Shown: piece after piece, positions 1 through 37,041 of the stretch
Numbering within the stretch: the first letter of the stretch is position 1
Layout of the letters: each line of letters begins with the position of its first letter
Assembly (NCBI GenBank): GCA_019058425.1
Contig: JAHPYZ010000013.1
Coordinates: forward strand, 35,626 to 72,666
Length of the DNA: 37,041 bases
Origin: Promethearchaeota archaeon
GTDB lineage: Archaea > Asgardarchaeota > Lokiarchaeia > Sigyniarchaeales > SOKP01
Direction: 5' to 3'
The notes under the pieces: model-generated
Databases searched by the model: none
What the model saw: only the letters and a program-made list of their open reading frames with translations
Told to the model about the DNA's origin: nothing
Program-made: the position numbers and the translations under genes

Positions 1-1689
1 ATTGTAGTTGATTCAGATTTAAAATCTCTTGGAATAATTAATGAAAGTAAAATTCAACCAATTGTTGCTTCCCAATTATATGATATAAATATTTCTGATG
101 TGTCTAACCTCGGGAATGACTTTTCATTGTTAGAAAATATTATAAAACAAAAAAGTAATAACTTTAAAATATCTAAAAATCATAAATTATTCTATTTAGA
201 TGATTCTCTATATAATATTACTAAAAAGCTTCCCCGGATTATTAGAGAGCAAAATGGTAAAATTACTGCTTTTTTTAGAAAGCTTTCATTAGAAGAACCA
301 TGGATTCTTTATGATATTGATACTGGAAATGTTACTGACAAAATATTTGGATTAGCTGTTGACATTGGCACTACCACAATTGTGGGTTATCTTATTTATT
401 TAAAAACAGGAGAAACTGCAGCTATATCTTCCATGCTAAATCCTCAAGTTATGATTGGGGAAGATATAGTATCAAGAATTTCTTATATTATGAAAAATGA
501 CGCGATGAATAAAGCTAAGGAATTGTTGATTAAAGCTATTAACTACCTACTCGAAGATTCTTGTAAAAAAGCACACATATCTACTTCAGAAGTAAGAGAT
601 ATTTCAATTGTGGGGAATACTGCTATGCATCATATGTTTTTTGGAGTACCATCTGAATTTTTAGCTGTTTCACCATATAGTCCTGTCTTTAAAGCTCCAA
701 TCAATTTGAGTGCTGGTGCACTTGGTATCAATTGTAATCCAAATATAAATGTGTATTCTCCTCCTGTAATTGCAGGTTATATAGGTACCGATACCATTGG
801 ATGTATTATATCATCTAGGATAAATACATACAAAGAATATTCTCTATTAATCGATATTGGGACTAATGGTGAGCTAGTCTTGGGAAATTATAAAGGACTC
901 GTTGCGGGCTCATGTGCCGCAGGTTCAGCTTTGGAAGGTGCTCATATTTTGCATGGCATGCGAGCTTCAGAGGGAGCAATAGAATCTGTCACAATAGATA
1001 ATGAATCTTTAGAGCCATCTATCATTGTAATAGGAGACCAAAATCCACTCGGATTATGTGGATCAGGGCTTATTGATATTGTAGCTGAAATGTTGAAATC
1101 AAAAATTATCACAAGAGCGGGAAAATTCAATATTAAATCAAAAAAATTAAGTAATCACAGAAGAATTGTGAAAAAAGAAGATGGATACCATTACATCTTA
1201 TATAATAAAGTATGGGATAATGATTCTCTTCAAATTAGTACTAATCACAATACCATTAGGGAAATTACTGTTTCTCAAAATGATATTAATCAACTGCAAT
1301 TAGCAAAAGGAGCATTCTTATCTGCAGCAAATTTATTACTTAATACGGAAAACAAAAAATATAATGATCTAGAGCAAGTTCTTTTAGCAGGGGGCTTTGG
1401 AACATATATCAATAAAGAAAATGCAGCCTTCATCGGATTATTTCCTGAGGTTGATCAAAATAACATCTTTCAAATAGGGAATTCGGCGGGATTTGGAGCA
1501 CAATTATTTATAAAAGATTTTGAACAAAGAAATATGGCAAATACAATTGCTCATAAGATAAGATATAGAGAAATTGCGTCATCACCAAAATTTCAAAAGG
1601 AATATACTTTTTCTCTTTATTTTCCTCATTATAATCTGAATAACTTCCCTAGAATAAAGCAAGAATATAAAGAAATACCTTTGATTTGA
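1..1689 (+). CDS. RACo-like ASKHA-domain corrinoid-protein reactivator (5' truncated by window edge)
   Basis: The reading frame is open from base 1 with no stop, so the gene begins upstream. The GTG at 100 is internal and not a convincing start. The C-terminal part is an ASKHA-type ATPase of the RACo/DUF4445 (COG3894) family. Visible motifs are the phosphate loop VDIGTTT (around 358-378), NPQVMIGEDIVSRI, VGNTAMHH, LIDIGTNGEL, GSCAAGSALEG and the late AGGFGTYI. Family members are usually about 600-650 residues with an N-terminal 2Fe-2S ferredoxin domain, which would lie in the missing part. They reductively reactivate corrinoid proteins of methyltransferase systems using ATP. A URO-D family methyltransferase lies at the other end of the window, so a corrinoid link is plausible, but no corrinoid-binding protein is visible here. 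The last ~40 residues after GNSAGFGAQLF are variable. Family assignment is firm; the exact partner is inferred. Confidence 0.88.
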   Translation: MVVDSDLKSLGIINESKIQPIVASQLYDINISDVSNLGNDFSLLENIIKQKSNNFKISKNHKLFYLDDSLYNITKKLPRIIREQNGKITAFFRKLSLEEPWILYDIDTGNVTDKIFGLAVDIGTTTIVGYLIYLKTGETAAISSMLNPQVMIGEDIVSRISYIMKNDAMNKAKELLIKAINYLLEDSCKKAHISTSEVRDISIVGNTAMHHMFFGVPSEFLAVSPYSPVFKAPINLSAGALGINCNPNINVYSPPVIAGYIGTDTIGCIISSRINTYKEYSLLIDIGTNGELVLGNYKGLVAGSCAAGSALEGAHILHGMRASEGAIESVTIDNESLEPSIIVIGDQNPLGLCGSGLIDIVAEMLKSKIITRAGKFNIKSKKLSNHRRIVKKEDGYHYILYNKVWDNDSLQISTNHNTIREITVSQNDINQLQLAKGAFLSAANLLLNTENKKYNDLEQVLLAGGFGTYINKENAAFIGLFPEVDQNNIFQIGNSAGFGAQLFIKDFEQRNMANTIAHKIRYREIASSPKFQKEYTFSLYFPHYNLNNFPRIKQEYKEIPLI

Positions 1690-1778
1690 ATTTTTAAAAA
1701 AAATATAATTGATATTATTTTAATTACTTTAGCGATTATTTATGTATAGTATCACTTAACTAAGATAAAAAAGATAAA

Positions 1779-3578
1779 ATGAAAACAGGAAAAGGAAGAA
1801 TTATAAAAAGAAAATCAGGTAATCGAAGATATGATAGTTTTTGGGTTTATATCCCCAGTAAAATTTCAAGGGATTATGATTTTCCTTTTGGTGATAAAGA
1901 AGAGGTTCTAATAGATTTAATTGGGGAGCGTTTGAATATTCGCAAGATCTATAATCTAAGTGAACTTACAAGAACATATGCCATTGAGGATGCTACAATC
2001 CCAAAAATAATAGAAAATAAAGCACATTTAAATAAAAGTAAACCATTTATCTATTATCGGGATAAGATTTATTCATATCAAGACGTAAATATAATTTCAA
2101 ATCAAATAGCAAATAGTATTTTGAAATTAAATAGAAAATTACATTTAAAAAATCCTAAAATTTCTTTAATGTTTCCGAATTGCCCAGAATCTCTTTTTTG
2201 TTGGTTTGGTATAGCAAAAGCAGGTTGTGTTTTTGTGCCAATTAGTTATTTGTTTAAAGATGAATTATTAGAATTTGTTTTAAAAAATAGTGATACTGAG
2301 ATTTTAATAATTGATCATAAATATTATGCTAATTTAAAAGAAATTAGAGAGAATTTACCAAAGATTAAGAAAATATTTATTCGAAATGCACCAAATAAGT
2401 ATAAATTCGAGGAAGAATGTGTCGGATTTGAGGAACTCTTCTCAGAAAACACAAAAAACCCAAAGTTAAATATAAATAGTTTTCATCCTCTTGAAATCTC
2501 TTATACTTCAGGAACTATGGGTAACCCCAAAGGGGTGTTATATAGAAATTATTACACTTTATCGGGAATTAGTGTAGTGAAGGAATGGGAAAATTTAGGA
2601 TTTACTAACAAGAATATCAAATTTTATTGTCCTTTACCATTATTTCAAGGATTCGAGCGATATTTTGTAATAATTCCCGTTATCTATTTCAATGGATCGA
2701 TAATCATAGCAGATAACTTTAACGCCTTAAATTTTTGGAGTGATGTTGATTTTTTTAAACCTAATTGTTTTTGCTATTATGGTGCTTATTTGACAGTTTT
2801 GGTTAATCAAACACCAAACGAAATGGATAGAAATCATTCAATTAAATACGCATTTGGTGCTGGTGCATTAAAAAAGGTATGGGAAACTTTTGAAAGAAGG
2901 TTTGGCACCCAAATTATAGAAATGTGGTCTTTAGTTGAAGGAATTGGACTTACAATTAATACTGAAGGATCTAAAGGGGGAAAATTAGGTTCAATAGGAA
3001 AACCAGCATTAGGATTTGATGTCAAACTCCTTGATTCAGAAGGAAATGTAATACCTTCTGGTCGGGACAATATTGGTGAAATCTGCGCAAGATTTAGGCT
3101 TCCTTTTGAACTTGAATATTATAACTTAAAAAAAGAATCAATAACTAGAAAAGGAAAAGAGAGATGGGTGTATACTGGTGATTTTGGCTATTCTGATCAT
3201 GAAGGTTTTATTTATTATTTAGGAAGGAAATCAGATATGATAATAAGAGGCGAGCATACATTTTTTGCTATTGATATCGAAATTGTGGCAAATTCCCATC
3301 CTCTTATTGATGGAAGTGCTGTTTTTGAAGTCATTGACAAAATTTCTTTAGAAAGGGAATTAAAAATATGTGCTGTGATTAAAAAAGAAGCAAAACTTAA
3401 TCCAAATGAGTTTTATGATTTTTTAAAGCAAAATCTTGCATACTTTATGGTTCCGCGTTATATTGAATTCAAAGAAGAAATTCCAAAAAATGCAAATGAA
3501 TTTATTCAAAAATTTATTCTGCAAAAAGAATGGGCAAAAGAAATAACCACAGATAAAACTTTTGATGCAAAAGCATAA
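1779..3578 (+). CDS. AMP-forming acyl-CoA synthetase/ligase with AbrB-like N-terminus and altered A10 motif
   Basis: A 599-residue ANL-superfamily enzyme that would activate a carboxylic acid to acyl-AMP and then acyl-CoA. Core motifs are present: A3 YTSGTMGNPKGV (242-253), A5 EMWSLVEG (381-388), A7 YTGD (465-468) and hinge A8 GRKSDMIIRGE (482-492). The A10 motif reads PKNANEFIQK (569-578), so the usual catalytic lysine of PKTxxxKIxK is phenylalanine (F575). This would weaken adenylation but could leave the thioester-forming half-reaction. Residues 5-57 look like an AbrB/SpoVT swapped-hairpin domain (WVYIPSKI, then GDKEEVLI and RLNIRKI), unusual on such an enzyme. Overall pattern is nearest to CaiC-like ligases. 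It starts with ATG 90 bp after the RACo-like gene on the same strand. Substrate unknown; a CoA-acyl substrate would fit the dehydratase-like pair at 31.5-34 kb. Confidence 0.85.
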   Translation: MKTGKGRIIKRKSGNRRYDSFWVYIPSKISRDYDFPFGDKEEVLIDLIGERLNIRKIYNLSELTRTYAIEDATIPKIIENKAHLNKSKPFIYYRDKIYSYQDVNIISNQIANSILKLNRKLHLKNPKISLMFPNCPESLFCWFGIAKAGCVFVPISYLFKDELLEFVLKNSDTEILIIDHKYYANLKEIRENLPKIKKIFIRNAPNKYKFEEECVGFEELFSENTKNPKLNINSFHPLEISYTSGTMGNPKGVLYRNYYTLSGISVVKEWENLGFTNKNIKFYCPLPLFQGFERYFVIIPVIYFNGSIIIADNFNALNFWSDVDFFKPNCFCYYGAYLTVLVNQTPNEMDRNHSIKYAFGAGALKKVWETFERRFGTQIIEMWSLVEGIGLTINTEGSKGGKLGSIGKPALGFDVKLLDSEGNVIPSGRDNIGEICARFRLPFELEYYNLKKESITRKGKERWVYTGDFGYSDHEGFIYYLGRKSDMIIRGEHTFFAIDIEIVANSHPLIDGSAVFEVIDKISLERELKICAVIKKEAKLNPNEFYDFLKQNLAYFMVPRYIEFKEEIPKNANEFIQKFILQKEWAKEITTDKTFDAKA

Positions 3579-3774
3579 TTTCAAATTATAATCGCCTAGA
3601 ATGATTAAAGAAATCACAATTCAAACAAATTCATTCACTCTTTCATGCAATTGCGTTTTATGTGTTTAATTTTAACTCTTAAAATAATTAGTCTATTCAT
3701 TTTATTTCAAGTCCTTAGAATTTATAAAAAAACATAAAAGAAATAAAACTTCTATCAAATAAAGAAACGAGAAG

Positions 3775-3800
3775 ATCATATGATAATTCTCTATATAAAA
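3775..3800 (+). promoter_or_regulatory. Putative promoter with palindrome upstream of the SNF2 gene
   Basis: The 298-bp gap 3579-3876 holds no convincing gene. It contains a TATA-like box TATATAAAA (about 3792-3800) some 77 bp before the SNF2 ATG. A 10-bp perfect palindrome ATCATATGAT (3775-3784) lies just upstream, where a regulator could interfere with TFB binding. The rest of the gap is AT-rich without clear structure. Confidence 0.35.
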
Positions 3801-3876
3801 TAGGGTTTCAAAATTAATTAATCAATAATTTAATGTAAATTAGATAATTTTCATTGCAATTGAGCGATAAAAATAT

Positions 3877-6800
3877 ATGAAACTAATCAATAAACTTGAA
3901 TTGATTTACATTCCTGCAACTTATTGGAATGAACCTTCAAGTGGTTTTGAACTGATTTCTCGAGAAAAAAAACTTCCTCAAAATACAAGCTTTTTTCTTT
4001 TATGGGTTCCTACAAATGAATCAGAAAAAGAACTCACAGAGCATATAAAACTGGCATTTCCACATATCCCTATAAAAAAACTTCTATCGTGTAAAATTAA
4101 CCTAGCAATACCCTATGACTTATCAAAAACAAAAACCAATGAGAGTAATTCAAGAAAATTCTTTAAGGTAGTACCTCACGTTGGGAAAATTATTCCGATT
4201 TCACCAGCAACAAAATTACTATATCAATTAGAATTAATAGAAAATCCTGATTTTAGTAAAGTACATTATAGTAATTCGATTAAAACATGGGCTCTTCTAA
4301 CAAAGTTAGTATTTGAGTTACTAAATAGAGGTCAATTTGTCCCTATGTTAGAAAGTAATACCCAAAAGTCTCATATTGGTCAATGGCGTTTGATTTTAAA
4401 TTCTCAATTTGATAATGATCGTTTTAAGTCAATTTTGAACCTTAGTTCTTGGTCAGCGTTTTGCTTACCTATAAATTTTTATAATGAAGGTAAAGTGATT
4501 AAAACAAGTGGTCTTTGGCACCCATCTTACATTTTTTCAACATTTATCGACAGTGTGGGGGATTTCTTAATACGTTCTACCTTAAAAAAGAGTAAATTTC
4601 AAACATTTGAGGAATTTTATAGTACTGAGAGAAATAAAGAAAATGAACCAGATTTTAAATTAAGTTGGGATTATAAATTTCTTAAAGTGCTCATTAAAAA
4701 AGATTCAATTTTTAGAGTAGATGAATTTTATGAAACTATTTTACCTACATTAATCAAGAATTGGACTCAATCAGTAACGGGAGTTCAATTAAAACAGGAA
4801 TTTACTTTAAGTTTAGAATTAAAGTATCCAGAAAAAGTAGAAAGTGATTGGGGATTAGTATTTTCCCTCTTATTACGAGATGGAAATAAAGCAATTACTT
4901 TGAATGAGCTTTGGGAGGGAAACAAATTAAAAAAACACGAAATTTCAAATATTCTTGATAGTAATGAACATTATTTAGAAACAATTTTAAGAGCTTTAGG
5001 TACCGCTTCAAAGATTTTTCCACCAATTAAAAGAGCTTTTTTTGACAAAATACAGCAAGAAATTAAACTTACATCAAGTGAAGTCATGGATTTTTTGAAA
5101 TATCCAAAAGATCTTCTAATTCAACTTGGATTTAATATTATTTTACCTAATGTCTTTACAAGAGGAGGGAAACAACGTTTAACAGCGAGGTTGATAATTC
5201 GATCAAAAGGTGATAAAAAGCTTAAAAAAGGAAAATCTACTGTTTTACCATCAATTTTTGATATCAATTCAATGTTAGAAGCGAAATGGGAAGCTAGTCT
5301 TGCAGGAAAAAATATCTCAGAAGATGAATTCCATAATTTGATTAACTCTAGCGAGCCTCTAATTAATCTAAGAGGAGATTGGGTATTAGTAGACCAACAA
5401 GATATTGAAGATTTCAAAAATATAAAAGAATCTGAAATAAAAAGTTATATGGATGCTTTAAAACTTGGTTTAATAGGAGAGATTCAATTAAAAGAAAATG
5501 GTCAAAAGTACGACGTAGTTGTTGAAGGGGAGTTAAGTGAAATTATTAAGAAGATACAATCAATAGAGTCTTTCGAGGATATATCTTGCCCATCTTCATT
5601 TAAGGGGAATTTACGTCATTATCAACAAGATAGTCTTACATGGTTGGGAAATATGATAAAGTTTAATTTCGGATTATGTCTAGCTGATGACATGGGGCTT
5701 GGAAAAACCATTCAAATTATTGCATTTTTACTTTACCTTAAAGAAAGTTATCCAAATAATCCAGGATCTATTTTAATCGTGTGTCCAACTTCAATACTAT
5801 TTAATTGGTCCCGTGAATTAGAAAAGTTCGCACCTGAATTAGAAGTTATACTGCATCATGGAGTTAAACGATATACAAAAGCTTCAGATATACCAGAATT
5901 CTTAAAATCACATCGAATTTTTCTAACATCTTATGGAACTATTAGAAATGATATTGATTTCTTAGAAACAATCCAATTCAGTGGAATTATTATAGATGAA
6001 AGTCAAAATATGAAAAATTATAACTCAAAACAAACACAAGCAATATACAAACTACAAAGTCAATATAGAATTTGCTTAAGTGGAACTCCTATAGAAAACC
6101 GTTTGCTTGAGCTTTGGTCCCTATTTAACTTTTTGAATCCAGGTCTTTTAGGAAGTAGGGGTGAATTTCAAGAGAAGTACATATTACCAATTGAAAGATT
6201 TCAGAATCAAGATGTGATAAATAATTTAAAAGCCATTATTGCCCCTTTTATATTACGACGTGTTAAATCAGATAAGACTATCATAGAAGATTTACCTGAT
6301 AAAAATGAGATTAAAATTACAGTTCAATTAAGCGAAAGACAAGTGAAAATGTACCAAACGCTTGTAGAAAAAACATTAGAAGAAATTGAAACAGCTAAAT
6401 CAGACGAAAGAAAGCAACGCGGATTAATCTTGGGATTATTAGTAAAATTAAAGCAAATTTGTAACCATCCATATCAATATCTTAAAACTGATATATCAAC
6501 ATTAAACAAGACTGAAGAAATGAATGATTTTATATCTCAATCTCAAAAATTAGAAAGATTACTAGAAATGACAGATGAGGTTATTTCTAATGGAGAAAAA
6601 GTTTTAATATTCACTCAGTTTACTCAAATGGGAGACATTTTACAAAAAGTACTTAAATGGAAATATAAATTTAAGATTCTTTACTTTCATGGTACTGTTC
6701 CTGAGAGAAAACGCAGAGAGATTATTGATGAATTTCAATCAGAAGATATTGAAAGTTCCCCAATATTGATTTTATCCTTAAAAGCTGGTGGAACTGGTTT

Positions 6801-7074
6801 AAATTTGACAAGGGGAACAACAGTTATCCATGTTGACAGATGGTGGAATCCAGCAGTAGAAGAACAAGCAACGGATAGAGCTTATCGAATTGGTCAAAAA
6901 TCAATAGTAAATGTTTATAAATTTGTTACAGTTGGTTCAATTGAAGAAAAAATCGAAGTTTTATTAGAAGAAAAACGAAATTTAGCCGATAAAATCATTA
7001 CCGCTACAGGAGAATCTTGGATTTCTGATCTATCTGATGAAAAATTAAAAGAATTATTAATATTGAGCAATTAA
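3877..7074 (+). CDS. SNF2/SWI2-family DNA-dependent ATPase (Rad54/HepA-like helicase)
   Basis: A 1065-residue superfamily 2 protein expected to translocate on double-stranded DNA and remodel protein-DNA complexes. The N-terminal ~450 residues resemble the SNF2-associated domain (DUF3670-type) of prokaryotic family members. The motor begins near residue 585. Motif I is DMGLGKT (605-611), motif II is DESQ (707-710) rather than DEAH/DEAQ, motif III LSGTPIENRLLELW follows, then QICNHP. Motifs V/VI are AGGTGLNL and RWWNPAVEEQATDRAYRIGQ (about 989-1008). The gene immediately downstream encodes a SWIM zinc-finger protein, 11 bp away, a pairing known in bacteria and archaea; the two probably work together, with SWIM helping DNA or protein binding. 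Full length, no frameshift seen. A role in repair, transcription recycling or defence cannot be decided from sequence alone. Confidence 0.95.
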   Translation: MKLINKLELIYIPATYWNEPSSGFELISREKKLPQNTSFFLLWVPTNESEKELTEHIKLAFPHIPIKKLLSCKINLAIPYDLSKTKTNESNSRKFFKVVPHVGKIIPISPATKLLYQLELIENPDFSKVHYSNSIKTWALLTKLVFELLNRGQFVPMLESNTQKSHIGQWRLILNSQFDNDRFKSILNLSSWSAFCLPINFYNEGKVIKTSGLWHPSYIFSTFIDSVGDFLIRSTLKKSKFQTFEEFYSTERNKENEPDFKLSWDYKFLKVLIKKDSIFRVDEFYETILPTLIKNWTQSVTGVQLKQEFTLSLELKYPEKVESDWGLVFSLLLRDGNKAITLNELWEGNKLKKHEISNILDSNEHYLETILRALGTASKIFPPIKRAFFDKIQQEIKLTSSEVMDFLKYPKDLLIQLGFNIILPNVFTRGGKQRLTARLIIRSKGDKKLKKGKSTVLPSIFDINSMLEAKWEASLAGKNISEDEFHNLINSSEPLINLRGDWVLVDQQDIEDFKNIKESEIKSYMDALKLGLIGEIQLKENGQKYDVVVEGELSEIIKKIQSIESFEDISCPSSFKGNLRHYQQDSLTWLGNMIKFNFGLCLADDMGLGKTIQIIAFLLYLKESYPNNPGSILIVCPTSILFNWSRELEKFAPELEVILHHGVKRYTKASDIPEFLKSHRIFLTSYGTIRNDIDFLETIQFSGIIIDESQNMKNYNSKQTQAIYKLQSQYRICLSGTPIENRLLELWSLFNFLNPGLLGSRGEFQEKYILPIERFQNQDVINNLKAIIAPFILRRVKSDKTIIEDLPDKNEIKITVQLSERQVKMYQTLVEKTLEEIETAKSDERKQRGLILGLLVKLKQICNHPYQYLKTDISTLNKTEEMNDFISQSQKLERLLEMTDEVISNGEKVLIFTQFTQMGDILQKVLKWKYKFKILYFHGTVPERKRREIIDEFQSEDIESSPILILSLKAGGTGLNLTRGTTVIHVDRWWNPAVEEQATDRAYRIGQKSIVNVYKFVTVGSIEEKIEVLLEEKRNLADKIITATGESWISDLSDEKLKELLILSN

Positions 7075-7085
7075 ACCTGAAAGTG

Positions 7086-8033
7086 ATGAAAATAAACGAT
7101 CGCAGAAAAGAATTTATGGAAAGTCGAAAACTTAAAAGAAAAGCACCAAATGTATCTCAAAGAAAAACTGAATATGAGAAACAACGTACTCATGATGAGG
7201 TCGAACAAATAAAGAGGAATCTTATTAATTTTGCGCAAACTTCCTGGGGAACACAATGGATTCAATCAAATCTAAAGGTTGGACGTCCTTTTAGAATGCA
7301 AAGAGGAATTGAGTATGTTAAAGATGAGCGTCGAATAGATAATCTCTCCATTAATCCCGGTCAAATCTTCGCAACTGTTCAAGGCACTGCTCCAACACCA
7401 TATCGTGTGAAAATAAATTTTGAAACTATCCCCAAAGAAGGATGGAAATTAATAATATCTAATCTTAAAAATAAAATCATCAACCTCATTGAATTAATAG
7501 AGGGTAACTTACCAGAAGACTTAATTACAATATTTAGTAAAACTGAATACTCAATATTTCCTGATGCGTCAAAGGGTTTAAATGCTACTTGTTCTTGTCC
7601 TGATAAGGCTATCCCCTGCAAACATATTGCTGCTGTGATTTTATATCTTGCTCGTGTTATAGACTATAATCCGTTTCTGTTATTAGAATTAAGAGGGAAA
7701 ACAAAAAGTGAAATTTTAACTGAATTAAGTTTACTTAAATCGGATGAAAGTCAACAAAGATCTGAAAAAGACTCAGATTTAGATAAATATGATTTTAAAT
7801 TTAATGTACCACAAATCTCCATTCAAGATTTATCTACTGAAAAAAAGACAACGGGATTTGATGAATTTCCTATTCACTTTAACCTTAGAAAGCCGGGAAA
7901 TATAATAGAAACTTTAGAAAATTTAGGTATTCCACAAATTATTGAAAATAAAGCTTTTGAAATCGTTTTAAGAGCAATTTATCAGAAAATTACATCTGAG
8001 ACATATCGTTTATCTCTAGAACTAAGTAATTAA
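7086..8033 (+). CDS. SWIM zinc-finger protein, partner of SNF2 ATPase
   Basis: A ~315-residue protein with a central SWIM motif CSC-x6-CKH (C169, C171, C178, H180 counted from this ATG), matching the CxCx(n)CxH metal-binding consensus. The N-terminus is basic (many K/R in the first 60 residues). The C-terminal third is acidic and likely flexible, then helical. It starts 11 bp after the SNF2 stop codon, so the two are almost surely co-transcribed. GTG at 7083 directly precedes this ATG and either could be used. SWIM domains mediate DNA or protein contacts and in prokaryotes are typically encoded beside SNF2 ATPases, so this is read as its accessory subunit. No catalytic motif is visible. Confidence 0.88.
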   Translation: MKINDRRKEFMESRKLKRKAPNVSQRKTEYEKQRTHDEVEQIKRNLINFAQTSWGTQWIQSNLKVGRPFRMQRGIEYVKDERRIDNLSINPGQIFATVQGTAPTPYRVKINFETIPKEGWKLIISNLKNKIINLIELIEGNLPEDLITIFSKTEYSIFPDASKGLNATCSCPDKAIPCKHIAAVILYLARVIDYNPFLLLELRGKTKSEILTELSLLKSDESQQRSEKDSDLDKYDFKFNVPQISIQDLSTEKKTTGFDEFPIHFNLRKPGNIIETLENLGIPQIIENKAFEIVLRAIYQKITSETYRLSLELSN

Positions 8034-8084
8034 TCTTCTGCATTTAATTAAAAAAAATAAAAAGAAATGTAATTAGGAAGATTA
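8031..8084. terminator. Two-block inverted repeat between convergent genes
   Basis: TAATCTTC (8031-8038) plus TAATTA (8045-8050) are matched in reverse complement by TAATTA (8070-8075) plus GAAGATTA (8077-8084). The loop is A-rich and a small bulge separates the blocks. It sits between the SWIM gene stop and the stop of the opposing small membrane gene, a natural place for a bidirectional terminator or transcript-end hairpin. Confidence 0.35.
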
Positions 8085-8105
8085 TTCAGAAAAAGAGATA
8101 ATTTT

Positions 8106-8462
8106 TCACTTTTTTATCCTTTTAATGATAAAAAGGCTAATAGCCAGGATACAGCCAATTATACTCCATATTATAGCAGTCCACATCCAGACTAAAACAT
8201 TATCACCAGGGAGGTAAGGATAAAAGATCCATAGAAGTACTAAAATAACTGCCCAAATCGTTCCAATTATTTTCTCATTTCTTTTACTCTCAATCATAAA
8301 GAATAATGTACCAATAACGCCACCGATTATAGTCCAAATAATTGCCAACCACATCCAAAAGAATATATCACCAGGAAAGTATGGATAAGCAATCCATAGA
8401 AATACTAAAATAGGAATCCAAATTATAACAAAAATTTTTTCCATTTTATCTGCGTTAACCAT
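8106..8462 (-). CDS. Small four-helix membrane protein built from two tandem repeats
   Basis: 118 residues with no recognised function. The protein is an internal duplication of a ~57-residue unit. Each copy has a helix ending in WIxYPYxPGD, a short polar turn, then xWMWxAIIWxIIG and a second helix, giving four predicted membrane segments. Copy one spans about residues 8-62 and copy two about 63-117. The conserved YPYxPGD loop, repeated once per unit, should lie on the same side of the membrane. The ATG at 8462 has a strong GGTGAT ribosome-binding site six bases upstream and a TATA box, so the gene is well supported. It is the last gene of a minus-strand group of membrane proteins and has its own promoter. 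Confidence 0.8.
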   Translation of the reverse strand: MVNADKMEKIFVIIWIPILVFLWIAYPYFPGDIFFWMWLAIIWTIIGGVIGTLFFMIESKRNEKIIGTIWAVILVLLWIFYPYLPGDNVLVWMWTAIIWSIIGCILAISLFIIKRIKK

Positions 8463-8468
8463 TTTGAT

Positions 8469-8515
8469 ATCACCAATATAATGTTATTATTGTATTAGTT
8501 TTCTTTTTATATAAA
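8469..8515 (-). promoter_or_regulatory. TATA box and Shine-Dalgarno for the two-repeat membrane protein
   Basis: On the minus strand, TTTATATAAA (8506-8515) is a good archaeal TATA box about 44 bp upstream of the ATG at 8462. GGTGAT (8469-8474) with a six-base spacer matches the 3' end of archaeal 16S rRNA. This shows that this organism uses GGTGAT-type sites and helps choose starts elsewhere in the window. Confidence 0.6.
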
Positions 8516-8571
8516 TCTAATATCCTTATGTTGTTCTATTATAAAGGAAATTTTCCAAGACTGTCAAATTT

Positions 8572-9303
8572 TTAATTATCCGAATTCTTTACTTCTGGAT
8601 AAAGTTCTATAACTCGACCCTTTTCTTTAAAATAAATTAAATTATTTTCTGACAATTTATCTATGTGATATTTTATGGTGTTTCGAGCAAGATTAATCTT
8701 TTTAGCAATCTCAGATGATGAAATTCCTGGATTTTTTTGAATTAATTCAAAAATTTGATTAGTTGTTGCTGATTTGACTGGCAGATTTTTAAATGTATTA
8801 ATTACTTCAATTGAAGAAGTGATTGGAAAATATATATTATACTGACCAAATTTTTCCTTTTTTATGATGTGATATTTTAATAAAACATTTAAATGCCACT
8901 GTAATTGTCCTTTTTGGAGGTTACAGTTTCGTAGCAATTCATTTTGATGAATTCCAGGATTATTAAGGATTTCCCTTAATATATTCAAACGGTTTTCATT
9001 TTCAAAAATATCTTTAAGGGTTAAGTAAGATTTTCCTTTTTGAATGAACGGTTTTCTTATAAAATAAACTCTATATTCTTTTACAGTAAGTACTTCAAAG
9101 ATTGATAGCAATATAATTACTGCTATTATAATAGAAACTAAAATAATCCCTAGAGTTATTTCTTCATGGGGTCCAAAAAAATCGTCTAATGATAGAATTA
9201 TTTGATAAAGAGCAACTGATAATATTATTATTGAAAAAAATAAAAGAGCTAGTTTAAATGAGAAAAAAAAGGTTAGTTTTTTAGAAGGTTTATTATCACT
9301 CAA
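8572..9303 (-). CDS. Membrane-anchored transcriptional regulator with two winged-helix domains
   Basis: 243 residues. Two predicted membrane helices (about 11-36 and 50-72) are followed by two winged helix-turn-helix domains. The first spans about 103-160 (NNPGIHQNELLRNCNL, then QLQWHLNVLLKYHIIKK). The second spans about 178-236 (KNPGISSSEIAKKINLARNT, then YHIDKLSENNLI). Both have the archaeal NPGIxxxEL pattern typical of ArsR/MarR-like regulators. The start is TTG at 9303; an in-frame stop lies 27 bases upstream and no ATG or GTG is available between. It is probably a membrane-tethered one-component regulator. The neighbouring membrane and surface genes, two of which have a shared 27-bp element in front of them, are natural candidate targets, but this is inference. 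Confidence 0.85.
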   Translation of the reverse strand: MSDNKPSKKLTFFFSFKLALLFFSIIILSVALYQIILSLDDFFGPHEEITLGIILVSIIIAVIILLSIFEVLTVKEYRVYFIRKPFIQKGKSYLTLKDIFENENRLNILREILNNPGIHQNELLRNCNLQKGQLQWHLNVLLKYHIIKKEKFGQYNIYFPITSSIEVINTFKNLPVKSATTNQIFELIQKNPGISSSEIAKKINLARNTIKYHIDKLSENNLIYFKEKGRVIELYPEVKNSDN

Positions 9304-9324
9304 TCTCTCGAAACCTATTGAAAT

Positions 9325-9915
9325 TTATTCTTTTCGAATTGCATTTCTATTAAATTTTAAGAAAGGAATCATAAAAGATACATTATTTACATATTCTATA
9401 TATTCATCTCTATATTTAGCTTTTAAGGCATATTCTTCAATCTTTGCTAAAATGATATATGCTACTACTTCACCAATCCAAATTAAAAACATAAATGTAT
9501 AACCATCAATATTTATATTAAAATTGATAATTGGGCCAGTTTGGAAGATCATTAAGGTCATACCAAAAGTCATAACAATTATAGCAACATATTGGGGGTG
9601 TCTTACATATTTATACAATCCAGTTTGAATTAACTGTTTTCTATGACTTATTTGATATATTAGGGAGTATATATAAAATATTAATCCCAATAAAATAACA
9701 TAGATTTCGTAGCTGCTAAATATAAAAGTTATATCAGATATTAGAATTCTAGGATTCTGAAAGAAGAAACCTAGATAGGTGATTAAAGGTACACTCATAA
9801 TACCAAACCATATAGCAGTACAAGGAACATATTGAAAGATTGGTATTAAAATAGAAGAAATACTCGTAGTAATCGAACTTATTTTATTCATTATCTTATT
9901 TCCTTTAAGACTCAT
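9325..9915 (-). CDS. Isoprenylcysteine carboxyl methyltransferase-like membrane protein
   Basis: 196 residues with about five predicted membrane helices and the ICMT/PEMT-like signature: TGLYKYVRHPQYVA (98-111) and, near the C-terminus, IEEYALKAKYRDEYIEY. These bind S-adenosylmethionine in the family. Bacterial and archaeal members have mostly unknown substrates (lipid or small-molecule methylation), so only the family is claimed. ATG at 9915 has a nearby purine-rich AAAAGGT; a second Met at residue 9 is possible. It ends 21 bp before the membrane regulator gene, so the two are likely co-transcribed from the promoter region containing the 27-bp element at 9974-10000. Confidence 0.8.
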   Translation of the reverse strand: MSLKGNKIMNKISSITTSISSILIPIFQYVPCTAIWFGIMSVPLITYLGFFFQNPRILISDITFIFSSYEIYVILLGLIFYIYSLIYQISHRKQLIQTGLYKYVRHPQYVAIIVMTFGMTLMIFQTGPIINFNINIDGYTFMFLIWIGEVVAYIILAKIEEYALKAKYRDEYIEYVNNVSFMIPFLKFNRNAIRKE

Positions 9916-9973
9916 CTATAATTACCTTTTAATTTTGAGTTTTATTTATAATATATGAAATAATTCTATTTTT

Positions 9974-10000
9974 AAACGTTTAAGGTGCACTTATAGAACA
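9974..10000 (-). repeat. 27-bp conserved element, copy A (candidate operator/promoter)
   Basis: Contains TTTAAGGTGCACTT on the plus strand, followed by ATAGAACA, around a GTGCAC palindrome. It matches the copy at 11726-11752 at 25 of 27 positions. It lies 58 bp upstream of the ICMT-like gene start and 47 bp downstream of the stop of the first paralogous membrane gene. On the minus strand it contains a weak TATA-like CTATAAG. Confidence 0.6.
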
Positions 10001-10047
10001 TTTCAAAAATCTAATAATATTAATGAGTAAAAAAAAAGGATTTTTAT

Positions 10048-10551
10048 TTATTTTGTATTCCTTTCCAATAAAACTCCCATTACAATAAAAACTGATCCTA
10101 TAAATTGTCCAATTACTCCAAAATGTGGAATATATCCCCCTCCACCAATACTCCAGTGTGGAAACCCATTTCGTCTATAAAAAATTTCCATCATTATTAT
10201 CCAAGCTAAAGTTGACAAAGTAATCAATGTAGCGAGAATTATTGCATTTCTTTTATATCCTTTAGGATTAATTGGTTGTCTCCGATAAACAGTTGAAAGT
10301 ATGATTGATATTAAAGCACTTGTATAGATTACCACTGAAAAAATTGTCGAATATATCACTAGTTCAAGATCAATTCTTAAAAGTCCTATTGTAAGGGGTC
10401 CAGGATCAGTTTCTAAATATAATTGATTCATCCAGACAAAATAAGTATTACCTGGTTCAGTATGAAAGGATGTAGGTGTAAACAATGCAATAATTGTTAA
10501 AATCCCTCCAATAATTGGCAAAAACTTAGCATTACGTATAATGAAATTCAA
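10048..10551 (-). CDS. Four-helix membrane protein, paralog A
   Basis: 167 residues, no recognised family. Four predicted membrane helices lie at about 10-25, 64-90, 103-122 and 143-162. A conserved extracellular-type loop TPTSFxT...Y(F/Y)VWM follows helix one and GGYIPHFGVIG precedes helix four. It is clearly paralogous to the protein at 11798-12373 (shared TPTSF, VGLLR/IGLLR-type segment, WIIMME, YIP-x-x-G-IIG-FIGSV, ER-N-x-K end). The start is TTG at 10551, supported by AAAGGTG seven bases upstream; no ATG is available nearby. The LVIVD propeller gene ends 46 bp upstream on the same strand, so propeller and membrane protein are probably co-expressed. Confidence 0.8.
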   Translation of the reverse strand: MNFIIRNAKFLPIIGGILTIIALFTPTSFHTEPGNTYFVWMNQLYLETDPGPLTIGLLRIDLELVIYSTIFSVVIYTSALISIILSTVYRRQPINPKGYKRNAIILATLITLSTLAWIIMMEIFYRRNGFPHWSIGGGGYIPHFGVIGQFIGSVFIVMGVLLERNTK

Positions 10552-10597
10552 CTTAAAACACCTTTAATCGTAATTCAATTTTAATTTAATAATAATA

Positions 10598-11674
10598 CTA
10601 TTTTTTATATTTATATATAATAATAATGACTATTATTGAACCTGTCATAATAACAACTATAATAACAGGGAAAAGATAATTTGGATTTTGAGGGGGACTT
10701 ACATTCGAAAGTTCGAGGATTTCTAAACCATCATCTAAGTCAGTTAAAAAGATTAGATTATTATCAACAAATAAGTTTCTCGTGTGCCCTCCATCATTAA
10801 ATCCACTTATCTTCCAAGGATTAGTGGGATCACTTATATTAACGATTTCAAGTCCATCATTATCATCTGATAAAAAGGCTATGTTATCTGAAATAAAAGC
10901 AAAGTATACATTACCTCCATTATCGAATGATCCTAAACTAATCGGATGGATAGGATCACTTACGTCTAAGATCTGTAAACCATTTGAGCTATAACATAAA
11001 AAAGCAGTGTTTTCAATAACATCCACACTATATGCACCTTCCCCGTTAAAGCATCCGCCAATTTCGAAAGGATTATTTGGATCTGAAATGTTAACTATTT
11101 CTAGACCTGCATGGTATTCTGCTATATAAGCTAAGTCTCCTTTAATAAAAACACCGTTAGGCGATCCACCATCATTGTATTCACCAATTTTAGTTGGATG
11201 TCTAATATTGCTGCAGTTAATAATTTCAAGTCCATTTTCTAAACTTACTAAATAAACGAGATCTCCAACAGTAAAGACATCAGAAACATGTGCTCCGTTA
11301 TAGAAATCACTTATCTTAACAGGACTTAATGGGTTTGTTACATTGACTATTTGTAAACCACTAAAGTAATTGGCTAAATACGCTATTCCATTAAGAACAT
11401 CAATACTGTGTGTTACTCCGAGATCAAGGTGCCCCAACTCGGTTGGATTGCGAGGGTCAGAAACATCAATAATTTGCATTCCTTCTTCATTTCCTCCGAT
11501 ATAAGCAATATCACCGATTACAACAACATCCCAGGCAAATAACGTGTTGAATTGGCCGATCTTGCAAGGATACAGGTTTACATCGGTAGAGCCTATATTA
11601 CTCTTCGATAAAATCATAAAAAAGAGTAATATAAAAAGAATATAACGCTGAGAAATAACTCTTTTAGAATTCAT
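10598..11674 (-). CDS. Cell-surface LVIVD-repeat beta-propeller protein with C-terminal anchor
   Basis: 358 residues from this ATG; a TTG three codons upstream (11683) is the alternative. A basic N-terminus plus hydrophobic stretch (YILFILLFFMILS) forms a signal peptide. Seven repeats of about 42 residues follow, each with the pattern (A/L)Y(I/L)...GL(Q/E)I(V/I)(N/D)(V/I)SDPxNP, sufficient for a seven-bladed propeller. The protein ends in a proline-containing linker, one membrane helix (FPVIIVVIMTGSIIVIII) and a KYKK basic tail. This topology places the propeller outside the cell, anchored in the membrane. LVIVD proteins are common surface proteins without enzymatic motifs; ligand binding or adhesion is likely. 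It lies between two paralogous membrane proteins that may act with it. Confidence 0.88.
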   Translation of the reverse strand: MNSKRVISQRYILFILLFFMILSKSNIGSTDVNLYPCKIGQFNTLFAWDVVVIGDIAYIGGNEEGMQIIDVSDPRNPTELGHLDLGVTHSIDVLNGIAYLANYFSGLQIVNVTNPLSPVKISDFYNGAHVSDVFTVGDLVYLVSLENGLEIINCSNIRHPTKIGEYNDGGSPNGVFIKGDLAYIAEYHAGLEIVNISDPNNPFEIGGCFNGEGAYSVDVIENTAFLCYSSNGLQILDVSDPIHPISLGSFDNGGNVYFAFISDNIAFLSDDNDGLEIVNISDPTNPWKISGFNDGGHTRNLFVDNNLIFLTDLDDGLEILELSNVSPPQNPNYLFPVIIVVIMTGSIIVIIIIYKYKK

Positions 11675-11725
11675 TTTTTTCAAATATTTGTGATCGTTTT
11701 ATTTTATTTTTGATAACATAATTAT

Positions 11726-11752
11726 AAATGTTTAAGGTGCACTTTTAGAACA
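11726..11752 (-). repeat. 27-bp conserved element, copy B (candidate operator/promoter)
   Basis: Second copy of the element at 9974-10000: TTTAAGGTGCACTT followed by TTAGAACA, differing at two positions. It is 52 bp upstream of the propeller ATG and 46 bp downstream of the stop of membrane paralog B, the same distance as copy A from paralog A. The bases between element and stop are also alignable but far less conserved. Confidence 0.6.
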
Positions 11753-11797
11753 ATCCATAAAAATGGTATTATCAAATATAAAAAAAAGAGATTATAT

Positions 11798-12373
11798 TTA
11801 TTTAATATTTCTTTCTGATAAAACTCCAATTACAATTAAAACTGATCCTATAAATGGACCAATAATTCCCAGATACGGTATATAGTGACCTTCACCAAGA
11901 CCAACCCAATGATTAGATCCATAATACATATAGTAACCTTCCATCATAATTATCCATACAAGTGTTGATACTATAATTAAGATTGCTGGAATTAATAGAA
12001 ATCTCTTGCGTTTTTGGTCACTATCTAATCTTTTTCGATATAGAGATGAACCTAGTATTGTGATAATAGCGTTTAAAAATATTATTACTGTAAGGATAAT
12101 TGAAATAGTGAGAAGTGTAGGATCAGTCCTTAAGAGTCCAACATTTATAGGGGGTGGATCAACGTGTAAGAATATTTGGAACATCCACACATAGTATGTG
12201 GCTATTGTGTCTGTAGAGAAAGATGTCGGTGTTAATAGAGTTATTAACGTTATAAATCCTCCAACCAAAGCAAAGTATCTTGCATTTTGTTTGAAAAAAG
12301 TAATAGTAGAACACCCAATTCTAAATATATTTAAAATTTTAATTAACGTTCTTTTAAAAGGTTTGTGGACCAT
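11798..12373 (-). CDS. Four-helix membrane protein, paralog B
   Basis: 191 residues, no recognised family; close to half of the positions match the protein at 10048-10551 by eye. It has the same TPTSF loop, YYVWM, GLLR, WIIMME, YIPYLGIIG and final SERNIK. It carries ~25 extra N-terminal residues with a basic start (HKPFKRTLIK). Four helices are predicted. ATG at 12373 is the start. It is divergent from the CrtI-like flavoprotein gene, with only 94 bp between the two starts. Its function is unknown; linkage to the propeller gene suggests a surface complex. Confidence 0.78.
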   Translation of the reverse strand: MVHKPFKRTLIKILNIFRIGCSTITFFKQNARYFALVGGFITLITLLTPTSFSTDTIATYYVWMFQIFLHVDPPPINVGLLRTDPTLLTISIILTVIIFLNAIITILGSSLYRKRLDSDQKRKRFLLIPAILIIVSTLVWIIMMEGYYMYYGSNHWVGLGEGHYIPYLGIIGPFIGSVLIVIGVLSERNIK

Positions 12374-12423
12374 TTATCGAAGATTTATCATATTTTTTCA
12401 TGGAAGATTTAATTTAGAATATT

Positions 12424-12443
12424 CAATTTAATACATTAAATTG
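12424..12443. promoter_or_regulatory. Perfect 20-bp palindrome in divergent promoter
   Basis: CAATTTAAT, a two-base centre AC, then ATTAAATTG: nine-base perfect arms. It lies 24 bp upstream of the flavoprotein ATG (12468) and 51 bp upstream of the divergent membrane gene start. Position and symmetry suit a dimeric repressor site, although AT-rich DNA gives such palindromes by chance more often. Confidence 0.4.
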
Positions 12444-12467
12444 TTAATTTTAAGAATTTAGATTAAA

Positions 12468-13991
12468 ATGAAAGTCATTATAATAGGTTCAGGTATAGCT
12501 GGTTTGACCGCAGGAGCATATCTTGCTCGAGGAGGCCATGAAGTTTTTGTTTATGAGCATTTTTCTGAAATTGGTGGTGTAACCGCAACGATAAAGCAGG
12601 ATGGTTATTCGTGGGATATTGGTCCTTTACTTTTAGAAGGTTTGGCACCCCATGAAAAGCTTGGAAAGATGCTAATAGAACTAGGGATCTATGATAAACT
12701 TGAATTAATAAAAGAGGATCGTGGTCAATCGTTCCCAGATTTCCAAGTTTGGAGACCAGAAGAATATAAGGGCCCTTATTGGAGACGTGAATACTTCAAG
12801 GAACTATTTCCTAAAGAAAGTGAAGGATTAGATAGATATTATGAATTTTATGATCGAATGATGGCTATAGCATATCTAGGAAATCAATTGCCGTTTGTTA
12901 AAGGATTTGAAGCTTTAATAATAAAACTGAAGTTATTATTTAAATTTCTTAAAGTTAAGAAATTTAAAGATTGGAGTGCTGCTCAGATTACAGACTTTTT
13001 TTTTAAAGATCAAAAGTTAAAAGCCGTATACTTAGGAATATTAGCTGATATGGTTGTGAAGCCGAGTGAATTCTTTGGATTAGGAGTTCCATTCTTTAAT
13101 ATAGAAACTGCTTTTGATAAAAGAATACCGATAAAATTTAAAGGTGGTAAATTTCCAGTTTATCATTACATAAAAAATGGATGTGGTGAATTAGTAAAAG
13201 TATTGGCAGATATTATCACTGAAAATGGCGGTGGAATTCACACTAATAGCACAATACAAAAAATAATTATAGAAGATAACAAAGCTACAGGTGTTCAACT
13301 TGAGAATGGAAAAAAAATTGAAGCTGACTTGGTTTTAGCAAGCGGAGGTATGTTTAATACTTTCTATAACTTAGTTGGAAAAGAGCACTTATCTGAGGAT
13401 TTCATTAAAAATATTGAAGGTATTACTTTAATGGAATCTGTTTTTATGGTCCATCTTGGTATTGATTTTGATCCATCACGTTTTCAAAGAGCTGCATTAT
13501 GCTATTATTATCTTACTTATGATATTGAAGGGGCAATTAGAGAAATGAGGGAAGGAATTTATCATGAAGGTGCTGATGGTTTTTTGATATATATACCAAC
13601 AATGCATTCCCCAGAAATGGCACCACCTGGTAAACAAGCTGTTACAATTTATACTGTTGGACCTCACAAATTAAAAGAAGGAACTTGGGATGATAAAAAA
13701 GAAGAATTTGCTGATAAGTTAATTATGGAAGCAGAAAGGATTATTCCCGGATTATATGAAGGATCTGAAACTAAAAAAATTATGACACCGGATGATTTCA
13801 AAAGCCGTATTAATGTATTGCGTCATTCTTTTGGCGGAACTGCTCCAGTTCTTGGGCAGACTAATCCATTACATAAAACCCCCATTAGGGATTTATGGTA
13901 TATCGGTGCGTATAGTGAGTCTGGTGGCGGTGTTATGGGTGCTGCTCTTGGAGCTAGAAATGTAGCCAAAATGATATTAGAAAAAAAATAA
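12468..13991 (+). CDS. CrtI/phytoene desaturase-like FAD-dependent oxidoreductase
   Basis: 507 residues. The N-terminal dinucleotide-binding fold is clear: GSGIAG (7-12) and acidic E30 at the end of strand two, followed by GG(V/I) (FSEIGGVTAT). The C-terminal FAD-contacting segment is GAYSESGGGVMGAALGARN. This is the carotenoid desaturase/isomerase-like branch of amine-oxidase-fold flavoproteins. Archaeal members act on polyprenoid chains (saturation, desaturation or isomerisation), but no other isoprenoid gene is present here, so the substrate is open. It is a single gene with its own control region and ends 12 bp from the opposing transporter gene. Confidence 0.85.
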   Translation: MKVIIIGSGIAGLTAGAYLARGGHEVFVYEHFSEIGGVTATIKQDGYSWDIGPLLLEGLAPHEKLGKMLIELGIYDKLELIKEDRGQSFPDFQVWRPEEYKGPYWRREYFKELFPKESEGLDRYYEFYDRMMAIAYLGNQLPFVKGFEALIIKLKLLFKFLKVKKFKDWSAAQITDFFFKDQKLKAVYLGILADMVVKPSEFFGLGVPFFNIETAFDKRIPIKFKGGKFPVYHYIKNGCGELVKVLADIITENGGGIHTNSTIQKIIIEDNKATGVQLENGKKIEADLVLASGGMFNTFYNLVGKEHLSEDFIKNIEGITLMESVFMVHLGIDFDPSRFQRAALCYYYLTYDIEGAIREMREGIYHEGADGFLIYIPTMHSPEMAPPGKQAVTIYTVGPHKLKEGTWDDKKEEFADKLIMEAERIIPGLYEGSETKKIMTPDDFKSRINVLRHSFGGTAPVLGQTNPLHKTPIRDLWYIGAYSESGGGVMGAALGARNVAKMILEKK

Positions 13992-14003
13992 ATTTACTTT
14001 TTC

Positions 14004-15407
14004 TTACTTCTTAAATTCATGAGATTTTTCCTCATGAATTTTTAATAATCTATAATGCATTTCCTCTAAATTCTCTTTATGTAAAGGAAAAAATCTAATA
14101 CTTATTAGTCCTAGAAGGCTCATTATAGATTGAACAATGAAAAATAAAAATTTAATACCAACATTAGCTATTTCTGTCTGAAAGGGGGCATTTCTCACAA
14201 ACCCAAAAAATAATAAAGTAGATGTACCTATTATCGGACCAAGGCTTTCTGCGATTTTAATAAAAAAGGCGTTTGTCCCAATAATCAAACCTTCACGACG
14301 AGCTCCATGTTGCACTTCATCATCATCAGTAACTAATATTAAAACTGGATAATCAAATAGAATGTATCCATTACATAATGTACCTAGAATAAGAAAAAGC
14401 CATATCAAAAACTCTAAACCTGGTATTAACAATATCAGAAATGCACTTACATTTAAAATGATATGAATAATTCGTCCCCTAATAATGAGAGTCCTCATAT
14501 CATAACTCTGTGATAATTTCTTATAAATACCATATCCAATCAATGCAATAAAGGTCGTATTGACATAAAATAAAAGTGAAATTATTAAGCTACTTACATT
14601 AAATATGTAAAAATAAGCAAAAACAAAGCTCAGCGTTAATGAAAGATTTAATTGGTTAAAACATCTAAAAATGGTCATAGTAATAAAAGATTTAGACTTT
14701 AAAACTTCTTTTAAAGCTTTTCTGAGTGGAAGAAACTGTTGATCTACATATAACGCAGGACGTTCTCTAAGTTTATTGCCAACTATAAAATAACATATAC
14801 TACATATTACAGCACATACTCCTGCAAAAATTTGAAAATAAATCAATCCTGCATCGTAAATTAAAAAAGCTAGAAGAACAGGAAATGCTCCAATTGTAAA
14901 AAAAACTTGATTAAAAAATGCCATTTTATTTCTTTCTTCCAGATTTTCGGTTAATTCTGGCATTAAAGCTAACCAAACTAACCATACAAGAGTGAGAAGC
15001 ATATCGAAGGCACATATACTTAAAACAAAATGAATGAATATCATAATTTGTTGCGTTAAAGTCCATGGAAACCACATCATGAAAAATATAATCGCCCACA
15101 ATATACCACCCCATTTCATATATATCAATCTTCTACTCCCCCAACGTTTAATATTAGTGTTATCACTTAATCTCCCTAAATAAAAATCGTTAAGGGAATT
15201 AATAATTGCATAAATAATTTGGCCAAGTGAAAAATAAAACTGTATAAGTCCTAAATCGTCCCAGAAAAAATTTACATAGGTTAAACCAAAAATTCCTGAT
15301 AGTAAAGTGTTAAGTAGATTTGTTAAAGAATAGTAAAATCGTTCTCTTTTTGTTAGATTAAAAGAACCTTGAATTACTTGATTAGAATCTTCTTTAGAAT
15401 CTTCCAT
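14004..15407 (-). CDS. GPH-family (MelB-like) MFS symporter 1
   Basis: 467 residues with about twelve membrane helices. The GPH cation-symporter signature after helix two reads NDFYLGRLSDNTN then KRWGSRR. Family members carry glycosides, pentosides or hexuronides with Na+ or H+. This copy deviates from the usual NDPxxGxxSDR (D-F instead of D-P, N for R), so substrate preference may differ. ATG at 15407 follows an AAAGGA run. The C-terminal codons include an 11-bp inverted repeat shared with the end of the opposing flavoprotein transcript. It is divergent from the aldehyde oxidoreductase gene. Confidence 0.85.
   Translation of the reverse strand: MEDSKEDSNQVIQGSFNLTKRERFYYSLTNLLNTLLSGIFGLTYVNFFWDDLGLIQFYFSLGQIIYAIINSLNDFYLGRLSDNTNIKRWGSRRLIYMKWGGILWAIIFFMMWFPWTLTQQIMIFIHFVLSICAFDMLLTLVWLVWLALMPELTENLEERNKMAFFNQVFFTIGAFPVLLAFLIYDAGLIYFQIFAGVCAVICSICYFIVGNKLRERPALYVDQQFLPLRKALKEVLKSKSFITMTIFRCFNQLNLSLTLSFVFAYFYIFNVSSLIISLLFYVNTTFIALIGYGIYKKLSQSYDMRTLIIRGRIIHIILNVSAFLILLIPGLEFLIWLFLILGTLCNGYILFDYPVLILVTDDDEVQHGARREGLIIGTNAFFIKIAESLGPIIGTSTLLFFGFVRNAPFQTEIANVGIKFLFFIVQSIMSLLGLISIRFFPLHKENLEEMHYRLLKIHEEKSHEFKK
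14013..14041 (+). terminator. Stem-loop with T-run at convergent gene ends
   Basis: AAATTCATGAG (14013-14023), loop ATTTTTC, CTCATGAATTT (14031-14041), followed by TTAATAATC. Perfect 11-bp arms lie 21 bp after the flavoprotein stop codon and inside the last codons of the opposing transporter gene. It looks like an intrinsic terminator for the plus-strand gene. Confidence 0.5.
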
Positions 15408-15565
15408 AACGTTTTCCTTTTCATTTAGAAAGTATGGGAGTAAATTAATTATCCTTTTTAAAGATTAGATTATTAAATACAAATGGAAAATTTCATGATA
15501 ATAAAAATAAATTGTTAAATATCCAATAAATCTTTACGATTTTTTCAAATTAAATAAAAATACAA

Positions 15566-15580
15566 TTTTGTCAGACAAAA
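15566..15580. promoter_or_regulatory. 15-bp palindromic operator candidate upstream of AOR
   Basis: TTTTGTC-A-GACAAAA is a perfect palindrome with seven-base arms containing G/C positions, less likely by chance than an all-AT one. It lies immediately upstream of a TATA-like AAATAAATATAAC and 55 bp before the AOR ATG, within the 228-bp divergent region to the transporter gene (15408-15635). Otherwise that region holds no gene. Confidence 0.5.
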
Positions 15581-15635
15581 AAATAAATATAACTGAATAT
15601 TTTAAAAAAAGAATCTAATAGATGAACTCAAGACG

Positions 15636-17495
15636 ATGATGGAAAAATTTGGTAAGGTTTTGGAAGTAGATTTAAAGAAAAAGTCATTCTCAGATAATTT
15701 TTATGATAATGAATTTATTAAAAGGTTTTTAGGAGGTCCTGGATTCGCTATTGATTATTTAATGCAAGAAAAATCATATGAGAATGATCCACTGAATGAA
15801 AAAAATCCATTGATTTTTATGAATGGTCTTTTAACTGGTACATCTTATCCTTGTTCTGGATTTTATTCAGTTTCAGCCCGGTCTCCATTAACAAATATTT
15901 ATGGCGAGGGTTTATCTGGGGGATTTTTCGCGGCAGAATTAAGGAAAAATCTAAGTGGAATCATATTTAAAAATAAAGCTGATTCTCCCGTATATTTAAT
16001 CATTGAAGATGATCATTTTGAATTAAAAGATGCTTCTGATTTATGGGGATTAACTACAGATAAAACAATCCAGAAATTACAGAATAAGCTAGGTAAGCAA
16101 TTTAAAGTAGCCTGTATTGGTCCTTCTGGAGAAAAATTAGTAAGATTAGCTTCCATAATGAACGATCATCATAGAGCAGTAGGAAGAACCGGTATGGGAG
16201 CAATTATGGGATCGAAAAATCTAAAAGCGATTGCTATAAAGAGTACTAAAAAAATTGAATATTATGATGAGAAAAAATTCAAAGAAATTTCGAGACCAAT
16301 ATTTAAAGCTTTTAAAGAATCACCTATGGCAGAAATATTGCAAAATCTGGGGACTAATAATATAGATTACTTCGAAAGACTATCAGATGTGCCTCATAAA
16401 AATTGGACCTTACATAAATGGAGGGGAGTAAATGACATTTCAGGGGCAATAGTTCTTGAAAAGTTACATATAAGGAATAAACCTTGCTTCATGTGTCCAT
16501 TTAGTTGTGGTAGAGAAATTGAAATAAAAGAAGGTCCATACAAGCTAAAGAATGGGGCAGGAGCTGAATATGAAACCACTGCTTCTTTTGGAGCCATGTG
16601 TTTGATTTCTGATGTTGAAGCTATTGCCTATTTAAATGATCTGTGTAATAAATTTGGTATCGACACCATCTCAACAGGATGTACAGTCGCTTTTACTTTA
16701 GATTGTTATGAAAATGAATTGATAACAGAAGATGATGTAGGATTTCCTTTAGAATGGGGAGATGCTGATGCTATCATAAAACTTACTGAATTAATCTGTA
16801 AAAAAGAAGGTATTGGTGAAATTTTAAGCAATGGTTCTAGAAAAGCTTCTGAATTACTAGGTAAAGGTTCAGAAGAATTTTTATCAGATGTGAAAGGATT
16901 AGAGGCACCAATGCATGATCCTCGGGCAATTTTTCCTCTTGGATTACAATATGCAACATCCAATCGTGGTGCATGCCATGCTAGGGGTTATGGAAATGAC
17001 CAATACTCTGGTTTTACTGGTTTTAATGACATATTGAAAATTACAAAAGAAAAACGAATCCGAGATCGTACTATTGATGATCCTCAATTTGCCAGAGATA
17101 TTGCTATAACTCAAAATTTATCAGAAGTAGTGAATTCTTTAGGGGTATGTAAACAAACGATGACTTCTGGAACTCAGATTGTAGATGATCTTTTTGACAA
17201 AATTTTAGATTCTATTTATTATCTAACTGGTATAAAGTTTACATTGAAGGAATTATTGAAAATTGGGGAAAGGATATTTAATCTAAAAAGATTATTTAAT
17301 ACAAAATGTGGAATCACGAGGAAAGATGATAGAATTCCTCCACGATTGAAGTTTCCTTTAGAAAGAGGTTTAACTAAGAACAAGGTACTCACAATTGACT
17401 CTATGCTAGAGGAATATTATAAATTTAGAGGTTGGGACGAATATGGTATCCCTACAATTAGTAAATTAAAAGAATTAAATATTAACAATTATTAA
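15636..17495 (+). CDS. aor: Tungsten-containing aldehyde:ferredoxin oxidoreductase
   Basis: 619 residues, the usual length of the AOR family. These cytoplasmic enzymes oxidise aldehydes to acids with ferredoxin as acceptor, using a bis-tungstopterin and one 4Fe-4S cluster. Cluster ligands are C284-x2-C287-x3-C291 and a fourth, C505 (SLGVCKQ), matching the Pyrococcus AOR spacing. Pterin-site segments include RTGMGAIMGSKNLKAI and the N-terminal FLGGPGFAIDYL. ATG is doubled (15636 and 15639); no strong ribosome-binding site is seen. The LarA-like gene starts 14 bp downstream, so they form an operon. Substrate cannot be read from sequence; the neighbours suggest an aldehyde from sugar or hydroxy-acid breakdown. 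Confidence 0.93.
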   Translation: MMEKFGKVLEVDLKKKSFSDNFYDNEFIKRFLGGPGFAIDYLMQEKSYENDPLNEKNPLIFMNGLLTGTSYPCSGFYSVSARSPLTNIYGEGLSGGFFAAELRKNLSGIIFKNKADSPVYLIIEDDHFELKDASDLWGLTTDKTIQKLQNKLGKQFKVACIGPSGEKLVRLASIMNDHHRAVGRTGMGAIMGSKNLKAIAIKSTKKIEYYDEKKFKEISRPIFKAFKESPMAEILQNLGTNNIDYFERLSDVPHKNWTLHKWRGVNDISGAIVLEKLHIRNKPCFMCPFSCGREIEIKEGPYKLKNGAGAEYETTASFGAMCLISDVEAIAYLNDLCNKFGIDTISTGCTVAFTLDCYENELITEDDVGFPLEWGDADAIIKLTELICKKEGIGEILSNGSRKASELLGKGSEEFLSDVKGLEAPMHDPRAIFPLGLQYATSNRGACHARGYGNDQYSGFTGFNDILKITKEKRIRDRTIDDPQFARDIAITQNLSEVVNSLGVCKQTMTSGTQIVDDLFDKILDSIYYLTGIKFTLKELLKIGERIFNLKRLFNTKCGITRKDDRIPPRLKFPLERGLTKNKVLTIDSMLEEYYKFRGWDEYGIPTISKLKELNINNY

Positions 17496-17509
17496 ATTGA
17501 GGACTTAAA

Positions 17510-18742
17510 ATGGTACAAATTTTTAGAATACCTTGGGCTGCTTGGTATGGTGATGAAGATCTTACTCTTGAATTTCCTGATACCTGGGATGTTAAATTAT
17601 TTAACATGAGGGATGCTCCTGAAATATCGAGAGAAGAAATTGAATCTGCAATTAATAATCCTATTGGTACTCCAACACTTAAAGAAATTGCTCAAGGAAA
17701 GCAAAATGCGGTAATTGTTGTCGAAGATATTTCTAGACCAACTCCTATGGAACCTATCTTAAATAATGTATTAAATCAATTAAATTCATTAGGCATAAAT
17801 GACGATAAAATTACTATAATCTATGCTATTGGAGCTCATCGCCCATTAGATAGGCGAGATTCTATAAAAAAAGTAGGAAAAAGTATTCTTGATAGAGTTA
17901 ATATTGAGAACCACCATCCTTACGAGAATTTGATTTATCTTGGAAAATCAAATATTGGAACACCAATATATTTGAATCAAACATACTATAACGCTGATCT
18001 TAAGATTACTATTGGAACTGTAATTCCACACCCATTGGCAGGATTTGGTGGCGGTGCTAAAATAATTTTGCCTGGAATTTGTGGGATTGAAACTCTTGAA
18101 GCGAATCACCAAGCGGTTGTTCGAGGAACTGGAATAGGAATCGGACATATCACAGAATTAAGAAAGGATATTGAAGATGTATGTAAAAGAGTAGGAATAG
18201 ATTTTTCAATCAACATTATACCAACAATGAATAGAAGAATAGCAGGAGTATTTGCAGGTCACTATATAAAAGCCCACAGGAAAGCAATAGAATTAGGAAA
18301 AAAAGTATATCAAACTGAATTACCATCTGATTTAGATTTAGATATTGGGTTTTTTAACCTATATCCTGAGGATACTGAATTTTCTCAAGGCAATAAAGGC
18401 TTTAATTTCATTCTAGGTTCAAGGAACTTCATCAAAACAAAGGGTGCAATCATAATACTAACAGCAGCTAGTGAAGGAAGAGGATTTCACTCATTAATGG
18501 CAGAAACTGGGGCAAAATTGTATCAAAATTGGGGTAACTCAATACTTTTTAAGGCAAAAGTTAGGAGAAGGATATTTGGTGTTTTTTCAACTAACATTAA
18601 CCATGCTGATGTTATGCATTTTTACCCTCCGAAGACTATGTTTAGAAAAGATTTTAAAGAGATGATTGCTTCTCTTGAGGATATTTATGGAAAATCTCCA
18701 AAAGCAGGTATCTTTCCTTGCAGTAATCAATTACAAGGCTAA
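17510..18742 (+). CDS. larA: LarA-family nickel-pincer 2-hydroxyacid racemase (DUF2088)
   Basis: 410 residues. The residues known to matter in lactate racemase LarA align at nearly the same numbers: D73 and R76 (EDISRPTP), H110 (IGAHRPL), H174 (PHPLAGFGGGAK), K184 and H200 (EANHQ). This supports nickel-pincer (NPN) cofactor binding and racemisation or epimerisation of a 2-hydroxy acid. Wider family members act on malate, gluconate-like and other hydroxy acids. Cofactor-maturation genes larB, larC and larE are not in the window and must be elsewhere if the protein is active. ATG at 17510 is preceded by GAGG (17499-17502) at a seven-base spacing. Co-transcribed with AOR, so both may serve one pathway. 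Confidence 0.87.
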   Translation: MVQIFRIPWAAWYGDEDLTLEFPDTWDVKLFNMRDAPEISREEIESAINNPIGTPTLKEIAQGKQNAVIVVEDISRPTPMEPILNNVLNQLNSLGINDDKITIIYAIGAHRPLDRRDSIKKVGKSILDRVNIENHHPYENLIYLGKSNIGTPIYLNQTYYNADLKITIGTVIPHPLAGFGGGAKIILPGICGIETLEANHQAVVRGTGIGIGHITELRKDIEDVCKRVGIDFSINIIPTMNRRIAGVFAGHYIKAHRKAIELGKKVYQTELPSDLDLDIGFFNLYPEDTEFSQGNKGFNFILGSRNFIKTKGAIIILTAASEGRGFHSLMAETGAKLYQNWGNSILFKAKVRRRIFGVFSTNINHADVMHFYPPKTMFRKDFKEMIASLEDIYGKSPKAGIFPCSNQLQG

Positions 18743-18789
18743 AAAGTATCTCACAACTTTGTAATTCACTTAATATTATTAGATAGTTA

Positions 18790-18798
18790 TTTATATAA
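18790..18798 (+). promoter_or_regulatory. TATA box for GPH symporter 2
   Basis: TTTATATAA is a near-consensus archaeal TATA box, 49 bp before the ATG at 18847. The expected transcription start near 18820 would give a short leader. No GGTG-type ribosome-binding site follows. Confidence 0.5.
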
Positions 18799-18846
18799 GC
18801 TTAATCTAAAGTTTTTTATTAAAATTTTAATTAATATGTGCTTAAA

Positions 18847-20256
18847 ATGGAAGAAAACCGGTCTAAAGAGTATTCAAATAAAGGTGCTGCTTTCTATAGT
18901 TTTGGACAAATTTCCTTAATTACTGCTTATCAGGCATTTACTTTCTTGATATTTACGTTTTATTATGCTGTTGTTGGTCTCGACGTAGTATTAATATCTA
19001 TAGGATTTTTAATATGGTCTATATGGAATGCTTTTAATGATCCTCTAATGGGCTATATTAGTGACAGAACACATACTAAATGGGGACGTAGAAGACCTTA
19101 CATAATGATTGCTCTAGGTCCACTTAGCCTTGTTATGTTTTTCTTATTCTTTCCACCACTCTCTTACGGAATTACAGATCAAACCAGTAATTTCATATAT
19201 TTCATTATAATTATCCTCGTCTTTGAGATGTGCTATACTACATATGACATCAATCTCACGTCTATGCTTCCAGAAATATTTATAACCAAAGAGTCTCGAA
19301 TAAAGGCAAATAATATTCGTCAAGTTTTTGCGATATTTGGATTAATTTTTGCATTTATATTACCCAGTTTCTTCATTCCGGATTATTCATTGCCAGAATA
19401 TTTAAATAATTATGCAATTTTTGGAATAGTGATAGCTGTAATCATCATAATTGTTGGTTTAATATTTCTAAAATTCTCACCACGAGAAAGAGAAGAATTC
19501 AAACAAGAACACGAAAATGTTCCAGGTTTCTTTACTTCATTTAAAATATGTATGAAAAATAAATCTTTTCGATGGGCAATTCCAGCTTTTATGGGAGATT
19601 TTTTTGTTGATACGATACTCCCAACCATATTACCTCTCTATGGAAAATATGTATTGGGTATTGGTGAAGGTGATTCATTTTTTATATCGATATTATTAGG
19701 TCTAACATTCTTATCAGCAGCAATATTTATTACGTTTTTATGGAAACCTCTCGCAGCAAAAATTGGGATAAGGAAGATGTGGATGATATCATCTGCAATA
19801 TGGATAGCTACTCTAGCACCACTTATGTTTATCTCTGACAGATGGTCTGGACTAATTGTTTTCTTTTTAGTTGGAATAGGATTAGCAGGTTCACTATATT
19901 CAAAAGATCTTATTGTTTCTGATATAATTGATGAAGATGAAGTAAACACAGGCACAAAAAGAGATGCAAGTTATTTTGGTATTTATATCTTCTTTCTAAG
20001 AGTTGGATATATTTTTGTATTTCTTTCAATTAGTTTAGTATTCACTAATGTAGGATGGAGAATTTTTGAACCGACTACAATTTCACAATCACAAATTATG
20101 GGTTTGAGATTGTTAACTTTTGTTTTTCCAGCAATTGCTTTATCTGTTATTATTCTAACAATGCTTAAATATCCACTCCATGGTGATCGCTTAAAAGAAG
20201 TTAAAGAAAAATTAACTCAAATACATAGAGAAAAGAAATCTAAGGTTGGAATGTAA
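18847..20256 (+). CDS. GPH-family (MelB-like) MFS symporter 2
   Basis: 469 residues from this ATG; a GTG three codons upstream (18838) is the alternative. About twelve membrane helices and the canonical GPH signature NDPLMGYISDRTHTKWGRRR after helix two. The family imports sugars, glycosides or uronic acids with a cation. It has its own TATA box, follows the AOR-LarA operon, and runs toward the opposing dehydratase gene 32 bp away. With the dehydratase, RraA-like protein and glycosidase nearby it probably supplies a sugar-type substrate. Confidence 0.88.
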   Translation: MEENRSKEYSNKGAAFYSFGQISLITAYQAFTFLIFTFYYAVVGLDVVLISIGFLIWSIWNAFNDPLMGYISDRTHTKWGRRRPYIMIALGPLSLVMFFLFFPPLSYGITDQTSNFIYFIIIILVFEMCYTTYDINLTSMLPEIFITKESRIKANNIRQVFAIFGLIFAFILPSFFIPDYSLPEYLNNYAIFGIVIAVIIIIVGLIFLKFSPREREEFKQEHENVPGFFTSFKICMKNKSFRWAIPAFMGDFFVDTILPTILPLYGKYVLGIGEGDSFFISILLGLTFLSAAIFITFLWKPLAAKIGIRKMWMISSAIWIATLAPLMFISDRWSGLIVFFLVGIGLAGSLYSKDLIVSDIIDEDEVNTGTKRDASYFGIYIFFLRVGYIFVFLSISLVFTNVGWRIFEPTTISQSQIMGLRLLTFVFPAIALSVIILTMLKYPLHGDRLKEVKEKLTQIHREKKSKVGM

Positions 20257-20288
20257 TTAGATTTAACATTTTTTATTTTCTATATTAT

Positions 20289-21959
20289 CTAAATTTCCAG
20301 AATTGCTCCTTTTGCGGCAGAAGATACAAGCTTTTTATACTTTAATAGAGCTTTACTTTTAAATTCTTTCTCTATTGGTTTCCAACCTATAAATCGTTCT
20401 TGTAATTCTTCTTCTGTAAGCTCTGCTTCAAGAATTCTATTTGGGATATCAATATTAATTGTATCTCCATTTCTTAATGCGGCAATAGGACCCCCAACAT
20501 AAGCTTCCGGGCTCACATGTCCTATACAGGGCCCCGAAGTAGCGCCAGAAAATCGTCCATCTGTAATTAATGCCACTCGATCCAATTTGCGTCGGGTCAT
20601 AAGATTTGCTGTAACTGCTAACAATTCTGGCATACCAGGTCCCCCTTTTGGTCCTTCATATCGTATTATAATAACTGAATTATTCTCGATTCTATTCAAA
20701 GATAAAGCGTCAATTGCCTCTTGTTCATAATCGAAACAAATGGCGGAGCCTTTAAATTTTAACATATCTCTATTTTTTACAGCAGATTGTTTCACTACAG
20801 CACCATCTGGTGCTAAATTTCCTTTCAATATAACAGTTCCACCCTCTGGATAAACGGGATCCTCTAAAGATTTAATCACATTATTATCTAAGACTTTTAT
20901 CCTACGGATTTGTTTTTCAATTGTAAGTCCAGAAACCGTTAAGCAATCCAAATGGATAAAATCCTTTATTCTTTTTAAAACAGCTGGAATTCCTCCCGCT
21001 TTATAGAGATCTACAATTCCAAAATCACCTGAGGGAGAAACATTCACTATAGTTGGAATCTTTTTACTATATTCATTAAAGATCTCCAAATCAAAATTTA
21101 TTCCCATCTCGTAAGCAATGGCGGGGAGATGAAGTGCTGAATTTGTAGAACCACCTATAGCAATATCCACCATTATAGCATTCTCAAGAGATTTCTTTGT
21201 CATGATTTTAGATGGAGTTAAATCATTTTTTAACATCTCAATAATTTGCTTTCCTGAATTCTTAGCAGTGATATACTTCATTCTTGTCATCGCTGGAATT
21301 GTAGCTGCATTTGGTAAAGTCATCCCAAATGCTTCCATCAAGCATTGAATTGTATTAGCTGTTCCCATTAATTCACAGGCCCCATAGGTAGCACAAGAGA
21401 TACAATCCAATTTGTGAATAAAATCTCCATAATTACTTTGCTCAATTCCTTTAAAATCAGGTTTAAATCTTATTTCATAAAAATTAGGACCTCCTGGAAC
21501 ACAAATTGTTGGTATATCTAATCGAACAGCAGCCATTAATACTGCTGGATTTATTTTATCACAACTAGATATAGTTACCATTGCGTCCAATCTATGTGCT
21601 TGTACCATCAATTCTATAGAATCTGCTATAGTTTCCCTATGAGGAAGTATATAACGCATTCCTTCATTCCCATTTGCCCATCCATCGCAAGGTCCAACAG
21701 TACAGAACTCAAAAGGGATTCCTCCTGCTTCAATCACTCCATATTTCACGGCTTCTGCAAGATCTCTTAAATGTTTATGCCCAGGATTTACTTCATTCCA
21801 GGTATTTACAACTCCAATAAAAGGTTTTTCATATATATCTTTTTCTTCAAGACCTAACCCTTTAATTATTCCAGATGCAACATATTTGAATGGAGTATCT
21901 TTAACGCCTTCAAAAATCGTTTTACTTCTTTTTTTTAAATCAATTTCTTTTTCATCCAT
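20289..21959 (-). CDS. ilvD: IlvD/Edd-family dehydratase (dihydroxy-acid or sugar-acid dehydratase)
   Basis: 556 residues, full length. It eliminates water from a 2,3-dihydroxy acid to give a 2-keto acid, using an Fe-S cluster and Mg2+. Seen: NEVNPGHKHLRDL (55-67), SSCDKI with C133, YGACELMGTANT with C195, EGPKGGPGMPEL and TDGRFSGATSGPCIGHVSPEA. The PGH at the first site, where some [2Fe-2S] relatives have a cysteine, is also found in E. coli IlvD and fits the oxygen-sensitive 4Fe-4S class. No other branched-chain amino acid gene is nearby, while transporters, an RraA-like protein and a glycosidase are, so gluconate/xylonate-type sugar acids are as likely as 2,3-dihydroxyisovalerate. Divergent from the RraA-like gene, with a shared palindrome between them. 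Confidence 0.9.
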   Translation of the reverse strand: MDEKEIDLKKRSKTIFEGVKDTPFKYVASGIIKGLGLEEKDIYEKPFIGVVNTWNEVNPGHKHLRDLAEAVKYGVIEAGGIPFEFCTVGPCDGWANGNEGMRYILPHRETIADSIELMVQAHRLDAMVTISSCDKINPAVLMAAVRLDIPTICVPGGPNFYEIRFKPDFKGIEQSNYGDFIHKLDCISCATYGACELMGTANTIQCLMEAFGMTLPNAATIPAMTRMKYITAKNSGKQIIEMLKNDLTPSKIMTKKSLENAIMVDIAIGGSTNSALHLPAIAYEMGINFDLEIFNEYSKKIPTIVNVSPSGDFGIVDLYKAGGIPAVLKRIKDFIHLDCLTVSGLTIEKQIRRIKVLDNNVIKSLEDPVYPEGGTVILKGNLAPDGAVVKQSAVKNRDMLKFKGSAICFDYEQEAIDALSLNRIENNSVIIIRYEGPKGGPGMPELLAVTANLMTRRKLDRVALITDGRFSGATSGPCIGHVSPEAYVGGPIAALRNGDTINIDIPNRILEAELTEEELQERFIGWKPIEKEFKSKALLKYKKLVSSAAKGAILEI

Positions 21960-21993
21960 AATAATATCCCATATTCTACTGGATACTTTTTTT

Positions 21994-22010
21994 ATTTGAT
22001 ATAATCAAAT
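21994..22010. promoter_or_regulatory. 17-bp palindrome between dehydratase and RraA-like genes
   Basis: ATTTGAT-ATA-ATCAAAT: perfect seven-base arms, 35 bp upstream of the dehydratase ATG (21959) and 64 bp before the RraA-like ATG (22074). A single regulator bound here could control both directions. Confidence 0.45.
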
Positions 22011-22073
22011 TAATATCATTAAAAAAATAATTTTTCACATACTATTCAAATTTGACTTCAATTGGTGAAAATC

Positions 22074-22745
22074 ATGGATGAAAAACAAATGGAATCTATA
22101 ATTACTGAATATTCAAGACTATATACTTGTGCAGTTTCTGATGCTATCGATGAACTGGGATTTGAACCCGGTTATATTGATGCAGGGATTAGACCTATGT
22201 GGCCTGGTGCGAGAATATTAGGTTTTGCGGGAACTATGAAGATGATACCCTCTAAGGAACCCCTTGAGAGAAATATCATAGCTCGTTTAGTAAAATTTAT
22301 GAGAAAGACTCCAAAATTTCCAGTAATGTGCGTTGATATGTCAAATCAAATGATAGCAGCTGGATTAGGACAAAGTACAAGTAAAATTCTTATAAAGTTA
22401 GGTTTCAGAGGGGGTCTGGTTGATGGCCCTATTCGAGATCTTGCTCAGGTGATTGACTTAAAATTTCCAATTTTTGCTAGAGGGATAATATGTTCTTCAA
22501 TACGAGGTAGAATGGAAATAGATTTGGAATCTGTAATGAAACCAATTCAATGTGGTGAGAGAATAATTAAAGCAGGGGATTTAGTTTTTGGAGATATAAA
22601 CGGAGTTGTAATCGTAAAGTCTGAAAATATCGAAACGGTTTTAGAAAAAGCAAAAGAAATGATATCTACAGATAAATGGTGGTTTGAACAATTAGAAAAA
22701 GGACGCCAGCCAGAAGATATCGAAAAAGAGAAACCACTCCCATAG
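22074..22745 (+). CDS. RraA-family protein (HMG/CHA aldolase or oxaloacetate decarboxylase-like)
   Basis: 223 residues from this ATG. The family signature GGLVDGPIRDLAQV gives the substrate-binding G-x-x-x and R-D pair, and GDLVFGDINGVV supplies the late metal-site region. RraA-fold enzymes include 4-hydroxy-4-methyl-2-oxoglutarate aldolase and related retro-aldolases or decarboxylases of 2-keto acids; RNase E inhibitors share the fold but not this context. An upstream in-frame TTG (22062) and GTG (22065) exist, but GGTGA at 22064-22068, five bases before this ATG, supports 22074. The gene pairs with a dehydratase that would make a 2-keto acid, a fitting substrate. Confidence 0.82.
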   Translation: MDEKQMESIITEYSRLYTCAVSDAIDELGFEPGYIDAGIRPMWPGARILGFAGTMKMIPSKEPLERNIIARLVKFMRKTPKFPVMCVDMSNQMIAAGLGQSTSKILIKLGFRGGLVDGPIRDLAQVIDLKFPIFARGIICSSIRGRMEIDLESVMKPIQCGERIIKAGDLVFGDINGVVIVKSENIETVLEKAKEMISTDKWWFEQLEKGRQPEDIEKEKPLP

Positions 22746-22781
22746 AAATTAATTATAATATAAATCTCATGAGTTTAGAAT

Positions 22782-25184
22782 ATGAAACCTGAAGAAATTT
22801 CAGCATTGAATAAAATTATTGATTTAGTTGAAGAATTTGCTAGAAAAAATGTAATTCCAAAGAAAAAAATTAATATAAATAGAATTAGAGAAAAATTCAA
22901 TGGTATAAAGAATTTATCTAAAGAAGAAAACCAATTCAAACTGTATAAAAGTATTATAAAGAAACTTTCTTCGTTTTTAAGTAGTGAAATCCCGATAAAT
23001 ATCTACTTTATCATTGGAGGGCATGGAGGTGTTATTATTGAGAATATTGGTTTCTGTGAATTTGATTCTCCAGAGTATGCTATAGATATGCTTATAAAAA
23101 AAATGAAATTAGCGATTGAAACTAACATGCCATATAGTCTTGAAATTGCAATCTCATGCTTAGAATGGTTGAAAAAAAAACTTCCAGACAAAACCTCATA
23201 TTTATTTAATTTAGTTCAACAAGGAAAATTTGAAATTATAAATCCCTCTTATTCTCAACCATATAATTTAATTATTGGTCCTGAATCAAATATTAAGCAA
23301 TTTGAATATGGTTTAAAGGAATTAAAAGAATTAGGTTTAGAGTGTAATATGTATTACTGCTCTGAAAGTTCACTCCATCCACAAATTCCTCAGATTCTAA
23401 AAGGATTTAATATAAAATATGGTTCTCTGAGATCAAGGTTATTAGGTATTAACCCTACCTCTATATCCCCATATATAAATTGGATTGGATTAGATAATAC
23501 TTCAATTGAAGCTATTGTTGATCAATCGGGAATATTTAATGGAGAATACTGGCATGGAATGTTCTTTAAAGAAATTCCAAGTTTGTTATTCCAATCTCTC
23601 GGTCGTCCTTTTATGGAGCATGTTGTTTACTCTAATATTGAAGATTTCAGCAATCCTCAACCATTACAAGAAGAAATCTGGCGTATATCTAAATTTTCAA
23701 ATATATTTGGTAAATTTTTACAATGTTCTGAATTTTTTCAAATCATCCCAAAAAATGGTGAATTCAAATATAAAAGGGATGAATTTTTCCTTGGAAATTT
23801 TATTTTTATACCATCTGAATTATTTCTTCAAAATAAAAACTCAGAAATTTTATTATTATCAGCGGAAGTTATTAATTGTATTTTAGGGTTCTTCGGGCTT
23901 AGAAGTAATGATTCATTATTTGAATATTTATGGAAAAAATTTTTACTCACTCAAGCTCATGATTGCTATGCCGTACCTTTTGTACGATCAGGCGACTATA
24001 CTCAAACTCAATTAGGTAAAGATGAATTAGAAAAGTTGCAGATTACTTTTTCTAAGATAACTATTTCTGAACTTAGTCTTCAACTTCATAAAGAAATTCA
24101 AGAAGAATGTCAAAAGTTCATTAATGATTCATTTTCTTATTTAATAAGAGAATTTAATCAAAAAGAATATAATTCAAAAAATAAAACTAAAACTATTATT
24201 GCATTCAACCCTACGCCTTACAATAGACGTGATGTAATTTCAATTTATTCTAACCAAGATTATTTTCTACAGCTTATTGAAGAAATTCCACAATTTGGAT
24301 ACAAAATTGTTACTTATACAAAAGAAAATAGTTTGGAAACTTGTGGAAAATCAAAATTTCTATTTAAAGTAGAGATCTTGGAAGATTTAAAGACGATTCA
24401 AATAACTTATAAAAGAAATACAGTTTTTCAGTTAAGATTTCATACAAAACAAGATTATGAGTTATATTTAGATGGGCAAAGTCAAACTGATGTGAATGAA
24501 AGTAATATTATAATTGACAGATTAATAAATCGCAGCTTCAAAATCAGATTAGTTCAATATAGCGAAATAAATAGACTTGAATTTTTTATTGATTCAGAGT
24601 CAATACAAGAAATAATAATTACTCCTTTAATCAAAATTAAGAAAACTATTATAAATTATCCTTTTGGGATTGAAGAGACGAAGAGATCGAATATACAAAC
24701 ATTAGATATTATGTGGTTAAAGGGATCTAAGCAAGGTATACTTTATATTCAAAAAAATTGCCAGAAATTCATAGTTAATCGAGAAAATTTTGAAATTCGA
24801 AACCTATTAACGAAAAGAGGAAGATATGAATTTGCCATATCAATTACAGATGAGAATGATTCAGTTTCTCCGTTATTTTATGTGAATTCATATTATTACA
24901 AATTTTTATCAATTATTATTGACAAAGATCTTCATTATGCTAATAATTTTGATAAATTTTTATCAATAGAACCCCCAATTTCAGTAATAAATCTTTGGAG
25001 ACGCGAGAATGATTACTTTATAAGATTATTTAATCCGTCTAATGAAGAGCGCATAATTAAAATAAAGGGTAAAATAATAAAAAAACAGGTTAAAGAGATC
25101 GATTTTAATTATAATGTATTATCATCCTTAGATGCTAATAATCTAAAAATAGGGGCATGGAAGATTAAAACATTAAAATTTTGA
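22782..25184 (+). CDS. Glycoside hydrolase family 38-like protein (alpha-mannosidase fold), altered active site
   Basis: 800 residues. The GH38 layout is recognisable. An N-terminal catalytic-type domain has GKFEIINPSYSQPYNLIIGPES and EYGLKEL (the family has a similar W-E-x-x-G-G...E-S...Q-F-x-Y-G run), CSESSLHPQIPQIL (193-206), and LLTQAHDCY (388-396, where GH38 has NQFHD). The beta-rich C-terminal half begins with FNPTPYNRRDVI (about 474-485), like the family's FNPxxxxRxxVV. The usual zinc pair HxD near the N-terminus is not evident (GGHGGVI at 79-85), and the expected catalytic Asp appears as E195. The enzyme may thus have changed specificity or mechanism. It starts 36 bp after the RraA-like gene, so the pair forms an operon. 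No signal peptide; cytoplasmic, acting on imported glycosides. Confidence 0.65.
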   Translation: MKPEEISALNKIIDLVEEFARKNVIPKKKININRIREKFNGIKNLSKEENQFKLYKSIIKKLSSFLSSEIPINIYFIIGGHGGVIIENIGFCEFDSPEYAIDMLIKKMKLAIETNMPYSLEIAISCLEWLKKKLPDKTSYLFNLVQQGKFEIINPSYSQPYNLIIGPESNIKQFEYGLKELKELGLECNMYYCSESSLHPQIPQILKGFNIKYGSLRSRLLGINPTSISPYINWIGLDNTSIEAIVDQSGIFNGEYWHGMFFKEIPSLLFQSLGRPFMEHVVYSNIEDFSNPQPLQEEIWRISKFSNIFGKFLQCSEFFQIIPKNGEFKYKRDEFFLGNFIFIPSELFLQNKNSEILLLSAEVINCILGFFGLRSNDSLFEYLWKKFLLTQAHDCYAVPFVRSGDYTQTQLGKDELEKLQITFSKITISELSLQLHKEIQEECQKFINDSFSYLIREFNQKEYNSKNKTKTIIAFNPTPYNRRDVISIYSNQDYFLQLIEEIPQFGYKIVTYTKENSLETCGKSKFLFKVEILEDLKTIQITYKRNTVFQLRFHTKQDYELYLDGQSQTDVNESNIIIDRLINRSFKIRLVQYSEINRLEFFIDSESIQEIIITPLIKIKKTIINYPFGIEETKRSNIQTLDIMWLKGSKQGILYIQKNCQKFIVNRENFEIRNLLTKRGRYEFAISITDENDSVSPLFYVNSYYYKFLSIIIDKDLHYANNFDKFLSIEPPISVINLWRRENDYFIRLFNPSNEERIIKIKGKIIKKQVKEIDFNYNVLSSLDANNLKIGAWKIKTLKF

Positions 25185-25195
25185 ATTTAAATGAA

Positions 25196-26917
25196 CTAGT
25201 TTACTGAATATTTATCTAATAACTCTTGTTTTCTATTTATTATACTATCAAAATCATATTTCTGTTCGAAAAAGAAATCAAAAGGATCCTTAACATCATC
25301 CAAAAGTGGTTTTGAATATAAATTCTCATACATATAAATCCCCTTTTCTGTTATTTTTACGTTATTACTATTTATTTGAATTAAAAGACCAAGATCAATA
25401 AGATTATTAATTATAGAAGTTAAACCTTCTTCTTTAAATATGTATAAGCCAAAATGAGATAAATCTGTATATATTAAATCTCCTTTACTTATGGAATCTT
25501 GAAATAATTTGTCTAATTGCTCACTTGTGAATTTTTCCTTGTTAGAATGATAAAAAACAGTAAGAATCCATTTAACAATATATTCCTTAAAGTTTTCTTC
25601 ATAAGCCATTTGAAAACTTCCTAATTCGATATCTTCCTCTTTTCCAGTAATGAATTCCCTAAAAATTTCAATAACTTCTTTAAAAATAAAAAAACAGATA
25701 ACTATTGCAATAATAGGGTCTAAATAATAGAGAAAGGGTGCATTTATAGTTCTTCCAAAGTCTGAAAATAAAGCACCTATAATTATACCAATGGAAATGA
25801 TTATATTAACCCTTGAGTCTATAGCACTAGCTACTAACGATGAATTCCTACTTTTTTTTCCAACAAAGTTTTTCAAGGCTCTCATATATGTATTCAGGAA
25901 AATTGATATTAAAGCAATTATTATAATAATCAGTGTATTTGAAATCTGTTCAGGACCAAGTATTAAGGATTCAATAGAACTATATAAAATGGAACCACCC
26001 GCAAAAGCCATTAAACTAATTAAAATTATATTTACAAATTTTTCTTTTCTATATTTAATACCGATAGCGATTAATACAACAGCAATACAGTCAAGAAAAT
26101 TCTCAAAACCTTCTGCTGTTAAAGACTCAGAATTAAATAATCCTATAAATATTTTTAGAAGACTGAGTATGAGTAATCCAATAAAAGATCTTATCAGGAC
26201 GCTACTACTGGTCAATATCTTGTTAAATTTACTATATTGATTTTTAAGAATGTCATTCCAAATTTTTTCCTGTTTAAGACCATTTTGATTTAATTTCACT
26301 ATATTATCATTAATATCTGCTAATCTAAGCCCACATAAATGATATATACTAGAAATAGAAGTTTTTTCATCAAAATAAACGTCAGATATAAAGATATTAA
26401 AAGTTCCTTTAATTCGATTTTTCAATTCAGAAAATAATAAACTATTTTGGGCTGAACTTATTAAATATTTCATTGCAGCATACTCAACTCTATTAATTGG
26501 AAATAAATTGGATTTCCTTCTGTGAAATGCTACAGCAACAATTCTAATAAGGGGATTAATGGATACTAGTACTAAAATAATTAGTCCCATGAAAAAAATA
26601 AAAATACTGATAAAATTAAATCCTAAATATTCACTACCTGTAGCTATAAAATCCGAAATAAAATAGAGTTGTACATAAAGAACTATAAGAAAAAACATAA
26701 TCCAAGGGATTATTAAAGATCTTACTACTTTTTTTATATGAAATTGTTTAAAGAAATCATTAATTCCTCGTCGTATATAATGACCTGTGAAGAAAACCCC
26801 GATATATGTTATCCAAAAACTATAAAAAAAAGTTCTTAAAAATATGATTTCAATAATAGAGGAAGTTAAAGAGACTAAAACGTAAATAATTAGCACTTTT
26901 TTAGGATTTAGCGTCAT
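25196..26917 (-). CDS. Cation-efflux (CDF)-like membrane protein with extra N-terminal membrane and C-terminal winged-helix-like domains
   Basis: 573 residues, about twice the length of a simple CDF transporter. The first ~130 residues hold about four hydrophobic helices. A soluble region (about 145-225) follows, then a six-helix CDF-like core (about 235-425) and a soluble C-terminus. In the core, LTAEGFENFLDC aligns with the second-helix metal motif (D/H-x3-D read here as E-x3-D), and SSLVASAIDSRVN aligns with the fifth-helix HxxxD, with the His replaced by Ala. The C-terminal ~100 residues (EEGLTSIINNLIDLGLLIQI, then VKITEKGIYMYEN) look like a winged helix. Transport of a divalent metal is possible but the site is degenerate. 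It is transcribed alone from ATG 26917, converging on the glycosidase gene. Confidence 0.6.
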   Translation of the reverse strand: MTLNPKKVLIIYVLVSLTSSIIEIIFLRTFFYSFWITYIGVFFTGHYIRRGINDFFKQFHIKKVVRSLIIPWIMFFLIVLYVQLYFISDFIATGSEYLGFNFISIFIFFMGLIILVLVSINPLIRIVAVAFHRRKSNLFPINRVEYAAMKYLISSAQNSLLFSELKNRIKGTFNIFISDVYFDEKTSISSIYHLCGLRLADINDNIVKLNQNGLKQEKIWNDILKNQYSKFNKILTSSSVLIRSFIGLLILSLLKIFIGLFNSESLTAEGFENFLDCIAVVLIAIGIKYRKEKFVNIILISLMAFAGGSILYSSIESLILGPEQISNTLIIIIIALISIFLNTYMRALKNFVGKKSRNSSLVASAIDSRVNIIISIGIIIGALFSDFGRTINAPFLYYLDPIIAIVICFFIFKEVIEIFREFITGKEEDIELGSFQMAYEENFKEYIVKWILTVFYHSNKEKFTSEQLDKLFQDSISKGDLIYTDLSHFGLYIFKEEGLTSIINNLIDLGLLIQINSNNVKITEKGIYMYENLYSKPLLDDVKDPFDFFFEQKYDFDSIINRKQELLDKYSVN

Positions 26918-26927
26918 AGATTTCTAT

Positions 26928-26944
26928 TATCAATAAAATTGATA
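26928..26944. promoter_or_regulatory. 17-bp palindrome in the leader of the CDF-like gene
   Basis: TATCAAT-AAA-ATTGATA, perfect seven-base arms, 11 bp before the ATG at 26917. A TATA-rich run TATATATATAA lies further upstream on the minus strand (about 26992-27002). The palindrome would be within or near the transcript leader, so it may be an operator or an RNA hairpin. Confidence 0.35.
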
Positions 26945-27081
26945 TGTTCCTAGTAAAGACTTAAATTGGATTATTAGTAAAATTAATTCATTTATATATA
27001 TAATTAATTTTCTATATCAGTTTTAAAAAGATTTTTTATTACTCAAATCAGCAAAAAATTGTATTTCTAATTACGTATTAC

Positions 27082-27864
27082 TTAACTTTTTAAGAATTTT
27101 GGATTTAATATTGTTTCTGTTATGTTGTTTAGAGCTAAATAACTTTTTGAATTTTCAGAGATATCAATTATTGATTTTCCCTTCACTTCAAATTTTGTAA
27201 TATTATTATCTTCTGGAATTTCTCCCAATACAGGCAGGTTAAGATCTTTTAACTTTTTACGAATAAAATCAATATTCCCTTTGACTCTATTCAGGATAAT
27301 ACCATGTTTTTTGTATTTAGTAAATTTCTTTGCACTTTTTCGAATAGCATCAGCAGTTTCAATACTTCTTATTGAAATATCCGACACGATTAAAAGAATA
27401 TCAACAGTTTCTATTACCAATCGATTGATTTGTTCAAGCCCTGCTTCACAATCAATTAAAACTATATCAAAATCTTTAGAGATAGAACCAATAACCTTTC
27501 GTAAAAGAGTATTTGAGGGGCAAAAGCATCCAGGACCCTCTGGTTGACCTATAGAAAATAGACTAAAGTCTTTACTTTCAACAATAGCTTTATATACTTC
27601 AAAATCAATATTTTCTGCTACTGCTTCAAAATCTTTTGCATTTGTTAATATTTCATCTATCACATCTGTTCTCAGTTTTTCAAGACTTTTTTCCGGAACT
27701 AAATTTAATTGATTACTTAAATGAGGATATGTTGGATCTGCGTCAATCAGTAACAATTTAAATTGATATTTTTTCGAAATCGCCTTCGCTAAAAGGGCTG
27801 TTATTACCGTTTTACCTGAGCCACCTTTTCCAACAACCGATATTATAAGGGGTCTATTTTCCAA
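27082..27864 (-). CDS. cooC: CooC/MinD-type nickel-insertion ATPase
   Basis: 260 residues. Deviant Walker A GKGGSGKT (12-19), IDADPTYPHLS, and the CooC hallmark EGPGCFCPSNTLLR with C113-x-C115. This pair bridges the dimer and binds nickel in CooC (C112, C114 in Carboxydothermus). DIVLIDCEAGLEQINR follows as Walker B. CooC delivers Ni to carbon monoxide dehydrogenase or acetyl-CoA synthase. No CODH catalytic gene is in the window, but the overlapping upstream gene encodes an ACS-like domain, so it may be the client. Start TTG at 27864; no ATG fits the family's N-terminus. It overlaps the upstream gene by 11 bp, showing translational coupling. Confidence 0.87.
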   Translation of the reverse strand: MENRPLIISVVGKGGSGKTVITALLAKAISKKYQFKLLLIDADPTYPHLSNQLNLVPEKSLEKLRTDVIDEILTNAKDFEAVAENIDFEVYKAIVESKDFSLFSIGQPEGPGCFCPSNTLLRKVIGSISKDFDIVLIDCEAGLEQINRLVIETVDILLIVSDISIRSIETADAIRKSAKKFTKYKKHGIILNRVKGNIDFIRKKLKDLNLPVLGEIPEDNNITKFEVKGKSIIDISENSKSYLALNNITETILNPKFLKS

Positions 27865-28636
27865 TCCTTTCTCTCTCTACCAATACTTGTTTAAGTTCAT
27901 AACATTCTGCCTGATAAGGACAAATTTCACATCCCCAATCATATTCACAATCAATTCTTTTTTTCCAATTTTCTATTTTCTCCAACCATTTCTCATTTAT
28001 ATAAGAATTAATTTTTGAAGTAATTCTAATAAATTCATCAATTACATCTGTATAAGTATTAACAAAAATAATCTCCATAGTTTCAATTAAATTTGTAAAT
28101 CTATGCTGATACAAATAAAAAATTGCATTTCCTAAAAATTCAAATGAAAAATTCGGCAATATATTCTTACTGATTCTACACCAAAATTTCCTAGGAATTG
28201 TTCTTATTAAAAAACCTTCTATTCCGTTTGATATTAGATTAAAATGCCTCATAGAATCCCAATCCTTTTCAGTAATATTTTTTACCCCAATTAAGATTAT
28301 CATTCCAAAATCAATAGATAAGTCTGTAATATCTCTTATCTTTTGCCCAATTAATGTAATTGATCCGTTATTTATAAAATTACTAAAAACTGAATTGGAA
28401 AAGGGATATACTAGTGAAAATGATTTTTTATTTGTACCCCCAAATTCAAGTTTTGTTTCTTCTTGAAGAATAATTTCTTTGTGCTTATCAATTTCAACAC
28501 TAATATTTACTTTTTCAAATAGTCTATAAGGGTTAGGATTTTTTTCATAAATAGTCACATTTTTCCCTTTTTGAGCCTCAGAATCAATATAATTCCTTAA
28601 ATTCTTAACTATTTCTTCAAATAATTCTGTTTTCAT
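27854..28636 (-). CDS. Stand-alone acetyl-CoA synthase beta (CdhC/AcsB)-like domain protein with C-terminal four-cysteine motif
   Basis: 260 residues, far shorter than CdhC or AcsB. The segment LEFGGTNKKSFSLVYP, then GSITLIGQKIRDI and FGMIILIGVKNI, corresponds to the ACS region EFGG-T-x-x-x-F-E-x-V / G-x-V-E-V-I-G-P-D-I and the LGIVVEV stretch. GIEGFLIRTIPRKFWCRISK parallels G-x-E-G-x-x-x-x-x-x-R-D-x-x-W-x-R-I-S-K. The true A-cluster segment (C-x2-C ... C-G-C) is absent. The protein ends with C230-x5-C236-x2-C239-x5-C245, a possible Fe-S or metal site. It may bind a CoA/acyl or corrinoid partner without making acetyl-CoA, or act as a metal-transfer partner for the CooC-like ATPase it overlaps. 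ATG at 28636. Homology is seen by pattern only; moderately sure. Confidence 0.65.
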   Translation of the reverse strand: MKTELFEEIVKNLRNYIDSEAQKGKNVTIYEKNPNPYRLFEKVNISVEIDKHKEIILQEETKLEFGGTNKKSFSLVYPFSNSVFSNFINNGSITLIGQKIRDITDLSIDFGMIILIGVKNITEKDWDSMRHFNLISNGIEGFLIRTIPRKFWCRISKNILPNFSFEFLGNAIFYLYQHRFTNLIETMEIIFVNTYTDVIDEFIRITSKINSYINEKWLEKIENWKKRIDCEYDWGCEICPYQAECYELKQVLVERERIGK

Positions 28637-28689
28637 AAAATTCCATTTATAATTCTATAAAAATAATAAAAAAAAGAGGATATATAGTT

Positions 28690-29949
28690 TTATCCCTTAA
28701 TTGCTTTATTTATTAATTCTGATATATCATAGGTTTTAATGCTATTATTTTCTATATTGGCTTTGAATTGGTTTATACAGAAGGGACAGACAGATACTAA
28801 TGCTTCAGCAGTTGTCTCTATAGCCTCTTCAATTCTTTCATTCGCTGCAAAACTAGAAAAATCTTTAAATGCTGATCTTACACCTCCTCCAGAACCACAA
28901 CACCAAGCATTTTGTCTATTTCTCTCCATTTCAATCAAACTTATACCTGGAATACTCTTCAAAACTTCTCTTGGAGGCTCATATATACCCATATGGCGAC
29001 CAATATGACAGGGATCATGATAGGTTATTTTCATATTTAAATTATTATTGAATTCTATTTCTTTATTATTAATTTTCTCTAGAATAAACTCAGGTAAGTG
29101 AAGTATCTCAATACCATGTTCAAGTCCAAATTTTTTAAGATATGTTTCTTTTAACATTCGATAGCATCCTGCACATGAAGTTATAATTTTCTCTATTCCT
29201 TCTTTTTTAAATAAATCTACATTAACTTTTGCAATTTCTTTCGCTTTTTCAGTTTGACCTGTCATATATACAGGAGATCCACAGCAATGTTCGTCATTAA
29301 GTATTTTAAAATCAACTTGTAGTGCATTTAAAATTTCTGCTGTGTTAATTGCGATATCTTGTTCTCGATAACTAGTTGTACAACCAACAAAATATGCTAA
29401 TTTTGCATCTTGAGACTGTTTTATATTTGAAGGTAACCAGTTTGTTCTATCTTTTTGTTTTTCCATATATGGATTATATTCCCTTATAACATGTTCAGAA
29501 TATTTCTTCTGTTCTGGCATTGGCCCTAAACCTTTTTGCACAGCTTTTTCTCTCATTGCCATCAACCATTCTCCAGCGTAACTATGGATTTCAGGAATTT
29601 GACATTGTTGTGTACATGCTAAGCAAACAGAACATTGATAGAATATGTTTGCTAGGTTTTTTGTCCACTTAAGCTGATCAGAAGTCACTGCCCATGCAAG
29701 AAGGTTCTTACCTCCAAGATAAAAAGCTTCAAATTTTCCAAATTCTCCTGAAGGGCAAACTCTTAACCACCCTTTTTCTTGATATCCGGTTCTACAGGTA
29801 CCACATTTTCCACATTGATAAAGAACGTCTTTATAATAATCTAATTCTTTATGTCTTTCCATTTTTTGTTGATCTGGGACTGTTTTAATACGTGTTATAC
29901 CCTTATCATCAATGAATTTTGACTTGTCTTTTCTTGCCACCTTAATCAT
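28690..29949 (-). CDS. HdrD/GlcF-type iron-sulfur oxidoreductase with two CCG domains
   Basis: About 419 residues from ATG 29949; TTG 29955 is an alternative. Two N-terminal 4Fe-4S sites: C46, C49, C52 and C65 (CGKCGTCRTG...CPSG), then C106, C109, C112 and C116 (CSVCLACTQQC). Two CCG domains follow: GCTTS...HCCGSP...CAGC and DPCHIGR...WCCGSGGG...CPFC, the noncubane cluster pattern of heterodisulfide reductase HdrB/D. Such proteins pass electrons between flavoprotein and quinone, ferredoxin or thiol partners. Its start overlaps the end of the FAD-binding gene, so together they form a GlcD/GlcF- or HdrD-like two-subunit unit. Physiological partner unknown. Confidence 0.9.
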   Translation of the reverse strand: MIKVARKDKSKFIDDKGITRIKTVPDQQKMERHKELDYYKDVLYQCGKCGTCRTGYQEKGWLRVCPSGEFGKFEAFYLGGKNLLAWAVTSDQLKWTKNLANIFYQCSVCLACTQQCQIPEIHSYAGEWLMAMREKAVQKGLGPMPEQKKYSEHVIREYNPYMEKQKDRTNWLPSNIKQSQDAKLAYFVGCTTSYREQDIAINTAEILNALQVDFKILNDEHCCGSPVYMTGQTEKAKEIAKVNVDLFKKEGIEKIITSCAGCYRMLKETYLKKFGLEHGIEILHLPEFILEKINNKEIEFNNNLNMKITYHDPCHIGRHMGIYEPPREVLKSIPGISLIEMERNRQNAWCCGSGGGVRSAFKDFSSFAANERIEEAIETTAEALVSVCPFCINQFKANIENNSIKTYDISELINKAIKG

Positions 29950-31417
29950 CTCCAATACCCTGCCCAGGATTCATAATGTTATTTGGATCTAGGAACTTTT
30001 TAATTCTATCGATGAGATTAGTTGTTTCAGGAAGTGTTTTATCTTTATAATTTTGAACAACCCATTTTGGAGGTTTATACATAATTGTTCCTTCAAGTTG
30101 TTGAACAGCATCATGAATTTCTTTTAAGATTTTTCGAGTCTTTTTGACATCTTCAGGATCATTTTTATTGAAATTCACGTTCGTCCTAGTCACACAATAA
30201 TGTCCCCCAAACATAATTCTACAATAATATTGTGGTGGTTTTCCGTATTTAAGACAAATTTCTCTTGAAATATTGTAATATTTAATAATATTACGTGTTG
30301 TATTATAACAGCCAATCCATTCTCCTCCACCTCCTCTGGCAAAATTCCAGCACCCCCAAAATTGTATTGGAAGTTGACCTCCCGTTGCTGGAAATATGTG
30401 ACCTAAAACTCCTCTCATCTGCTCAGGAAAATTGCTCGTTTGAACTTCAGCGGTCGATGCTTCAATATTATATTCCTTACAAATCTTTATAATAGCATCA
30501 CATTGTGCTTTGTGTTGTTCTTCAGTATAGGCCTCAGTGGTAATTAAACCAATAAAATCAGGAAGCCCAAGTGAAACGGGATCTATTGCTACACTCTTCT
30601 GATCAAAACATTGAAGGGATTGTGCCCATCCTAAATTAGTCATTAATAGATCAACTATTCCCAAACGTGCTTTTGCTAATTTCAATAACATAGGTACCCC
30701 ATCTTCAACCCTATTTGCAAAAGGAAGAAAATCTGTACGATATGGTAATTTAGACCAAATTTTTACTGAAGCTTTAGTTACAATCCCAGTCGTACCTTCC
30801 CACCCAATAAATAAACCAGAAATATCAGGAAAAGGTTGTCTACCATACCAATAATCTGTGAGACTGCATGACCCCGCTCTGATTAATTCTCCTGTAGGTA
30901 AGACAACCTCTAATCCGTTAGTAAATTCGGCTCCCGTTCCTCCAATCATACCAAGATCCCACATTCCATATGCTAAGCATGATGGAACTACGCCTGTACC
31001 AGGTGGAGAAAAAGTAACACCTGTCCTAAAATCAGGATGATATTTATTAAGATAACCTACGAAATCAGCCCAAGTGATTCCTCCCTCGACAACAGCATAC
31101 ATATCATCTTCATTTACTTCAAGTACTCGATTCATTCGACGTAAATCAACAACAATACCTCCTTTCTGTGGTGTAGCAATTGAACCAAAATTTATCCCAG
31201 ATACCCAAGGTACGATTGGAATCTTATATTTATTGGCAACTTTTACAATTTCTTGTACTTCTTCAGCGGTTTCAGGCATAATGGCAATATCACATTTTCC
31301 TTCGGGTTCTGCGGTAATAAAATCGTAATGATATAAAAATTGTATTTCAGGTTCTTCAGATACATATCGATCTCCAACGATTTTTCCCAATTCTGTCACA
31401 ATATCGCTATTATTCAT
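29942..31417 (-). CDS. FAD-linked 2-hydroxyacid dehydrogenase-type oxidase (GlcD/D-LDH-like)
   Basis: 491 residues. An N-terminal FAD-PCMH fold is marked by PETAEEVQEIVKVANKYKIP, GGIVVDLRRMNRVLEV, VEGGITWADF and PFPDISGLFIGWEGTTGIVT, a classic PP-loop ending. The C-terminus is KKFLDPNNIMNPGQG. GlcD-like members oxidise D-2-hydroxyacids (lactate, glycolate, 2-hydroxyglutarate). The region GGQLPIQFWGCWNFARGGGGEWIG is unusual and also recalls the vanillyl-alcohol oxidase/4-cresol dehydrogenase relatives, so aromatic alcohols are an alternative. ATG at 31417. The overlapping Fe-S gene is its obvious electron acceptor. Confidence 0.88.
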   Translation of the reverse strand: MNNSDIVTELGKIVGDRYVSEEPEIQFLYHYDFITAEPEGKCDIAIMPETAEEVQEIVKVANKYKIPIVPWVSGINFGSIATPQKGGIVVDLRRMNRVLEVNEDDMYAVVEGGITWADFVGYLNKYHPDFRTGVTFSPPGTGVVPSCLAYGMWDLGMIGGTGAEFTNGLEVVLPTGELIRAGSCSLTDYWYGRQPFPDISGLFIGWEGTTGIVTKASVKIWSKLPYRTDFLPFANRVEDGVPMLLKLAKARLGIVDLLMTNLGWAQSLQCFDQKSVAIDPVSLGLPDFIGLITTEAYTEEQHKAQCDAIIKICKEYNIEASTAEVQTSNFPEQMRGVLGHIFPATGGQLPIQFWGCWNFARGGGGEWIGCYNTTRNIIKYYNISREICLKYGKPPQYYCRIMFGGHYCVTRTNVNFNKNDPEDVKKTRKILKEIHDAVQQLEGTIMYKPPKWVVQNYKDKTLPETTNLIDRIKKFLDPNNIMNPGQGIGDD

Positions 31418-31503
31418 TTTAAATAAACACTTTTAAGAAGTTAAATTATGAATTATAATATTTAATGATATTGACTTGATGATATTAAAGCATTTTCTTA
31501 TAT

Positions 31504-32805
31504 CTACATAAGAGTTTGAGCAAATAATTTAATTTTCTCTCTTATGATCTTTTCAGAGGCAAATCGAGCATCACCAACATCTACATCAATTAAGAGCATG
31601 GGAATTCCAACTTCGTCTCTTAAGGCTTCTCTTAAAATCTGAGGTACACTGCCAAATTGTTTGCAGCCTATATGAGATGTGAAGATGAAACAATCAGCTG
31701 AATAATCTTTTGCTAGTTGAACACATTGATCGATAAAAGAGTAGTAAAATTCCGCAGATTGTTTTACCATTGGAGCTTCCATTGCTCTTTTTGCCATTCC
31801 ATAGAACATGGTGTCTATATCTGATTGAATATTAATTGGTTCAGCAAAATTATAATTAAAAATATCAAATAGAATTGACATTCCTAGGTGACGATCTAAC
31901 CACTCTCCAAGTTCTAAATCAAAAAATATGACCATATATGGCCAAATACTTCTAATTTTTTCTTCTCCACCATGATGTTCTTTATTTTTATACCTTACTT
32001 TTGCAATTTCAAGCATTTCATTATAAAAATTCAATTTTTCGGGACGTCCTGAGAAGTAAATTGCTGCCGCTGCGGCCATCACATTAAACATATTCTCTAC
32101 TGGACAGGGTTTTGCTTTTTTTAATTCGAAAATCTCTAATTGAATTTTTGAGACTTGATTTTCTATTTCAATGGCTTTCTTTAATTTATCATAATCAGGC
32201 TTTTGATTAATAGTTTCACCTAACTTTTCTAATCCAATCTTAATTTGCTCACCGTGGTAATAATAACTCTTTTCCTCTTTTAAAAATGGTAAATCTGGTG
32301 CAATAAGAGGGATCTTTTTATGATATGAAAAAAATGGATATGAAGCATATGTATTGTCACATGGAGCTGTCGGTGTAATAATAGCATCGAACTTGAATAG
32401 ATCATCCAACGTCATCCCCATTGTACCTTTTTGAGAGCTACAAGTATGAAATGGGTGACCCCAATTAGTGATTAAATCATAATATGGTTCAGAACCGTGA
32501 GGTAATAAAGCTGCTAATAAATATGAGACAGCTTCTATGCACACAGGTACGCAATCAAAGCATGAAAGATATTCTGTAGGGAATGAGAAATGATGACCAA
32601 TTATAGGTGAACCTTCTCTTGCTTTTTGAATATATTCTTCCATTAATGATTTTAAAAGTTTCAATCCAATTCTTAATGAAGGAATTCCTTGGTCTGGGAG
32701 TATTCCCTCAATTAATCCATGAGTTGATGAAACTGATTCATACAGCATTTTATATGGAATAATTCTGTTTTCCAATTCTATATTATTTACCATTTCACCA
32801 CACAT
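31504..32805 (-). CDS. 2-hydroxyacyl-CoA dehydratase/benzoyl-CoA reductase-like subunit 1 (HgdB/BcrB type)
   Basis: 433 residues. Family motifs: CFDCVPVCIEA (C82, C85, C89), HTCSS (C122), TPTAPCDNTY (C149), SHIGCKQFGSVPQILREAL (C381) and LLIDVDVGDARFASE. Three of these cysteines would hold a 4Fe-4S or double-cubane cluster. Members dehydrate 2-hydroxyacyl-CoAs, reduce benzoyl-CoA, or (double-cubane proteins) reduce small molecules, all driven by an ATP-dependent activator. Subunit 2 starts 9 bp upstream of this gene, giving a tightly coupled pair. The gap to the next gene (86 bp) is longer, so a second promoter for the redox genes is possible. ATG at 32805. Confidence 0.88.
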   Translation of the reverse strand: MCGEMVNNIELENRIIPYKMLYESVSSTHGLIEGILPDQGIPSLRIGLKLLKSLMEEYIQKAREGSPIIGHHFSFPTEYLSCFDCVPVCIEAVSYLLAALLPHGSEPYYDLITNWGHPFHTCSSQKGTMGMTLDDLFKFDAIITPTAPCDNTYASYPFFSYHKKIPLIAPDLPFLKEEKSYYYHGEQIKIGLEKLGETINQKPDYDKLKKAIEIENQVSKIQLEIFELKKAKPCPVENMFNVMAAAAAIYFSGRPEKLNFYNEMLEIAKVRYKNKEHHGGEEKIRSIWPYMVIFFDLELGEWLDRHLGMSILFDIFNYNFAEPINIQSDIDTMFYGMAKRAMEAPMVKQSAEFYYSFIDQCVQLAKDYSADCFIFTSHIGCKQFGSVPQILREALRDEVGIPMLLIDVDVGDARFASEKIIREKIKLFAQTLM

Positions 32806-32814
32806 TTTATTTCA

Positions 32815-33963
32815 TTATATCATTTCTAAGAATGCTTCTATTCGTGTTTGCAAGCGTGTTGTATCTGATTGATAGAATTCTCTATCCATATTTAGAACAG
32901 GGATATCTAATTCTTTAAATTCATGTGTAAAAAGCATATTATCACATCCATGCAAATCGCAATTGTTTATCCTTTGTAAAATAACTCCTTCAATGTTAGC
33001 TCTTTTGATTTCTTCTTTCAGGAAATCTAATCTTCTTTCATGGTCATCCATCATTCTTGGACATGATAATCTGTAATATAATCGTCTAGTAATGCTTTCT
33101 AAAGGAGATCTACCAGATTCTAGATTAACATCATCCATAAAATTTCGAGTTCCAAAACATAATACATCAGAAGCTAAAAATGCTCCTGAATTTTCTATTA
33201 ATTCTGTAAAGTTAGTATTATCCACTACACTACCCACTAAAAGAATTCGTTTTTTATTATCAATATTTAAATCTTCACGTTCGGTGAGTAAAGTCTTGAG
33301 CCTCCTTAATTCATCATTAGCAATGTCTTTAGGAATTGAAGAATTTGCCATACTTATCTGTAATGCTTCACTACCCGTAAGTTTAGGATTTTTTTGAATT
33401 CTAAACTTATGTAATTCCCTGAGGAGTTTTCTATTTTCATTATATATCTTTATTGATTTTATTAATTTCTCATTAGTTATTTCATTTATTTGAAAATTTT
33501 GCTCTAACTCTTCTTTAAGCTCCTCTACTTCTTTTTTATACCATTCAAATCCCTCATCAGTGATAATATGAGGTAACGCTAAATAAAACCTATTAACATT
33601 TTTCTTAAAATTCTCTCTTTTAAACACTTTAAGATCAAAAAGTTCAAACATTCGTCGACTATGATCACAGCTATTGCAGACTAAAAATCCATCTAAAAAA
33701 TCGTATATTCCTCGTAAAGCCATGTCTAAGGTGGCTCTGACATAAGAACAAGTAAATCTAACCATATATATATCTCCAAGATCAGTATCTTTATTTCCTG
33801 TGGATCTAATTCTAAATGGTAATAAATCTGCGGCATGAAGTAATTCTTCTGGTATATATGTACAATAATAACCTACAACATTCTTACTATTTTTCTGCCA
33901 ATCTTCTATATGTGGGTTATTAATCGTATTGGAAATCTTTAAAAAGGAATCATCTAAAATCAT
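32815..33963 (-). CDS. 2-hydroxyacyl-CoA dehydratase/benzoyl-CoA reductase-like subunit 2 (HgdA/BcrC type)
   Basis: 382 residues. N-terminal GYYCTYIPEELLHAADLLPF (C34) and FTCSYVRATLDMALRG (C72) with LDGFLVCNSCDHSRRM (C96, C99) are the BcrC/HgdA-type cluster region. Later LQRINNCDLHGCDN and the LNMDREFYQSDTTRLQTRIEAFLEM end match the family. It pairs with the downstream subunit to form the usual heterodimer. The usual HgdC/BcrAD ASKHA activator ATPase is not in the window; the RACo-like protein at 1-1689 is a different ASKHA branch. ATG at 33963 has GTGAT upstream. Confidence 0.88.
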   Translation of the reverse strand: MILDDSFLKISNTINNPHIEDWQKNSKNVVGYYCTYIPEELLHAADLLPFRIRSTGNKDTDLGDIYMVRFTCSYVRATLDMALRGIYDFLDGFLVCNSCDHSRRMFELFDLKVFKRENFKKNVNRFYLALPHIITDEGFEWYKKEVEELKEELEQNFQINEITNEKLIKSIKIYNENRKLLRELHKFRIQKNPKLTGSEALQISMANSSIPKDIANDELRRLKTLLTEREDLNIDNKKRILLVGSVVDNTNFTELIENSGAFLASDVLCFGTRNFMDDVNLESGRSPLESITRRLYYRLSCPRMMDDHERRLDFLKEEIKRANIEGVILQRINNCDLHGCDNMLFTHEFKELDIPVLNMDREFYQSDTTRLQTRIEAFLEMI

Positions 33964-33977
33964 TTACATCACTTATT

Positions 33978-34460
33978 TTATTCTTTATACATATTGTGTT
34001 TACCAATCATCAAGCATCTGGCAAATTTTAAAGCAGCAATATAAGAACCTTTAATTTTCAATGTTCCTGGAATAACGTATTTTAATAGTTTTGCTAAACC
34101 AAAAAAATTATGTTTTGAACGAATTATATTGCTAATTACTGTTAATATCTTCTCTTCTTTAACATTTAGGATAATTTTTGCGATAGGGTCATTTGCTCTT
34201 TCAGCATGACAAGTAAAATTATTTTTATCAGATGTAAGTATAAATGTTATATAACCTTCTAGTTGTTTAATATAAAGTTCAACTTCTTTACCTTCTAGAT
34301 TCCCTATCTTCTTAAAAGGTTCTTCTTGACCATATAAATCAATTAACATTTTAGCTAATCGAGTAATATTAAGGATTTTTGTGTCCCTAATTAAATTCTC
34401 AGCGCGAGTATTTATATTAGTTATTTCAAAAGATTTAATTTGATTTATAGCGACCACCAA
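33978..34460 (-). CDS. SCP2 sterol-carrier-like small protein
   Basis: 160 residues, no catalytic residues. The pattern ANDPIAKIILNVKEEKILTV with a hydrophobic C-terminal helix, then GTLKIKGSYIAALKFARCL, resembles the SCP2 fold, which binds acyl chains, sterols or acyl-CoA. This would suit a neighbour acting on CoA thioesters. No ATG is available before residue 38; TTG 34460 or GTG 34457 is used. It has a TATA box of its own (34499-34507) and is 14 bp upstream of the dehydratase subunit 2 gene, so it probably begins the main operon. Confidence 0.6.
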   Translation of the reverse strand: MVVAINQIKSFEITNINTRAENLIRDTKILNITRLAKMLIDLYGQEEPFKKIGNLEGKEVELYIKQLEGYITFILTSDKNNFTCHAERANDPIAKIILNVKEEKILTVISNIIRSKHNFFGLAKLLKYVIPGTLKIKGSYIAALKFARCLMIGKHNMYKE

Positions 34461-34498
34461 TTTAGTAAGAATGCAATTAATTTATTTTGAATTTTCAA

Positions 34499-34507
34499 GT
34501 ATATAAA
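34499..34507 (-). promoter_or_regulatory. TATA box for the SCP2-dehydratase operon
   Basis: TTTATATAC on the minus strand lies 39 bp before the TTG start at 34460. A TTGAA-TT-TTCAA inverted repeat (34487-34498) directly follows it. This suggests transcription of the main operon can start here, separate from the zinc-ribbon gene. Confidence 0.5.
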
Positions 34508-34530
34508 GATTTTTTTAATATTTCGGTAAA

Positions 34531-34893
34531 TTACTCAAAGGGTTCAAATCTTCTACAGATTGAATCTTTCTTTAAAAATTTATTTTTAACCTGACAATGC
34601 AGCTTCTCTTCATTATAATAGAGACAATTACAGCACGAATAAAGATGATTTTTTACTTTTTTAGTTATTTCATTTAATTTTTCAGGATAATTTCCTTTAT
34701 TCAACATTATTCTAAGTTTATCATGAGAAGTAGCTGTTAATCTAGAATAAATAGTCTTAGGAGAGGGAGGATCCCAAATCTCTAGTACGTATGTGTTAGA
34801 AGTATTCTTAGAATGAGATTTTTGGTTGTTATATCCACACTTACAAGCATTTTTCCTCAACAAGCTCCCGCATTCTGGACAGAAATCAACCAA
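34531..34893 (-). CDS. Small zinc-ribbon protein with a second cysteine cluster
   Basis: 120 residues, no recognised enzymatic family. An N-terminal zinc ribbon CPECGSLLRKNACKCG (C5, C8, C17, C19) is followed by a linker and a C-terminal set: SCCNCLYYNEEKLHCQ...SICRRFEPFE. The C-terminal CxxC...C...C with RFxP recalls small archaeal cysteine-rich domains, which may bind Zn or an Fe-S cluster. The start is TTG at 34893 with a strong AAGGTGAT nine bases upstream. It precedes the dehydratase-type operon by 70 bp and may be an accessory or regulator for it; inference only. Confidence 0.7.
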   Translation of the reverse strand: MVDFCPECGSLLRKNACKCGYNNQKSHSKNTSNTYVLEIWDPPSPKTIYSRLTATSHDKLRIMLNKGNYPEKLNEITKKVKNHLYSCCNCLYYNEEKLHCQVKNKFLKKDSICRRFEPFE

Positions 34894-35071
34894 TATTCTT
34901 TTATCACCTTTAATTGTTTATAATAAGTTTTAATTAGTTAAATATTCTCTAATTTCATTACAACAATTTATTTGATTTTTAATTAACAATACTGTTAAAT
35001 AAAGATAATGAGAATAGATTTATCTCAAATTTATTATAATATTCTTTATTCCACCCAATTAAGAGTATTAA

Positions 35072-35081
35072 TTTTATAAAA
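35072..35081 (+). promoter_or_regulatory. TATA box for the URO-D methyltransferase
   Basis: TTTTATAAAA, in a symmetric context, would start transcription near 35100-35105, just before the URO-D reading frame. The divergent region 34894-35132 also holds TTAACA-ATAC-TGTTAA (34983-34998), a weaker inverted repeat, and no other gene. Confidence 0.45.
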
Positions 35082-35132
35082 TTATCAATAAATTAGGGTG
35101 TATTACTCATAGTCTTATCAAAACGAGAACGT

Positions 35133-36269
35133 GTGTTTAAAGCTCTTGAACTTGATGGGGAACCAGATCTGGTTCCAATCCATTATTTTGGTTTTGAGCA
35201 GACTGGACAATCTTTTCAATCATTCAAAGACTCTGAAGAAAAGAAAACATGCGATGGTTGGGTTAAAAGTAAGAACTCAAAGGTTAAATATTACCTCACA
35301 GAGCCAAGGTTTTGGAATGTTGATCTTTGGGGTATGGATCCATTTGGTGAGCATAAAATAAAGATAAGATATAGACCAGCTCCACCAGAATATCCCGACT
35401 GCCGTATTAATATCATGGATGGGAGGATATATAAAATAGTTAAACAACCAAATACAGGGTTAGAATATACTTGGTATGTGGATGGTCATTTTAAAACTCC
35501 AGAAATCTTATATTCTTATTGGGAAAAGTATGGAAAACCTACAGAAAAGATTAATGATAGAATTAATTATTCCCCTCAAGTTTGGGAAGATTATATAGAA
35601 ACACTTGCACCCTACTTTTATTCAATGGTAAATTTGCCATTAAATCCTTCTGAAGTTTTAATAGGTGGTATTACTTTCCTTCGTTTTTCATATTACATCC
35701 GTAAAAACCCAAAATTCATTCATGATATAATGGATGAATACACTAAGGTAAATATTGAGATAATTAAGCGACTAAGTGAAGCTGGTGTAGATATTGTTAC
35801 TTTTGGTGATGATTTGGGTTATAAAGAAAATCAATTTTTTTCTCTCAAAACATTTCGAGAATTTATCCTTCCATATCATAAAAGCATTTATCAAGCTTGT
35901 AAGAAGAGAGGAATACTAGTTGTATTACACTCGTGTGGCAATGTAGATCCATTTCTACCAGATCTAGTTGATGCAGGACTTACATGTATTCAATCTTTAG
36001 AAGTTACAGCAGGAGTTGATTTGGAAGGGTTAAAGAAAACATTAGGAGATCGTTTATGTTTCATGGGAGGTTTAGATTCATCAGGGGCATTGACATATGG
36101 AACTCCTAAAGATGTAGAGGAAAATGTGAAAAATACTATAAAGATTGCTGGAAAAGGGGGAGGCTATTTTGTTGGACCTAGTCATGATATTTTAAATATA
36201 CCTTGGGAAAATATATTAGCATTAAGAGCTGCTATAGAAAAATATAGGAAATATCCATTGGATTATTAA
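35133..36269 (+). CDS. URO-D family corrinoid methyltransferase-like protein (MtaA/MtbA-type)
   Basis: 378 residues from GTG 35133. The C-terminal zinc site reads LHSCGNVDPFLPDLVDAG, the HxC pattern that binds the thiol or the methyl donor Zn in this family. GLDSSGALTYGTPKDVEENV and GGGYFVGPSHDILNIPWEN are also family-typical. True uroporphyrinogen decarboxylase is unlikely without haem genes nearby; methyl transfer to or from a corrinoid protein is the likely role. Eight further sense codons lie upstream and encode SKRERV, the usual beginning of the family (xxRERVxxAL), but with no ATG, GTG or TTG; only ATA at 35109 sits at a plausible site, after AGGGTG. The callable start may therefore be too short by eight codons. 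A GPH transporter starts 107 bp downstream. Confidence 0.85.
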   Translation: MFKALELDGEPDLVPIHYFGFEQTGQSFQSFKDSEEKKTCDGWVKSKNSKVKYYLTEPRFWNVDLWGMDPFGEHKIKIRYRPAPPEYPDCRINIMDGRIYKIVKQPNTGLEYTWYVDGHFKTPEILYSYWEKYGKPTEKINDRINYSPQVWEDYIETLAPYFYSMVNLPLNPSEVLIGGITFLRFSYYIRKNPKFIHDIMDEYTKVNIEIIKRLSEAGVDIVTFGDDLGYKENQFFSLKTFREFILPYHKSIYQACKKRGILVVLHSCGNVDPFLPDLVDAGLTCIQSLEVTAGVDLEGLKKTLGDRLCFMGGLDSSGALTYGTPKDVEENVKNTIKIAGKGGGYFVGPSHDILNIPWENILALRAAIEKYRKYPLDY

Positions 36270-36376
36270 AGTAAATAAAATCTTTATTAAGTATAAGATT
36301 AAATCTATATATACTATAAAAATCTCTATTGATTATCATTATAAATTAGTTAAAAAAAGTTAAAGAGTTGATTCAA

Positions 36377-37041
36377 ATGAGCCAAATTAGTGAATTAGAT
36401 GATGGGACTAGATATTCTAATCTGAATATTTTGTCTTTTAGTATGTATCAAGTCACATGGACTGTGATTATTGCTGCCTTAAATTTAACTTATTTCATAT
36501 TTTATCATACGGTTGTTGGGTTGCATCCATTTTTAATTTTTCTTGCTATTGGGATTTATACAGTATGGGATTCCATTAATGAGCCTCTTTTTGGATATTT
36601 AGTTGATCGTAATTTTAAATGGACCAAAAAGTGGGGTAGACGTTTCCCATGGATCGTTATAGGCATTGTACCATTCGGACTTTCATTCTATCTGATATAT
36701 TCACCTCCTAATATCGACGCAGCAACTAATCCTTGGCCAATTTTTGGATGGCTTGTAATGTCTTATTTTATATTTGATATTTTTCTCACTTTATTAGATA
36801 TTAATGTTGGTACTCTTCGCGCAGATAAATTTCGTACTGATTCTCAACGTAGAAGGTATTCTAAATATTTTGGTCCAATTGACATGATATCTCAAGCTTT
36901 AGGCATGATGTTACCAACAATTTTTCTAGCTCTTGGTACAGGTCGACAATCTTTTTCTACAATGGCTATTGCTATAGGTTTAATAGGAATTATTAGTGGT
37001 ATTTCCTTTTTACCTGGAGCACGTGAAGATAAGTCTATTAT
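36377..37041 (+). CDS. GPH-family MFS symporter 3 (3' truncated by window edge)
   Basis: The frame runs from ATG 36377 to the end of the window, 221 codons without a stop. Helices one and two are followed by the GPH signature DSINEPLFGYLVDRN then KKWGRRFPWI. It resembles the two other symporters in the window (14004-15407, 18847-20256). The gene follows the URO-D gene on the same strand, and a TATA-like TATAAAAA lies at about 36315-36322. Since URO-D-type methyltransferases and GPH transporters occur together for methylated substrates such as betaines, this may import the methyl donor or a sugar; inference. It is truncated by the window, not broken. Confidence 0.85.
   Translation, partial: MSQISELDDGTRYSNLNILSFSMYQVTWTVIIAALNLTYFIFYHTVVGLHPFLIFLAIGIYTVWDSINEPLFGYLVDRNFKWTKKWGRRFPWIVIGIVPFGLSFYLIYSPPNIDAATNPWPIFGWLVMSYFIFDIFLTLLDINVGTLRADKFRTDSQRRRYSKYFGPIDMISQALGMMLPTIFLALGTGRQSFSTMAIAIGLIGIISGISFLPGAREDKSI

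Follow-up and report, generated by a model that had tools for sequence, protein, structure and literature searches.

Class I benzoyl-CoA reductases and 2-hydroxyacyl-CoA dehydratases belong to one superfamily, of which, to our knowledge, only a few branches have been assigned a reaction, and class I benzoyl-CoA reductases reach potentials beyond the usual biological range. For BzdNOPQ (PDB 8s02), the available part of PMC11971306 gives six cysteines as ligands of the [8Fe-9S] double cubane of BzdN, and three [4Fe-4S] ligands, Glu65, His131 and the thioester-binding Tyr97 as the active site of BzdO. The same portion of that text reports that BzdNO, including the double cubane, was produced in E. 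coli, and it names Fe-S clusters only for the known enzymes of the superfamily.

The locus compared here with these enzymes lies in a 37,041-nt stretch of DNA (the window) of Promethearchaeota archaeon (GCA_019058425.1, contig JAHPYZ010000013.1; source genome G000), in which the first-pass annotation had described seven genes on one strand with two overlapping junctions. All seven open reading frames are present on the minus strand where they had been placed, together with the overlaps of 11 bp (27854-27864), by which the CooC-like gene runs into the A2-like gene at the latter's stop end, and of 14 bp (29942-29955) between the flavoprotein and Fe-S protein genes, the other gaps being 53, 86, 9 and 14 bp; the identities first proposed for the genes also proved right in outline. 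Judged by its sequence, the run appears to encode a reductase that belongs to the class I benzoyl-CoA reductase / 2-hydroxyacyl-CoA dehydratase superfamily and is unlike both named types. The reading preferred here, with a probability of roughly 0.55, takes it for an ATP-driven double-cubane reductase that works with a flavoprotein/CCG unit and has an A2-like/CooC-like pair of its own for maturation; the substrate would most likely be an acyl thioester, unsaturated or aromatic, or else a hydrophobic compound. Under the terms searched, no description of this gene set was recognised in the open PMC literature.

All seven genes form one co-directional run in six of the 19 genomes of the genus, the source genome included, and in one of the six an additional HgdB1 copy and one opposite-strand ORF lie inside the run. 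Four further genomes keep the same order up to their contig ends, and in the other nine the run is rearranged or parts of it are missing. With the order kept to this extent in the genus, the arrangement is more than chance, and the expectation that it would recur in Asgard relatives was borne out, the order being kept in the genus and, in a looser form, across the phylum. The first gene of the run (33978..34460, minus strand) codes for a small, weakly SCP2-like protein, orthologs of which precede HgdB2 in relatives. It has no Pfam match at the standard limit, its SCP2 match (E = 0.097) lying below the cut-off and being seen after the limit was raised; as hhalign against the genuine SCP2b family gives a probability of 13% and the AlphaFold2 model (pLDDT 45.8) no usable fold, a firm SCP2 assignment was rejected and the label is uncertain. 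SCP2b itself, a different small gene beside the FAD gene in relatives, matches SCP2 in 12 of 13 cases at E <= 0.01. A possible eighth gene (34531..34893, minus strand) codes for a Cys-rich zinc-ribbon-like protein with no Pfam match, with an ortholog immediately ahead of the SCP2-like gene in four other genomes of the genus. A role for the URO-D gene at 35133 was also considered and rejected, since the genome has 15 URO-D genes and the adjacency may be due to chance; URO-D genes also adjoin A2-like/CooC-like genes at five further loci (L085, L099, L124, L155 and L158).

The subunit HgdB2 (32815..33963, minus strand; Pfam HGD-D) has BzdN as its best solved match (8s02_B, 5.1e-57). Its residues C34, C72, C99, C269, C301 and C335 align to BzdN Cys36, Cys73, Cys100, Cys263, Cys293 and Cys327, and all six double-cubane cysteines are kept in 33/33 HgdB2 sequences, with an equivalent of BzdN Arg267 in 32 and of His330 in 22 of them. 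Going by the conservation of these ligands, HgdB2 would serve as a store of electrons at low potential, in a [8Fe-9S] double cubane. The BzdO/HadB-like catalytic subunit HgdB1 (31504..32805, minus strand; HGD-D 5.2e-46) has C122, C149 and C381 as predicted ligands of an open [4Fe-4S] cluster, when aligned to DCCP, MbdO, HadB and BzdO, and E91 as the equivalent of HadB Glu55 and BzdO Glu65. These four residues are kept in 44/44 HgdB1 sequences, and the chemistry would probably take place at a three-Cys [4Fe-4S]-OH2 cluster beside the invariant glutamate. Electrons may be driven in by a pair of ASKHA ATPases, whose genes lie next to those of the reductase in Helarchaeal-type, f2 and f22 relatives and would be encoded elsewhere in the source genome, where six BcrAD_BadFG matches are found. 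Against this, no ASKHA gene occurs in the 18 stretches (7-20 kb) of the window's own family that carry a window-type pair. In one genome (G040) a pair of ASKHA genes comes straight after the reductase genes, and in three others (G051-G053) two also come after them; in a genome of another class (G133) a single run reads HgdB2-HgdB1-HgdB1-ASKHA-ASKHA-A2-like, and at five loci (L049, L091, L093, L095 and L129) a paralogous HGD set with ASKHA genes takes the same place beside the A2-like and FAD/Fe-S genes. The CooC-like protein was discarded as a substitute for the ASKHA ATPases because f22 and Helarchaeal-type genomes carry both.

At the other end of the run, the A2-like protein (27854..28636, minus strand; Pfam CdhC 1.8e-10) is a stand-alone A2 domain (residues about 43-210) of acetyl-CoA synthase (ACS), an enzyme held to be ancient. 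Profile matches below E = 0.05 are ACS chains only, in their A2 region, and all 23 Foldseek matches of the AlphaFold2 model (pLDDT 86.7) with E <= 0.001 are ACS. By both profile and Foldseek comparison the homology stops within or just after A2, with no A3 (A-cluster) domain. The protein measures 260 aa, compared with about 480 aa for the canonical CdhC of the same genome, and ends in a tail with a new motif, C230-x5-C236-x2-C239-x5-C245, in which C236, C239 and C245 are present in 59/59 sequences and C230 in 55/59, the four exceptions being f22 genomes; this tail is modelled poorly (residues 229-235, pLDDT < 50). The neighbouring CooC-like deviant-Walker-A ATPase (27082..27864, minus strand; Pfam CbiA and Fer4_NifH) has CooC as its best solved match (3kje, 1.4e-14), and on sequence grounds combines the Walker A motif with a predicted CxC metal-binding motif, CFC at residues 113-115, aligned to the CYC of 3kje. 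In the preferred reading the two proteins would be a maturation or activation pair dedicated to this metalloenzyme, in which the CooC-like protein would transfer a metal or cluster by way of its CxC motif; the A2-like protein would be an ACS domain put to another use, fitted with a new Cys tail and acting as scaffold or docking piece. Two points speak against this reading: BzdNO could be made in E. coli, so that a maturase of its own is not a general requirement of the double cubane, and the first tail Cys is absent in the four f22 genomes.

The alternative that survives best, itself improbable, is that the CooC-like ATPase, using the A2-like protein as a scaffold, loads the reductase's Fe-S site with nickel, so that its active site would be a heterometal one. 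In its favour are the CxC motif, kept in 52/53 distinct sequences of the CooC-like family, and a precedent in the operon of the putative isoprene reductase IsrA, for which the available part of PMC10134865 describes a Cys6 Fe-S site and the nickel chaperones HypA and HypB in the operon, and, for 988 homologs, HypA near 73% and HypB near 56%. However, CooC-type ATPases may serve Fe-S clusters too, and the known enzymes of the superfamily, as noted above, are described with Fe-S clusters only. A broader proposal, in which nickel or another non-standard metal is set into the active cluster by the CooC-type ATPase on the ACS-A2 scaffold and the locus stands for a new class of ATP-driven, double-cubane BzdNO-like metalloenzymes, is speculative and has a low probability; if it were true, an ACS domain would act as a cofactor chaperone outside CO metabolism, and Asgard archaea would carry out a hitherto undescribed reduction.

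That the locus is a second copy of a genuine class I reductase, acting on benzoyl-CoA or another aryl-CoA, would account for the BzdN-like cysteine set and for the ASKHA pairs in relatives, yet it is improbable in view of the distance to the curated families: HgdB2 scores 139.9 bits against bzdN (TIGR03190; cut-off 453.8) and HgdB1 has no match to bzdO (TIGR03191) at E <= 0.001. Also, the positions equivalent to BzdO His131 and Tyr97 (HgdB1 152 and 124) hold T/L/S/A and S/A/T, with His or Tyr in 0/44 sequences. Because a genuine BzdNOPQ set, passing the bzdN, bzdO and bzdQ cut-offs, is already encoded elsewhere in the genome (G000:C16), HgdB1/HgdB2 represent a second, different reductase; the first-pass annotation had covered neither this set nor the ASKHA genes of the relatives. 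In a tree of N subunits, those of the window type, the f22 types and the alternative sets form one group (support 92/96), which stands apart from the BzdN of the same genome.

The initial view, a 2-hydroxyacyl-CoA dehydratase fed by a GlcD-like hydroxyacid dehydrogenase, has similarly poor prospects. Membership in PF06050 and the equivalents of HadB Glu55 and its three cysteines in HgdB1 agree with it, but the dehydratase assignment fails on HgdB2, which carries the six-Cys double-cubane set of BzdN and DCCP, whereas HadC, a solved dehydratase subunit, lacks a Cys at the positions of C34 and C269; moreover, the pair reaches 37 of 750 bits for HadB and 156.9 of 700 for HadC. Nor is the supposed source of hydroxyacid electrons upheld by the flavoprotein (29942..31417, minus strand; FAD_binding_4 3e-26 and FAD-oxidase_C), which scores 100.4 bits against glcD (TIGR00387; cut-off 567.9) and has 4-alkylphenol oxidases and p-cresol methylhydroxylase as its best solved matches; 2-hydroxyacid electrons are in any case far too positive for a cluster of the benzoyl-CoA reductase type without ATP. 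The protein possesses the PCMH-type FAD-binding domain of the VAO/PCMH superfamily, and its matches to VAO-type oxidoreductase 8s7p, eugenol oxidase and p-cresol methylhydroxylase extend over the N-terminal FAD-binding half only, the substrate half aligning weakly to 4-alkylphenol oxidases (second stretch, 10.5 bits), for which reason phenol specificity was not adopted. The adjoining TfrB/GlpC/HdrD-like protein (28690..29955, minus strand) has two 4Fe-4S-type Cys motifs and two CCG domains (4.6e-41), its best NCBIfam match being TfrB with 219 bits (cut-off 385). In the preferred reading, and going by their neighbourhood, the flavoprotein and this two-CCG protein would form one electron-transfer unit, which could serve the reductase as donor or in the next or previous step.

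It is very improbable that the A2-like/CooC-like pair works for the CODH/ACS of the cell and lies here by coincidence, despite the homology to ACS and CooC and a canonical CdhC in the same genome (G000:C5). Among 58 genomes, 29 have both the A2-like protein and canonical CdhC, 4 the A2-like protein alone, 16 CdhC alone and 9 neither, which counts against CODH/ACS maturation as the main role, and the linkage to reductase and FAD/Fe-S genes recurs; no CODH gene is present among the scanned ORFs of the window. A CO/acyl role, as first hinted at, had to be given up along with CO or acetyl chemistry by the A2-like protein itself, as there is no A-cluster domain and canonical CdhC was not found in 4 of the 33 A2-like genomes.

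Across 227 Asgard genomes, the A2-like protein and HgdB1 (E <= 1e-80) occur together in 51, the former alone in 10 and the latter alone in 7 (Fisher test without correction for kinship, 8.6e-33). For the window's family alone, the numbers are 39 genomes with both, 9 and 7 with one of the two, and 10 with neither (p = 0.004). In 25 of the 51 genomes both genes lie on one contig, no more than 10 kb apart in 16 genomes and no more than 30 kb apart in 24. Of 54 A2-like loci, 46 include the CooC-like, 37 the FAD and 38 the Fe-S gene, but HgdB1 is found within only 16, which counts against the preferred reading, as do the genomes that have one of the two genes alone. That the modules are neighbours without a common function, as the 26/51 genomes with the two genes on separate contigs might suggest, is likewise very improbable, because the same modules come together again, differently ordered and oriented, in several Asgard classes. 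A scan of the collection with two peptide patterns yielded 54 loci, whose titles are without exception Loki-, Hel- or Sigynarchaeal; as it missed f22 relatives found by another search, these do not demonstrate absence outside Asgard archaea.

The locus adds to the superfamily a further branch, which is kept, together with an unchanging set of partners, in several Asgard classes. Through this branch the superfamily is linked to a flavoprotein/CCG pair and to a part of acetyl-CoA synthase that has become free-standing. If the preferred reading is true, an unrecognised energy-relevant reaction would be added for the archaea nearest to eukaryotes, and if the A2-like/CooC-like pair does mature or activate the reductase, the building or loading of archaeal clusters would become testable in E. 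coli.

Compared with known systems, the A2-like protein shares the A2 domain of acetyl-CoA synthase/CdhC by sequence and predicted fold, but lacks the A1 as well as the A3/A-cluster domain and adds the Cys tail; the ATPase resembles CooC in Walker A, CxC and best solved match, but is tied to an A2-like gene with no CODH gene adjoining in the window. With the putative isoprene reductase operon (PMC10134865, as far as its available text goes) the locus has in common a flavin/Fe-S reductase and a Cys6 site, with nickel chaperones there and a putative metal-handling pair here; that operon differs in being bacterial, with an IsrA of one chain, with HypA/HypB instead of CooC and with no HGD-D proteins described. 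The heterotrimeric flavoprotein of the benzene-degrading strain BzS1 (PMC13416013), compared by its description, likewise places a PCMH-type FAD protein beside an Fe-S protein with two Cys-rich domains, but has two FAD subunits and no HGD-D genes in the cluster described. HadBC/HgdAB share the HGD-D fold, the three-Cys [4Fe-4S] site and the Glu55 equivalent, and are set apart by the full six-Cys double-cubane set of HgdB2. DCCP (PDB 6eno, 7yyl) has the six-Cys cluster site in common, but is a homodimer according to the available part of PMC11971306, whereas the window encodes two different subunits, which score 195.3 and 46.3 bits against NF040772 (cut-off 350). BzdNOPQ, finally, shares the N/O architecture, the nine cluster cysteines, the catalytic glutamate and, in relatives, ASKHA ATPase genes alongside; in contrast, the window pair falls below the curated cut-offs, lacks BzdO His131 and Tyr97 and has no ATPase genes with it in the window, its reductase being joined instead to FAD/CCG, A2-like and CooC-like genes.

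All seven open reading frames of the run at 27082-34460, in which the first-pass annotation saw a candidate new system, were confirmed on the minus strand; two junctions overlap, by 11 and 14 bp, and the others leave gaps of 9-86 bp. The assembly (G000) comprises 4.64 Mb in 143 contigs. According to Pfam and solved-structure searches the reading frames code, by position, for a CooC-like ATPase (27082-27864), a CdhC-domain protein resembling the A2 domain of acetyl-CoA synthase (ACS; hereafter A2-like, 27854-28636), a two-CCG Fe-S protein (28690-29955), a VAO/PCMH-superfamily FAD protein (29942-31417) and two HGD-D proteins, HgdB1 (31504-32805) and HgdB2 (32815-33963). Over its FAD half, the flavoprotein best matches, among solved structures, a VAO-type oxidoreductase (8s7p), followed by eugenol oxidase and p-cresol methylhydroxylase; its earlier description as GlcD-like is not supported, the glcD score lying far under its cut-off. 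These searches gave no significant family for the seventh, SCP2-like protein (33978-34460), whose SCP2 match (E = 0.097) did not reach the cut-off; agreement with the genuine SCP2b family, encoded next to the FAD gene in relatives, has a probability of 13%, and its predicted model failed (pLDDT 45.8). A Cys-rich zinc-ribbon-like protein (34531-34893) directly precedes the SCP2-like gene, an arrangement shared by four more genomes from this genus.

The closest solved relative of HgdB2 is BzdN (5.1e-57), with HadC and DCCP behind. Its residues C34/72/99/269/301/335, kept in all 33 distinct sequences including that of the window, align with the double-cubane ligands Cys36/73/100/263/293/327 given for BzdN in PMC11971306; in the alignment HadC lacks equivalents of C34 and C269, and MbdN three of the six cysteines. 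HgdB1 aligns with BzdO, MbdO and HadB, and in 44 of 44 sequences has C122, C149, C381 and E91 (HadB Glu55, BzdO Glu65), Q125 and K382 likewise being invariant; at the positions of BzdO His131 and Tyr97 it has T/L/S/A and S/A/T, with His or Tyr in 0/44. This suggests that the pair has kept the clusters for electron storage and catalysis, while the chemistry of BzdO's benzoyl-CoA pocket is not preserved. The window pair is moreover a different enzyme from the genome's own benzoyl-CoA reductase, since genuine class I genes reside away from the window on contig C16 (locus L147, 1491-6175), with a second ASKHA ATPase gene alongside, and this set passes the curated bzdN, bzdO and bzdQ cut-offs (BzdO match 1.9e-199). 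A tree of 38 N-type proteins groups the window type with the alternative Loki type and the f22 types (92/96), separating them from BzdN and three further G000 paralogs; as the outer branches are long, this support is only fair.

With the A2-like profile, only ACS chains match at E < 0.05, the match covering the A2 region, and the predicted model (pLDDT 86.7) finds solely ACS in the PDB below E = 0.001 (23 matches, TM up to 0.58). However, the A3 domain, which in ACS binds the A-cluster (PMC11474084), is absent, and the protein instead carries a tail bearing four cysteines, of which C236, C239 and C245 are present in 59/59 sequences and C230 in 55/59; the four f22 proteins lack C230 and have instead a cysteine near the C-terminus. 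Tail residues 229-235 were modelled with pLDDT below 50, their geometry not being fixed by the prediction. That the protein is simply a CODH/ACS helper appears improbable because, among 58 relatives, 29 have both it and canonical CdhC, 16 CdhC alone, nine neither, and four the A2-like protein without canonical CdhC (G004, G006, G011, only 58% complete, and G027).

Stretches around the A2-like gene were taken from relatives and annotated by homology. The gene order, whose conservation had been named as a check on the proposal, was found in the genus: 6/19 genomes have all seven genes in one run and four more agree up to the contig end, the run being rearranged or lacking parts in nine. Outside the full-run genomes the modules recur in other orders, SCP2b-FAD-FeS lying divergent from A2-like-CooC, with SCP2-HgdB2-HgdB1 close by; ASKHA genes, two or in some cases one, adjoin the reductase genes in G051-G053, G040 and f22. 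At 54 A2-like loci drawn from the genome collection, which derive partly from the same assemblies, sometimes overlap and are often cut by contig ends, the partners are CooC (46), Fe-S (38), FAD (37), SCP2b (26), HgdB1 (16), HgdB2 (14) and ASKHA (8). At L091, L093 and L095 an A2-like gene without CooC adjoins ASKHA-HgdB1-HgdB2, another copy with CooC being located elsewhere in these assemblies; in G133, of another Asgard class, HgdB2-HgdB1-HgdB1-ASKHA-ASKHA-A2-like form a single run (L155), with CooC upstream past an opposite-strand URO-D gene. At L049 (G006), L091, L093, L095 and L129 the position next to A2-like and FAD/Fe-S is occupied not by reductase genes of the window type but by a paralogous HGD-D set accompanied by a single ASKHA gene, no FAD/Fe-S gene being seen within the L091 stretch. 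A 132-aa cysteine-cluster protein is encoded near the second A2-like copy (L091:4228-4626, L095:10750-11148, L122:13576-13974), immediately after it in L091 and L095.

With respect to co-occurrence, the small A2-like protein is present in 61 of 227 Asgard genomes (81 matched, 20 of them excluded as matching via canonical CdhC only, with ORFs of roughly 400-510 aa) and HgdB1 (E <= 1e-80) in 58. Both are found in 51, A2-like only in 10, HgdB1 only in seven and neither in 159 (p = 8.6e-33, Fisher's exact test, inflated by kinship). Within the window's own family the corresponding numbers are 39, 9, 7 and 10 (65 genomes, p = 0.004), taking in listed genomes without a match, assumed to be ordered by kinship. 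Of the 51 genomes, 25 have the two genes on one contig, 16 of them with at most 10 kb in between; in the single-contig genome G004 the distance is 2.9 kb.

Cluster ligands, domain content and linkage can be read from the sequences, and a mechanism may be proposed in which the reductase would carry [8Fe-9S] and [4Fe-4S]-OH2 clusters, would be driven by an ASKHA pair encoded elsewhere in the genome (G000 has six BcrAD_BadFG matches) and would exchange electrons with the FAD and CCG proteins, the A2-like and CooC-like proteins possibly maturing or activating it. Maturation is the weakest step, since PMC11971306 describes production of BzdNO, double cubane included, in E. coli. The nickel variant of this step has an analogous precedent: according to PMC10134865, the operon of the putative isoprene reductase, an Fe-S enzyme of the Cys6 type, also encodes HypA/HypB.

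Elsewhere in the window, a RACo-type corrinoid-activating protein (100-1689) and an MtaA/CmuA-type URO-D protein (35133-36269; G000 has 15 URO-D genes) hint at corrinoid methyl transfer near both ends. The stretch 12468-25184 looks like a sugar-acid island (AOR, LarA-like, IlvD/EDD, RraA-like aldolase, amine-oxidase-like FAD protein, GH38/57-like protein and two MFS_2 transporters); a further MFS_2 transporter begins at 36368, and 3877-8033 encodes an SNF2-type helicase and, after it, a SWIM zinc-finger protein.

As no description of this gene set was found in the open PMC papers searched, and the reductase superfamily, the flavin/CCG pair and CooC are already known, what is new, as far as searched, is limited to the ACS-A2-derived partner and the combination of modules. 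The FAD/CCG pair is comparable, by description only, to the PCMH-type FAD protein and the protein with two cysteine-rich domains that account for a large share of the proteome in a benzene-degrading strain, as reported in PMC13416013. Benzoyl-CoA reductase genes are known from Hermod-, Heimdall- and Lokiarchaeota according to PMC8163825, and the window cluster is a different branch from these.
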